Part shown: positions 1 to 64,000 of the stretch, piece by piece
Layout: every line of letters starts with the position of its first letter
Numbering within the stretch: position 1 is the stretch's first letter
Source: Pachyseris speciosa
Taxonomy: Eukaryota > Cnidaria > Anthozoa > Scleractinia > Pachyseridae
NCBI GenBank assembly: GCA_016490735.1
Contig: JAEMWC010001639.1
Location: forward strand, 7,501 to 71,500
Reading direction: 5' to 3'
Length of the DNA: 64,000 nt
The notes under the pieces: generated by a model
Told to the model about the DNA's origin: nothing
Seen by the model: the letters and a program-made list of their open reading frames with translations, nothing else
Databases searched by the model: none
Program-made: the position numbers and the translations under genes

Positions 1-364
1 GGTCATCGTTGTTATTTGTAACTGAAGAATTGTTCGCAATTGAATCATTTATCGACGAGATCGAAGAGTCAAAGAATGAGCCCGAGAAAGGTGGTAAACT
101 ACAGGTCAGGCAGAACCATGTATCGAAGGAGTTGTAGATCTTATTGAGAACATCCTTTGATAGACCTGAGCATTTCGCATGGAAGCAAGAAGCACAGTTG
201 CTGCACAAGATGGCCGCCTGGTTTCTTCGTACCGCCATATTACACGTAACACATATTGGTCTCTTCTCCGTCGGACCTGGATTAAATTCGATGTCATGAT
301 AGAGTAAGACATCTGGCAGCCATAAGCATTGGTGACCATGTTTAGTCCATCGTATTTGGGGCAT
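1..364 (-). CDS. LINE ORF, 5' part: 2A-like leader and PHD-type finger (partial, runs off window)
   Basis: An open frame begins at an ATG at 362-364 on the minus strand and stays open to the window edge. A short leader of about 23 residues is followed by DIEFNPGP (272-295), an exact match to the D-x-E-x-N-P-G-P pattern of 2A ribosome-skipping peptides. A cysteine/histidine-rich module follows (ICVTC ... LCSNCASCFHAKC ... WFCLTC), which reads as a PHD-type zinc finger, then a Ser/Asn-rich stretch. PHD fingers and 2A-like peptides at the 5' end are known in animal non-LTR retrotransposons, so I read this as the 5' end of a LINE whose body lies outside the window. The larger open frame at 106-537 on the same strand is a different frame and has no recognisable content. 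Confidence 0.6.
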   Translation of the reverse strand, partial: MPQIRWTKHGHQCLWLPDVLLYHDIEFNPGPTEKRPICVTCNMAVRRNQAAILCSNCASCFHAKCSGLSKDVLNKIYNSFDTWFCLTCSLPPFSGSFFDSSISSINDSIANNSSVTNNNDD

Positions 365-639
365 ATGTACGCGAGGAAATTGTCGAGTAACGCTCGTAAG
401 GTTTGAACCACGTAAGGATATCTTCGCACCAGCAGGGCACTCAGGTCGATACACATCCTGTGGCCGGGGCCTCGAAGCAATACCAGTACCATAACCCTTG
501 AAGTATCTGCCTTTAACGATTTTAGGAGTTGTAGCAATTAATAACAGATACAAAATGAAAAAAAGTAGTGTGGATGCCGAGCCCTGTAAGTCCACGTGCG
601 CCCGCCATTGCGTCCGCCATATTGCTTGCGAGATCCACA

Positions 640-1574
640 AAGTGAACATTGGAGGTTGTAAGTGGACTCTTAGAAATCAACTCCTTATAAATCCTAACAA
701 AACTAATCTCATTGTCTTTGGCAATAGAGCGATGGTGAATAAGGCAGAGGACTTCCGACTAACCTTACTGGGAAAGGAAATCACACCGGCTGATTCTGCT
801 AAGGATCTAGGAGTTCTTCTCGACTCCAGCCTGACATATAATGAGCATGTCGCTTCGACAGTGTCTAGCTGCATGGCGCGCTTGGGAAAGATCAATCGAG
901 TTAAACACGCTTTCGATGTGAATACCTTAACCATCATAATCAATCCTTTAGTCTTCAGCAAATTATACTACTGTTGTAATGTGTGGAGCAACATCTCTGA
1001 CCACAATCTTAACAGGATTCAAGCTGTGCAGAATTTTGCAGCCTGTATTGTTAGCAACTCAAGGAAATATGATCATATTTCTCCCATCCTTAAAGACTTG
1101 AAGTGGCTACCAGTACGACAGCAGCTATACTATCGTCATGCAATAATGGCCTTTAAATGTATGACTGAGTGTGCACCTGACTCCTTATTTTGTAGATATA
1201 TCCAAAGATAGAACTGGCATCACTAAGGAACAACGAGGAACTCCCAGATGTTACATATCCCCTTTATAGAACTGCCACAGGACAAAGAACCTTTTATTTC
1301 AGAACCGTCAAACTCTGAAACTCATTATACAATGCCTATAAGTTATAACCCACACTAAAAGACTTCAAACGCTGTCTAAAGAAAGATTTACTTTTAATAT
1401 TAGAGTCTTAACTGCACACTTTAAGCTAGATTAATTTATTGTTATTTTGACTTGTTTTTTATCACTTGTACATAGTTTCTGTTTGTGTTAGACTTTTTAA
1501 TTTAATATTACCTTTATTCTGATAAACCCTTTTGGGACGAATAAAGTATGTATGTATGTATGTATGTATGTATT
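640..1574 (+). pseudogene. LINE reverse transcriptase C-terminal fragment with (ATGT)n tail
   Basis: The open part reads as the thumb/C-terminal region of a non-LTR reverse transcriptase (NPNKTNLIVFGN, KDLGVLLDSSLTYNEHV, LKWLPVRQQLYYRHAIMAFK). The frame breaks at the stop near 1,210, but similarity goes on in other frames to about 1,400. The copy ends with an AATAAA-like stretch and a (GTAT)n tail at about 1,546-1,573, the 3' tail type seen in the other LINE copies here (3.9, 13.9 and 36.5 kb). It is 5' truncated and degenerate. The endonuclease and the catalytic palm are missing. It lies opposite the LINE fragment at 1-364. Confidence 0.75.
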
Positions 1575-1770
1575 GAATAAATTTCGTTAAATAACGTTAT
1601 CAACCACGAGATGGAAAATATCAAATTCAAAAATTAGAATTTTTTTTGCAATTTGGTAATTATATGCATCTTGAGGGGACACACAAACATAAAATACATT
1701 ATGTTAATAATTTTGAAACAACCACATGCAAACATACACTCACGGCCTGCCCCCTGAGAAAATGGTCTAA

Positions 1771-2619
1771 ATGCTCGTGCTACCTTACGTGCTGGCTTTG
1801 AGGGTAAGCAACAATAAATACTACGAATTCTGGCCAACTGACACCGCCAGGAAAATATACACGCTTGGCCTATTTGTATTCCAATACGCCCTGCCGCTTA
1901 CAATAATCGCGCTAGCCTATACCAGGGTGGTGCTTAAGCTTCGCACACAGGCTGCACGAATGACGAAGAATTTGGAAATAATGATGATTCCGCCAGCGCC
2001 AACTCATGTACAAGAAAATTGGATTCACAAGGAACACTTGGCATCGGAAAACTGTGATAATGCTTTTACAATCGCTCCTCTCCAAGAGAGGAAGTTATCG
2101 CTAAATGGAAGCAAAATGACACACAAAATGAATCCCCCAAATCCAGAAAACAATATATTTCTGAGTGCAAACAGAATAGAGAGTCATTATTCAGAACGTA
2201 ATTATCTTGCAACGCAAATGGTTGATAAGCAATTTTTGGCTTTCCCTCTTCCTCCAAGAAAGTTACCTTCACTTGGGAATAAACGGAAAAGGCGTTATCT
2301 CGATTTTCACAGTAGTAAAAAGAAAAAAGAAGCGAGACGATTAGAACACAACACTAAGATCGTTAAAATGCTTCTATCAGTAGTTCTTTTATCCGCGATT
2401 TGCTTGTTGCCAAACCAGGCCGTTTGGCTATGGTACGAGTTTGGTGCTGGCCAAACTTGGCCTCATATCAAGAAGCTGCTGGTATTTGGAAGTCTCATGG
2501 TTTATATCAACAGTTCAGTAAATCCTTTACTCTATGCTGGAATGAATACAGAATTTAGAAAAGGGTTTGCACTCATTCTACGATGTCAGTGGAAGGAAAG
2601 CCATCCGGAACTTGTCTAG
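1771..2619 (+). pseudogene. rhodopsin-type (class A) GPCR, 3' part from end of TM4 to C-terminus
   Basis: The 282-residue frame contains the end of TM4/extracellular loop 2 (VLPYVLALRV), TM5 (residues ~31-52), a very long third intracellular loop of roughly 130 residues rich in Lys/Arg, TM6 (~187-212, with a LLPNQ motif at its end) and TM7 with NPLLY, the NPxxY motif, then a short tail. TM1-TM3 and the DRY region are absent. An in-frame TAA sits immediately before the first ATG, and LINE sequence occupies the upstream kilobase. Either this is the last exon of a multi-exon receptor (a possible acceptor AG lies at 1,801-1,802) or a 5'-truncated copy. The receptor type and ligand cannot be told. 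Confidence 0.65.
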
Positions 2620-2784
2620 CTAAACAAACATGCTGTGATCGTATGTGATCACCATTTAATAGTCAAATTACTAATTAAAAAAACTATAACAACGCATCGC
2701 CTTTTCATATAGATACTGCCTAGTAGGAATTTTTTTCTGCTCGCGACAAGTTGACAAATAGCATCTTTTGTTTGACATTTAGCT

Positions 2785-3897
2785 TTGTTTGACATATTTA
2801 AGTAGCCGAACCCAAAGATGTAATGTCAACGGCAAACTATCAACTGCTCGCGATCTCAAGTGCGGCGTTCCACAGGGCAGTATATTGGGTCCTTTGCTTT
2901 TCCTAATTTATATTAATGATCTCCCCAACTGCCTGCCGGGCGCTGCGCCAAGGATGTTTGCTGATGACACAAACATTACACTATCGGCTAAAACGTTAAC
3001 GGATCTCAAACAAGCCTTAACCCCTGAACTAAGTAACCTAAGCTGCTGGCTTAAAGCCAACAAGCTTAGTTTAAACGTTGCCAAAACAGAGTTAATGTTA
3101 GTTGGTTCAAGGCAGAGATTATCTGTCCAAAATGAAGACTTCGAAATAAGAATTGACGATCAAATCATCAAGAGGGTTGGACATACCAAATCCCTGGGTG
3201 TTACCATCGATGCTCATCTTACTTGGCGCAAACACGTTGAAGAAATAAGCAAGAAAGTATCCTCAGCTATAGGTGCCCTCAAACGGGTGCGACCCTTTAT
3301 TCCGAAGGAAACTGCCATTCAAATTTATAACGCGCTAATTTTGCCAAACTTTGATTACTGCAGCCCGTTTTGGGACTGTCTTAGTGGCTACTTGAGTGAT
3401 AAGCTCCAAAAATTGCAGAATCGAGCAGCTAGAATAATTACAAAATTGCCCTTTGATACGAACTCGGACCACCTCCTATCCACCCTTAACTGGGAGAGGC
3501 TATCAATAAGACGAAAGAAACAGAAAGCCTTAATGATGTATAAAACAATGAATGGTCTTACCCCGGAATATCTCCAACGTCTTTTTGCTCAGAGCTACTC
3601 TAATTACAACCTGAGAAACTCTGAGGGAAAACTGGCATTGCCGAAACCAAGAACCAATTATTTAAAACGTAGCTTCTCCTATAGCGGGGCCAAGTTATGG
3701 AATAACTTGCCCGATAGTTTAAAAAATGTCGGATCTGTTGATCAATTTAAGCGAAATCTGAAGAAGGTATCCAACATATCGGATTCCCACACGGCAATCA
3801 TGTAAAGCAGTTAGTTGTAAATAGTCTTAGTTTTTAACTTGTAATACTTAACTGATGATTTTCCGTGTTTAAATAAAGTCTTACATACATACATACA
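2785..3897 (+). mobile_element. 5'-truncated LINE (CR1/jockey-like group), RT palm to 3' end
   Basis: A 338-residue open frame begins inside the reverse transcriptase: CGVPQGSILGPLLFL (finger/palm), FADDTNI (the catalytic xxDD box), then the thumb and the conserved C-terminal region (LQNRAARIIT, NYLKRSFSYSGAKLWNNLP) ending SHTAIM. The 3' UTR has AATAAAG followed by a (TACA)n tail at about 3,882-3,897. The 5' truncation at about 2,785 and the tail are typical of target-primed reverse transcription. It belongs to the same family as the copies at 35.6-36.6 kb and 13.3-13.9 kb. It is less decayed than the copy at 0.6-1.6 kb. Confidence 0.85.
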
Positions 3898-4035
3898 TTC
3901 TGAGGTAAAAACTGTTGCAGTGCACGTTGACAAATGTAGAATGTCTTTCAAATTGTCTAACTGAAATTTACTCAAATGATATGGAATGAAAGACAACATG
4001 TAGCTACAGTGATAAATGTTTAAGGGCCCATAAAA
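3898..4035. other. short intergenic stretch
   Basis: No gene or repeat structure is recognised between the LINE tail and the fold-back element. Confidence 0.4.
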
Positions 4036-4231
4036 ACGCTGCCAACATCGTTGGCCAACAACATCCAACATTGTTGGGTCTAACACGCTGGGTTCGTTTG
4101 AACACCGTGTCGGGTGCTATCAGGAGGTGTTAGCATTCAAACCAACAAATGCAACAGCCAACAATGCAACACGGTGGTCAAACGCAGAACCGAAAATATT
4201 GGATGTTTTTGGCGAACGATGTTGCCAGCGT
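4036..4231. mobile_element. small fold-back (MITE-like) inverted repeat
   Basis: The outer ends (4,036-4,052 and 4,215-4,231) are imperfect reverse complements built on ACGCTG(G)CAACATCGTT. Inner parts also pair: ACATCCAACATTG near 4,059 with AATATTGGATGTTT near 4,197. The 196-bp unit would fold into one long imperfect hairpin with no coding capacity, as expected for a miniature DNA transposon. No clear target duplication was recognised. Confidence 0.55.
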
Positions 4232-4539
4232 CTGCACGAGCCTTTAGAGGTAGCACAGAGTGGAGAGGAACGAAAAGGGGCTACATAGATTCGCGCGAAA
4301 AAAAATCAACAAAATAAACGGCAGCAAGTTGCCCCTGTTAGTAGTCTAAACGTAAAGAATATTGAAAGTCAGGAATACCAGTAAGAGGCCGGTAAAGGCA
4401 TCTGTTGTTTTATTGTGTTCTGCGCTTAGTTTGAGTAAAGGAAGCTGTTATGACGTCATAGGTAGTCATGCGACTTGCCATGTACTCTTGCACGATGTAG
4501 TTGTTGAAACACCATTAAACGTAGTTTAGATTTTTTCTT

Positions 4540-7500
4540 AGTTTCACAGGAGTTAATTCGGTTAGCAAAGAAATGCGACATCGTCCATGCACCCGAATCT
4601 GATCACTCCGCTGTGTCACTTGTTCTCCATTCTAATCACTTAAACCAAAAAAGAGGACCTGGCTTCTGGAAATTTAATACAGCCTTACTTAAAGATGAAG
4701 CATACGTATCAGCACTCACTTTCCAATCTTTAAGGAGAAATACAACGAGACGCTTGATTTAGGTTTAAAATGGGACCTTATAAAAATGGAGATAAGAGGT
4801 TTCACGATCAAGTACTCTAAACGAAAAGCGAATAAACATCGTGATGAAGAAAAATTACTGCACAAAAAAGTAGACCTTCAAGCCAGAGCGGAAAATAACT
4901 CGCACAACAGAAGCATCATACTCGAACTTTAATGTGCTAGATCACGTCTCAAAAAAATCATATTGACGAAAACCAAAGGTGCAATTCTAAGAAGCAAAGT
5001 GAGATGGCATGAAGAAGGAGAACGCAACACAAAGTATTTCTACAGCTTAGAAAAACGCCATCATGATATTAAAACAGTCTCCAAACTTAAAGTTGGCGAA
5101 AATTGTTATATAGAAGATCAATTTGAAATCTTAGAAGAAAAAAAAAGTTTTATGAGTCGTTATACCGCTCCATCAATCATATCAATCCCAAAAATTTCCA
5201 AAAAACGTAACCGCACTAAGCGAAGAAGAGAAGAAATCTTGTGAAGGATTGATAAACGTAAAAGAATGCACTAATGTGCTCAAGGACTTCGACAATAACA
5301 AAACCCCGGGCACTGATGGCTTGTCAGCTGAATTCTGCCGATTCTTTTGGCCAGACATCTGTTATGATCTGCTAGCCAGCTACAATTTTGCTTCTCAGCA
5401 CGGTATGCTTTCTATAAGCCAAAGACGAGGAATAATCTCGTTTATCCCAAAAAAAATCCAAGGATAAAACTATTCTGTAAAATTTAAGGCCCATCTCACT
5501 TCTGAACGTTGATTACAAGATTCTCACCAAAGGTACGGCCAAGAGAATTGAAAAAGTCTTGCCAACGTTAATAAACCACGATCAAACTGGTTACGTAAAG
5601 GCCGCTACATTGGTGAAAATGTAAGGCTAATCTACGACTTAATACATTATACAGATAAGCTAAATCAAAAAGGTATTACCATTTTCTTGGACTTCAAAAA
5701 AGCGTTCGATTCCATTGAATGGAACTATCTCTTAGAAACGCTTCAGCTCTTCAACCTCGGCCATGACATTCAAAATTGGATAAAAATTTTCTATAGTAAT
5801 GTTACTAGCTGTGTTCTGAATAACGGTCACTCCCATGCTTCAACCTTTTCCTCCCTACAGCGGGGAGTCAGTCAAAGTTGTCCGTTGTCCGGCGTCCTCT
5901 TCGTTCTCGGCATAGAACTCCTCTCTAGATCCAGGTATCCAGGTCAACAAACATGAGCTCAAAATAAGTCAATACGCCGACGACACAACAGTATTTGTTC
6001 GTGTCCTTGACTCCGTTTCGAGTCTATTAAGGGTGTTAATGATTTCAAAGAGCATTCTGGCTTAGAAATAAACACCACTAAAACCGAAGCCATGTGGTTA
6101 GGCGAACGGAAAGACAGAACAGATGAACCTTTTGGTTTTAAGTGGCCAAAAGAACCTATCAACAGCCTTGGTATCTTCTTTTCTTGCAACCAAGAAAGTG
6201 CTAACAGACTGAACTTTGGTGAAAAAATACTTAACCTGGAGAAAACGCTAAACACTTGGCAACGGAGAAATTTAACATAGAAAGATTAACATAGTTGAAA
6301 CACTTGGGTTATCTACATTAATTTACTTAGCCTTTGTTCTCCCTGTTCCAGATCACTACATCCAAGAAATAAATAAGTTAATTTTCAACTTTATTTGGGG
6401 AGGGAAACCCCCTAAAATCAAAAGAAACACCATAACTGGAGAAAGGAAAGATGTCGGATTGAAAATGTGTGATTTTAAAATCATGGAAAAAGTGCTCAAA
6501 ATAACTTGGGTCAATAGAATTCAAGACGAGTCACAAGCCTCCTGCAAAATAATTCCTAACCAGCTCTTGCACAAATATGGTAGCCTTGCCTTCCTAACAA
6601 AATGCAACTTTGCAGCAAGTTTACTAAACCTTGATGATAAGCTTCCCACATTTTATAAAAAAATGTTGGATTACTGGTGCGCGTTGAAAATTTCAACGGG
6701 CATCGATTCCAAAACAAATCCTAAAAACGAAATGGTGTGGAATAACAAGAACATTCTTGTAGGAAAAAATAGTGCTTTTTACAAAAGTTGGTATGACGCC
6801 GGCATTACCAGGATAAGCGACATATTAAATCATAATCAGGATTTTTTGAACTGGCACGAACTTGCATACTATGGCCTGGTTAATGCAATGCCAAAAAACT
6901 GGAAAGCTAATCTTAAAAACCCTATTCCGAACGTCACAAACGATACCACTGTCAACACCTTAAGACCCAGTTGTATTTACTCCTCTCTTTTAAACACCAT
7001 CTTCGTTCCTCCCACTGCCGAAACCAAAATTCTACGCCACGGATTTCCAGGAAAAACCATCCAGAATGTTTACCTCATGCCTTTTGCAGTCACAACCGAA
7101 GTAAAAATAATAATATTTCAATATAAAGTGATTCATAACGTGCTTCCAACTCGCGCTACTCTTTGTCGAGACCGCATTTCAGAAAGCCCCATATGCAACC
7201 TATGCAGCGCTGAGGAACAAACGCTGCATCACCTGCTAATAAACTGTACACTAACAGTGGAATTCTGGATTCTGTTTCAAGAATGGTGGTACCAAAAGAC
7301 AAATGAAACAATAACGTTATCCACAAGTCATATACTCTACGACTGGCATGATAGGACAAAGCATTGGCAAGTCCTTAATTATTGTTTACTGATAGCCAAA
7401 TATTGCATTTTTCGCACAAGCCTTTGCGGAGATGTTTTAGACTTTAAAAACTTTCTTTTGTTCATTCCCGGAAAACTCGAAATTCTAAAAGAGATCGCGA

Positions 7501-7680
7501 CTGCTAAAAAAGCACTTCCGAAATTTTATCGCGTGTAGGCTTTTCTACTTTAATCTGTTAAGTATAGTAATGTAGAGTAATGTAAGTAGACGGTAATGTA
7601 ATATAAAATTACTACTGTATGAATTTTTTGTCTTCTAATAAATGTAATAAAAAAAATTAAAATTAAAATTAAAAAAAAAA
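4540..7680 (+). mobile_element. degenerate L1/Tx1-like LINE, ORF2 with poly-A tail
   Basis: The region reads as one ORF2 in several broken frames. In order: the end of an APE endonuclease (APESDHSAVSLVLHSN near 4,600); a linker (4,963-5,244); RT finger (NNKTPGTDGLSAEFCRFFW, 5,249-5,467); palm (FLDFKKAFDSIEWNYLL, 5,687-5,956); the catalytic QYADDTTVF box near 5,970; thumb (6,092-6,280); and a 359-residue C-terminal frame (6,459-7,538) ending in a CNLC...HHLLINC zinc knuckle of the zf-RVT kind. An A-rich tail lies at about 7,650-7,683. At least five frame breaks show it is dead. The A-rich tail and zf-RVT domain point to the L1/Tx1 group, unlike the (ATGT)n LINEs in this window. Confidence 0.8.
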
Positions 7681-7769
7681 AAACGTAGTTGTTGTTCTCA
7701 AGTTGTTGAAGAGTTTTACAACACTGACTAAACCGACGGAGTTAGCGTTTAAACGATTGCGAAAATTAT

Positions 7770-9775
7770 GGGGCGAAATTTGACACCAAAGCCGATTGTA
7801 ATCGCTGAAAGGTACAAGTTCCATAAATACCACCAGGAAGAAGGTCAGTCAATCTGTGAATTTTTAGCTAAGTTGCAAAATGAGAATGAATATATGAAGA
7901 GAGTTGGCTGAAACATGTGAATTCGGAGGATACAGAGACGAAGCTTTCAGAGAGACCAGTGTGTGGTATAACTTCAAAACCTGGCAATCCGCAGAAAACT
8001 GTTAGGTGAAGTAGATCTAACCTTGAAGAAGGCTGCAGATATTGTAGTAGGAACAGAGTTGACTGAGAAGGAAATTACTCAGATTTCTGGTGATAAACAA
8101 GTGCATAAAAATGAGATTCAGGAGTGTTTTAGATGTGGTAAACACAAGATAAGGTGACTAAATTCTGGTACCTCTTAAGATCAATGCTGTGTCTTGTAAA
8201 TTTTTTAAATGGAAATTGACACAGGAGCAACTGTTACTGTGATCCCAGAAGAAATGTGGATGGAAAGAGTTAGGATCATTGCCCTTGCAGGAGTCTAGTG
8301 TGACACTGCAAAGTTATTCTGGTCATGCTATACTCGTAGCTGGTGAAACCACTGTTCATGTCCAGTATCGGCTGTCGAAACTTACGTTGGACTAGCGCCA
8401 AATTATTAACATCCAACAAGCCAATCCGCCCAACAGTACTCAAAGTTGTTTGGTTGTAAATTTGGCACCATTAAAGGATTTGAATATGTGAGTGATTATC
8501 TCAGTTATGAATACTACTTAAGCAGTAGTGAAACGGAAAAGCCTGAAAACATTCAGGGTGTACGGAAATCGAACCCACGACCTCTGCGGTAGTAGTGCAG
8601 TGATCTACCAACTGAGCAAACAAGCCAGCTGGGAGCTGGTCATTTTGTTGGTTCGTAATACTGAAACCCATGAGTGATGAATAAATGACTATGAAGCTAT
8701 GAAATTTATATATTTACGGCTGAATTGAAAGTGAAATATAATTCACAACACCGCAGTACTTTAAATGTCTGGAGAAGGAAGGAGTGTTAAAGAAAGTGGA
8801 AAGTTCCGATTCGGCCACTCCCACTGCGCTTGTTTTTAAGCCTTATATATGGAACAGCTAGAATTTGTGGTGATTTCAAAGTAACCCTAAATTAGTATTT
8901 CGATGTAGCTGAGTACCCGATGCATCCTTCAGAAGGACTGTTCAGGAGGTTAAATGCAAAGGTAAATGTCTTTATTATTGTGAAGCAAAAATTCATGCCA
9001 AACCACCAAAAGTACATTTCGCAAAGAAACATTAAAAGATTAAAGGTCAATATAATTAAGATTAAATACAATATTAATATTAAATCACTACTTTATATTT
9101 CAAATGGAGCCTATTGATAAAACTATTCTTAAAACTCTGGGTATTTACCCTTGGCAGGTGGCTGCATGGAACTCTAAGACGCAGAAATTTCTTTACTTTT
9201 AGGAAGGAAGGGATACAAAGGGTAGCCGGGCATACTGGAGATCTTATTGAATAGCGCACGATCTGCCTTTTCTAAGACATCATAGATATTAATTACATAT
9301 GGTATTTATTTCCGCTCATAGCAGCACTGTAGAAAATTCTGGACTGTTGTTAATTCAGGTGTTGAGGACGTGTATATAGGAAGACCGCATGTTACTTTTG
9401 ATCTAATTTAAACGTAATCTATATCTGGTTGTTGGTATCGCTCCTTACGTAAACACCCAGTATCACATAAAGGTACTTATAGGTTTCCTGCAACTTAACT
9501 TTGATATGCTCATTGAATCTATGATTACTTTATAAAATAACCCCTAACACCTTTAAAGAGGATACTTGCGTGATGTTGACCAGATTTCCTTTCGGGATAG
9601 CTGCTGCACCTGCAATTTTCCATCAAATCATTGACAAAATGTTTGGTGGCCTGGGTTAAACAGGCGGGATTCTTGAAGATTTGATCGTCACTGGTGAAAA
9701 TGATGAGCGGCATGTACGGAACTTACACAAGACATTTAAGAAGTTTAAAGACTCTGGAGGAGAGAGTGAGGAGCG
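7770..9775 (+). mobile_element. decayed Ty3-type LTR retrotransposon (gag, protease, partial RT)
   Basis: Fragments appear in the expected order. Gag-like text (ERYKFHKYHQEEGQSICEFLAKL, then RKLLGEVDLTLKKAADI) lies at 7,810-8,060. A truncated CCHC knuckle (CFRCGKHK) is near 8,130. An aspartic protease motif (IDTGATVTVIPEEMW) lies near 8,220. The RT start (LEKEGVLKKVESSDSATPTALVFK, then CGDFKVTLN) is at 8,770-8,900 and the RT palm (TRLPFGIAAAPAIFHQIIDKM) at 9,580-9,650. Many stops and frameshifts are present. A SINE sits between protease and RT (about 8,490-8,645), and about 600 bp of unrelated sequence separates the two RT parts. LTRs were not recognised. Confidence 0.7.
8490..8645 (-). repeat. 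tRNA-derived SINE inside the Ty3 remnant
   Basis: On the minus strand a B-box (GGGTTCGATTTC, complement of 8,565-8,576) lies about 35 bp downstream of an A-box-like stretch (GCTCAGTTGGTAGATCA, complement of about 8,601-8,620). This is the internal RNA polymerase III promoter layout of a tRNA head. The following body has no coding content. It is probably a SINE rather than a tRNA gene because the acceptor and anticodon stems do not close. Confidence 0.6.
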
Positions 9776-11301
9776 GTGACATTTGTCAAACTACACATGA
9801 CAACGTACCGCTTACTTCAGACAACCCCCGGATTAGGCAGCGCCACAACCCTGGCAGTGAGTAACATTGCAATGTCGGCGAATGCTGCCATGTGTGGCTC
9901 AGACGTTATCCCTTCCCCCGAGGCCTACAACTCAATTTTGGTAATTTTTCCTGGGCCATGGAAAGAACACTGTTTGTTCTTAAATGCTCGCTACACAATT
10001 TCTCTTTCTTTTGATTCATCTTTTTGGACTGGGGTGGGGTGGGTAGGGAGCAGATCAACAGGGAAGCTTTGTAGTCGTTCGCTAAAACCGGGAAAAGCAT
10101 AAGTTACAACTTCCCTGCAGCCATGAAGCATACAGAAATTTGGCAGACTCAAACTTTAAAGGGCCAAGCCTTATATGTTGAAATGAATACTGTATTACTG
10201 AATTAATAACCACCTTTCCATGAAAAGCTTCGGGATGTAAGAAAAATAAGATCTCCTCCCAAGATTCAAGATAAAATGATTCTAAATAGATTTAAATGTG
10301 GAAGAAAAGAAGAGAGAACAAAAAACAATCAAAGATTCAAACTTACAACAAGTAAAAACTGTTCGTAAACAATTCTTTAAACTCTCTGTTTTGAAAGAAG
10401 CAGCAGACGAAGGGCTAGTGCTCTCGAAATTAAGTGCATTGAAAACATTTACACCTTGAAAGAAAACAAGCAACTAGGCTGAGTTTTGTTCTGCAGTATA
10501 GAAAACGAATAGGATATGCTTGCCTGGTGTTGTAGCTATGGATCTTGTTATTTTCAAGTCCACGGATAATTTCTCTTTTCCTTCTATCCTTACAAGGTGG
10601 GAGGTCACAAGTAACACTAATTAGGTCACAAAGAGCGGAAGTTTAGTGGCCCTTTTATTTTCTTGGAAACGAACATGAATTAAGACATCTCGTGAAGCAA
10701 GGGACTTCTTTTTTCTCGAGTAAAAAAGAACAAGTAAATTAAGCTGATGTAAGTGAATATGACAGCCAAACCACTTAATTGCAGATAAACACTTTCTAAT
10801 GTTCCTTCATTGTTCAAATGGTATCAGATTTGTCAATTAACCATAACGTTTAAAACAGATGATGAGATGTGAGCGAGAGCTCTGCAAAAAGCTTCACGGA
10901 ATAAGACTACCGAATCCTGACAGAATTTCCAATAATAATTTCCTTTGCATTGATCAAAAGCCATATTTCTGAAAGAAAACAACAGTTTAGTCAACTGAAC
11001 ATGAAAAAAGACAAAACTGAATATGATTTAAATAAGATAGCGTGCATTTAGCTTGAGTGGATAGGTATTAAGAAGCGTGATGGAGCAAACATCTTTATTT
11101 TGTATATACAGGAAGAACTAAGCTGGAATCTATGTAAATCATGTTTAAAAACCTCATTAATAATTCATGAAGGATATACAAAAGAAATTAATTTTTAATG
11201 AGTGCTAATTTTTATATCCGATTTTCTAGGCCAAAATAACTCAAAATCTAAATTATAGAGTAAGAATGGAGAGACGTACAGTAAAGCTTTTTAAGCCGTT
11301 C
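9776..11301. other. about 1.5 kb without a recognised gene
   Basis: Only short open frames occur (108 residues at most) and none has a recognisable motif. The sequence is A/T-rich and looks like old non-coding or repeat DNA. Confidence 0.4.
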
Positions 11302-11392
11302 AATAAATTCACAATTCGTGTTTTATCAAGTCCTAAAACATTCGGCTGCGCCTCGTGTTTTAAACTTGATAAAATACTCCTGCTCATTTATT
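11302..11392. repeat. short fold-back repeat
   Basis: The arms 11,302-11,340 and 11,356-11,392 are imperfect reverse complements (AATAAAT...GTTTTATCAAGT...AAAACA) around a small CG-containing loop. This is probably a small DNA-transposon relic. Confidence 0.45.
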
Positions 11393-11439
11393 AAACATTA
11401 CATTAAAACCTACAATTAGACCACTCTGCAGCTGAAACT

Positions 11440-12540
11440 CTATCTAAACGTTCAAAATAGAATCCTGTTGGGGAAATTCATGGTGTTAAATAGTCTCGTG
11501 GTATCACAATTAATATATTCTTGGTCAACTTCAAACACATTAAGAGCTACACATTTCTTTGGAACGAAAAAGGAGATAAAAATAAAAGCGAAATGTAATG
11601 ATAAATTCTTTTTCAGAAGATGGACTTATGATGATAAATTTAACTTCTTTCAACAAAGCCCTTAAAGCCTACAGGATTAAAGAATACTTCAATGCTAAAC
11701 TTGGCAGCAGCTGAAAGAGCATATTTGATTTGAAACTTCAAGCCTATGGAGGCAAAGCGGTAATACTGGGAAATATTGATAAAACAAATATGAAAGATTT
11801 AATTAAAACATCTGAGCGCTTGGCTAAAGAAATTCTTGAAATCTGGTCTGACATCTTTGAGGAAAAGTTGACGTCTCATAAGGTACACCCCACTGATAAG
11901 GATTAGAACTGGCAGCAGGCCTGTTTCTTGCAAGGATTAGTTTCTCAAAGGTATAACCAAAAGTTCGAGATCAATGTTCGACTCTTTTATCCCTGAACTC
12001 TTTCCAAGATAAATGTGGCCTGCAGGTATCCTCTTTAAAATTCTACGGAATGATCTCGGCAATCAATTATTTACAGGCAGATAGAGGAAACGTAGGCTGG
12101 ATATTAAATGGTATGAAAGCAGCTTACGAAATGGCCTTTAAACGCTAAGAGCTCGAAGCTTATAGTTTTCAATTTAAAATTCGTACATCGGAGATTAGCG
12201 ACCAACACCGTTCTAGAAAAATGGGATGACGAGATTTGTATTTTCTGCCATAGTGAGAGAGAAAGCCTTTTTCACTTATTTTGGGAATGTGCAATATTTT
12301 GCGCCATTTGGAACAGCATTTTTTCTTGGATGCAGTCTTCCAAAATTATCTTTCAAGAAGTTAACCTGCAGGTTGAAGTTGCTTTGGGTCTAAGACCAAA
12401 TAATTCGAAACAAAAATTGCAGGTTGACTTCCCCTTTTTACTAAAGCCTCATTTTCACCCTTTATCCAACTCGGTCGTTTGTTGTTGTTTTGAAATCGCG
12501 CCATTGTTAAATGATACCTCTGACTGATCAATTATTTTTA
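11440..12540 (+). mobile_element. second degenerate L1/Tx1-like LINE fragment (C-terminal part)
   Basis: Broken frames read like the C-terminal half of ORF2: RILLGKFMVLNSLVVSQLIY near 11,460, and a CIFCHSERESLFHLFWEC zinc knuckle near 12,240, in the same place as the zf-RVT knuckle of the element at 4.5-7.7 kb. Stops interrupt every frame, so this is an older copy. No RT catalytic core remains. Confidence 0.6.
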
Positions 12541-13330
12541 TTGGCCTTTTGATCTAGTTTGTTCATCACGCCGAGTTGCCGCGGATCAATGGAGCGCGGT
12601 TTCGAAAATTAAAAGACTACAATTCAACTTGCATATTTCTTCAATGAAACTGGCCTATAAATGTCAACTGGGCTGTTTGATTCATTAGGTCACGGCGTAT
12701 CATGTTAATATTTAATGAGTATGAAGCGACTGATACGCCAGCAATTGGTATTTTAATAAAAGAAATAGATGGATGGTGTTTGAAGAAGATATCAATACAA
12801 TGCTTAAAAATAAAAATCGGTGGTCAATAATATTTCTTAAAAGACAAAATAAAAGTAACTACCGAAACGGTGTGAGCCAACTGAACTGTGCCAGTCTCAG
12901 TTTTGTAACTTAGTAACTTAAAGCTGCCAACAACCTGCGAAAGCCCAAAGTTGATTTTGTCTGACATGCGCTGAGGTTCTCACAAGCCTGAGTTGGTCGA
13001 AACGGTTTACAAGTAAGGTAGTTGTTAAAGTATCAAGACTCATATATTTAAATATCGGCCAGAAAGGTAACCCACTTGGTTTGAGTAAGTCAGTCGTTAT
13101 TAAATGCCAGCTGATCCGATTAGGCATTTTTGGTTACCCTGGCGTCTTTTAATCACAAATAATTAGCATGTCTTCCTCCACAAAGTTTATCAGTAAACAA
13201 CTATCTGAACAGGTGACTTAAAACTGAAATATCTCCCAGTGAGACTGAGGAGGCTTAGCTGAAATGACCTATAACCGCAAAAATGTGCTTAGTAAAATTT
13301 CTCAAGCTCCGTCTTTAAGTAACAGTATTA
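12541..13330. other. no gene recognised
   Basis: There is nothing beyond short random frames. No repeat structure was recognised. Confidence 0.35.
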
Positions 13331-13334
13331 TTTC

Positions 13335-13900
13335 AGCAAGAACTTTCAAAGCGCTCTCAAACTAAAATACTCAATTACAGATTAAATGCCTCTACAAGTG
13401 GTCTTCGAATTACAAAACGTTTACCTGCACCCCTAGAAAGCAGTGAACCATCTTCCTTTGGCATTCGTGTTTCATTTCACTATCTAAAACGTAGCTTCAG
13501 CTAAAGCGGCGCCCTATTGTGGAACTCTTTACCTGAGCATGTAAGGAACACTAAATATATCGCGCAATTCAAGATTCATCGGTTTGATACTCGGCAATCT
13601 TGTAAAACAGTAAATTGAATAGGTTTTTATTCTATCTATTGTTACAGTGCGACACGCCTTACCGTGGTTACCCAACAAAGATTTTAACAAGTTAGAAGTT
13701 AGAAGTTAGAGCTTTTGCCTCTAGTTTATTAATTAAAAACGACAAGTTTCCATTTGGTTGTTTCTACGGAGGAGTGTCTGTCAATAGAATTCGCGTACCC
13801 TGATTGGCTAACTTGTAAAAATGTTTGTTGGGTGGCCATGGTAAGGCGCGTCGCACTGTAAATACTGAAGGTTTTAAATAAAATGTATGTATGTTTACAT
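13335..13900 (+). mobile_element. old LINE 3' fragment, same family as 2.8 and 35.6 kb copies
   Basis: The text near 13,485-13,610 matches the C-terminal end of the CR1-like LINE (LKRSFS, SGALLWNSLPEH), followed by the family 3' end and AATAAAATGTATGTATG at about 13,877-13,893. The homology is broken by stops. A stretch near 13,640-13,860 contains an inverted pair (GCGACACGCCTTACC near 13,648 and GGTAAGGCGCGTCGCAC near 13,840), suggesting a small DNA element nested in its 3' part. Confidence 0.55.
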
Positions 13901-14419
13901 CCATTTAACCAAGAGGAAACTAAATTTAGTATATCTCATTCGCCTCTTCATTATCTGTCAAAGGATTGGAGATATTACCAAAACAATTTTACACGTCGAC
14001 TTAACAGATCACAGATCTTCTGAGCTACGTCGACAAAATTACATTATCCTTTGCTTTAAAGTAATAAAACATTATACGCTTTTGTCCGCCAAGCAGTCTT
14101 TCTTTGTCATTCTCGGCAGCAATAAATTTTCACAATTGATTTGTTGCTTTTACCATCCAAAGTGTAATATGAAGTGTGATACCACAGTTCTGTTACTTGA
14201 AATACTGTTGAAAAGCAAAAGGGTGTCACAATATTCATCTAAGAAGCAAGAAATTCTATTTCCAGAGCCTTATCTAAAAGAGCCACAAGTTATTCCTAGA
14301 CTGAGTAAGTGAATATGTTAAAGAGAAGAATGAATTGCTCACCAGTAAGCCAAACAAAAGGGACTTAATGTTGACAAAACAAAATTAAAAAACAAAATGA
14401 TGTTGAGATATGATATCAC

Positions 14420-14665
14420 CTTTATATTGGGATGCCCTTCGAATAGATTAATTAGATATCGTAGCATTTTCGTGTGCGTGCCGCGACGGTAGCTTGGAAA
14501 AGCCGGAATGATGGAATTCGGAATACTCGGAATATTCGGAATACCCGAAATACTCGAAATACTATAAATAAATAAATACATAAATAAATAAATTAATTAA
14601 TTAATTAATAAAAAAATAAATGAAAAAAGAAATAAATAAAATAAATAAATAAATAAATAAAAAGA
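14420..14665. repeat. dispersed-repeat end plus (AAAT)n-type simple repeat
   Basis: 14,420-14,505 repeats the sequence found at 25,585-25,655 (TTTATATTGGGATGCCCTTC...GTGCCGCGAC). It then continues into a segment that is the reverse complement of 21,778-21,816. From about 14,555 to 14,665 the sequence is (AAAT)n with (TTAA)n inserts. Confidence 0.6.
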
Positions 14666-14727
14666 AACTAAAAAGTCACATCATTTCTCACCGCGCAGTA
14701 GATATGTGGATTTCTGTCTTCCGTCCG

Positions 14728-14746
14728 CCCCCCCCCCCCCCCCCCC
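14728..14746. repeat. C19 homopolymer
   Basis: Nineteen cytosines in a row on the plus strand. The exact length is uncertain because such runs are error-prone. Confidence 0.7.
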
Positions 14747-15254
14747 GGTCTCCTGACTGCTTACAGTCAAAGAACAATGCAAAATACATTTCCCTTATCG
14801 CTTCGCCTGTCTGACAGTGCTATCAGCAGCAACTAACCGCAACACGAAATCAAGCAGTTCTTTTTTTCAAGCTGAATAAAGTATTTCATTGGAAGTTCGG
14901 AATGCATGAGATTTTGTATGGCACTTTCTTCCATGTGTTTGTGCACTTCTATTTCTTGCGCTAACCAACACAGTTCGCCGTGTTTGGACGAATTGTAGCA
15001 ATAATAGCATGCCGCATTTAATTTTCTAAGAGACACAGTGCTAGATTACCGGAACGGAAGCAAGGCCGGAAGATTCGAAGAGGACAAGGGGGCACACATT
15101 TTATTTTCCTAACCCCGGTGAAGTAAAAAAACTTAGAGAGCTCAGTCACAGTTTTTCTGTATTAAATATATCTTATCTCTTTGCGTGATTACAAATTTCT
15201 GTTCATGATTACGCATGACAGTGTCGGGTGATTGGATTAGCATTAATTTACACA

Positions 15255-15668
15255 AAGGGGCACCCAACGAGCCAAATCAACCATGAAGCTGTAAAAAGGC
15301 ATTTTAAGTACTTTATGGTGTCAAGTAATGTCTCTATTAGCTAGACGAATGTGATCTCTTAGCTGAAATTTTAAGTACCCGAAAATGTTCGGAAACAAAA
15401 TCTTCCTTTGAGAAATTGCTAGCTGAATTGAACTTTCCTCGAACGTTCTAGGAACTATTTGCTTACCGAAAATGCTAGTTGACGTTTTTGACTGCCAAAA
15501 ACAGCAAATATGACCCTTCCGAAAACGTCAGGGGTTTGCATCTTTTAGGCTACGTTTCAGTTACGAAAATCCGATCTAACACTCTTTGATCGACACCGAA
15601 AACCTAAGGCTAACTACCCTCCACCGAACAGATATCTACCTACTTGTCGTTGGGTATCCCTGTAAACA
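15255..15668. mobile_element. non-autonomous inverted-repeat element, copy A
   Basis: Begins AGGGGCACCCAACGAG and ends CGTTGGGTATCCCT, which are reverse complements of each other. The interior aligns along its length with 20,253-20,698, for example the shared runs AACAAAATCTTCCTTTGA and GTTTTTGACT. The interior has no coding capacity. It lies 3' of the MULE-type gene. Confidence 0.7.
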
Positions 15669-15946
15669 TATGTCAAAGCTTTTCTATATAACCCTGATCG
15701 GGTAACTTCTTCGCAAAAAATGTAGATCTTTAGTAACGCAATCCTAATTCGAGAGGAATGTGCCTATAGATGTTTAATATACCAGCTTCTTTTTTCAAAT
15801 GAAGGAAACTTACGGCGGTTGTAGAAGGAAACATGAACAAAATGTTTATGAAGAATATTAGTTATGCTTAGCTTTCCCGCACTTGCTTTCTTTCTTTCTT
15901 TCCCAATTGAACGAGATCTACCATCGCGATGTCGTGGACGAAAGTC

Positions 15947-18900
15947 TTAACGGAATATTGAATCTCCAAACCTCTCCCATAGTTCCCGTGACATCTCGTT
16001 GGAAACGAGAAGACCTCCCTCTATCCTGTGTAACAAAGATGTTAAGTCTGAAACTTTGAAGTTGGGATTTCGGGACTTGAGACAAGACACCTTCGGGTGA
16101 TAATAGTGGTTTTGGGATCTCCCCATCCGCCAGCACTTAGAACTATCTGCAAAAACAAACGGGAACCAATCTCTCTCGTTCCGGCCAATCACGGCCACAG
16201 CATCAACGTTATTTTCTAACGTGTCCCTCTTGAAGGAAGTCTCGCAACCATTACAACGCGCAATGTTTCCTTTAAGTTTCGCTAGAAAGTACAAGTTTGG
16301 GCTATGGGGCAGTGGGGGCTTTGGTGGTAATGGAAAACCTGGTGGAACTGCAACATGTGGATTTATGGACGACGTCTGTGGAGGTGGTGGTTGCAAATAC
16401 AGATGACTCCCCAATGTGGGAATCAGCACACTAGAAGGTTGGATGACTCCTGTGTGCACATGTACTGCAGGAGGAGGTAATGACGAAGGTATGGGCAACA
16501 GAGGTGGGTTTGAAGACGCTGATGATGTAGTGTACACCCCTTGAACCACACTTTCCGAACTTTTTGTGTCAGCTCTCGAAGTGTTGGTACACGTCACTGG
16601 TAAGAGTGGGTTGTAGACTTGGGCGTCAACTTTCTGTTGCCGTTGTCGTCTTGGGGCATTCTGCTTTCGGCCTGAGGCTTTCACGTTAACGTCTAGGGAA
16701 GCAACTGCTGTTAGGCTATTTGGGACTTTTTGCTTCAGATACCACGAGACAAAGTTCTTTAACTTGTTCTGATTTTGAGCAACACTAACCACATGCGAGC
16801 AGATTTTCTTAGGCTTATAGTGTTTGCAGGTGCAGGTAATTTTCGCGCTGCTTGCTATCTGGACAAAATTTGGCGTGTTACCGGATTCTGATAGCACCGA
16901 GAATGCCCTTATTGACGGATCCCTGGAAGGTGCTGGAAAAATGGCATCCTTTGGCGAAAGAATTCTTGCAGTTTTGTGCCAGATTTGTTGCGCAATATGG
17001 ATTTCAAGTGTTTCTTTTAATGCTGAGGCAGATACGGAGAGTTCATTCAGTGTTCCTGGGTCGATTGCCTTTGTATTGCAGCATCGCTCCGAATACACAC
17101 GACCCTGAGATCGAGTGTCACTCATTTCATACAAATCCTCTATGGACAAGGCATAAACAGTAGCTACCTTTTCTTTTCGTTGCTCTTCGCTCATGCCGAA
17201 CCAATCATCGCGTGAAACTGTTAAATGTCTGAATGGTTCTCTGAACTCATATTGTTCAGAGCCATTAAATAAAGCTAAAGTAAACTCAGTTTCTTGGTCA
17301 TCTTCAATTAATTCTTTCATTACTTTTGCAAAAGCTGTCTCTCCTAGTTCTTTGCCACCGGTTTTGTGTCTTAATCGACGGTTTGTGTTTTCAGAGTCGT
17401 TTGTGTAAAATTTTTCGGGAGAGATTCCAAGGCCAGCTCTGGTCCAGACGCTTGCTATCATACAACTCTTCATCATATCCGCTCTTTGGAGCATCCATAA
17501 ATGAAAACGAGATGAAGTTTCGTCGGATGAAGATTTCTCTCTTTTGGCCCAGGACTCGTGAAGAGAAGCCAATAGTGCATCGAACTCCTCATCGCTTGTG
17601 GCATCTAAAAGTCCCTTTTCGTAAATTGTTCCGTCTTGTTTCCCAAATATTTCCGAAATGTACTGTTGGTGATCTGGTACACCAAGAGACGTCAGCTTTG
17701 ATTCGACATTTTTTCTAAAATGAAGAAAGCAGCGCAGATGAATCGCTCGTGGATAATTGTCGGCTAAGGCGTCAGAGAGAGCGGTTTCTCCATCTGTGCC
17801 GAATGCTATTAAATTTTCAAGATGCGGTGCGAGATTTTTCAATTTTGCGAAAAATTGTGAATAAGTGTCTTTTTTTTCGTGTGGTGAATAAAAATTGGTC
17901 CAACAAACACTGGGGATTTATTAGTATTTCTGTTCTTCAATAAGATGTTTCTGTAAGAAGTTGGTGTAACACTAAATTCTCCAAAATCGAATGTCGGGTC
18001 CACTGAGAGGTATGTGAAGTCAAGATGACTCGTGCAAAACCTTGACATGTCCGCTAATTGCTTATCTGTCCCCAGAATCATCAGGGGTTCAGTTGACAGT
18101 TCTTGCATTCGAACAAAACCTTTACCCTCGGTCTTTGCAAACCAGTTGAAGGCGGTCATTTCATCGACTTGTTTTCTCCGGGGTTGAGAGCAGGTTGTGT
18201 TAGAACGTTCTCTTTTCATGTTTTGCGCCCTTCCCCTAGGAATGTCAGCATCTGACAAGGTTTTAAACGGACCCCCCAAATCTTTCCGTGCTTTGGCAAC
18301 TGCTTCACTTGCCGATAGGGTTTTTAAATTTTTGCTCAATACTCTCTTGACGGAAGGCTTTGTCCGAGTGAACGATTTCCCTGATTTGGAATTTCCGTGG
18401 GGTAAAGCTTTAATGGAGTGCTCCGGTCCATCAAACTGATATTGTAAAAGTACCAAATTATTTACAATCTCACCCCACTTATCTTTTGCATAATAAAGAG
18501 TTTGGTGAAAGTCAGGGCTGTCCTTTAGGTGCCTATATTCTCGGATAAAATGAAAATCTGATTCCTTGTCGATGTCTGTACGTTTTGAACATCTTTTCTT
18601 CAACCCAGCGTTCGCTTTTTTCCGAAAAGTTTGAGTCGGACGCCCTGTGTCCCATTGCCGTCAGCTGATAGGTCATCGATTGGTACAAATCGCACGTCTA
18701 TTAAAAAGGCAGCATTCCGCTGAACCCTCGTAGGTTGATGCTGGCACTTCATTTCTTTGTCACGGCGTTTTGTCAAAATATCAAGGACCTCCACCGCTTC
18801 TAATCTTTGCCTCTTGGTGCTAAACAAGGGGAATCGAGTATCACCATTGTAATATTGAATCTCCCCTTCTGATTCCTCGCTGCCTTCGCTACTCTCGACG

Positions 18901-19222
18901 CTCGAATTCGATGAATGATCACTGTTTCCGTACTTTTCCCTTTTTGGAAAATCCTGATTTTTTAAGACAGTTCTGGTGTCTAATAATTTTTTCGTCATAG
19001 CAGATTTTCCAGAGCCTGCACGCACCTTAGCTATCGCTGCCCCGTAACCTGCATAACCCAGATATTTTGCCTTTGCTGGTTCAGGGGAGGAATCGACGCT
19101 GATGATTTTGTCTGACTCGCCAGTGGTGGGGTGTTTGGCCGGAGAGCAATCAATGGTGATGGGATCAGTTGCAGAGTCACCTCTCCCTTCCACTGCCAGT
19201 TCACTGGTCGGGACTTAGACAT
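15947..19222 (-). pseudogene. MULE-type transposase with SWIM zinc finger (frameshifted)
   Basis: Three consecutive minus-strand frames form one protein of about 1,080 residues. The N-terminal part (19,193-18,600) is acidic and Ser-rich. The middle part (18,603-17,839) carries LSVDPTFDFGEFSVTPTSYRN, which reads as the first catalytic Asp region of a MULE transposase. The last part (17,842-15,947, 631 residues) starts at FGTDGETAL (second Asp), then has CFLHFRKNVESKL, a SWIM finger (CTCKHYKPKKICSHVV), a Pro-rich linker and a Cys/His-containing C-terminal domain (IARCNGC, IGRNERDWFPF). The breaks at about 18,610 and 17,870 both fall on A-runs, and the only ATG upstream (19,220-19,222) is in yet another frame. 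So it is either a decayed transposase or an intact one damaged by homopolymer errors. A host gene domesticated from a MULE is an alternative. Confidence 0.6.
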
Positions 19223-20252
19223 GTTTAAAGAAAAAAAAACATCTTAAAAATAACCCTCGAACGTAAATGCAAACTGAAGTCTGGATCGACCCTTTTTTTC
19301 GAGTGACGAGGTTAGATGGTAGACGGTCAACGATCCTCCCACCAAACCATACCCGCCCCCCACCACCCCTGTTTCTCTCTCCTGTTTCATAGAAATTTCC
19401 TATTCGTGAGCTGCTATAGTACAGCAACAGACACTCGGGAAGCAAAATTTGTTATCGTCAAGACAGACACACGACTATGGCTCTTTGTGTGGTCGACTGT
19501 TTCCTGTTTTGCGTGTGAGGCATACAAAACCGCAGTGAATTTTTTCGAGCTGGATGTTCGTACGACTAATGTAAAAGCAAACTGAAAATGCTCACCTTCG
19601 AGTTTTCGTGGTTTAGCCTTCCGGTAACGTTTATGGATAGGCGGTACATCCACATAGAAAACACTATGAAAAAGACGTTTGCCAAGTTTTAATTTTCGTG
19701 TTCACTGAATTATCACTCACATCCTGCTGAGTCATGACAGTCATTTAGGTAGGTAGATTACATTAATAGAAAATGAAATAAGTATGAGTAAAATGACAGT
19801 CCACAAAATAGTTAAAGAACTCTCATGCACAACTGATAAAATTGTAATTACTTCTTACAAAGCCGTCCGTGTGGGACGAACTAAAGTAAATATTGCATTT
19901 TAACCGCACTGCAGCCATTTTACTTGAGGCCTCTTTATCTTTTTATAATGAACAAGTGAGGTTTTTTTCCTTTTATTCTGGTTCTCTCCCAGATTTCAAC
20001 AATTCCGTACTGACCTTTTTTCCAACTCCCAGTCTGAACTACTGCTTTCATTTGAGGAACCTACATGCAAAATAAAACAGACTCAAAACAGCAGCATTTT
20101 AAATGGCACACATGGAATATCGCAGCTAAATGTGTGATTGCTGTTTTGAAAGGAAAGTATTCAAATCGGTCACGTTACGAGAACCAAAACCAAATGTTCA
20201 TAAGACAAAGGTGCCCTTCTGGGACAAATATGTTAACTGCATTCAAATAGCA
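19223..20252. other. upstream region of the MULE-type gene, no gene recognised
   Basis: Short frames only. No terminal inverted repeat of the transposon was identified here. Confidence 0.35.
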
Positions 20253-20698
20253 GGGGCACCCAACGAGCCAATTCAACCAAAAGCTGAAGAAAGGCATCTT
20301 TAAGTGCCTTATGGTGTTTGAAGTCTGTTTAAAGAGATGTTTTCTTAAGCTAGAAGAAGTTCATCTGTTCGGATTCCCTAGCTGAAATTTCAATCGCCCG
20401 AACATGTTAGGGAACAAAATCTTCCTTTGACAAAATGCAAGCCGAAATGAACTTTCCACTAGCTTTCTAAGGAACTATTTTCCTTCCGAAAATGCTAGCT
20501 CACGTTTTTGACTACCAAAAACAGCAATTACCACCTTTCCGAAAACCTCATGGGCTATGATTTTCCAATTTCGAATCTTTTAGGCCACGTTTTAGTTAGG
20601 AAAATGCGAGTGCACTCTTTAATCGACGCCGAAATCCCAAGGCGAATTACCCTCCACCGAACAGATATTCTACCGAAACTTGTTGTTGGGTGCCCCTG
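20253..20698. mobile_element. non-autonomous inverted-repeat element, copy B
   Basis: Begins AGGGGCACCCAACGAG and ends TTGTTGGGTGCCCCT, a 13-bp near-perfect terminal inverted repeat. It has the same orientation as copy A at 15.3 kb and aligns with it throughout, with small indels. No open frame of note. Confidence 0.75.
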
Positions 20699-21170
20699 AA
20701 ATAGTTATGATCACTTAAACAGTAATGCGATGTCGCTGTTACAGCGTTACACTAACTTTCAAAAGCGCTACGTACATTGTCAATAATCTACTCGCGTGCA
20801 CTCCGAGTCACAAGTTATGGCAAAATTCAAAATAGCACAAGCCACATTTTATCAATTGAAAATGGGATAGATCACGCTATTCCAAAAGGCACTGAAATTC
20901 AATTAAACTTCATCGCTAGTCGTTTAAGTTGACAGACAACTGCACTAGAAAACTAGGAAACGAGTGTAGTATAATACTTATGGATCCTCTGTACTTGGTA
21001 TGCAGTTGAAATTGTGCTTTTCCCTTCTAAACGCGCTTAACTTTGATACGACCAGGCGATTTTCAGGTTAAAAAAAATACCACCCACCTCCACCAGAACG
21101 AACAACTTCTGCGTAGGTCCTCTTCTTCCGTCCAGTATTATCCATTTCTTAAGTACCAGTAAAGCGCTTC

Positions 21171-21777
21171 AAATAGCACAGTGCCTACTTTCAGCTTTCT
21201 TATTACCCGGGCTGCGCGCGCAGACAGTTGGTCTAAGAAAAAGTCTTAAGGCTGAACCAACTACGATTTTTTTGATAGCGAGCCGTGAAATTGTTTTAAA
21301 ATAGCTCAGTGACTTATCTCGATGTTGAATAGTAATTGCAGTAGTTAGTTAGCCTGGGGGTGTTACCAGCCGACCTATCAAGAATCAAGACTCCCGAGTG
21401 TATCCAATCAGATTTCGAGTTCACTCAATAGTCCGTCACTTGGTTATGCTAAATAAAGTTAAAGGTCTCTGCTTCTTACCATAGCACCGAGAGAATAGAA
21501 CGTGGTGTCGTCACGGATAAAAAAGAGTCATTTATTAAAGCGAAGTCATCTTGGATGATGAAAAGAACGTCATCCATGGACCCCTACCTTAATTATGTTA
21601 AAATTGCTGTCTAATTAAGAAGAGTTTGTCATAATTTCAAGAGGTCTGTGTATGCAGGCTGATGAACACGCCTTTTTCGAAGAGAAAGCCAGTTATTAGT
21701 ATTCAGATGACGTACAAAACGAGTATTAAGCACAGAAATAACCAGGTCTTCATTTTACAGCCGAAACAAGGAACAGC
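21171..21777 (+). repeat. dispersed repeat, copy 1 (partner at 62,540)
   Basis: From AAATAGCACAGTGCCTACTT to CAGCCGAAACAAGGAACA the sequence is very similar to 62,540-63,176 in direct orientation. The two differ by scattered substitutions and a replaced block after CTTTCTTATTA (21,208-21,229 against about 50 bp in copy 2). No coding capacity. Confidence 0.8.
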
Positions 21778-21823
21778 TGTATTCCGAATTCCATCATTCC
21801 GGCTTTTCCAAGCTACCGTGCCG

Positions 21824-22012
21824 CGACCTTCGCTTAGTGTACAGTAAATACGGAGATCGTGTGCTGGATTTTAATGGCCACTTAAGTGGCGTTTAATTGA
21901 CAAAAATCACTAACAAGTTGCGATTACAATAGCACACTGATATAACGTAATTGTAAATCACTATGACCTTTTCAACTCAGGAAAGAATAGGTGGGTGCAA
22001 ATTACGCCCTCA
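21824..22012 (+). repeat. direct repeat, copy 1 (partner at 25,648)
   Basis: The block from GCCGCGACCTTCGCTTAG to GGTGCAAATTACGCC is nearly identical to 25,648-25,836. It forms the outer flank of the large inverted repeat on this side. Confidence 0.75.
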
Positions 22013-22079
22013 CATAAAATAAGAGTAGAAAACAACCAAGGAGGCGCTGTGGGTGGCGGTGGGACAAACTGAGAAGCGA

Positions 22080-22795
22080 TAAACTCATCCTCGGAGACCC
22101 AGGGGCAGATAGTCGGGACGGGACAAAGATTCGGGACGAGCGAAAGTTTACAAGACAGTCGGGAGAGCCCCTGGGAACATTTCTTTATCGGACTCGTTCC
22201 AGAAGCCATTGAAATACAGTTTCCTGATTGGGCGGAAATTTTCTGGCAAGGAATTTTTTTCTGCCCAATCGGGGATCAGCTTATATATCGCACACCTTTC
22301 GTGACTTCTTATACCGAAGGTAAAACGTTCAATCTGCTGTCAGCCATATTTTCGATCGCTGCATCGACACTTCGAGGAAAGTTATGGTGGAAAGGGGCCC
22401 ACAAAACTCAGATATCGACAAATTCAACTTCTACTCAAGCAAATATCACTTGTAAGGAACTAGAAAAATCAAGATGAAGACCGATCGCAGGTATCGTAAA
22501 CTTCACGCGAAGAATTGTTGACAACTCGGCCACAATTGGTGTTGTTTGGTATGAGCTTTTGTTTTTATCTGGTGTACTCACAGGCAGTGGGCCGCTCCTG
22601 AAACTTTTCGGGGCGATGGAATTTCTGTTGCACAGGCCAGGCAAGTTTACCGATCGGGCGAGTGAAACGCAGCCGTTGAATTGTGTTTTGCTCACGAAAT
22701 CGAACCGTCCACTGCTTACAATCGACTCGAATTCGCGTCTCAGCTCAGCCCAGCTCAATTTCGAGAGAGACCTTGAAATGGCCTGAGAAAATCCA
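22080..22795. repeat. large inverted repeat, left arm
   Basis: The reverse complement of this ~715-bp block is found at 24,655-25,375 with moderate divergence and indels. Landmarks shared by both arms are the GAGACCCAGGGGC block, the ATATATAAGCTGATC TATA-like stretch with the following CCAATCGG/GCCCAATC repeats, and TCACGAAATCGAACC. No recognisable protein is encoded in either arm. Confidence 0.7.
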
Positions 22796-24452
22796 GTTTA
22801 AAATTATTTACCCGTAGTCGTGGTTGTCTCTCCATCCACTTATATTATGAAAATCATGAAAGACCAGGTTAAGTGGTTAAGGTCATTGGGCTTGAAGACT
22901 GCTTTTCTGTGGAAAAGTACGGAGGCCGAAATCGCAAACCAATTTATCAAATCAAAATCAGTTCCCAATACTCTGACATTCTCTTGCATATAGATGCCAT
23001 TTTGACGTTGATGTGAGTTCAGATTATGCTTTTGAAATAGGTGATTACCTTGGTTATAGATAAGACTCGAATAGGAACTACTCCAGTGTTTTGGAGGGAA
23101 AGGAATGGAAAATGGCATGTGTTATGTATTGGTAGAGTTAGCATAATTTTTGAGACCTTATCAGATTTGTGGCAGATGTTTTGCATGGTAATCGGGGTAC
23201 GGTATTGACCTGATACCTTTTGTAGCATTACAGGGCTTTCATAGCTCCTAAGAATTAGGCTTGCAACTCTTCACAATTGATTCTGTGGGATGTAAAAGAA
23301 CCCACACACTGCTCGAAAAGAGTAGGGGACGTAGTTCCTGGTTTGGTGGTCTACATGTATCTCTCATCTGATGGTTAAATGCTCGGAGATATTAGCTACA
23401 CAAGCTACTCTAAAATCCGAGGGTAAATAAAGTGATGTATAAAGTGATGTATGCATTAGGCAGTGTGATATGGTATTGCTGAACATCTTGTGCAGTGCAC
23501 TTACTATGATTAGCCTAGTACAGGTTAGCCTCCTTCACAGCCGTTGTTTGTGTCGGTCCTATTCTCCCTCCCCACCAACAGTTCCTGGAATGGAATGTCC
23601 GGCTCAGTTCAGCAGACGTTGGTGGGGAGGGAGAATAGGACCGACATAAACAATGGCTGCAAAGGAGGGCAATTACAGGTGTTTCAGTGAATGATGATGG
23701 TAAACTATCTTGTGTTTCGGGAAATTGTTTGTATTTTGAGAAACTGTTTTGTGTTATGGGAAACTGATTTTTGTTTTGGTAAACTGATTAGTGATTGACC
23801 CTTTTGGGCCGCTGTAGAAAAGCAAAGTGAAAGACCAACAGATAACAGATGGACTATTAAATTTTAAGAATAATTTTAAATCTTTTTGTACCCCCCTCTG
23901 AAACTGAGGGTGTAATTTCATCTTGGGTATACGCATTGGAAATTTCATTTAGTACAAGTTAGGCTTCTCCTGAAGTGCTGGCAACTGGCTAAAGCGTGGC
24001 TTCTTTAAATTTGATCCACCTGCTTTTCAATGAAAAGTTTCCAACGTTTTTTGAAGGCTGTTTAAATTCTCATAAAAAAGCCACCTTCTGTTAGATTCCA
24101 GTCAGGTACTCTAAAACCTAATAACAACTCTGAGGCCATAAGGCTTGTGAAAAATAATCGCTACAATATCCAAACAGATTACATTGGAAACTTGAATTTA
24201 AAGTTACATCTTACTATCAAGAAAACTTCTGAACAAACAAAAAATAAATGAATTAACAATCCCTTCTAGTTTTATTTTATTGTTATTTTATTGATTTTTT
24301 TTGTTTCCACTTTATCTAAGAGGGGATATCTTACTGAGAAGCTACTAAATGTTCTCATTTGAGTGACCATGTTAACATATTTTGTAATTGTATTCAGGTT
24401 ATGGGTATGGTTTGTGTGTAGTGTTCTTTAATTCGCTAATTCTTTAATTGCT
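22796..24452. other. spacer of the large inverted repeat
   Basis: No gene. It holds a fold-back element at 23,528-23,669. 23,700-24,450 contains low-complexity TTTTG-rich lines and nothing else recognisable. Confidence 0.4.
23528..23669. mobile_element. fold-back element with 52-bp arms
   Basis: 23,528-23,579 and 23,618-23,669 are reverse complements with only a few mismatches (core TCGGTCCTATTCTCCCTCCC), separated by a 38-nt loop. Non-coding; MITE-like. Confidence 0.75.
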
Positions 24453-24553
24453 AATTGTGTTGTACTGTACACGCAAGATGCATGGTAATTTGCACAAGCA
24501 TGGAAAGCTTGTGCAAATTACCATGCATCTTGCATGTACAGTGCAACACAATT
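24453..24553. repeat. near-perfect hairpin, 47-bp arms, 7-nt loop
   Basis: 24,453-24,499 pairs with 24,507-24,553 with two mismatches, leaving the loop ATGGAAA. The palindrome is bounded by TA on each side. It is either a Tc1/mariner-type fold-back or a small-RNA hairpin. Confidence 0.8.
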
Positions 24554-24654
24554 ATCACAACTGCAAGGCAATCTGCATATTTTTATGCACACCTTGGGAA
24601 GAAAAACATATTGGCCAACAGATACCAGTCAAAAATTTGAAAACCAAAACATCT

Positions 24655-25375
24655 TTCTCTAAGGCCTTTTCGTGGTCTCGCTCGAAATTGAGCTGAGACG
24701 GTCGATTGCAAGGTTCGATTTCGTGAGCAAAATATTAAACCGCCGAGCTGCGTGCTTCTCGCCAGATCGGCAAACTTGTCTGGCCCGTGCAACAGAAATT
24801 TCATCGCCCCGAAGAGTTTCAGGATGGCCCACTGCCCGTACGTAAACCAGAGAAAAAAGCCCAAACCAAACAACAATGATCCTAACTAGAGAAAGAGACC
24901 GAGTTACATGCTGTTCGTCGCGTGAAGTTTACGATGCCTGCGGTCAGTCTTCATCTTGATTTTTCTAGTTCCTTGCAAGTGATTGTCGCTTGAGTTCAAT
25001 TTTAATTTGTGGATTTCTGGGTTTTGGGGTCCCTTGCCACCAAAATGTTCCTCTTAGGATAAATCTGTCGAACGAACGAGACAAGTGGAACCACTAAAAA
25101 TATGGTCGACAGCAGATTGACCGCTTACTTGTTGGTGTAAGGAGCCACGAAAGGAGTGCGATATATAAGCTGATCGCCGATTGGGCAGAAAAAAAATTCC
25201 TTGCCAGAAAATTTCCGCCCAATCACGAAGCTGGATTTCAATAGCTTCTGGAACGCGTTCGATGAAGAAATGTTCCCAGGGGCTCTCCCGTCCGTCTTGT
25301 AAACTTTCGCTCCTCCTGAATCTTCGTCCCAACCCGACTCTCTGCCCCTGGGTCTCCGAGGATGCGATAAACTTC
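24655..25375. repeat. large inverted repeat, right arm
   Basis: Reverse-complement partner of 22,080-22,795. On its outer side it runs directly into the repeat that is the target of the virus-like element (25,365-25,590). Confidence 0.7.
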
Positions 25376-25590
25376 GCCTAGCTGAGATGTGCTCGCTGAG
25401 CTTGTTCGCAGAAAAAGGGGAAGAACTTATGTGTCCAACCCTTTACATGGCTGATTAATCTGCACGTGACAGATAAAACCGGAAATTGCTTATCGCAATA
25501 CCGCTCCCTAGCTGTTGTCTACTGATAAGCTTATCTCTGGTCCCAACATAAATTCCATTATGTTCTTTCCGTAACATATATTGGCCTTTA
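25365..25590 (+). repeat. uninterrupted copy of the repeat that hosts the Maverick insertion
   Basis: This stretch matches 38,540-38,616 joined to 58,038-58,190: CTTCGCCTAGCTGAGATGTGCT...AACTTATGTG, TCCAAC (25,434-25,439), then CATGGCTGATTAATCTGC...CTGTTGTCTACTGATAAGC. TCCAAC occurs once here but twice around the 19.4-kb element. It therefore shows the pre-insertion structure of the same repeat family. Confidence 0.85.
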
Positions 25591-25836
25591 TATTGGGATG
25601 CCCTTCGAATAGATTAATTAGATATCGTAGCAATTTCGTGTGCGTGCCGCGACCTTCGCTTAGTGTACAGTAAATACGGAGATCGTGTGCTGGATTTTAA
25701 TGGCCACTTAAGTGGCATTTAATTGACAAAAATCACTAACAAGTTGTGATTACAATAGCACACTGATATAACGTAATTGTAAATCACTATGACCTTTTCA
25801 ACTCAGGAAAGAATAGGTGGGGGCAAATTACGCCAA
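25591..25836 (+). repeat. direct repeat, copy 2 (partners at 14,420 and 21,824)
   Basis: 25,585-25,655 matches 14,420-14,505, and 25,648-25,836 matches 21,824-22,012. It shows the join between the two repeat pieces that are found separately elsewhere in the window. Confidence 0.7.
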
Positions 25837-26639
25837 CAGCCACACTCTGTGGCAAACCCCACCAAGGCCGAGCACGCACGCAAAGCACACACACACACAA
25901 AATAGATTATCCATACATATAAGAATAATGGTAAGAATGATGGTAATCGGCACTCCAGCCCATGCGTACCGAGAACCGACTACTTCTACAAGTATTGAGT
26001 AAAACGTAAGAAATAACCTAAGAAAAGCCCGTAAAGGACAAAAAATTACGAAGTAAAATAATCATCAGGAAACATATCAGAAACACAAGGTCAATCTCTG
26101 ACGTGTTTCCGGTCTGTAAGAAAATTAATATATATATTTAGCCAAGCCTAAAAGCGGAGCTCCAAAAGCATTCTTTTTCTACTGGCATTTACATATAGTG
26201 TGCTTGTCATATCACCCATCTGACTTCACTCAAGAAACACACCCAATCCTGTAAAAAATAGTATGGAAAGGTGTTCTGAGCCAGTGTCACAGTGGATTTG
26301 GAACCCCAGGACTAGTCTCGCATTTTTCCATGTACATTTGAAATTGCACAACATACTTCATCAAACATCAAAAATCCCATTAAACATAAGTGCCAAATGT
26401 CATCCAAACATACCACAAGATTGGTGTGACCAGCTATAAATAAAATTAATTGAAAGACTGCATGCAGGAGAAGGAAGTCCAAAGGATGAGAAAGAGCTTA
26501 CTTTAAGTTTAATTTTAAGTTTTAAGTTTAGTAATACTTTGTCATGCGAATACATCTAAGTTGATGCAAAATAAAAAAGTGCATGACTGGAGAATAATTG
26601 GGAGAAAGTAAATTCCCATACAAAGAATATTATCTAATA
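25837..26639. other. no gene; retroelement-end-like scraps
   Basis: The phrase CTCCAGCCCATGCGTACCGAGAACCGA near 25,950 resembles repeated phrases downstream of the DIRS recombinase (31,135-31,265), so this may be a broken DIRS end. A (CA)n run lies near 25,880. Nothing else is recognised. Confidence 0.4.
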
Positions 26640-27071
26640 CAGTAATAGCCCACGTAATAAGAACCTGGGTTTTAAGAACCTGTTAGGCTAAAATTTTCAT
26701 TTTAAGCCCCCTCCACATAAGAACCTATTAAGGCTAAAATTTTAAGTTAGGTTCTTATCAGTGGGGTTGCTGTAAAAGTGTAAAGGTAGAAACTGCTAAA
26801 TGAGTTTCTTTGTTATGTTTTGTTAAGGACATATACTGTACCTGCAGTGAACTTCCTATAGGCATTTCTCTATGGTACAAATAAATGATTTATACTGTAT
26901 TATGAGATGATATTTATCATATATATAGTATATTCAGATAAAATTCATATGAAACTATAAGAACCTATTTTAAGAACCTTGGTAGCCTAAATTTGCTTTA
27001 AGTACCATTTATATAAGAACCTATTTAGGCTAAATTGGAAAATTCAGGTTCTTATACGTGGGCTATTACTG
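26640..27071. mobile_element. 432-bp MITE with TA target duplication
   Basis: The ends CAGTAATAGCCCACGTAATAAGAACCTG and CAGGTTCTTATACGTGGGCTATTACTG are inverted repeats flanked by TA on both sides (26,638-26,639 and 27,072-27,073). The interior repeats an AAGAACCTATT/AGGCTAAA unit several times in both orientations. TA flanks suggest mobilisation by a Tc1/mariner-type transposase. Confidence 0.8.
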
Positions 27072-27084
27072 TATTACACATTCT

Positions 27085-27190
27085 AAAAACTAAGAGGTGT
27101 AATTTAAACGTGGCCGAAAACTATCCTATCATTCTAAAAACTAAGAGGTGAAATTTAAACGTGGCTCAAAGCTAACCTAGTCAAATTAAA
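27085..27190. repeat. ~51-bp tandem duplication
   Basis: ATTCTAAAAACTAAGAGGTG(T/A)AATTTAAACGTGGC occurs twice in a row with small differences. Confidence 0.7.
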
Positions 27191-27629
27191 TCGAATACTT
27201 GCCTCTTACAAGTCACCCCTGCTTTGAGATTGACACTAAAATTGAAATACAATCCAAAGCTAACCGAATTAAATTATATACTTGTCACTCACAAGCTACA
27301 TCTGATTTAAAATTGACACAAATAATGTAATAGATAGGACTTAGAACTGCTTAAAGAAGGTGCATGCATGATGTTCGATGGAACACCATTCCAGTCTGGT
27401 ATGTAGCGATTATAAAAAGAAAAGCTGAAGGCCATATATATATTCAGCCAGGCCAAGCCTAGAATCGGAGCTGCACACTCTCACCGAGCAACTTTGGGCC
27501 AGTTTAATTTGTGTCCAAAACAATTGAGTAGCAGCAGAGAAAACGAAGAGTTTTCGATAGCAAACGTTTGCAAAAAAAAATACAGACATTCGTGAGTCCT
27601 AACTACTTTCAGATGAAAGCGTAACGAAA

Positions 27630-28055
27630 TTCAAAGCGGATAAAAAAAGACACCACAAGGAAACAAAGTACGATGCGAGTGTTTTGCTGGAAGAAGGAGA
27701 AGGTGGAGAAATTAAACAAGACTAGCTTGTAATTAAAATAGCTTGTACTGATTAATCTAGAAAACTCGGTATTTATTTTGACATAAATGCCCGTAGAAAA
27801 GACAATAAAGGGTAAAAACTGATCGTTAAGAGCAGTCAACAGGAATTAACCGCGGTTCAGAAACAACAGAACAAACTTAAGTATTACAAGAAAACAAAGC
27901 ACAATACGAATAATATTTCTTCCAAGATTGTTGGAGAAGGTGGAGAAATTAGACAAGTAACAAAATTGCTTAGCAATTTTGACATAAATGTCCGTACAAA
28001 AGACAAAAAAGAGGTCCACACCTGATCGTTTAGAGCAGTCAACAGGAATCACTGA
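27630..28055. repeat. diverged ~210-bp tandem duplication
   Basis: Two adjacent blocks share the same order of landmarks: CAAGGAAACAAAG / CAAGAAAACAAAG, GGAGAAGGTGGAGAAATTA, TTTTGACATAAATG(C/T)CCGTA, GATCGTT(T)A(A/G)AGCAGTCAACAGGAAT. Neither has a supported protein. Confidence 0.55.
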
Positions 28056-29586
28056 GGCAGCAATCACTCGGAACGCGACAGAGCTGAATAATAGCGCCAT
28101 TTCCCACGAAATCTTTCCTTGGCTGACACAAAACGCTAAAGAGGTTTGATAGTTTTACTGTTACTTACCATGTCTTCCGAAGAACCTTCTTCAATTAATA
28201 ATTCTCAGTGGCAAAGCGTCAGCCTGAGTTAACGAAGAAAGCGCTTGCCAAACCACACCAGCATTTCTCTCGCAGACCCGTCCACTATAAAATTTATTAA
28301 AGCCAGCCGAGCCAGTCAACCCATTTCGGTGTTTTTAACATCCACACGCTAATTCTTACCGGTTCAAACAAATTAAGACGACATGTTTATAGACGGCGAG
28401 ACTTAATATTTTTATTGTTTACAGGCCGCTTTCAACGAAGATCTCTAAAACGTTTTTCAAATGACGAGTGAAGTGCGCTGGTCTTTGACATTTTTGACAG
28501 CATTTTGGAAACTTTATGTCAGATTTTGAGACGTGCACCTGCACATGCATTTGATCGGCTTTTTTTTTTACTCGAGCTTGAGTTTCCGCCTTTAATCCTT
28601 AAATTTACGCGGACTCATTGTGATTACGTGTCATTAAGAGAAGGGCAAAAGTTTCTTAACGCTGTTGAGGTACCAAGGTCGAAAAACAGTCAGCCAAGCC
28701 GAGTAAAAACACTCGTTCGCTTCCAAAGAAAACAACGTAACAAAACAAACAAACAATCCAACTACTTCTTTGCGTCCAAAACGAGTACAGATGATTGTTA
28801 TTTATATCCATTCGAGAGAAAAATACAAGGTTCATTCCTGAACAAAAGTAACAACGATTTTAACCAAATGTTAAGCTTTTATTTATGTAATTTATCTCAC
28901 TGTCCTGCGCTGTGTTGTAGAGGTTTCTACCACTTGAAAATACGTAAGCTTCAGTAAAATAAAAACAAGCATCCATTGTCCAAAGAAAGAGCTTTTTCCA
29001 CAGAGTTTGAGCTACTCGTTCCTCCCATTAACACAGGTGAACTGTTAAGTGACCTTTCTTAGTGACATGCAAGATGTCGCGGTAAAGTGAAAGCCCTTGA
29101 AGCGTTGAATTATACTGTTTTCAACCGCACAATCGATCCAAGTTTGAAGCTTTTCTTGAGAAAAATCGCTCTTCCTTTCATCACTTGAAAACTCACCTTC
29201 CGGAGTATCTTTTGACAAGTTCTTGATTTTTTTAATCGCCTTTTTACACGTATTTAAAGACAAACTTCGATCGAAGATGAAGTTGTTTTGCTCAAAATGA
29301 AGAAACCAAGTGAATGTGAAATTACGAGCCGCAGAAAGCGCGCGAAAAATTAAGCCTCGATTTGGTTTGGGTGTCCCACACCTGGCTTGAGCCTGCGATC
29401 AAATCGAAAGCAAGTACCTGGTCAGCGGCCAACTTCAAAAAAGCACCTGACCTCGATGAGGTCTTAACTTGAGCCCGCGATATGGTCACGTGACACTGGT
29501 CAGCGGATATCTTGTTTTGACAGGTGTCAATTGGCTATAAGATGGATGTCCAGTATCAAAGATGTACGCTGGGTGTACATTGTAAA
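28056..29586. other. no gene supported
   Basis: The longest open frames are 150 residues (28,505-28,957, plus) and 72 residues (29,045-29,263, minus; ends near a Lys/Glu-rich helix). Neither shows a family motif, so I do not call them as genes. The stretch may hold host exons that cannot be recognised by eye. Confidence 0.35.
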
Positions 29587-30890
29587 CTAGCTGGTAGCCT
29601 GCGAAGCAGTCGATTCCTTGCCAGACGCTGCGCGAGAAGATTGAGCAAGCAAGCGGGCGAACGAGCGTGACACTGCGGTCAGAAAAAAAAAATGGAAACA
29701 AGCGGGGAGGGGGTGGGGGGGCGAAGGAATCGCCTGCAATCAATCCCACACATTTCACCAAACGCCGTTCGCCCACGAACGGGGAGAAATGATGCATTTT
29801 TATTGGTTAGTGGCTTGTCAGTCAAGAAGTAAATCAGAAATTTGACAGTTCATGCATAAATCCGACATCAAAAACACGACGAACTGAGGAATCTTTCAAA
29901 TTTTCTGTTCAGGAAACGTTGAATGATCTTTCGCAAAACGGCAAACAAATTCGTCTGAAACCGGAGCAAGACGCCTGCAATTTTACCAGCTGGCTTTGGT
30001 AAAAGCGCCATCTTATCTATCAGATACTTGCGAGAGTGAAGGAGAAAATTTCCAAAGAATCTGCCCGTGTTCTCGCGATCTGTCCACTTCAGAGCTTGAT
30101 TTAAATCAAATAATGGAGGCGAAATACATGGACTTGACTGCGAATTCGTTGCCACAAGCTTCCCTTGTAGATGTGGGAGCGGGAAAATTTCAGTTGCTAA
30201 CTCGTCCGCGGAAAATTCACTGGAGAAAGAGTTTCAGTTTTGGTTATTTCACCATTATTCGCTGTCGCTAAACGGTACTTGCTTCGCTAAATTCGATTTT
30301 GCTGTCGTTAACATACATCCACTTACGCTAAAAGCCATCATTTCCTACCGCTAAATTCCATTTGCTGTCGCTAAACACTTTTTCGCTATCGCTGGATGCT
30401 TAAAACTCCTTTCATGATCAGTGTCCTTAGCCGTAAATTACATTAGCTGTCGCAATAAATACTCCTTCGCTATCGCTTGCAAAAAATCATTTGCTATCAC
30501 TAAATTCCATTCGCTGTCGCTGATACTCCTTCGCTATCGCTAAAAGCCATTCACTATTGCTAAAACTTATTTGCTGTCGCTATAAATACTCATTCACCAT
30601 CACAAAAATTCACGCAGTATTTGCTTTGCCGGTTGTCAAAAAGATTTACCTGAGGTTAATTATGATTGGTTCTAATTTGACAGTTGGTGTCCCAAGGGAG
30701 TGCGGCATTTATCTGGGCGTACGGTAAGATGTGTGAGAATGACTGCAGGCGATTCCTTCGCCGCCCCACCCCCTCCCCGCTTCTTCCCCAATTTTTTGCT
30801 CACCGCAGTGTCACGCTCGTTCGCCCGCTTGTTTGCTCGAACTCCCCGCGCAGCGTTTGGCAAGGAATCGACTGCTTCGCAGGCTAACTA
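29587..30890. mobile_element. ~1.3-kb element with ~200-bp terminal inverted repeats
   Basis: 29,587-29,785 and 30,700-30,890 are reverse complements with indels (GCGAAGCAGTCGATTCCTTGCCA at the outer left end against TGGCAAGGAATCGACTGCTTCGC at the outer right; G-rich and C-rich runs face each other inside). The interior has no recognised protein but holds a degenerate minisatellite (30,254-30,605). Confidence 0.65.
30254..30605. repeat. degenerate TCGCTA-type minisatellite
   Basis: About 15 imperfect units related to TTCGCTATCGCTAAA / TTTGCTGTCGCTAAA, spaced irregularly by short A/T-rich pieces such as CCATT and ATACTCC. Confidence 0.65.
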
Positions 30891-31029
30891 GCTGGTCAGC
30901 TGCTGGGCCAGGTGGAGTATGGCTGCCATGTTGGATTATTATGATTATTATTAGGATATTATTAGTTATTGGGCAACACTACCGTCGTCGTCGTCGTGCG
31001 CGCCCACGAGCAATACCGCTAGCCATTTT

Positions 31030-31061
<32 letters not shown>

Positions 31062-31325
31062 AGGTATGGTGCTCCGCTTGGCGGCCCTTCGGGCCGCCGG
31101 AGCTCCGCTATAAAATGCGTAACAAAGAAAATCATCTCTCCAGCCCATGCCTGCCGAGAGCTGATAATTCCTACCAGAACTAAGTAACAAGCTAGGATAA
31201 TTTAATCTAAAGAAAAATTTTATGTGAACATCAGGCAGTTCTCCAGCCTCATGCCTGCCGAGAACTGATTATGTGGACATTGTAAACGTGTTATCAGCCC
31301 GTGACTGCAATAACCGCAAGCGAAC

Positions 31326-32245
31326 CTAATTAGCCCACGCAGTTGGCGATCGTATGTATAACTTAAATGCATCTGATTTCCAACGAGCAAGACCCCGAAT
31401 CTGCGCGTCAGACATGCCGTTTTCTGCTGCCAAACTAGCTGCACCAATGCGAAAGGAGTGCGATTTGTAACGGGAACAGTCTAAATAACAAAAAGCAAGG
31501 GTTCCTTTGAGCTGCCGCGTAAAGAGCTCAGTTTTGATGGCTGAGCCGTCCGCTAGGCAAAAAAGTGGACCAGAAGTGGGGCGTCTCGTCCGGCACCAGC
31601 GTAGTAAAAATTCAACAGGACAGAAGTGTACAGTCGATTCTCTGTGGATAATTATGGAAAAAGGACTCCCGGGCGTATGATGTTTATAATCCGAGATGAC
31701 AAGTTTGGCCGGCGGCCTGTACTTCATTCCGTGATTTTAGAAAATTGCAGAACGGAATGTCGACGTTTAGGGGTCTTGACTGTTAGTTCACCCACTCGAA
31801 AAAATCCATAAAAAGCCACGAGAAACATTGTTTGGAATAATAAAATCTGATAGGCAGGTGTGATAGTGTGATTTAAAGCCAGTACCAATTTATGTAATAT
31901 AGAGCGAGTGATAGGCAACCGTATGTCCGGTTTCGAGCAGAGCCTGCCTTGAGCAGTCATGATCTTTTGCACAACAAATGTTTTGGTGGGATCAGGGAAA
32001 GAGCCAATTTTATGGACATAGCTCAAGGCGGAAATGTAAGTCGAAATAGTAGAAGGTGCCAATGCTTTGGCCGATAAATAGGCCACAAAAAGTGCTATAT
32101 CGCTGACACTCAGTGGAAGCTGAGGGAAAGCGGTGCCACAATATCTGGTGGAAAAATCTAAGAAATGATGCCATGCTTGTTCGAACGTTTTGCGTGACCC
32201 TGGTGATATAGCAGAGTGCATTAATCGTGTTAAGTTAGCTTCCAA
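31326..32245 (-). pseudogene. DIRS-type tyrosine recombinase (integrase), frameshifted
   Basis: Two overlapping minus-strand frames (32,245-31,724 and 31,727-31,326) make one phage-type integrase. The N-terminal core-binding part is SRKTFEQAWHHFLDFS...STISTYISALSYVHKIG. Catalytic residues are visible as R in FFRVGELTV, H-x-x-R in SHSFRIGAAS and the nucleophile Tyr in FKLYIR. This enzyme inserts circular cDNA without target duplication in DIRS/Ngaro retrotransposons. It lies directly 3' of the RT-RNase H frames on the same strand, as expected. The frame break near 31,726 makes this copy inactive unless it is a sequence error. Confidence 0.8.
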
Positions 32246-33720
32246 TTCTGCGGTAGTAGGCTGCTAGGAACCGGTGTAGGTTGAACGTCTGCGTGCGGGA
32301 TAAGAAGCTTGAATTTGTCTACCTGTAGGCGAGACAGTAAATCACATTCTCGGTTTAAAATGCCTCGTATGTGTTTAGATTTGAAAAGAATGTTATATTT
32401 GAGACAATTGAGCACCAGTCTGCGAGTTTCGGTTCACGGGATGTCTGTTTGTTGATAATATCGACCACAGCGTGATTGTCCGAAAAGTAAACAATGCAAT
32501 GATTACACATAACGGCGCCCCAAATCTCAGTTGCCAGAACAATGGGGAAAAGCTCCAGGATGGTTATATTTAGAGATTTCCAACTATCCGGCCAACTTCC
32601 GTAAAACCAACGTTTGCCTAATACTGCGGCGTAGCCTAGAGAGCCCGCCGAGTCCGTATAAAGTTTAATGTTACTAGATGTGAGCCACTTCGCTGATAAG
32701 AAAAACGATTGCCCGTTAAACGAATTTAGAAATTTGAGCCATAACAGAAAATCTTCCTTACACTGTCTCGTGAGACGAATGTGATGGTAGGGCTTACGCA
32801 CAGCTTTAGTCAGATCAATCATTCTGCGGAGAAATGCACGACCGGGAAGGACAACCGAGCATGCAAAGTTCAATAGCCCTATAAGCGACTGTAGTTCCTT
32901 GAGGGTTACACTGTGTTTGCTATAAAAATCCGTTAACAAGCCCCGGCAACGTTCGAGCTTATCCTCCGGCAAACGGGCATGCGTGTTAATTGGGTCAAGA
33001 GTGATCCCAGCAAATTGTAAACAAGTCGCGCAGGACCGACGGTTTTCTCATCTGCGATAGGCACACCGCTGCACATGTTGATAAAGTTGTCTAAATCCCT
33101 ATGACACTTGTCTCGCGAAAGTGCTAAAAACAGCGGAAAATCGTCTAAGATATGTATGATAGCGGAAGCTTGCAATTTGGTTGTCGCAACCCATTCGAGC
33201 GCAGTGCTAAAGGTCTCAAATATGTTGCACGAAGACGAACAACCCATTGGAAGGCAACGATCAAAATAGAATTTACCCTGCCATTCTAAACCGAGCAAGT
33301 CAAAGTCTCGAGGGTGAAGAGGTATTATGCGAAAAGCCGTCTTAATGTCGGTCTTCGCAAGGAAACATCCAGCACCCAAGGAGCTGATTTGCTTAATCGC
33401 GTCATTTATAGTAGCGTAGTGTACCGAAGCTAACTCCCTAGGAATGCCGTCATTGACAGAAGTGCCTTCCGGAAAGGACAAGTGATGTATGAGACGGAAT
33501 TCCCCGGAAGCTTTTTAGGAACCAGGCCAAGAGGGGAAATTCGAAAATTCGCAAAGGGAGGCGTGTCAAAAGGGCCAATTATTCGTTCTGACAACACCTC
33601 CTTATTGAGCTTATCATTAACTGCCAGTGGGTTGTCAAAAGCACTCTTTAGATTTTTGGAACGAAAGGTGAATTTATTCCCGAAATAGCGAATAGAAAAA
33701 CCAAAACGAAAACCATTCAC
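32230..33720 (-). pseudogene. DIRS-type reverse transcriptase and RNase H (several frames)
   Basis: Four overlapping frames (33,720-33,430; 33,481-32,933; 32,972-32,355; 32,415-32,230) follow one another. In order: RT finger (PFANFRISPLGLVPKK), palm (FLAKTDIKTAFRIIPLHP), MGCSSSCNIFE, the catalytic box as HILDDF, then RNase H (IKLYTDSAGSLGYAAVLG, SITILELFPIVLA-like helix, FSDNHAVVDIINKQ) and the C-terminal RGILNRECDLLSRLQ. The RNase H Asp (YTDSA), Glu (LELFP) and Asp (SDNHAV) are all present. The three or four frame breaks mean it is not expressed as one protein. It belongs with gag at 35.4-37.4 kb and the recombinase downstream. Confidence 0.8.
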
Positions 33721-33804
33721 GAGATAAGTCGCGATGACCGGATCATACCCTCTAAGGAGCAGTTCCAGCCTGCGCGGCTTTACTGGCGTTGGACCGCAAT
33801 TTAA

Positions 33805-35324
33805 GGTGCTATGTACCCTAGACTACTTTTTTCTCCAAAATCAAGCTCATGCAGGAGAAACCACCATCACGCAACTCGTTGCCATGAATGATGACAAACA
33901 CAATGATGTTTGAGTCTCTTGTTGCCATGGTAACAGAACAAGCTTTTGTCAGATGTCTTTAATAGTGCTTCCTCGTTAACAAGAAATGAGCAAAAATGTT
34001 TAGTCAGTGAGGCAAGAAACAATTTTTTTACCAATTATCTTTGTATAGATCTATGATATGAGCCTATACTTGTGGACTGACTCTTGTTATTTGCAGAGAG
34101 AAAAATCTTCAAAGTTTCACTTTGCCAAAAATGGGTGTTTTCTGCCTAAACCTACCATCAATTTTTCAAATGTTATGAAAGAACAATTCAACAGATTGGC
34201 TTTATTTTAGTTCATTCAATAGAAGGTTTGTGTACCTCTAATTTGGTCCCTAAAAAATTGATAAAAGAAAAATAATGAAAAGTAAATAATTGTTGCCATC
34301 TACAAATTCCATGCCAGTTTCAAATTTCAAACCTGCATAGGGTCACGAAAAAAATTGCTGTGGTCAGGTTTTGCCCTCTTTTCCAGCAATATCACAGAAA
34401 AAGTGTTTGTTACACATGGAGAAAAGGGAAAAAATCAAACAGACATGAAAGTGCACTTCTCCAGTAAAGTAATAGCGTACAGATGGGATGTAAACAACAT
34501 ATCAGCTTAAAAATGGTGCATAAATTAAAAGAAAATCTTACCTCGCAAACGAGCAGTCTGAACAAATCTTTTTTACGACTGAATCCTTTATTCAGAGAGT
34601 AAACATTACAAAACAGTTCTTCTGCTTCCAAATTAAAGAGGAAATTTGAGGAAAAAAGGCAAACAATAGCTCTCTCAGCTCCCTTTTTATCAGCAACCTC
34701 AACCAAGCAGCCAAACAGCAAGAATCTGCCCCCGTTGCATCCTGGGAGAGTCCACATGGGAAAGGCTCTTCCGAAACAATTTACCATTTTCTTTTAAGTC
34801 TCCGACCAGGCTTCAATCCTGCACCAAAAGTTGTTCGGGCACCTTCAGCATTCAATGAAACTTCCGCCAGTGAAGATTGGAGCGCGGTGAGACAAGGCAC
34901 ATCTGCTTTTAGGCCCCTTGTCCACGAACAACAAACTGTCAGCAGATTCAAGCGAGCATTCGAACAACGTTTGTTGTATTCGCAGTGCCAATAAGCGGTT
35001 CTTTGGAGTTGGCAAGGTTTAAGCCTTCTCAGCCCTTGATGATGAGCTCCGGCACCAGCAAATGACCCAAGACACAGTAATTAAGGGCAATTTTGACACA
35101 TTCCAAGGTAAATTCTGTAAATGATTCGGCCGACCAGAGAGTGAGTTCAAATGAGCCGAGTATAGCCACGTGATCATCTGTCACGTGAAAAGATGCATAC
35201 ATAACAATACCCAGTCCTCCATCAAAATCTTTGGAGAAATGTGGGATTTAATAACCCCAACCCCCAACTCACTTTTAGTAAAAAAGCTATGATTTCCATA
35301 CATTTTCTAGGGGACCATAGCACC
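33805..35324. mobile_element. 1.52-kb non-autonomous DNA element with TTAA duplication, inside the DIRS element
   Basis: The ends GGTGCTATG(T)ACCCTAG (from 33,805) and CTAGGGGACCATAGCACC (to 35,324) are inverted repeats flanked by TTAA at 33,801-33,804 and 35,325-35,328. Removing it rejoins DIRS sequence between the gag knuckle and the RT. A 125-residue frame inside (34,410-34,787, minus) has no transposase features. The TTAA target is typical of piggyBac-group transposases. Confidence 0.75.
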
Positions 35325-35379
35325 TTAAGTGGGGCGGATCCCTTTCTGTCCTCCCCAAGTGAAGATGTCTGCTGGATAC

Positions 35380-35598
35380 TCAGCTTGGCATGACACTGAG
35401 TTGCGGAATGCGTGGCACCGCATTTAAAACACGTGTGCTTGAATCGGCAGCCAGTACAGAATTCGCCGGAGTGAAATTTCCAGCAGACACCCCTGGGAAA
35501 GGAGAGGAATGGCCGTATATTTGCGGTTTTTTATTCCGCGGGATATCCTGTGGAGATTTTGATGTTACGTGAATGGCCTGATTCCAGAGTTCCCACAT
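35380..35598 (-). pseudogene. DIRS gag, C-terminal zinc-knuckle part
   Basis: One minus-strand frame reads CWKFHSGEFCTGCRFKHTCFKCGATHSATQC, a Cys/His cluster like those at the end of DIRS-group gag proteins. The preceding WELWNQAI text is in another frame, so a frameshift lies between them. It is separated from the N-terminal gag part by the LINE at 35.6-36.6 kb. Confidence 0.6.
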
Positions 35599-36553
35599 TG
35601 ATGACACTAATATAACCTTCGCTGCCAGTACAATGACTGATCTTGAGAATGCTGTAAACTTAGAACTAAGAAATCTTCAGCGCTGGCTTATAACCAATAG
35701 GTTAAGCCTTAATATCGCTAAAACTGAATTCATGGTAATTGGGTCAAATCAAGGAATACATTCTCTATGGAATAATCAGATCGATATTGAGATCGACGGG
35801 AAATCGATCAGAAAAGTCGAAGAAGCTAAATCGCTGGGCTTGTTTATTGACGAGCACCTTTCATGGACAAAACATATAGAAGAAATTAGTAAGAAGATAT
35901 CCTCAGCCATAGGCGCCCTTAAACGAATAAGACCATTCATTTCCGAAAGTGCCGCTCTTCAAATCTACCAAGCGTTGATTTTGCCCCACTTTGACTATTG
36001 CTGCCCTGTTTGGGATGAACTCAGCGTTACCTTGAGTGAAAAACTCCAGAAACTCCAAAATAGGGCTGCCAGGGTCATTACCAGGTCCAGTTATGACACT
36101 AGTGCCAGTATCCTCCTAAATAGGCTCAAATGGGACAATCTCTCCACTCGAAGGAAAAAGATTAAGGCGATGTTAATGTTTAAAATAGTTAAAGGGCTTT
36201 CCCCAGCGTACCTGCAGGATTTATTTAGCATCCGTAGTACACCGTATAACTTGAGAGATTCTGAGATTAAACTAAACCTGCCCAAGCCACGCACGAACTA
36301 TTGTAAGCGTGCCTTGGGCTACAGCGGGGCGCTACTATGGAATAGCCTACCCGTAAATTTAAGAAAATCAGACTCTCTTGGATATTTTAAAAGGGAACGT
36401 GACAAATTTTACAGCGATTTTCAATCGGGCTCCCACACGGCAATCTTGTAAAACAGTGTTGTTTTAATTAATTTTATTAATGTACTACAAACTGAAGATT
36501 TTACCGTGTATAAATAAATAAAGTATGTATGTATGTATGTATGTATGTATGTA

Positions 36554-36584
<31 letters not shown>

Positions 36585-36640
36585 ATGTATGTATGTATGT
36601 ATGTATGTATGTATGTATTACCCTGTCCCAGGGAAATTTC
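35599..36640 (+). mobile_element. 5'-truncated LINE inserted in the DIRS gag gene
   Basis: The copy starts at the RT catalytic box (DDTNITFAAST) and runs through a 272-residue open frame (35,633-36,451) to SHTAIL, the same C-terminal end as the copy at 2.8-3.8 kb. It ends in AATAAAGTATG and a long (TATG)n/(TGTC)n tail. The frame is fully open, so this insertion is young compared with other LINE copies. It splits gag coding sequence that continues on either side. Confidence 0.85.
36520..36619. repeat. (TATG)n-(TGTC)n-(TATG)n microsatellite, LINE 3' tail
   Basis: Nine or so GTAT units, then seven CTGT units, then nine GTAT units. It grew from the LINE tail; the internal switch of unit shows replication slippage after a point mutation. 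Confidence 0.85.
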
Positions 36641-37359
36641 TCTGGATTTGTTTGACGTAAATAGCGGAATTGCTGGTCGTAATAACGCCAATTTCCCTAC
36701 TTATTAGCAATATCTCGTACAACTTCACAATATTTAAGCAAAGCCGCAACCTGTTGCGGGTATTTAACTGTATAAACAGCCACAAAGGTGTTAAAGGCTG
36801 TCAACCATTGCCCCAAGGATAAAAACTTGGGTTTTGGTTTCGATGGCTCAAGGCAAAGACTGGAAGACTTTCCGTCATTGTTGTTAAAAGAGATAATAAA
36901 GTGATCGTCGTCATGAAAAGACAGTAGGAGTGCGCCAAAATCAATGTATTCATCGGCCCAGATCTTTGCCTTGAGCTTAGCCGACACACGCGCTTCCAAA
37001 TCAATCGCTACGCTCGTGAAGTCCGCTTCACTAGGTTTGTCATTACAGTTCGAGATCGACATACCCGCCGACAAGGATGAAATGCTGGCTATCTCGGCAG
37101 CTGTAGCGGTTTCCCCTGTGGCTGAGGCATCTACAGATGCGGGACTTGCGTTAGTAACCGTGGTGGTACGTGCTAGCGGCGTCGTTTCTGCCAATGTGAC
37201 GACGCTCGCTAAGTCTGAGATGTTTACTGTTCCAGCTGTTTGCTGCACCGCTGAAAACTCGGTCAAGTCACTCGAGGCACTCGAGGATGGGGTCGCTCTT
37301 TTGGTGATCTTGGCAGCTGACCTGCCCGCCTGTCTAGCTGATTTTCTCTTAGGACGCAT
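36641..37359 (-). pseudogene. DIRS-type gag, N-terminal and central part
   Basis: The 220-residue frame starts MRPKRKSARQAG (basic), has a long Ala/Thr/Ser-rich low-complexity region, then a compact domain (KIWADEYIDFGALL ... SLGQWLTAFNTFVAVYTVKYP). It stops at a TAG (36,697-36,699), but the same frame goes on as GNWRFYDQQFRYLRQTNPEK up to the LINE insertion, so the TAG is an inactivating stop. Gag-like first ORFs of this make-up precede RT in DIRS-group elements. Same strand and order as the RT and recombinase below. Confidence 0.6.
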
Positions 37360-37639
37360 GACTTAAATAATTCACAGAACGTTATTGACGTGCAATGCGT
37401 AACTGGCAGAATTAATTAAACAACGCACAGTCGGATTAAACGGGTGGCAGTCAGACGGCCAATTGTGGGTTTGGTGTGAGCAACCAACGTGAATAGAGGA
37501 ACTTTGTGGATATATGATACATGGACACAAAGGAAAATAGATGGGTGCACCGGGGTTCCCTGGGCACAAAAATGTGTGTCGGGTACCACTATATCACAAA
37601 TAACAATGTGACACGAGGCGAAATTCTGACAGGCCTGTT

Positions 37640-38407
37640 TCAAACGACAAACAAATATAGGGATCTATGATGCATGGAGAAGATGAGGACTAACGCCCTA
37701 TAATGGCCTGAGTGCACTGGGCTGGGCACACTATCGTGATAGCCGCCAAACATTAAGCACAATATTAACGCCAGGTGTCGGCACCAGTAGATCAAAAGCG
37801 AACGGCACTGGTCAGACTGATAAGAAGAAACTGCCTCACAAGTCATTATATATAATAGAAACAACATACGCCCTTTATTACTGAAATAGTGAAATTGTAA
37901 GCCCACTAGGCCTACGACCTTAATGACTGCCCCCCGGATACTTCGAAACAGCTTGAAGTTACCTAAATCATTTAGGTGTTCTCCATCTGGCGAGTGAATG
38001 TTTCCGCCATTAGTTCCAGAAACCCCTATGTTTCCAGTAGAAACAGTAAGGTATGGGTTCGAGAACAGTCTTAAGATACAAATGAAATTGGGTTCCCTTT
38101 AAATTATACGCAGTACACTGAGGGAGTGCCGCCGAATAACTTGGCATACTCCAATGATCTTCACATTAAACTCGTCCTGCAAATATCGCACTAAAATTTC
38201 AAGCTCAGAGCCGACGGTTTGCGCCGGCAGTTTGGTTAAGTCGTTAGAACCTAACTCTAAGATTATAATATCAGGAGTTAGACTGCAAATTATGCTACGA
38301 TCAAACTTTCGAACCTTCGCAATTGTGCGACCACCTACACCATGAAAACTTATGGACCCTAGAGAAGAGAGTTTGGCCATGTGGTGTTCGTGCCCCCTTT
38401 TTTGCAA
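37640..38407 (-). pseudogene. SGNH (GDSL-type) hydrolase fragment of a retroelement
   Basis: The frame 38,407-38,099 reads LTPDIIILELGSNDLTKLP, the block III/N region of SGNH esterases. After a frame change the text IHSPDGEHLNDLGNFK (about 37,960-38,003) supplies the D-x-x-H block with the catalytic Asp and His. The N-terminal block with the nucleophile Ser is missing. SGNH hydrolase domains are known as the 3' domain of Ngaro/DIRS-group and CR1 retrotransposons. Here it lies upstream of, and on the same strand as, the DIRS gag, so it is probably the 3' end of a different, truncated copy. Confidence 0.6.
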
Positions 38408-38525
38408 AAACCCAGCAAGGAGTGTACCAAGATTAAAAATCGAGGCGATGCCATGTACTCAAAAACAATAAGACGTAAATAAAAAACGAGACAACAAAAT
38501 GTTGAAACTTGCCTGATAAACTGGG

Positions 38526-38616
38526 AGTACAAACTGAGAAGCGATCGACTTCGCCTAGCTGAGATGTGCTCCCTGAGCTTCTTCGCAGAAAAACGGGAAG
38601 AACTTATGTGTCCAAC
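38526..38616 (+). repeat. left half of target repeat; left target-site duplication TCCAAC (38,611-38,616)
   Basis: This matches the repeat at 25,365-25,439 up to TCCAAC and is interrupted there by the virus-like element. The same TCCAAC starts the right flank (58,038-58,043). Confidence 0.85.
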
Positions 38617-38761
38617 AGTAGTATAGTACTTGGGGTACCAGCACATTTTGAAATCAGATGATACAATTCGATGATATCGTATTTTTGGCAATCTATATAT
38701 TTTTTAAAATGCATGACTTTCTCGGAAAAATCACCGAGCGTGACATTCTCGGAAAAACAGG
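38617..38761 (+). repeat. left terminal inverted repeat
   Basis: Starts AGTAGTATAGTACTTGGGG. It matches the reverse complement of 57,892-58,037 with one indel in the G-run and about two substitutions. The match ends abruptly after the ACAGG at 38,757-38,761. Confidence 0.95.
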
Positions 38762-38851
38762 AAATGAGTCATCGCCTATAGCTATTATTTTAAGTCATGA
38801 GACGTCATGTGTTAGTAACATAAAAAATAATATCTCATATAATAGTATAGA

Positions 38852-39415
38852 ATGAGTTGTAATTCAGTAATTCACAATGAATTAAAGAATATGGAAGAGT
38901 ATACTTGTCCTTTTTGTGATCAGCAATTGGCAGAAGTTGTTAGTAGTGTGGTAGTGTCATGCTGTAGTAATCAGGAAATGGTTAACGATGATGGTAAAAA
39001 TATTTGTCTAAATTGTGGTTCAGTTCATGGTTATGATTATTGTAAAGAGTACATTGACTTTTATGAGAATATGTATAGGATACGACGGAAATCGGTATAT
39101 CATCGGAAGTACCATATTGAAAATGTGATAAATAGTATATGCCGTGAGAATGGATTTCAAATTTCTCTAAAAGATAGTGGTAAAATATTAAAAATATTAG
39201 AAGAGATAGACATGGTCCTTCCTTTAGTGAATAAGAATCGTAAAAGCATGATAAGTACGAAATTTGTCCTTAAGCAAATATTTTTAATGCTTGGTCTTCC
39301 TTTTGATAATGTGACTGTTACTAAATCAAAAAGGACACTCAAAATGTATAATGAATTTTGGGTTGAAATTCTGTTATTGATATTCGATAAAATCAAATCT
39401 ATTGTTCAGAAGTAA
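38852..39415 (+). CDS. VLTF3/TFIIB-like zinc protein (putative viral transcription factor)
   Basis: 187 residues, intact. The N-terminal part has a zinc-ribbon-like set: CPFC at ~19-22, a CC pair at ~41-42 and CLNC at ~55-58. A motif KSVYHRKYHIENVIN follows (~80-94), which resembles the conserved Y-x-R-x-x-H-F region of poxvirus-type late transcription factor VLTF3, and a helical C-terminal half fits the cyclin-like part of that TFIIB-related fold. This is motif resemblance, not an alignment. If right, it would direct late transcription of the element's own genes. Convergent with the next gene, overlapping its end by 17 bp. The upstream sequence ATAATAGTATAGAATG carries the element's start-site motif. 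Confidence 0.5.
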   Translation: MSCNSVIHNELKNMEEYTCPFCDQQLAEVVSSVVVSCCSNQEMVNDDGKNICLNCGSVHGYDYCKEYIDFYENMYRIRRKSVYHRKYHIENVINSICRENGFQISLKDSGKILKILEEIDMVLPLVNKNRKSMISTKFVLKQIFLMLGLPFDNVTVTKSKRTLKMYNEFWVEILLLIFDKIKSIVQK

Positions 39416-39903
39416 AAAATTTGTTGTATTTCGTTAAAAACTTGTCGACTATTGGACTGTTATCACAGATAAAATTGTCAGTTTGGGTCATGGTTATCTG
39501 TAAATGATTTGAATCGTAATCTCCAGATCTTAACATATTTTTGATGGAATTTAACAGATGTTGGTATGTTTGAAATGCATACACACATTGTTGTATTTTC
39601 AAATCGAGATTTTTTATGTTTCATCCATGCTTGTATCAAAACAGCAGATGTTGAAATTGCAACAAGAGCTACACCTCCTGTAGCAACAGAAGCCGCCAAA
39701 CCTCCAGATGCAAAGATGATAGAAAGTGAATTACCAAGTAACTTTATTTTTTTGAACTTTTTCATGGCTTGCTTGTACACCCAACACTTTCTATGGTATG
39801 TTTTATAATAAGATTTTAATTCATCAACTTGTTCTTTTGAAAGTTTGGCTGAAATATGGTTCCAGTTGAATATGCTTTTTCGACGTTTTATCATATATAT
39901 CAT
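39399..39903 (-). pseudogene. small protein with hydrophobic hairpin (frameshifted)
   Basis: The first 100 residues (39,903 to about 39,590) are basic at the N-terminus and then have a Gly/Ala-rich hydrophobic hairpin (LLGNSLSIIFASGGLAASVA, then VALVAISTSAVLIQAW), likely to insert in membranes. The following coding text continues in another frame (39,602-39,399), with a break near 39,595. The start is probably the second ATG (39,892-39,894), which sits on GATATATATG. I do not know a function. A virion or membrane-remodelling role is only a guess from the hydrophobic hairpin. Confidence 0.5.
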
Positions 39904-40320
39904 TTATATTATTATTCTTTTGCAAATACAATAAATTAATCCAGAGATTTGACCACATAATGGGGATCTTTTCATCCATTTTGGTGTAAGGTTTTTGGGT
40001 ATGATATATGTGTACCCTCGGTCAAATGAATAACGGTCATAGAATCGACCAAAAGCATCATGCAAAATGCTATGCGAGTGTAATACATGAATCCAACCAA
40101 GTGTTCTTTCAAAAAATCGTGTAATACAACCATTTCCTGGACCAATAAGTCCTATATCATTATGAATATATAAAATGTTGTTAATTGGAAGTATTCTTTT
40201 GAAATGCTTGAAATACAACCATACTAGGCATGATTTCAATATTGTGTCATCAATATGAATATGTTGTTGTTTGGTTTTATTAAAAAGATAGCTAACGTAT
40301 TTAATTATGTCTTCTATCAT
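39904..40320 (-). CDS. small protein with PLA2-like GPG and HD motifs
   Basis: 138 residues, intact. The middle holds IGPGNG (~58-63) followed 24 residues later by SILHDAFGRFYDR (~84-96). A glycine-rich calcium loop followed by a His-Asp catalytic dyad and a Tyr a few residues on is the layout of parvovirus-type phospholipase A2, so a second PLA2-like protein is possible, but the cysteine pattern gives no support and the match is short. It directly abuts the hydrophobic-hairpin gene and overlaps the fibre gene upstream by 4 bp (40,317-40,320). It starts on GATATAATATATG. Confidence 0.4.
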   Translation of the reverse strand: MIEDIIKYVSYLFNKTKQQHIHIDDTILKSCLVWLYFKHFKRILPINNILYIHNDIGLIGPGNGCITRFFERTLGWIHVLHSHSILHDAFGRFYDRYSFDRGYTYIIPKNLTPKWMKRSPLCGQISGLIYCICKRIII

Positions 40321-41279
40321 ATATTATATCTTTGCATTAAAATTTGATGATGATCTAAAATTGTTTTTTCATCTGATATGAAATCTAAGTACACACAGAA
40401 AAAACTGATACAACCGTCTAAAGGTGCGATTGAATTTGGATTTAAATTACCAAAAGTCATTTGTTTACTACCAGTTCTATTAGCAGATGTAAAACTTCCT
40501 ATATGTTTTTTGTTCCAATAGATTTTACTTTTTTCTGTATTTGGAGAAGATAAATTATCCCAATGAACAGATAAACAATGCCAAACATTAATTTGACTTA
40601 AATCATTTACGGAATAATCTGCTAATTTTGTGAAATTTTGTATAGATGCTGTTGGACCAAAATATACACAATTTGATTGATCAACACCACTTATAACTAA
40701 ATTTGAACCATTGTTATAGCTGACAAACTTATCATAACCTCCATTATCATGACCAAAAAGACCATTTTTCCATGGATTTCCACCTGTATTTGAATTTAAT
40801 TTATAAGCAATGTAAATATTAGCAACATCATTATTTAAATTGATTTGACTTATCATTCTCTGTGATCCATTAAACTTTAAAAAATAACGTCCATTATGTT
40901 TCTCAGCCTTGGTACAAACAGTGGGTCTTAAATTTAAAGTTGATTGAGTTGCATTATTTTCTTCATTTGAGAGATCATATAATGTTTCAACTTTTCTGTC
41001 TGCATTCATATCTACAAAATTATTATTCGCTCTGTCGATTTGATAAACACATTTTGAGTATAATCTAATATATTCAGAAACCCATAAATCTACAAAACTA
41101 TCTCTGACAATATCAGAAACTTGTGATTTAATAACGACATGATTAACATCATCGCCGGGTTTTACATTTGTCAAACGTTTGTTTTCAAGATCATAGTTCC
41201 CATCGTTTGTTAATTTAAATCCAGTTACATCTTTGCCTTTCACATTCATATGTTCTATTCTGTGGTTAAATATACCCAT
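40317..41279 (-). CDS. fibre protein 2: MGIFN anchor plus lectin/LamG-like C-terminal domain
   Basis: 320 residues, intact. The first ~45 residues (MGIFN..., then GFKLTNDGNYDLENKRLTNV) are closely similar to the N-terminal parts of the large fibre gene next door, suggesting a common virion-attachment end. The rest (from about residue 90) is a single domain with the look of a concanavalin/LamG sandwich (GRYFLKFNGSQRMIS, IYIAYKL, LSVHWDN, SFFCVYLDF), the kind used for receptor or glycan binding. It starts on TTAATATTATATG. It probably forms a short spike or an alternative receptor-binding fibre. Confidence 0.6.
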   Translation of the reverse strand: MGIFNHRIEHMNVKGKDVTGFKLTNDGNYDLENKRLTNVKPGDDVNHVVIKSQVSDIVRDSFVDLWVSEYIRLYSKCVYQIDRANNNFVDMNADRKVETLYDLSNEENNATQSTLNLRPTVCTKAEKHNGRYFLKFNGSQRMISQINLNNDVANIYIAYKLNSNTGGNPWKNGLFGHDNGGYDKFVSYNNGSNLVISGVDQSNCVYFGPTASIQNFTKLADYSVNDLSQINVWHCLSVHWDNLSSPNTEKSKIYWNKKHIGSFTSANRTGSKQMTFGNLNPNSIAPLDGCISFFCVYLDFISDEKTILDHHQILMQRYNI

Positions 41280-41295
41280 ATAATATTAATTTAGA

Positions 41296-44200
41296 TTAAT
41301 TCATGACCACTTCTAATGTAAATGCGATATCAAATGCATTTGTATTTGGATGAGAATAATCAATGATCATATATCCTCTATTCAATGTTTTGTTTACATT
41401 TACTGTTCTTATTCTTCTTGATAAAGAAGATATCCTATATTCAAATATAGTTGTTGGAAAAGTAAGTGCCTCAGCATTTTCTCGTTTATTTTTTATATAT
41501 AACATACCCGGATATGTTCCTTGAATTATATACATATTTTTAATATAATATCCATCCAAAACAATAAAATACTTACTACCGTTCAATAATACCGCTTTTA
41601 GAATACTTTTATTGTGACCACTAGAAGCTTCACAAAATCCGCTAATATAATATATATTCTTTTTTATTCGATAACCGTCTAAATCTAGATCACCTCCTAA
41701 TTTCGGCCTGTAAAGAGCAAATCCACCCAAATCGAAAGCCGTTTCCATGATTACACCTGTAACGCTTGAACGAAAAAGATTTAAACCACCGTTATGAATT
41801 CCATAGCCATTTAAATTTAAATCACCACCTAATTTTGCTTCTTTAATTAGAAAGCTATTCATGTTAATGTTATTTAGCATTGTTAACTCACCATTTTGAC
41901 CATCAAACATGTTTTTTGATTCATTTATCAAAGCATGTCCATTCAAATCTAAATCAGTTTGTAATTGTAGTTTTTCATTCACTAATTTATAAGCTTCAGT
42001 GAAGTCGTAAACACTTGATGGAACGTCTACAGCTTCAAACTCAATACCATATACAACACAAGGAACTTTGTACTTATTTGGATAAGTTGGGTTAGCATTA
42101 ATATGAATCGTACAATATAAATATTCAGGCGGTAAACTTACTGATGGTTTTTCAATCCATAACAAATATCTTGAATGATCTTCGTTTCTGTTATCAAATT
42201 TTCTCCCTACAGTTCTATGAATTGTAATTCCACCTGTTGCACTGAATGTTACACTACTGAGATTCATTCCTTCATAATCAGGAAATAGCCATTCGAGAAC
42301 AAAAGTGTATTTTCCATCTTTTATTGTGTACATATTAAATCCAATTCTAGCTCTGAAAATATGATTAGCTTCTTTATTCAAGTCTACATCAATAACCTTT
42401 TTTGAAATCATATGTGGTGAACGAGGTAAATTAATATATCCATTAAATTTCAAGCCATATTCAGTACTAACTTCATCGATATAATTCATCAAATATTTGA
42501 AAGCATTCTTTGGATGAGAAGCAGATGAAATATGACTTTTTTCTAATTGATCTAAATTTACGGCATCGGTTTTATTTGTTCCTTCTTTTAAGTTAACGAT
42601 TTTATGCCCTCCAAGTTTCATATCCGCCGTCATCACGTTTGTTCCATTCAGTAATAAAGTGTTTGCTCTGATAGTTTGTGAAGCTCGATTTAAAACTCTG
42701 AAGTTCACTGCATCAGTTTCATTCACCACGTCCGCTAAATTCGTCACATTATTTCCACTCATTGACAAATTTCCATACATCGCAGTCGAACCATCTCTTC
42801 GAAGAAAAAAGTCGTCGGCATATCTTTTTGTAACCGCATCATCTCAATCGACGGTGGAGCAAGATCAGTAATGGCATTGTTGTTCATATTTAGATTTTGT
42901 TGTGCAATCGTATCGAGTTTGGTTTGCAACCTCTGGTCCACATATTTTTTATTAACTGCATTTTCAGCTGGAGTACTATTATCAACATCTTTCAGATCTT
43001 CAATTGCATATCCAGCCATGTTCAGATTGCCCTCTGCCGGGTTGGTTCCATCCCGTTTTAGACAGCTTGCAATTTGAGAGTCAACGTAGCTTTTGTTTGT
43101 GGCGTCGAGAATATCTTTAGGGTAACCCATTCTGGTGATGAGGTTTTCCCCCATGTCCAGGTTTCCTGTCATTGCAACAGTTCCATCTTTTTTTAAGAAA
43201 TGGTGAAACATCAATGCCTGCAATTTGTGCGTCAACGTACGATTTATCAGCCTTGTTATTGATTGAAATATTTTGCAAAGCTAGTTCATCTTCAAGAAAC
43301 CCTTTCGTCACAGCGTCTTTTGAATTTAGAGGATTTCTTAAATTTATTATTCTATTATTTTTCATGTCAACATTACCACCAAACGCAACATTGCCGTTTT
43401 CAATTTCATAAGCTGGGTCATGGACAAAGTAGTTTAGATTTGAATGATAATTTTTTGCTCCATATACAATTAGATGTGTTTTTGTATAGATGTTGGAGAT
43501 GTACCTTTTAAAGTAATTATCATAAGAGCCTGACCACTCCCTGTTTTTTCTATCTGAAATAATTTTTTCAAGTATCCATCATCATTTTGAGTTCTAGGGA
43601 ATGTTTTTTGAATTGGTTGTCCCTCTTCACGCATATTAATTGTTGGAAAATCTAAATCAATAGAAGCATTAAATGGATTTCCAGATGAGAAAAACTCTGC
43701 AATAAAAGTGCATTGGCCAACATCAAGTGATGATACATCAAAACGAATTTTGGATGTGAATCTACCACTTCGTCTAATGAAAAAAGACAATGATGATTTG
43801 TTTATATGATATGGTGATCTATCATAATTCTCAATTTGAAGGTTTTCCACACCTTGTAATGAAAAAGACTTGGAATGATATGGTGATCTATCATAATTCT
43901 CAATTTGAAGGTTTTCAACACCTTGTAATGAAGAAGACTTGGATTTGTCTTTCAACAAAAATGCAAATGGATTTATTTGAAGTCCAGAAGCAGAAAATAT
44001 CATATTATCAACATATGATTTGTTTGCACTATCAGAATTTTCTGTTGGTGTTGCCACATTAGTCAATTTTTTGTTTTCGATATCATAATTCCCATCTTGT
44101 GTCAATCTAAATCCATTCCCATTATTACCTCTATCACCTTTATCACCTTTTGGACCAATTAGACCTCTATCACCTTTATCACCTTTTCACCTTTTGGACC

Positions 44201-44452
44201 AATTGAACCGCTATCACCTTTATCACCTTTTGGACCAATTAGACCTCTATCACCTTTTGGACCAATTGGAACTCTATCACCTTTATCACCTTTTGGACCA
44301 ATTGAACCGCTATCACCTTTATCACCTTTTGGACCAATTGGACCTCTATCACCTTTTGGACCAATTGGACCTCTATCACCTTTTGGACCAATTGAACCTA
44401 TGTTACCAGTTCTTGTATTGTCTTGATTTGGTAAAAAGTTGAATATACCCAT
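41296..44452 (-). pseudogene. fibre protein 1: collagen-like stalk, phage-type fibre repeats (frameshifted)
   Basis: One gene of roughly 1,000 residues is read in five frames: 44,452-44,159; 44,105-43,470; 43,365-43,117; 43,235-42,759; 42,780-41,296. It begins MGIFNF, followed by collagen-type GPKGDRGPIGPKGDRG repeats, then the DGNYDIENKKLTNV block. Next come repeats of the phage tail-fibre kind (NxxLTNVATPTENSDSANKSYVD, DATNKSYVDSQI, NAVNKKYVDQRL, TDAVNLDQL) and a long beta-rich C-terminal region with LGGDLDLDGY repeats. Breaks lie near 44,190 (inside the collagen repeat), 43,400-43,470, 43,190 and 42,770. A 69-bp in-frame tandem duplication is at 43,808-43,945. It would be the elongated receptor-binding fibre. 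It starts on CTAATATTATATG. Confidence 0.7.
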
Positions 44453-44463
44453 ATAATATTAGA

Positions 44464-45105
44464 TTATATTATACCATAAAAGTTTCTCTTAACTGTTTTC
44501 ATTGGTTTGTCAACATAACAGAAGGAATATGGTTTTTTAGTTGCTTCAATATACTTTTGCTTATCAATTCCAAGTTCTTGGGATATAAAGTTTCTCTCCC
44601 TTGTAGATGGAAAATCATAAAGGCAGAAGTGGCTACAATTAAGCCTAATAGATTTTGGGCATCCATAGAATGACTGCGTTAGGTATAACACACTGCAATT
44701 TTTGTGACGACCTTGAATGAAATAGCTGATGATTTGATCTTGTTTTTTATCAGTCACGAAATCATCGAACACAACCAGTCGCTGCAATTCACTGTCTTTA
44801 ATTTGTTCAACTGGTAAAATTTCATCTTGACTGCAAATTAAAACTGGGTAACCAACTTGTTTGCTTATTCCATCCATAACTTGCTGTAAATATCGATATT
44901 TGTCTTGATCCAAGTTTTTGGCGTATAGATGTATTTGATCGTAATAGACTAATGGTTCCATAATCAAATGCAAAAATAATGTTGTCTTTCCGGATCCAGA
45001 ATTTCCAGCCAATAACATTGTCAATGTATCTTTAGGCATATACTGATACAATTGTCTGAAAGACTTGTTTGAATTCTGAATAATGTCATAATTTGGAATT
45101 TCCAT
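44464..45105 (-). CDS. FtsK/HerA (A32)-type genome-packaging ATPase
   Basis: 213 residues, intact, near the usual length for Polinton ATPases. Walker A is LAGNSGSGKTTLF (~residues 32-44). Walker B is RLVVFDDFVTD (~107-117), with an acidic pair, followed by a QGRHKNCSVLYLTQSF stretch (sensor region). This family pumps DNA into preformed capsids in Polintons, virophages and large DNA viruses. It is divergently arranged with the next gene, 32 bp apart, so they probably share a control region with the A/T start motif in both directions. No disruption was seen. Confidence 0.9.
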   Translation of the reverse strand: MEIPNYDIIQNSNKSFRQLYQYMPKDTLTMLLAGNSGSGKTTLFLHLIMEPLVYYDQIHLYAKNLDQDKYRYLQQVMDGISKQVGYPVLICSQDEILPVEQIKDSELQRLVVFDDFVTDKKQDQIISYFIQGRHKNCSVLYLTQSFYGCPKSIRLNCSHFCLYDFPSTRERNFISQELGIDKQKYIEATKKPYSFCYVDKPMKTVKRNFYGII

Positions 45106-45137
45106 ATGTTAATTGTTTAGATAACTATCTAACTAAT

Positions 45138-46021
45138 ATGTATATGGATGTAGATCGTATGAAAAGGCTTCTTCGAAGTGGAATAGAAGCTGGAAATAAG
45201 ACGACAGAAGTTCGTGAGGTTATCAAGACTTACGAAAACAGAAAACAGGATGCATATGATGAAACATCAGAATTACTGAAACCTTCTATTGATGCTCAGA
45301 TGAAGGTTAAAAAAACTATTGACGATAAACAGGATAAAGTTATTGAACAGTTGAAAAAGAATCAAAAAGCGTTAACAAGTGGATTTGAAGATCTTATGCT
45401 TTTAAACACATTACCTGCATCGGAACCTACGCAAACAACAAAATTACCAATTGATTATAAACCAGAAATGATGTCTGAAACAAAATCACCTTATAAGTCA
45501 AATCTTGATAAGGGTTTCACACTAGATGAGATTCAAACATTGATGAAATATAAGTTACCTCCTCCATCAGAAATACTTGATTCATACGTGGATGGAACAA
45601 TAAATATTAATGACTATGATGCAAATATTGGTAAATTAACCAAAGAACTTGGAGGTAAAAAGGACTACTATCAAAAACCAAAAAGGATAGGGATAATAAT
45701 AAAGGAAAAATATATGAATTAACTCAAGACATCAAATTACTACAAAAGTACCGAAAAAGAATTGATCTTATCGAAGAAGGCTCAAAAACTATCGGTAAAG
45801 GTATTAGAAAGAGAAAAAGACAATATGGAGCAGGTGTTATTCATTATAATAATATCGGTGAATTGCTTTCACGACTCCAGTTACTTGGTGGGTCTATTTT
45901 TGCTGGCAATAACAGTGCAGATGTCAGAGATGAATTCACAAACATATTGCATGTATTAAGCAGACTGAGTATTGTTGGAAACGAGGAGCTCAATAAAATA
46001 ATGATTAAATATCTAATGTAA
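45138..46021 (+). pseudogene. conserved-looking virion-region protein of unknown function (one frameshift)
   Basis: From the ATG at 45,138 (or 45,144) a frame runs to 45,722. A second frame continues in register of sense to TAA at 46,019-46,021, about 290 residues in all. The break falls at the A5 run near 45,685-45,690. The first half is a charged, probably coiled-coil helix region (RMKRLLRSGIEAGNKTTEV, KKTIDDKQDKVIEQLKKNQK). The C-terminal part is a compact helical domain (ELLSRLQLLGGSIFAGNN). I do not recognise the family. Its position between packaging ATPase and minor capsid suggests a virion-assembly protein. Confidence 0.5.
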
Positions 46022-46027
46022 TATTGT

Positions 46028-46813
46028 ATGACAGAAATTTCATTACGATTCAACAGTAAACACAGAGACAAAATTGGTGTCAGTCAGAGTCATGATTTCA
46101 CAAAAAGATTTAATACTCCTCTCGTATTATCGAATGATCTGAAATATGAAATCGCTGTAAAGACTATCAATATGACATACAGTTGGTATAACATCAGAGA
46201 ATCTTTTGGGAAAAATCAAATTAAATATAGCCATGACAAAGGTGCAAACTGGGAAACAATAACATTCGTTGATGGAATGTACTCATATGATGACATCAAT
46301 AGTTACATTCACGAGTATATGAGAAAAAATGGACATGTACTGAATCCATCTGAAACAGACGAATCAAAATTTGATTATGGTATTGATATGTTTTTCATTT
46401 TATCAACATATCGTATTTTGATCAAACTTGATGAAAACTATCGAGTGGATCTGAGAGATCTTGAATTCAGAAAACTTATCGGTTTCGATTCAAAAATAGT
46501 TTCAGCCACGGAATATGGAACAAACTTGCCAGATATAACACGCGGAGTAGATGAAATTTATATTAATTGTGATAAGGTGATAGATAGCATCGTTGATGGA
46601 AATTCCACAAGTACTATTGCAGTCATTCCAGTCACAGAACTTGTCAGAAGTTTACCTTTCACTTACAAACCTCGTTTTCTTTCATGGAATCCTGTCTCAA
46701 CACATACAATCAGCTCAATACATTTTTATGTCACTGATTCTTCCGGAGCTCCAGTTGATTTGAACGGGATAGATTGGTATATTGAGATATTCTTGAGAGG
46801 GACGGAATTATAA
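46028..46813 (+). CDS. minor capsid (penton) protein, single jelly-roll type
   Basis: 261 residues, intact, the right length for the Polinton minor capsid protein that forms the pentameric vertices. It begins ISLRFNSKHRDK and is beta-rich throughout with little Cys. Typical stretches are KYEIAVKTINMTYSWYNI near residue 40 and a C-terminal SIHFYVTDSSGAPVDL ... WYIEIFLRG, which fit the strands of a jelly roll. Assignment rests on length, composition and its place just before the major capsid gene. It starts on TAATATTGTATG, 7 bp after the preceding stop. Confidence 0.65.
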   Translation: MTEISLRFNSKHRDKIGVSQSHDFTKRFNTPLVLSNDLKYEIAVKTINMTYSWYNIRESFGKNQIKYSHDKGANWETITFVDGMYSYDDINSYIHEYMRKNGHVLNPSETDESKFDYGIDMFFILSTYRILIKLDENYRVDLRDLEFRKLIGFDSKIVSATEYGTNLPDITRGVDEIYINCDKVIDSIVDGNSTSTIAVIPVTELVRSLPFTYKPRFLSWNPVSTHTISSIHFYVTDSSGAPVDLNGIDWYIEIFLRGTEL

Positions 46814-46826
46814 AACCTAATAGTAT

Positions 46827-47120
46827 ATGAAACGATTTGAGTATAAGAAATATGAACAACATGGTGAAGGTGTCCTGACTGACATCATCAAAACAATTGG
46901 AAAAAAAGCAGCTGAAAATACAGCTACAACAATTGGTGAATATACTGGCAAAAAAGCTGGTGACAAAATAATAGAACTTTTGAGCAAGAGCAAGAGTGGG
47001 AGCGAGAGCAAAAAAAAGAGAGCTAAGCCACGCAAAACAGATACTAAACCTTTGACGCATAAAGAAGTTAATGAAAGACTCAGTCAACTTATCTCAGGTG
47101 GAAAACTAATAAATAAATAA
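46827..47120 (+). CDS. small basic virion protein with amphipathic N-terminal helix
   Basis: 97 residues. Residues ~13-50 (GEGVLTDIIKTIGKKAAENT...) form a likely amphipathic helix with Gly/Ala spacing. They are followed by a Ser/Lys-rich basic linker (SKSKSGSESKKKRAKPRK) and a short helix. The combination of a membrane-active-looking helix and a basic tail recalls the cleaved core or lytic peptides of adenovirus-like particles, a guess from composition only. It lies between minor and major capsid genes with 13- and 22-bp gaps. It starts on CTAATAGTATATG. Confidence 0.5.
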   Translation: MKRFEYKKYEQHGEGVLTDIIKTIGKKAAENTATTIGEYTGKKAGDKIIELLSKSKSGSESKKKRAKPRKTDTKPLTHKEVNERLSQLISGGKLINK

Positions 47121-47142
47121 CTTTTATCTAACCAAATGATAT

Positions 47143-48421
47143 ATGTCAAACTATCGTGACTCAAAATATATCGAACGATATGAAGATGTGGTCTTCGAAC
47201 TCGAGACAGCATTAAACACAGTTGCTGCAAACAATGATCATCAGAAGAAAACAGGTTACCGTTTCGTTGTTGATAACAGTGGAGAGACTACACCATTTGA
47301 TTGGTTCAATGCTCGTTTAAATGTTGTTTTCATCGTAAAGAAGCTTGCAGATGGAGCTGATATAGCTGCTGATGATAGAAACGGTATCGTTAATTCAGTT
47401 CACGCTCTAATTAACACCATAAATGTAAAAATGAACGGCATTGATGTTTATGAATGCCGAGATGCTAACCAAGCTACAAATATTAAATCATTGCTTGAGT
47501 ATTCACAAGGTTACGCTTCAAGTCAAGGAACAAATGAGTTCTTCTATTTTGACACTAACAGACATGCTGAAGACAGAGTGGCCCAAGCTAATTATAACAA
47601 AGGATTCGCATCTCGTAAATTGCTGTTGAATGGTGCAAATGGTACTGTAAATTCAGAAATATCATTGAACAGATATGGATTTTTCAAGAGCCTTTGGGAT
47701 GAACTTTTGCCTAACTCTAAAACAGAGGTAAACCTAACACTTGAAAGCGATGATAATTTAATTTGGCAAGCTGCTGATAATTGTCGTGTAGTACTCACCA
47801 AATTTCAACTAATTGTTCCTCGTATTATTTTCAATGCTGAAGGTAAAAAACTATACATGAGCAAATATCTTGATACAAGAAAGTGGACTTATATGAGAGA
47901 AATGGTTGAAAGGGGTAACTCAACAAGACAACAATTTCCGTATTTCAACAGGAATAAACAAACCGAGGCATGTATTTGTATTCATTATCAATGATGCCAA
48001 TGATGAGTCTCAGACAGCCAATAAATTTCTCTATAAGACATTTTCAGTTGCAAATAACCGAACAATGACAAATTGTTATCTCGAAGTTGGTAATGGAAAT
48101 GATTATCCATAGGTTCATTATAAACCATCAACAGAACCAACAAGAGTATTCAGAGATGTTTTGAAATACGTTCAAACCATCAACGACTTCAGTGATAGCA
48201 CCTTGCTTAACAGAGGTCACTTCGGTTCAATATTCCCTTTCATTTATTTTGATTTGACGAAACAAAAACAGGATATAGAAGACGGAATGACGAAACTGAC
48301 TTTCAAATATAATTTGAGTGCTGGAACAAACGCAGATTATAGTGTGTATGCACTAGTTCTCTATGAACAGGACATTGAGATGAGAAAGACAGATGGTAAA
48401 CTTGTTTTGAGATCCATGTAA
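47143..48421 (+). pseudogene. major capsid protein, double jelly-roll (frameshift and stop)
   Basis: About 425 residues in total. The N-terminal part (47,143 to about 47,940) has the family look: FELETALNTVAANNDHQKK, RFVVDNSGETTPFDWFNARL (start of the first jelly roll), then VHALINTINVKMNGIDVYE and NCRVVLTKFQLIVPRI. A frameshift near 47,940 moves the reading to the frame of 47,906-48,112. That frame is interrupted by a TAG at 48,110-48,112 and then runs open to 48,421 (FGSIFPFIYFDL). This is the trimeric hexon-type capsid protein of Polintons. Both lesions must be real or both sequence errors for the gene to be judged. It starts on CAAATGATATATG. Confidence 0.85.
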
Positions 48422-48452
48422 TTGTGTCTAATGATATATGACACTTTCACTG

Positions 48453-48530
48453 AATAAATAATTAAATAAATTAAATAAATTAAATAATTAAATTAAATAA
48501 TTAAATAAATAATTAAATTAAATTAAATCA
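48453..48530. repeat. (TTAAATAA)-type A/T tandem repeat
   Basis: Imperfect units of AATTAAATAA fill the gap between the capsid gene and the next start. There are no G or C bases over most of the run. Confidence 0.7.
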
Positions 48531-48570
48531 TTGTTTATATTAAATACAATTTAGTATAAACATATATTAT

Positions 48571-49418
48571 ATGACTACTTATTACCCTCATGGAGTTAAA
48601 CTTTCACAAGGTCAGGAAGAAAAACTAGCAAAAGCCATAAAATCAAATTCAGCTGTAACATTGAGGTTATCGCATAGGGAATTATCAGGCAATGATCAAC
48701 TTATGTTGACTAAAAGACAAATAAACAAACTGATGAAATCAAAAAGATTAGGAAAAGGTTCAGATATTTCTATATCAAAAACTCAAATCAGAAAAGCTGT
48801 TGTACATGGAGGTTCTCTTTGGACATCTTTGTTTTCACTTGGAACAAAACTATTGCCATATGCAACTACCGCTGTATCAAAGGCAGCTCCAGCATTGGCT
48901 ACAGGTGCTCTTTCTTCATTAGCAAGTCTCGGTGTTGATAAATTATTTGGAAAGAAACAAAAAGGATGATTTCTTATTCCACAAGACAAAATTAATATGT
49001 TAATAGCTTACAAGGATATGTTGACAAAGAAGCAGAAAGAAGATATTGTCAATGCGATGCATTCTGGTGGACAACTTGTTATCAAACCAACAAAAAATTA
49101 GTCTGGTGGGTTTTTTGGAACACTTTTGGCGAGTATTGGAATTCCAATGTTAATAAATGCCTTGACTGGAAAAGGTTTGCATGTTGAACACAGACGTCCA
49201 AGAAGGTCATTACCAGTTCATGTTCCAGATCCCATTGCAAAAAATAAAAGTGGTGGAAAACATGTTTCGATTCCATGGAGATCACCCCCAGTTGTTGGTA
49301 CATGGGATAACCCAATCGGTTTTGGAATGAAAAAAAAAAAAAGACCTCAGGAAAAGGACTTCTATTGGGCAAAAACAGTCCATTAAATTCAATCCCAATA
49401 CTAGGAACAATACTCTAA
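48571..49418 (+). pseudogene. minor virion protein (three breaks)
   Basis: The open part (48,571-48,969, 132 residues) starts TTYYPHGVKLSQGQEEK and ends in a long Ala/Ser-rich hydrophobic helix. The same frame goes on past a TGA (48,967-48,969) and a TAG (49,099-49,101). It then crosses A13 at 49,330-49,342 into another frame ending GKNSPLNSIPILGTIL at about 49,418. Hydrophobic segments (FGTLLASIGIPMLINALTGK) suggest membrane contact. I recognise it only as a protein that commonly sits between capsid and protease genes in this kind of element; function unknown. It starts on CATATATTATATG. Confidence 0.5.
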
Positions 49419-49876
49419 AATTCATAAATAAAGCATTATCCAACTTTGATTTATTGGATTGGGTGAAACAACTTGGAATAAAAAATTTTAGAGGAGTCTT
49501 TAGTCGGGATGCTTTGCCGAGACAAATCAAAAACAAAGAATGTGGAATAGTTAATCTTGACAGTCGGATTGGACCAGGCACTCATTGGGTATGTTATCGT
49601 AATATGGACACATACTGTGAATACTTCGACTCTTTCGGTTTGATGATGCCAACAGAAGTTCAAAAATATATGATGACAAGCGGTAAACAACTTGAATACT
49701 CTGGTGATGAGATACAAGAAAAAGATTCAGTCTTGTGTGGATATTGGTGTTTGTACTATCTTCTCGAGCGACAAAAAGGTAGATCGATTCTGAATACAAT
49801 ACATAATTCCAAATTCAGTTCAACAGATGCGAGTGTCAATCACAGATTCATCATAGACTACTTCGAAAATATCTAA
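49334..49876 (+). CDS. adenain-type cysteine protease (no ATG in the open frame)
   Basis: Catalytic residues are visible: His in GTHWVCY, acidic residue in EYFDSFGL, Gln near the middle and Cys in LCGYWCLYYL. A KNFRGVFSRDALP motif lies at the start of the domain. This Ulp1/adenain-like protease matures capsid and minor proteins. The frame is open from 49,334 but holds no ATG before the catalytic core; the stop TGA just upstream overlaps the A13 run. Either the start has been lost to an indel or the protein is made by frameshifting from the preceding gene. Ends 13 bp before the next gene. Confidence 0.85.
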   Translation, partial: KKKDLRKRTSIGQKQSIKFNPNTRNNTLKFINKALSNFDLLDWVKQLGIKNFRGVFSRDALPRQIKNKECGIVNLDSRIGPGTHWVCYRNMDTYCEYFDSFGLMMPTEVQKYMMTSGKQLEYSGDEIQEKDSVLCGYWCLYYLLERQKGRSILNTIHNSKFSSTDASVNHRFIIDYFENI

Positions 49877-49888
49877 CTAATATGTATT

Positions 49889-50956
49889 ATGGTAAAATCA
49901 TATTGCGTTAAACAGAAGAAAGTAACTGAATGTGTACCAGGAAGTGAAAGATATGAAAAGACAAAAAATGGTCGAACAATGCTGAAATGTACTTGTGCTG
50001 AATGTGGGATAACAAAGACTAAATTCATTAAGAACCAGGGAAACGGGGTAGCCCGCACGAAGGGGCGGGCATACTAGATTCAGCCGCAGACATGGCACTT
50101 ACAGGGTTTCTTCAGCATGGAGTTCCTTTTCTAGCAAAGAAGGAGTTGAAATGGGGAGATATTATGCATCAGAGGCATTGAGAAATCCAAAACTTCAGCG
50201 GCGTACGATTGACTATGGCATAAAAAAGCAACTCCCATTTTACAAAAGGTTGGGACAGAAGCTTTAAATCAACTCTCAACTAAAGTGCGACCAAACATTC
50301 ATTACAAAACAGACATCAAGGGATTGGATTATGGAAGTGGTATCCCCATTCCTTTCCCTTTTGTTGATTTAAAAAAGGGGTGGGATGTTATTTCAAACCC
50401 CAATCTTTTCAAAGGGCCTGAAGTTACACCTGAGGAGGGGAGAAGAATGGTAGCCTACTATAAGAGCCAGTACGCTGAATATAAAAAGAAAGGCGGAACA
50501 CGAAGCTACGGTTCTTGGATAAAATGGAAGGGATACGGCAGAGGATTGGGTGGTGCTGTCGATATTCATAAAGCTATTGGTAAGCTTCCTAAACCAAAAT
50601 CAGGTTGGACTTTGCCTGGTCATAATTACACAGATCCATACAATCCTCTTCATAAGCAGCTTAAACACCATCCAACAACAGGTGAAATACTTGAGATATA
50701 TCAGCAGCCAACGGGTAAGACAGATGCAATCGCCATGCAGCATGATGTTGATTATTCTGTTTGTAAAGACGACAGGAAATGTAAAAATAAAGCAGACCGA
50801 AAAATGGTCCAAGCTTTAGACAACGTACCGTATAATGAAAGACAATGGGGTCATTGGTTAGCTCGTAATGTCATTGATACTAAGCAGAAACTAGGTCTCG
50901 GAGTTCCAAAAAACGGAAAAAGCCGTCGAGTGAAGAAAACTGGCAAGAAAAATTAG
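49889..50956 (+). pseudogene. zinc-ribbon plus parvovirus-type PLA2 minor capsid protein (frameshifted)
   Basis: The first frame (49,889-50,077) is a zinc ribbon: YCVK, then CTCAECG after ~28 residues, with a basic KTKFIKNQG end, like the DUF5679 type. Coding text continues in other frames (50,060-50,285) with breaks near 50,050, 50,140 and at the A6 run near 50,226. It ends in a long frame to 50,956. That last part has a PLA2-like domain: LPGHNYTDPYNPLHKQL (substrate/calcium loop region) and AMQHDVDYSVC (His-Asp dyad and Tyr), then a basic C-terminus. Such a domain lets incoming parvovirus and related capsids breach endosomal membranes. The first ATG sits on CTAATATGTATTATG. Confidence 0.7.
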
Positions 50957-51796
50957 CAGATGAATTACATACACCCATAAAACGCAATTTCACTCGGCGG
51001 CGTGTGATTGCAAATAAAATTGATGAAATATGGGCAAGTGATCTAGTTGAAATGCAACAGTCTAGTAAATGGAATAAAGGTTATCGATATCTTCTTATGG
51101 TTATTGATGTCTTCAGCAAATATGGTTGGAAAACCACAATATCTATGGGTCGATAAGGGTAAAGAGTTCTATAACAAACACTTGAAGGACTTGCTAGAGA
51201 AAAATGAGATACACATGTACTCCACCGAGAATGAAGAAAAGTCCTCAGTGGTTGAAAGATGAAATCGAACAATCAAGTCCAAAATGTGGAAGCAGTTCAC
51301 TGTTCAAGGTAATACACAGTATTTAGACATGTTACCAAAATTAGTGAAAAAGTATAATAATACCAAACATTCAAGCATAAAGATGACACCCACAGAAGCC
51401 AGTAAAAAGAGGAATGAAGGTATAGTTTACTTTAATCTATATGGTGATATGGAGCCATTATCAGCTAAACCAAAATTCAAGGTTGGTGACAAGGTCCGAA
51501 TATCTAAGTATAAACGGAATGTGTTCGACAAGGGCTATACACCAAATTGGACAGAAGAAGTGTTCACAGTTGATAAAATACAATACACTAATCCAATTAT
51601 ATACAAACTAAAAGATCTCAGAGGTGAAGATATTCAAGGGAGTTTTTATGAACCTGAGTTATTAAAGGCTAAACAAGAGGTATTTAGATTCATTCGGAGA
51701 GATTATAAAAAGAAGCAAGCTTTGGTGAAGTGGAAGGGATATAGTGATGATTTTAACAGCTGGATACCAATGAAGGATTTAAAGAATATTATCTAA
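50890..51796 (+). pseudogene. retroviral-type integrase with chromodomain (deletion, frameshift, stop)
   Basis: The reading begins in a frame overlapping the end of the PLA2 gene (ENWQEKLADELH near 50,940) and contains IDEIWASDLVEM, the first catalytic Asp. It shifts frame near 51,120, where about 35 residues between the first and second Asp are missing. WVDKGKEFYN gives the second Asp and ENEEKSSVVER the Glu. A TGA follows at 51,260-51,262, where the family has Trp, and the frame then runs open from NRT-type text to 51,796. The C-terminus carries an SH3-like part and a chromodomain (VKWKGYSDDFNSWIPMKDL). It would insert the element with 6-bp duplications. This copy is dead. Confidence 0.85.
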
Positions 51797-51899
51797 TATA
51801 TATTATATCAAACGATACAGTATATACTGTTATTTGCTATTATGTAGCAAAAAATATGATTGTTTCTGGTTATTTAATTTTCTAATGGAATAATATAGT

Positions 51900-52703
51900 A
51901 TGACTGAAATTTTCATTTATGAAGGAACTAAACTAAATATTATAAAAAAGGATGATGACATATGGTTCAAAGCCAAGACTGTTGCTAAAATCTTAAAGTA
52001 TACAAATACTCGTAAAGCTATTCGTGATCATGTTGATTCTGAAGATAAAGTCACTTTAAACAACCTCAAATCTAGGGGGAACGATTCGTTCCCCCTAAAA
52101 AATGACCATGTGATTTATATAAATGAATCTGGACTGTACAGCCTCATTTTCAGATCTGATATGGACAAAGCAAAGGAATTCAAACGATGGGTCACAAAAG
52201 AGGTTTTACCATCAATCAGAAAAACAGGACGGTATGAATATAACCAGAAACCTTTCAAAATGTTAACTTTCAATATACAGTCAGAGTATGACTTACATAA
52301 AAAAGTGGTTAACTATATAAGAAACCATCATCCAAAAGCACTTTTAAATGCATCACTAGGTGAAAACCAAATAAATAGTAATATGAGATTAAGATCTTAT
52401 AATATGGGTTATCAAAAAGGATCACCTGATCTGATCATTCAAAATCTACATAAAGTGTATTCAGGATTTGCTATTGAATTTAAAAACCCTAGAGGTAATG
52501 GGCGATTATCAGAGGACCAAAAAGTAATGTTGCAAGAGTATAGAAACAACAATTTTAAAGTGTTAGTCAGTAATGATTATGATGAAATTCTAGAAGAAAT
52601 CATTCATTATTTTGATGGAGTAAGGATCAAATGTAATAACTGTTCTAGAAAATTCAAGTCATCAAAAACATTAAAAAACCATTCAAAATACATACATAAA
52701 TAA
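51900..52703 (+). CDS. BRO-N + VRR-NUC-type nuclease + C2H2 zinc finger fusion
   Basis: 267 residues, intact. Residues 1-~112 are a BRO-N domain (IWFKAKTVAKILKYTNTRKA, ESGLYSLIF, AKEFKRWVTKEVLPSIRKTG), a DNA-binding domain common in phage antirepressors and large DNA viruses. Residues ~128-225 look like a VRR-NUC/PD-(D/E)xK nuclease: KGSPDLII, FAIEFKNPRGNGRLSEDQ and the following helix supply the Asp, Glu-x-Lys and Gln. Residues ~240-266 form one C2H2 finger (CNNCSRKFKSSKTLKNHSKYIH). The combination suggests a sequence-targeted endonuclease or a regulator with nuclease activity. It starts on AATAATATAGTATG after a 104-bp gap from the integrase. Confidence 0.75.
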   Translation: MTEIFIYEGTKLNIIKKDDDIWFKAKTVAKILKYTNTRKAIRDHVDSEDKVTLNNLKSRGNDSFPLKNDHVIYINESGLYSLIFRSDMDKAKEFKRWVTKEVLPSIRKTGRYEYNQKPFKMLTFNIQSEYDLHKKVVNYIRNHHPKALLNASLGENQINSNMRLRSYNMGYQKGSPDLIIQNLHKVYSGFAIEFKNPRGNGRLSEDQKVMLQEYRNNNFKVLVSNDYDEILEEIIHYFDGVRIKCNNCSRKFKSSKTLKNHSKYIHK

Positions 52704-52736
52704 CTATATATAAAGATAAAACAATATATAATATAT

Positions 52737-53017
52737 ATGGAGAATAAGAATGTTAAAAGTGGTCGTGGAAGGCCACCAATATATAAAACTGAAGAAGAAA
52801 AAAAAAAGCCAATAAAAAATATAAGAGAGCATACATGATGAATAGAGAATGGTATTGTGACATATGCAACAATGGTAAAAATTACACATTGTCTGGTAAA
52901 TGGTGTCACTTGAAAACAAAAAAGCATTTCAACAATATGAAGTCAGGTGTTGATGAGGAGAGACACATCAATTTGATCATGAATAACAATTGTGATATTA
53001 TAAATTCCATTATGTAG
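52737..53017 (+). pseudogene. small AT-hook plus C2H2-type zinc-finger protein (one frameshift)
   Basis: The frame from ATG 52,737 encodes KSGRGRPPIYKT, an AT-hook core (RGRPP), and stops at TGA near 52,836. Shifting at the A10 run (about 52,797-52,806) leads into WYCDICNNGKNYTLSGKWCHLKTKKHF, a C2H2 finger of the matrin/U1 type, ending at TAG 53,015-53,017. In total about 93 residues. It is likely a DNA-binding accessory protein. The start lies on AATATATAATATATATG. Confidence 0.55.
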
Positions 53018-53174
53018 ATTAATGATTCACAAAAATAATACAGTTCAAAGGATTCATACAATGAATCATTTGAATTATCAACCATACTTAAAACGCAGAT
53101 GGAAGTCATTTAAAAAGAAAAGCCTATAGATATAATATATATGATATCAGAAAAAAATTATCTCAACCAATAGT

Positions 53175-56100
53175 ATGGATAAGAAGAGTCTCAAGAAACT
53201 CAGTAAATCTCAACTCATCAAATTGCTATTAAAGCAAGAAAAGAAGAAGCCTAAAATTATTGTGGTAGATGATACCAAACCAGTGCCTACACCAAGAACT
53301 GTAAAGCCAGTACCAGCACCTCGCAAGAGTGTAAAACAAATGGTTCAAGATTATGAAAACGACATAATTCTTCCACCATTAGAATTTAGGGATGATTACA
53401 AACCAATACCCAAACCAAGAACTTACAAACCAAAACCAGTACCAACACCTAGAACTAAGATAGAGCTTTTAGATAAATCTTTGAAAGGTTATACTGAGTC
53501 TTATGAAGTAAATATAAAAAATGACAAAGACCCGCTAGCGCAACTACAAAACACAAGAAAGGCAATCGAAAAACATATTGAAAAATTGTTGAATGAAATG
53601 AAAGGACTGAAATTTGTCGAAACACTAAAGGTAACATTCACAAAAACATCAGATGGACAAATAGAGTATAAGACCGCATATTTCAACAGTGTAGCTCAAA
53701 CAATTGTGAATAATCTGGAAGTTGTTGAATCACTAAAAATATCAAAACAGCAAATCTTGAATAAAATAGCTGTATGGGTATCTGAAGGTTCTGGTTGGAC
53801 TATTGAATCTGTTGACAATCATTACCTCAATGTTGTCAAATATCAACCAATGAAAGGCTCCTCATACATAAAACTACCACAGGAACTCAGAAACAATGAA
53901 AAGGGATTGATTAATATGAAAAATGAGGATAATGAATGCTTCAGATGGTGTCACATCAGCCATTTGAATCCACAACACAAAAACCCACAGGGAATCAAAA
54001 AATAAGACAAGGAATATGTCAAAAATTTAGATTATTCAGGGATTGAATTTCCAGTGACTACCAAACAGTACAATAAAATTGAGAAGCAAAATGACATCAA
54101 TATCAATGTTTTCGGTTATGAAGATAAACAACCATATCCAATTTATGTCTCAAAAGAAAAATATGAAGACTTATGAATCTGCTTCTAATAACTGAAAATG
54201 AAAACAAGCACTATGTGTTGATCAAAGATTTCAACAAGTTAATGTACAATCAGACAAAACACAAAGAAAGAAAACATTTCTGCATGTATTGTCTTCAATG
54301 CTTCAGCTCTGAAAGAGTATTAACTGATCATAAAGAAAACTGTATTCAAGTGAATGGCACACAAGCGATAAAAATGCCAGAAAAAGGTAAAAACATACTA
54401 AAATTCAACAACTTCCATAAACAACTGCCCACACCATTTGTAATCTATGAAGACTTTGAGGCTATAACTGAAAAGATATCCGGTTGTCAACCTAATAATG
54501 ATAAATCATACACAGAAGCATACCAGAAGCACACAGACTGTGGATATGGCTACAAATTGGTTTGTTGTTATGATGACAAATACACGAAACAAACACAAAT
54601 ATACAGAGGTGAAAAAGCCGTTTACAAATTTATGGAAGCTATGCTGGAGGAAGTCAAATATTGCAAAAATACCATGAAAAAGGAATTCAACAAACCATTG
54701 AAAATGACGAAAGATGATGAGGAGGAATTCCAAAAAGTCAAAGAATGCCACATTTGCAATAAAAAATACAGTGATAAAGATATTCAAGTCCGAGATCATT
54801 GCCATATCACTGGTAAATACAGAGGCTCTGCCCATCAAGAATGTAATCTGAAACTTAGAGTAAACCCAGAAGAAATAAAAATACCTGTTATATTCCACAA
54901 TCTGAGAGGTTATGATAGTCATTTCATTATGCAAGAGATTGGTGAAATTGTCAAGAAACACACTTAGACAAATAAGAAAGGTGAAAAGTGTCAAATGGCA
55001 ATCAATGCTATACCCAACAACCTGGAGAAGTATATGGCTTTCATGCTTGGTAATCACCTCACATTCATCGATAGTTTCCAATTCATGAGCTCAAGTTTGG
55101 ATAGACTAGTCAGTAATCTTCCTAAAGAAGCCTTGAAATATACCTCTCAAAAATTCAAAGGTGAAAAGCTTGATCTGATGTCACAAAAAGGGGTCTACCC
55201 TTACGACTACATGGACAGTTTCGATAAATTCAATGAAAAACTACCAACAAAAGAAGAATTTTACAGCATATTAAATGATAAACATATATCAGACGAAGAC
55301 TATACACATGCCCAGAATGTGTGGAATACATTCTCTCTCAAAAATATGGGTGAGTATCATGATCTGTACCTGAAATCTGACATCCTCCTATTAGCTGATG
55401 TATTTGAAAACTTCAGGAAAACATGCCTTGAATACTACAAACTGGACCCATGTCATTATTTCACGTCTCCAGGGCTTTCGTGGGATGCTATGCTTAAAAT
55501 GACTGACATTAAACTAGAGCTTATGGTTGATATTGATATGTTTCAATTCATTGAAAAGGGTATGCGTGGAGGAATCAGTTATATAGCAAACCGATATGGA
55601 AGAGCAAACAATAAATACATGAAAGAATACGATGAGAAGGCGCCCTCAAAGTATGTCATGTATCTCGATGCTAATAATCTATACGGTTGGGCTATGACTC
55701 AATACCTTCCAACAGGCGGATTCAGATGGATGACAGAAACGCAAATCGATAAGATAAACCTAGCAAAGTACCAAGAAGATAGCAACAAAGGTTTGATACT
55801 TGAAGTTGATTTAGAATACCCCCAAGAGTTACATGATCTGCATAATGACTAACCACTTGGACCGGAAAAGATTAAAGTGACCGAGGACATGCTATCAGAT
55901 TATTGCAAAAACATCGCGAAGAAATACAAGATATCAACTGGTTTGGTACATAAACTGATACCAACATTAAGCAACAAAGAAAAATACGTGCTTCATTACA
56001 GAAACCTTCAACTCTATACAAATCTCGGTTTAAAAATAACGAAAGTCCATCGAGTACTAGAGCTCAATCAGTCCGCATGGTTGAAGCAATATATTAATTT

Positions 56101-56923
56101 CAACACTCAGAAAAGAACTAATGCTAAAAATGCCTTTGAGAAAGACTTTTTCAAGCTGATGAATAACAGTGTATTTGGAAAAACAATGGAAAACCTCAGA
56201 AAGCGAGTAGACGTCAGATTAGTCACCGATGAAAAGAAACTATTAAAAATGGCTGCTAAACCGACATATGTTAGCAGTAAAATATTCAATGAAAATCTAG
56301 TAGCTGTGCATAAGATTAAAGAAACACGTACCCTTAACAGGCCGGCATATGTGGGTATGTGCATCTTGGATCTAAGCAAGACGTTAATGTATGATTTTCA
56401 TTATAACTACATCAAAAATAAATATCATAACAAAGCCAAATTACTATTCACAGACACTGGCTCATTAACATACGAAATTGAAACCGAAGACGTCTATAGA
56501 AATTTCTGGAACGATAAAGATAAATTCGATAACAGCGACTACCCTGAAAACTCACCGTATTTTAATAAGTCAAATAAAAAAGTAATTTGTAAATTCAAAG
56601 ATGAAGCCGCAGGAGTTCCCGTTTGTGAATTCATCGGTCTACGATCAAAAATGTATAGCTACATGAAAGACAACCAAACAGGAGGAAAGACTGCTAAAGG
56701 GATCAAAAAGAACGTCATTAAAAAGAACATTCAACATGAAAACTATAAAGAGACACTCTTCAATAATAAACAGATACACCATAAAATGAAAACAATAAGA
56801 AGTCAAAATCATCAATTAGGAAGTTATGAAATCAATAAAGTATCACTCAGCTGTTTCGATGATAAGCGGTATATTCATGATAATGGTGTGACAAGCTACG
56901 CATACGGACATTATAAAATCTAA
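53175..56923 (+). pseudogene. protein-primed DNA polymerase B (multiple lesions, motif C changed)
   Basis: About 1,250 residues over several frames. The N-terminal part (53,175-54,005) has Pro-rich PxPAPRK repeats and a domain ending in SHLNPQHKNP. The exonuclease domain has VIYEDFEAI (Exo I, near 54,450) and HNLRGYDSHFIM (Exo II, near 54,900), with zinc-knuckle-like CYCLQCF and CHICNKKYSDKD...HCH. The polymerase domain has LDANNLYGWAM (motif A, near 55,665) and KLMNNSVFGKT (motif B, near 56,155). Motif C reads FTDTGSL (56,447-56,467), where the family has a second Asp. Lesions: TAA 54,003-54,005; a frameshift near 54,170; TAG 54,965-54,967; TAA 55,850-55,852. The enzyme would replicate the linear genome from a terminal protein. 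Confidence 0.9.
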
Positions 56924-57871
56924 AAAAGTTCAGCTAGCTGTTGACGTCACACCATAGTTGTGGTGTTTTTATCGCCTCAAATCCACTGATTTGCCTAGTT
57001 CAGGATAGTATTGTGAGTTTTGTTGTATATTTAATTTAAAATACTGCCCTTTTTCTGACCCTTTACCCGAAGAATTAGCATATGAGACAGGAACATTTGT
57101 TGGGGGGTTTCCCTTTCGAATGAGTCATCAAACTACGTCACTATGTTTTGGGGATTCTAGATTTTTCGCTTTTTACACATGCGTATTAATTTTTATCTTT
57201 GAAAATTTCATTTATGTACCACAAGCATAAAAATGAAAATACAAACGCATATAAAAGGGTTTTTTTACACAGATAAAGTGTGGCTTGTATACAAAGTATC
57301 TAACGATTGGAAAAAGCGGGGGCCTTTCGTTAACGAAATGTATACAAGCCACCCCATGGAATAACGAAAAAACCCCGCCGTTATTCCATGGGTTAAAAAC
57401 ACACAAAAAATCACCCTGAGATGGTGTCGGTTTGTTGGGTAGAGCTATAGTGAAGCTTAGGCTTGTCAGAAGTGCCGGTTCAACCTCAAGCCGGAGGGTG
57501 AAAAAACAATTAAACAAATACTTGGCCCCAAGAGGGTCTGATAGGGCCAGAGCGGAGTGGTGGTGGGAAAAACATAAATGGTAGTGCTCGGGCGGTGTGG
57601 AGGTGGGAATTCAAAAAACAAAACAAAAAAAACCTCTCATGAGGGACGGGTGGTAATTCAAATTCCAAATTAAGTCCCTCATGAGAGGTTCTGGTGGCCA
57701 CCAGTTTTGCTATTTTTTTCTGCATCACCTCTCTTTGCCAAACAGGCGTTGAAAGCTCTATGAAACAAAAGCATTTATTTGATAAAAATATATAGATTTT
57801 CATAAAATGGTTAACTATAGAATGAGTATGATTTTATGGTGTTAGAGGGTTAATTCCATCGAATGGTGAAT
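56924..57871. other. right non-coding end of the element with three stem-loops
   Basis: No supported gene. Stem-loops: 57,280-57,293 with 57,339-57,352 (14 bp, GTGGCTTGTATACA); 57,353-57,366 with 57,379-57,392 (14 bp perfect, CCCATGGAATAACG, 12-nt loop), directly adjoining the first; and 57,631-57,646 with 57,675-57,690 (16 bp perfect, AACCTCTCATGAGGGA, 28-nt loop). The open frames on the minus strand here are read across these palindromes and are not credible. Confidence 0.7.
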
Positions 57872-57891
57872 AGTATAGTACTTGGGGGTTC

Positions 57892-58037
57892 CCTGTGTTT
57901 CCGAGAATGTCACGCTCGGTGATTTTTCCGAGAAAGTCATGCATTTTAAAAAATATATAGATTGCCAAAAATACGATATCATCGAATTGTATCATCTGAT
58001 TTCAAAATGTGTTGGTACCCCCAAGTACTATACTACT
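57892..58037 (-). repeat. right terminal inverted repeat
   Basis: Reverse-complement partner of 38,617-38,761. Just inside it, AGTATAGTACTTGGGGGT (57,872-57,889) is an inverted copy of the outermost 18 bp of this same repeat (58,017-58,034), so the right end is bounded by the terminal motif on both sides. Confidence 0.95.
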
Positions 58038-58190
58038 TCCAACCATTTACATAGCTGATTAATCTGCTCGTGACAGATAAAAGACCGTGTAATAAACCGG
58101 GAATTGCTTATCGCAATGCCGCTCCCTAGCTGTTGTCTACTGATAAGCATAACATAAATTCCATTATGTTCTTTCCCTCACATAATGTTG
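58038..58190 (+). repeat. right half of target repeat; right target-site duplication TCCAAC (58,038-58,043)
   Basis: It continues the repeat copy split by the element and matches 25,434-25,590 (GCTGATTAATCTGC...CTGTTGTCTACTGATAAGC). Confidence 0.85.
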
Positions 58191-58350
58191 GTCTTTAAAG
58201 ATGCATTTTCCGTGAACAGGCCCTTATAATCGTTCTTCCACCGCCGCTGTTAACGTTTTTACCGACACAGTGAAAATAATAACACGACTCTGCACACGGT
58301 AGCAAGATAATAATCAAATCTTCAGTTTTCTCAAGGGAAGCAACGCAGTC

Positions 58351-59622
58351 ATGGTTGAAAACTTCAACTTGACATTTCCATGCAACATTTCAGCCACCAC
58401 AGAGGAACATGTCACAGTAAACGTTACCGACCATGTCGAAGGCTGCCGTGAAGACTCAAGAGCGGAAAAAACGTTGAAAGTTGTGGTCTATTCCATTATC
58501 CTCCTTGTTTCGTTGGTTGGAAATGCCCTCATCATCCTGATCTTTTGCAAGAACAAACCGCTACGGAGGTCAATCAACTATTTCGTTGTGAACATGGCTG
58601 CCTCCGATCTCTTCACTCCGTTAACAATCATGCCTGTTACAATTACAAAGACCGTTACAGGCCCTCAAGCCTTTCTGGTCGACACCCCGTTACTAGTTGG
58701 AAACATCTTATGCAAGCTTTCCTACTTTCTTCCTGATGTATCTCTGTTTGTCTCCATCGAAAGTCTTCTGTTGATATCTGTAGACAGGTTAGTTGCCGTC
58801 GTCTTCCCACTGAAGATAAACGTCATCTCGTCCAAAGTGCGTCTCACCTGCATCCTGTGTACGTGGATCGTGGCCATTTCGGTTCATGTACCGTATTTTT
58901 ACACTTTTCGTCTGACCCCAGAAGGGAATTCGTATATCTGCATGCTAGATTTGGGTGCTGACCACGTCCAGACTCATCGGAATTTTGTCACGGCAATATT
59001 CATCACTTTCTTACTTGTTCCAGTTTGTGTGTTAGCCATCGTGTACGGCACCATAGCTTGGACTCTTAAACGGAGGCACCATGAAAGGGAAAAAATGTCC
59101 ACATGTTCTGGATCCCGTGCATATCAGAATAACAGACAAATTATGCGATTGTCAGTAGCAATATTAACAACTTTCGTTGTTTGCATAGGTCCTGTGTTTG
59201 TGTTCCTGTTTAACCGTATTTTTGTGTGGAAATGGTTGGTGCCACCTCTATGTGCATTTCAAACTGTGATTCCTTTCGTTGTTTACTTCGGAGTGCACTC
59301 TTGGAGCGCCATCAACCCATGCATTTGTTTCATTTTTAGCAAGAACTTTCAAAGCGCTCTTAAACAAATACTCAATTACAGATCACGACGCTCTTCTACC
59401 AGTAGGTCTTGGATGATAACTTTTACTCATACTTCTAAAAAGCGTGGTAGAAGGTCAAGCACTGACCGCATCTCTTTGAGGGTCATTGAAGATCAAGACG
59501 AAAAGCAAGAAGAGGTAGAAGAGAAACAAGAACAAGGGCAAGGGCAAAGACAAGAGAAAAGCCGAGAACTGAACGAACCGATAAACAAGAAGGGATATGG
59601 CGACAACAATGTTGTCGAATGA
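58351..59622 (+). CDS. rhodopsin-type (class A) orphan GPCR, single exon
   Basis: 423 residues, intact. The extracellular N-terminus carries several N-x-S/T sites (NLT, NIS, NVT). Seven hydrophobic segments follow: TM1 with VGNAL (~50), TM2 (NMAASDLF), a Cys before TM3 (GNILCKLSYF), TM3 end with VDRLVAVVFP in place of DRY, TM4, TM5, TM6 (FVVCIGPVFVF) and TM7 with INPCICFIF in place of NPxxY. The C-tail is Ser/Arg- then Glu/Gln-rich. It is probably a neuropeptide- or amine-type receptor of the plasma membrane; the ligand is unknown. Intronless receptors of this build are numerous in cnidarians. The 5' flank is only ~310 bp from the Maverick end. An AATAAA at 60,077-60,082 could end its mRNA. 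Confidence 0.9.
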   Translation: MVENFNLTFPCNISATTEEHVTVNVTDHVEGCREDSRAEKTLKVVVYSIILLVSLVGNALIILIFCKNKPLRRSINYFVVNMAASDLFTPLTIMPVTITKTVTGPQAFLVDTPLLVGNILCKLSYFLPDVSLFVSIESLLLISVDRLVAVVFPLKINVISSKVRLTCILCTWIVAISVHVPYFYTFRLTPEGNSYICMLDLGADHVQTHRNFVTAIFITFLLVPVCVLAIVYGTIAWTLKRRHHEREKMSTCSGSRAYQNNRQIMRLSVAILTTFVVCIGPVFVFLFNRIFVWKWLVPPLCAFQTVIPFVVYFGVHSWSAINPCICFIFSKNFQSALKQILNYRSRRSSTSRSWMITFTHTSKKRGRRSSTDRISLRVIEDQDEKQEEVEEKQEQGQGQRQEKSRELNEPINKKGYGDNNVVE

Positions 59623-60200
59623 GGAGATGAAGGGTTGCGACTTGTTTTCTGAAAACACTTCTTAAGGTCTCCTGATTTACTTACATGTACAAGAGACCTA
59701 GTTGTAACAAATGGTCCATTTGAAGAATGGAAACGATAAACTCTTTGTTAATCGGTATTTTTGTTTCTGAAACCAAGCAAAACTCGGAGATGGATGGAAC
59801 TAACACAACTGCCATGTAATTGCTCTTTAGCTGGTTGTCTTGGGCTTTGTCTTTAGTATTTTATTTTTGCAACCAGTGCTGTTAAGCCAAGAGAAAACGT
59901 GACAAGTTTATATGGTGGACATGAAACTATAGGACAACTGTCAAGAAAAAGTTGCATTTTAAATTAACCTGCCAGACGTGTGCAAATTTGAGAAACTTTT
60001 CCGATAATTATAGGATAGCAAAACGGTAAAAGGACCGAGAAGCCCCGCTGATTTGAAAATTGTACCAGTTCACGCTAATAAAGCAAATTGAACATTGCTA
60101 TTTTAAGGCAATGGTATATCCTAATGGAACACAAAATTGGGAGAGAGGGGAACGGGTATCAGATAACTTTCTTCGTTCTTAACCAACCTCTTCTTTTGGG
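59623..60200 (+). other. probable 3' UTR of the GPCR, poly-A signal AATAAA at 60,077-60,082
   Basis: No coding sequence. The only good AATAAA in this stretch is 455 bp after the stop codon. Confidence 0.5.
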
Positions 60201-60462
60201 GAGCAGGGTTGGCGCAGTGGTGAGAGCGCTCGCTTTCCACCAATGTGGCCCGGGTTCGATTCCTGGACTCGGCGTCATAAGTGGGCTGAGTTTGTTGGTT
60301 CTCTACTCTGCTCCGAGAGGTTTTTCTCCGGGTACTCCGGTTTTTCCTTCTCCACAAAAACCAACATTTGATTTGATATGATTTGATTTATTTAGAGTTG
60401 ATTTGATTTCATATATGTGAGGCGCATTTGAAAATTGTATAATTGAATTTGCGCCATATAAA

Positions 60463-60496
<34 letters not shown>

Positions 60497-60498
60497 TA
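60201..60498 (+). repeat. tRNA-derived SINE with (ATT)n tail
   Basis: A-box (TGGCGCAGTGGTGAGAGCGC) and B-box (GGGTTCGATTCC, 60,252-60,263) lie at tRNA spacing. The body (GGTTCTCTACTCTGCTCCGAGAGG...TACTCCGG) and an (ATT)n tail at 60,467-60,498 follow. A related copy is at 62,270-62,440. Confidence 0.8.
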
Positions 60499-61063
60499 GT
60501 AACTGCGACAGATTGGGAAAGGTAAGGGGTCTCATTATCCCAGGACCGCAAATGATCCCGCACCGCAAATGATCCCCAAACTGGACCGCAAATGATCCCG
60601 GACCGCAAATGATCCCCGTATTGCAACATGTTGGACCGCAAATGATCCCGAACAAAAAATAAGGAATGGCATGGAAGGTGAAATGGTAAGGATAGGGAAT
60701 TGGCATGAATTGCGATTATTTTAATCAAAGCCTTAAATCATGGCTCACAACTATCATCATCTGATTAATTTTAAAAAGGTTAACGTGGTCACACAATTTG
60801 TGCAACTGATGTGAAGCAGTCAAACAGTGTTATCACACCAGGATCCAAACCTATCTCGTTTTTCCTTCCGTCTTTAGAGATCTTTGTGTTTGTTCTTATC
60901 TTTAGTAACTCCAAGAACGTTCACAAATGATACCAATGAAATAAGAACAGGATAGTTTAGCCATATTTTCCGAACGCGTAGGAATCACAGCTCACACGAC
61001 GGTGACAAGTTTCGGATGATCTTTGACCCCTGCTCCGATTTCAACCACATCACCGCGTTTCTC

Positions 61064-61120
61064 GCCTACCTCTAGCCTCCCACGCATTAAAAACGACTGC
61101 GTGGGAGGCTAGCCTACCTC
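61064..61120. mobile_element. 39-bp hairpin flanked by 9-bp direct repeats
   Basis: GCCTACCTC (61,064-61,072) and GCCTACCTC (61,112-61,120) flank a perfect hairpin: TAGCCTCCCACGCA (61,073-61,086), an 11-nt loop, and TGCGTGGGAGGCTA (61,098-61,111). It has the shape of an extremely reduced MITE with a 9-bp target duplication. Confidence 0.65.
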
Positions 61121-61324
61121 AGGCCAGTCGGCTGATCCCATGGATGTGAGAAAGAAACACTTCTAGTATTCTGGGTACAATTTTAAATGAGAGTGCTCAG
61201 TGAACAAAAGACTTTTATTTCAAAAGATAACGAAATCAACTGCGGAATTTTTCAGTTATTTCTTTACGGATATGTGTGTATTTTAATTCTCCGTTGTATT
61301 TGTGATTATACAATTGAATTATAC

Positions 61325-61460
61325 TAGCCTGGGACCAGGCTCCGCAGTGGGGTTAAGGAGCGAAAAGAAGGAACGTGGCCAAAAAAAAAAAATCGGCGAG
61401 CAAAGCGAGCCGACCCGGGGACTGGCGGCTCGCTTCGCTTGCCTGTTTCCAGGCTCGGTT
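61325..61460. repeat. fold-back repeat (GGCGAGCAAAGCGAGCC type)
   Basis: AGCCTGGGACCAGGCTC at the left and GTTTCCAGGCTCGG at the right enclose AGCAAAGCGAGCCGACC and GGCGGCTCGCTTCGCTTGCC, which are reverse complements. An A12 run lies at the centre-left. Non-coding. Confidence 0.55.
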
Positions 61461-61708
61461 TTCACTGAAATCGGGTACATGCACCGAAGCGCTGATCATA
61501 TACCCGACAGAAATAAAATCTGATTAAGCATGTTCTCGAACGTCCTGGGATGTACAATACAATAAACAGAAGACATGAAACGAAACTCGCAGTCCACGAT
61601 CACAACAAGTGTCGTTACAAAATCAATTACTGTACTATGCAGCCGGCGTCCTGAAATCAACAAACAGACAGAACGTCACGCAAGATCACAGATTTCCCAC
61701 TAAAAACG

Positions 61709-61735
<27 letters not shown>
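61709..61735. repeat. A27 homopolymer
   Basis: Uninterrupted adenines inside the GGACCGC element, possibly the tail of an inserted retroposon on the plus strand. Confidence 0.7.
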
Positions 61736-61740
<5 letters not shown>

Positions 61741-62269
61741 ATGGAATAATTCTCATAAAATGATAAAACGTGTTTTTTGTGTGTCATTTTTATATCAATC
61801 CATGCCATTCCTTATTTTTTGCTCGGGATCATTTGCGGTCAAATATGGGGATCATTTGCGGTCCGGGATCATTTGCGGTCCATTTTGGGGATCATTTGCG
61901 GTCCGGGATCATTTGCGGTCCTGGGATCATTTGCGGACCCGTACAGTTCTCGTGGCTTAATTCACTGTCAACGCAGTCAAGAAATCTGAGGAAAGTCAGC
62001 AAAAATCCCTTCACTGATATATATGATATACATTGAAAGTAGGACGCCTTTTTGATAATTTCTTCCTTTCTTGTTGACTGAAAAAATATCCCTTCGAGTA
62101 GTGCATCTGTAGCTGAAACTTCACATCTTGGCGGGAAAACTTTAAAGTTTGACACCTGAAATGCAGACGTTTGACGTAAAGTGAAAACATGTTTTGGGCG
62201 CGTGCGTTGAAGGGTAGATGCAATCGACGGTAAGATTAACGTTGTTAATCTTATACTATTGTCGGAGCC

Positions 62270-62440
62270 TTCAGCGACAATATGCCCCGGGTTCGATTCC
62301 CGGACTCGGTGTCAAAAGTGGGCCGAGTTTGTTGGTTCTCTACTCTGCTCCGAGAGGTTATTCTCTGGGTACTCCGGTTTTCCCTCTCCATAAGAGCAGA
62401 GCATCTGCGCTAGGCAAGAAAGATTTGAGACTTAAATAAA
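62270..62440 (+). repeat. 5'-truncated SINE copy
   Basis: It keeps the B-box (GGGTTCGATTCC) and the body seen at 60.2 kb (GGTTCTCTACTCTGCTCCGAGAGG...TACTCCGG) but lacks the A-box region and has no (ATT)n tail. Confidence 0.7.
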
Positions 62441-62539
62441 ATGATTATGATGAAGCGCAGGAAAAAGCGAACAGCTCATGTCTAACGTTGACAGCCGGAT
62501 CTGTCTATATTAGAGCTGTGGATTGTTAAAACTCCCCTC

Positions 62540-63176
62540 AAATAGCACAGTGCCTACTTTCAGCTTTCTTATTAATTTATATCTAACACATGAATGAGAA
62601 ATTTGCGGTCTTTATCGGCAAACCGTTGGTCTAAGAAAAAGTCTTAAACCTGAACCAACTACGATTTTTTTGAGAGGGAGCCGTGAAATTGTTTTAAAAT
62701 AACTCAGTGACTGATCTCGATGTTGAATCGTAATTGCAGTAGTTAGTTAGCCTGGGGGTGCTACAAGCCGACCTATCAAGAATCAAGACTCCCGAGTGTA
62801 TCCAATCAGATTTCGAGTTCACTCAATAGTCCGTCACTTGGTTATGCTAAATAAAGTTAAAGGTCTCTGCTTCTTACCATAGCACCTAGAGAATAGAACG
62901 TGGTGTCGTCTCGGATAAAAAGGAGTCATTTATTAAAGCGAAGTCACCTTGGATGATGAAAAGAACGTCATCCATCGACCCCTACCTTAATTACGTTAAA
63001 ATTGCTGTCTAATTAAGAAGAGTTTGTCATAATTTCAAGAGGTCTGTGTATGCAGGCTGACGAACACGCCTTTTTCGAACAGAAAGCCAGTTATTATTAT
63101 TCAGATGACGTACAAAACAAGTATTAAGCACAGAAATAACCAGGTCTTCATTCTACAGCCGAAAAAAGGAACAACT
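62540..63176 (+). repeat. dispersed repeat, copy 2 (partner at 21,171)
   Basis: Direct repeat of 21,171-21,777, with very few differences over 62,690-63,170. Confidence 0.8.
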
Positions 63177-64000
63177 GGCTCTTCACTTTCGCCGCGTTTG
63201 TTTGCTTGCTGAAATCAAATCGCTTGTTTCCATGTCATTTTAAGTAATTTGCAAGCTCAAAATATTAGATAAGAGCCACCTTTCAAGGTCAGTTTACGCG
63301 GACGACTCAAGCATGAGTGTCAGCGCAATAATTAGCAAAAGATACATACAAGTGGATTCAGACGATATTGATTAATTTGCTCAGCTCTATTTATTTAACT
63401 CTGCTTGTTTCTTTTCTTCTGTTGTTGATAAAACAACAGACGGTATTTTCCATACCAAATGTCTACTCGGTTTCCAGAGAGAAGCGACTTGACTCATTGT
63501 TGGACCGAATGGTCCAAACAAGGCGGGAAAAAAAGCGATAAGAAAGCAAGCGCCGGATGGTAAAGAGTGAACGCGTTGTGGTCACTTCGGTTTTTAGTCT
63601 TTGGATCGGCCTGTCTTCAATCTGCTAGGCTTTCCATGGCCAAACAATAAATTATATATATTACTTTGCAATCGGCGCTGACAAAATGACAGAGCAGGAA
63701 GAAGAAACTGAAGCAAAGCTTTAGTACCATGAACACAGTGCATCCACACAAACTGTCTGATCGTTGGGAATATTGGCTGCACCCCTGATCTAGAGCATAT
63801 TTTTTCATAAATCGCAATGACCGTTGAGTCCAAGTTGGTAAATATGCACAAGCCAAGTATTTCTGCCCAAATATATTCTGACCATCAGTAAAGGAAATCA
63901 CATGACCTTCAACACAATTCGTGATTAACAGGTATGAGTCAAAAATCTCCAACTGCACATCGAGCAGCATTTCATTCCTCACCTTTCGTCCAAACTCTTT
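63177..64000. other. window end, no gene supported
   Basis: A 121-residue minus-strand frame (63,617-63,982) begins with a plausible soluble stretch (LLDVQLEIFDSYLLITNCVE) and then becomes hydrophobic. It could be an exon of a host gene continuing outside the window, but no family is recognisable. Confidence 0.3.

Follow-up and report, generated by a model that had tools for sequence, protein, structure and literature searches.

Putative two-part promoters of two classes at the start codons of a Polinton/Maverick element in Pachyseris speciosa

Polintons sit integrated in nuclear DNA, and A2L of vaccinia virus is VLTF3. In the accessible parts of the literature, the CroV late motif and the mavirus promoter consist of TCTA flanked by A/T (PMC5294985, PMC8547959), whereas vaccinia intermediate and late promoters combine a core with a TAAA/TAAAT initiator, and A2L is an intermediate-class gene (PMC5294985). 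In the yeast pGKL system, the distance from a box (the UCS, ATNTGA) to the start site has a median of 11 nt; the figure for early genes of vaccinia is 12 nt (PMC6211774). The available text of the same source notes the hypothesis that large DNA viruses and the yeast elements descend from a Polintovirus after its uptake of genes for transcription, and states that such genes were not previously reported in Polintoviruses (PMC6211774). VLTF3 is described, in the excerpt available, as not detectable outside Nucleocytoviricota (PMC11253617). In the literature on Polinton promoters and VLTF3 within our scope, outside which most subscription papers fell, we found no promoter motif for animal Polintons, and the expression of capsid genes by animal Polintons seems an open question.

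We analysed a window of 64,000 nucleotides from P. speciosa (contig JAEMWC010001639.1, positions 7,501 to 71,500). It holds a Polinton/Maverick element at 38617-58037 (GC 33%), recognised by its terminal inverted repeats (arms 38632-38764 and 57889-58021, 98%) and a flanking 6-bp target-site duplication, TCCAAC (38611-38616 and 58038-58043). The PolB gene matches PF03175 (E 1.2e-11) and the packaging ATPase (44464..45105, minus strand) matches the Pox_A32 family (PF04665, E 3.7e-14). The adenain-like protease matches PF00770 only at E 0.0048, below the cut-off, and of the integrase a chromodomain fragment (PF00385) was recognised, with further inspection by eye. From their position, we take genes 46028 and 47143 to be the putative capsid genes mCP and MCP; database searches gave no informative match on their capsid identity, and the MCP query matched nothing among PDB sequences. 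The MCP frame is broken in the window copy. No RNA polymerase domain was recognised in the 27 ORFs scanned with Pfam, a subset of the ORFs of a partly decayed copy, and the likely supplier of the polymerase is therefore the host or a helper virus. Transcription independent of host promoters, as suggested in the first-pass annotation, is accordingly no more than a possibility. Searches of IMG/VR, GTDB contigs and phage records found no relatives. Candidate divergent families in the same genome, sought with a homolog ~52% identical to the window protein, were set aside: the listed matches were 53-57% identical to the query, and many coincided with loci that had already been assigned to the family of the window.

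A gene for a VLTF3-like/TFIIB-like transcription factor, already proposed in the first-pass annotation, is present at 38852..39415 (plus strand) and is maintained. The window copy matches PF04947 at E 1.3e-4 (22.1 bits, below the gathering cut-off of 25), and matches occur in 28/31 aligned rows (the window plus 30 of 409 homologs; best E 1.4e-7). The likeness to Nucleocytoviricota VLTF3 is thus weak but family-wide; the difference is that here the gene belongs to a Polinton. Fold searches hinted at a zinc ribbon and at a cyclin-like fold; the matches in the VIA list span residues 67-187 of the VLTF3 model and hardly touch its N-terminal part. Against PDB sequences, the profile found weak matches only (E 0.055 or worse). 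Of 1980 candidate copies in the genome the best 150 were scored, and 137 of these are stop-free; divergence at codon position 2 is 0.105, compared with 0.315 at fourfold sites (14 copies).

An A/T motif abuts or overlaps most examined start codons of the element, beyond what base composition provides. As first noted, it is shared by both strands and leaves almost no room for a 5' UTR. Within -25..-1, TAATA occurs at 11/16 starts and at 24/303 other ATGs in AT-rich sequence (p 1.7e-8; 1.8e-5 after correction for 1024 5-mers), and TAATAT at 10/16 and 12/303, respectively. A leave-one-out weight matrix, run with one start placed off by one base, separated the starts from 880 other ATGs (p 2.3e-9) and, at AT of at least 0.8, 14 starts from 123 ATGs (p 6.5e-5). 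The 16 starts are a selection from 24 listed ATGs plus 48997. Eleven starts of decayed fragments (42780, 43211, 43365, 44003, 49147, 49604, 50447, 51284, 54173, 54995 and 55889) were excluded on ORF and homology grounds, but after their upstream sequences had been viewed. Most tests placed the start of gene 45138/45144 at its second in-frame ATG, and one test ran both; the choice of 45144, like that of the TCTCA/TCGAA variants described below, was made after the sequences had been seen. With the first ATG as start, 55 of 1000 shuffles also reach the resulting TAATA count of 10/16, and 2 of 1000 reach the TAATAT count of 9/16.

The form of the motif given in the first-pass annotation, TAATA-N(1-2)-TATATG, occurs four times in the element (0.08 expected), each time at a start. 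It was rejected as the whole story because it fits only three of the nine examples cited for it (46827, 44452 and 41279); TATATG overlaps the start in seven of the nine. The enrichment at starts was confirmed, but the wording was incomplete, in that an upstream box, TCTAA, and its TATCTCA variant had been missed. The signal is composed of two parts, namely box 1, TATCTAA, and a TAAT/AATA...TAT stretch (box 2) that runs into the ATG. TCTAA precedes 8/16 window starts and 10/303 AT-rich other ATGs, and lies at exactly -16 in five genes of the window. A general enrichment of TCTAA in the element was rejected (54 sites, 60.6 expected in shuffles), so it is the position of the box and not its abundance that is special.

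The starts were followed into related copies from the same genome, with an ATG required at the expected place and a match beginning within the first 8 residues. Each place entered the copy counts and divergences once (L001 and L009 are both the window's element, and L006 and L033 are one other). Because the copies all come from one genome and are related, their counts are not independent; only some eight gene starts can be regarded as independent units. The divergent starts of the ATPase (45105, minus strand) and gene 45144 (plus strand) lie 38 nt apart with an inverted repeat, TTAGATA-AC-TATCTAA (45117..45132), between them, each arm of which is box 1 of its gene. TCTAA is found exactly at -16 in 27/32 ATPase copies and at 16/33 places of gene 45144, whose putative promoter (45126..45143, plus strand) has TATCTAACTAATATGTAT before the ATG. 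It holds this position in all 34 ATG-start places of mCP (46010..46027, plus strand), in 27/29 copies of MCP (47125..47142, plus strand) and in 5/8 copies of the collagen-like fibre gene 44452 (44453..44464, minus strand), the window copy of which has it at -11. By eye, the mCP promoter overlaps the end of the preceding coding sequence. Counted as distinct upstream sequences, TCTAA is present in 84/101 for these five genes and in 0/13 for gene 46827. The promoter-like stretch of gene 46827 (46816..46826, plus strand) reads CCTAATAGTAT before the ATG; TCTAA is lacking in 30/30 copies, and TAT precedes the ATG in 30/30. Box 1 thus differs by gene and can be lacking, and the earlier description of one motif for all gene classes does not hold. 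Further candidate promoters precede the fibre-like gene 41279 (41280..41296, minus strand; ATCTAA-N11-ATG with TAATATTATATG), gene 49889 (49870..49888, plus strand; TATCTAACTAATATGTATT before the ATG, no usable copies among the loci) and the BRO-N/VRR_NUC gene 51900 (promoter-like stretch 51881..51899, plus strand; TCTAA at -19). Usable relatives were too few for the last two and for genes 48571 and 48997, and gene 51900 has an ATG at the expected place in only 3/9 relatives.

As a control, 229 windows upstream of internal ATGs (nine conserved codons) were inspected, and TCTAA-N11-ATG was absent from all of them; this control is less AT-rich than the starts (0.63-0.68 compared with 0.82-0.87 for ATPase and mCP) and has no usable codon in MCP. 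TATATG was seen at 0/32 ATPase starts, yet in 31/121 internal ATPase ATG windows. Box 1 diverges far less than fourfold sites in mCP (0.008 vs 0.193) and MCP (0.059 vs 0.247), and is only mildly constrained in the ATPase (0.168 vs 0.235). The TAT before the ATG, present in 29/29 MCP copies, diverges by 0.020 in mCP and 0.000 in MCP. Between them, -11..-4 is no more conserved than fourfold sites in mCP (0.206/0.193) and only slightly more so in MCP (0.205/0.247), so the case for box 2 comes from its final bases and its enrichment. The information content of MCP upstream sequences is 0.68 bits at -45..-23 and 1.66 at -22..-12 (25 distinct sequences).

The VLTF3-like and PolB genes carry a TCTCA/TCGAA-type variant of box 1 in 37/51 distinct sequences, compared with 1/114 for the other genes. 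The putative VLTF3-like promoter (38831..38851, plus strand) consists of TATCTCA, ATAATAGTATAG and a short linker to the ATG at 38852; its core is found in 26/35 sequences and, by eye, adjoins several unrelated upstream sequences. In most copies the two boxes stand at a constant distance from each other, whereas the linker differs by 0-2 nt, which points to transcription. Anchored on the ATG, this promoter looks unconserved (0.43-0.55 vs 0.315), and it aligns only with linker indels. The PolB gene has TATCTCAACCAATAGT before its ATG (53159..53174, plus strand), and PolB promoters are heterogeneous among copies. An A5-tract as a class mark of VLTF3 and PolB (17/26 and 21/25) was weakened by its presence in 14/25 MCP sequences. 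The two versions of box 1 suggest that replication/control genes and structural genes form separate expression classes, which may differ in timing.

The motif most resembles the TCTA motif of CroV and mavirus. TCTA in an A/T context, which in those viruses stands before late genes, is found here too, and the TCTA core in an A/T-rich stretch before genes of a Polinton-related element is also shared with EMALE type 4, as far as the available descriptions go. The Pachyseris element differs in that TATCTAA stands a fixed 11 nt from the ATG in five genes and is joined by a second A/T stretch. One of its box classes does not contain TCTA, its host is of animal type, no helper is known for it, and it brings a VLTF3-like gene of its own. 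With vaccinia, in the parts of the source available, it shares a bipartite layout of A/T core and initiator with the start codon at the initiator, and the intermediate class of A2L recalls the separate box-1 variant of the VLTF3-like gene. The poxvirus-type late promoter, to which the first-pass annotation drew a parallel and whose initiator is TAAAT(G/A), was rejected: TAAATG is seen at 1/16 window starts (39903, by eye) and at 0/165 distinct upstream sequences of eight genes. Another difference from vaccinia is that no viral polymerase was recognised among the scanned ORFs. As in pGKL, one short box precedes each gene, with 11 nt here measured from box 1 to the ATG and not to a mapped start site. 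However, pGKL encodes its own RNA polymerase and its box differs: by eye, the conserved columns read TATCTAA or TATCTCA and do not match ATNTGA.

We give slightly better than even chances to the reading that these are compact bipartite promoters of two classes, self-directed and served by a borrowed polymerase, in a large Polinton family. Box 1 would act from a fixed short distance upstream of the TAAT/AATA...TAT stretch in most examined genes, and this stretch most likely marks transcription initiation. Since it usually runs into the ATG, the predicted mRNAs are all but leaderless. The borrowed polymerase would in the simplest case be host Pol II, and the strongest candidate for guiding it to the boxes is the VLTF3/TFIIB-like protein. 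We infer promoter function, the position of transcription start, class timing and the reader from sequence. The box-to-ATG distance, shorter than a Pol II TATA box would have, was counted against this reading. The fuller proposal of the element's own Nucleocytoviricota-style transcription programme, with a VLTF3/TFIIB-like factor, two short bipartite promoter classes and a viral box-to-start geometry, is held only tentatively. The first-pass interpretation is supported in part, for the shared promoter-like motif and the VLTF3-like gene. Recognition of the boxes by host Pol II as short core promoters of the usual TATA/initiator type, with the VLTF3-like protein acting elsewhere, would suit nuclear integration, A/T-rich boxes and an element in which no polymerase was recognised. 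We nevertheless consider it improbable, given two box-1 classes unlike an ordinary TATA box, the little upstream room between the divergent ATGs, and a fixed 11-nt spacing unlike that of a TATA box, placed 25-30 bp upstream of the start site in the available part of PMC5294985.

A virophage-like arrangement, as proposed for mavirus and CroV, would have the boxes imitate a giant virus's late promoter, with this helper providing the RNA polymerase for the element when both infect a cell. It is rather unlikely but draws on the TCTA within box 1, on the lack of a recognised polymerase in the 27 scanned ORFs and on the reactivation of TCTA-carrying EMALE type 4 by CroV (PMC10945749, available part). 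It is opposed by the animal host, by the element's own VLTF3-like factor and by the lack of TCTA in most VLTF3-like and PolB promoters. Shared ancestry together with A/T-rich intergenic sequence is favoured by the GC content of the element, by the relatedness of the copies and by the -11..-4 stretch of mCP, which evolves like fourfold sites. This is highly improbable as the sole cause, with one box and spacing common to five different genes of one element, most AT-rich other ATGs lacking the motif, and box 1 and TAT constrained in mCP and MCP. Still less probable is a role of the motif in translation initiation on mRNAs with a short leader or none: the TAT before the ATG is the most constant part beside box 1 in both capsid genes, but TCTAA lies 11 nt upstream of the ATG, and in most copies the VLTF3 boxes hold their spacing to each other rather than to the ATG.

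If the fuller proposal of a Nucleocytoviricota-style transcription programme is true, this family would represent today the kind of transcription-competent Polinton from which, as has been proposed, large cytoplasmic DNA viruses and yeast virus-like elements arose. One exact version of the MCP promoter, TTATCTAACNCAATAATATATG, occurs at 1257 sites in this one genome (reversed control, 0), which makes both literature statements, on transcription genes in Polintoviruses and on VLTF3 outside Nucleocytoviricota, directly testable. TATCTAA-N7-TATATG, with a spacing one base shorter, occurs at 69 sites genome-wide versus 24. The general form TATCTAA-N11-ATG occurs at 6864 versus 2159, and some of the 6864 sites are a coding repeat that is also seen at window position 51501.

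The A/T-rich block is a 19.4-kb Polinton/Maverick element at 38617-58037, with inverted terminal repeats and a 6-bp target duplication (TCCAAC). The first-pass annotation gave the interval 38820..53180; with these repeats and this duplication, the element exceeds that interval at both ends. The window's copy is partly decayed. Recognised genes include a VLTF3-like gene (38852-39415), an A32-type ATPase (start 45105), PolB pieces, BRO-N/VRR_NUC and, weakly, an adenain-like protease. Genes 46028 and 47143 (named by start position) are called mCP and MCP here from their position.

An A/T motif had been proposed over nearly every start codon of the element, and it was indeed enriched there. Among 16 collected starts, with 11 fragment starts excluded after their upstream sequences had been seen, TAATAT lay within 25 nt upstream of 10, compared with 12 of 303 other ATGs in AT-rich sequence; the corresponding counts were 11 and 24 for TAATA, 8 and 10 for TCTAA, and 7 and 5 for ATCTAA. 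As controls, 1000 shuffled sequences and as many sets of AT-rich ATGs were run with either alternative start, 45144 or 45138. The TAATAT count was matched by 0/1000 shuffles with start 45144 and by 2/1000 with 45138, and by 0/1000 ATG sets with either; for the 5-mer TAATA, 55/1000 shuffles reached the count with 45138. The literal pattern TAATA-N1-2-TATATG occurred at four element sites, all at starts, but fitted only three of the nine examples offered for it. Overlooked was TCTAA, whose first base is exactly at -16 for five genes (41279, 45105, 45144, 46028 and 47143) spread over the two strands. The divergent ATPase and 45144 genes, whose ATGs are 38 nt apart, have TTAGATA-AC-TATCTAA between them, one box 1 (TATCTAA) facing each gene. 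The bipartite form TCTMA-N0-3-YAATA had seven element sites, six at starts, and seven were reached by 2/300 shuffles.

Outside the element, the window carries GPCR-type genes (PF00001) at 1771-2619 and 58351-59622, which suggest an animal genome. We compared related copies in the same genome (984 Mb, 2368 contigs). Because just the best candidates were scored (150 of 3820 for ATPase, 146 of 3697 for gene 46028, 150 of 1980 for VLTF3-like, and 140 of 2734, giving 166 matches, for the PolB N-terminus), the copy numbers given are minimum values and close copies are over-represented; all copies come from one genome and are related to one another. The family looks young, the scored ATPase copies being 92-100% identical and 143/150 without stops; 137 VLTF3-like copies lacked stops. 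DNA relatives were not found in IMG/VR, GTDB contigs or phage records.

Counted by distinct element site (the first 38 loci being 36 places), TCTAA was at -16 in 34/34 for mCP, 27/29 for MCP, 27/32 for ATPase, 16/33 for gene 45144 and 5/8 for fibre gene 44452; it was missing upstream of gene 46827 in 30/30 copies. Before nine conserved internal ATG codons (four ATPase, two mCP, three VLTF3; MCP gave no usable one) it was at -16 in 0/229 windows. Divergence of box 1 relative to fourfold sites was 0.008/0.193 for mCP, 0.059/0.247 for MCP and 0.168/0.235 for ATPase. The TAT before the ATG diverged by 0.020 (mCP) and 0.000 (MCP), whereas the stretch between was not specially conserved (0.206 and 0.205), so what is frozen is box 1 together with the final bases ahead of the ATG. 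Upstream of MCP, information was 0.68 bits at -45..-23, 1.66 at -22..-12 and 2.00 at -3..-1.

Genome-wide, the MCP promoter plus ATG, with one free base, had 1257 sites compared with 0 for the reversed control; these are counts of sequence matches, irrespective of an MCP reading frame. By this count of one exact promoter, the Polinton family is very large. All 1257 have the form TATCTAA-N8-TATATG, and the form one base shorter, TATCTAA-N7-TATATG, had 69 sites (control 24). TATCTAA-N11-ATG had 6864 (control 2159), part of them a coding repeat also present at window position 51501.

Over distinct upstream sequences, two sequence classes emerged. TCTAA at -22..-8 preceded ATPase in 18/21, 45144 in 8/18, mCP in 30/30, MCP in 24/25 and fibre in 4/7, but 46827 in 0/13, VLTF3-like in 0/26 and PolB in 1/25. 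A variant set (TCTCA, TCGAA, TCGCA, TCCCA, TCTCG at -28..-8), compiled after the PolB and VLTF3 sequences were seen, was found in 21/26 VLTF3-like and 16/25 PolB sequences, compared with 1/114 for the six other genes. We infer the expression timing of the classes from gene function only. The VLTF3 core, ATCTCA-N-ATAATA(G/T)TATAG, was intact in 26/35 and its second box in 33/35. In 25 sequences the linker from core to ATG was a single A, in 5 it was absent and in 4 it was AA, with 1 left unclassified; the constant distance between boxes and variable distance to the ATG favour a role in transcription. By eye, several unrelated sequences adjoin the core upstream. In copies L050 and L089, sequence resembling the terminal-repeat interior lies, by eye, immediately 5' of the core, and in L089 it takes the place of box 1.

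Box 1 would be the core bound by a factor, with transcription beginning at the ATG or just upstream. Box 1 and the ATG are 11 nt apart, a spacing like that between box and start site in vaccinia early genes and yeast virus-like elements (11-12 nt; PMC6211774). No RNA polymerase was recognised among the 27 element ORFs scanned, so the element probably borrows one. Our first choice is host Pol II, which the VLTF3-like protein would direct to the boxes; the main rival is a helper giant virus, which would supply the polymerase in the manner of CroV and mavirus. VLTF3 has been described as limited to Nucleocytoviricota (PMC11253617), whereas here a VLTF3-like gene recurs within a Polinton family and has 409 homologs among public proteins.

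The element holds further features. Fibre-like genes (40317-44452) encode a YadA-stalk (PF05662) and collagen repeats; 41164-41238 and 44056-44130 have a 75-nt stretch in common (77%), and 69 nt are tandemly duplicated at 43806-43943. A phospholipase A2-like domain (50285-50956; PF08398, E 1.5e-8) is of the kind found in parvovirus VP1. 51284-51796 is, by eye, an integrase remnant; its C-terminal part matches a chromodomain (PF00385, E 1.3e-7). A small protein at 49889-50077 matches DUF5679 slightly under the cut-off, and the sequence ahead of its gene is almost the same as the one before gene 45144. At the right element end (57871-58035), a 22-nt piece of the terminal-repeat end recurs, inverted, just inside.
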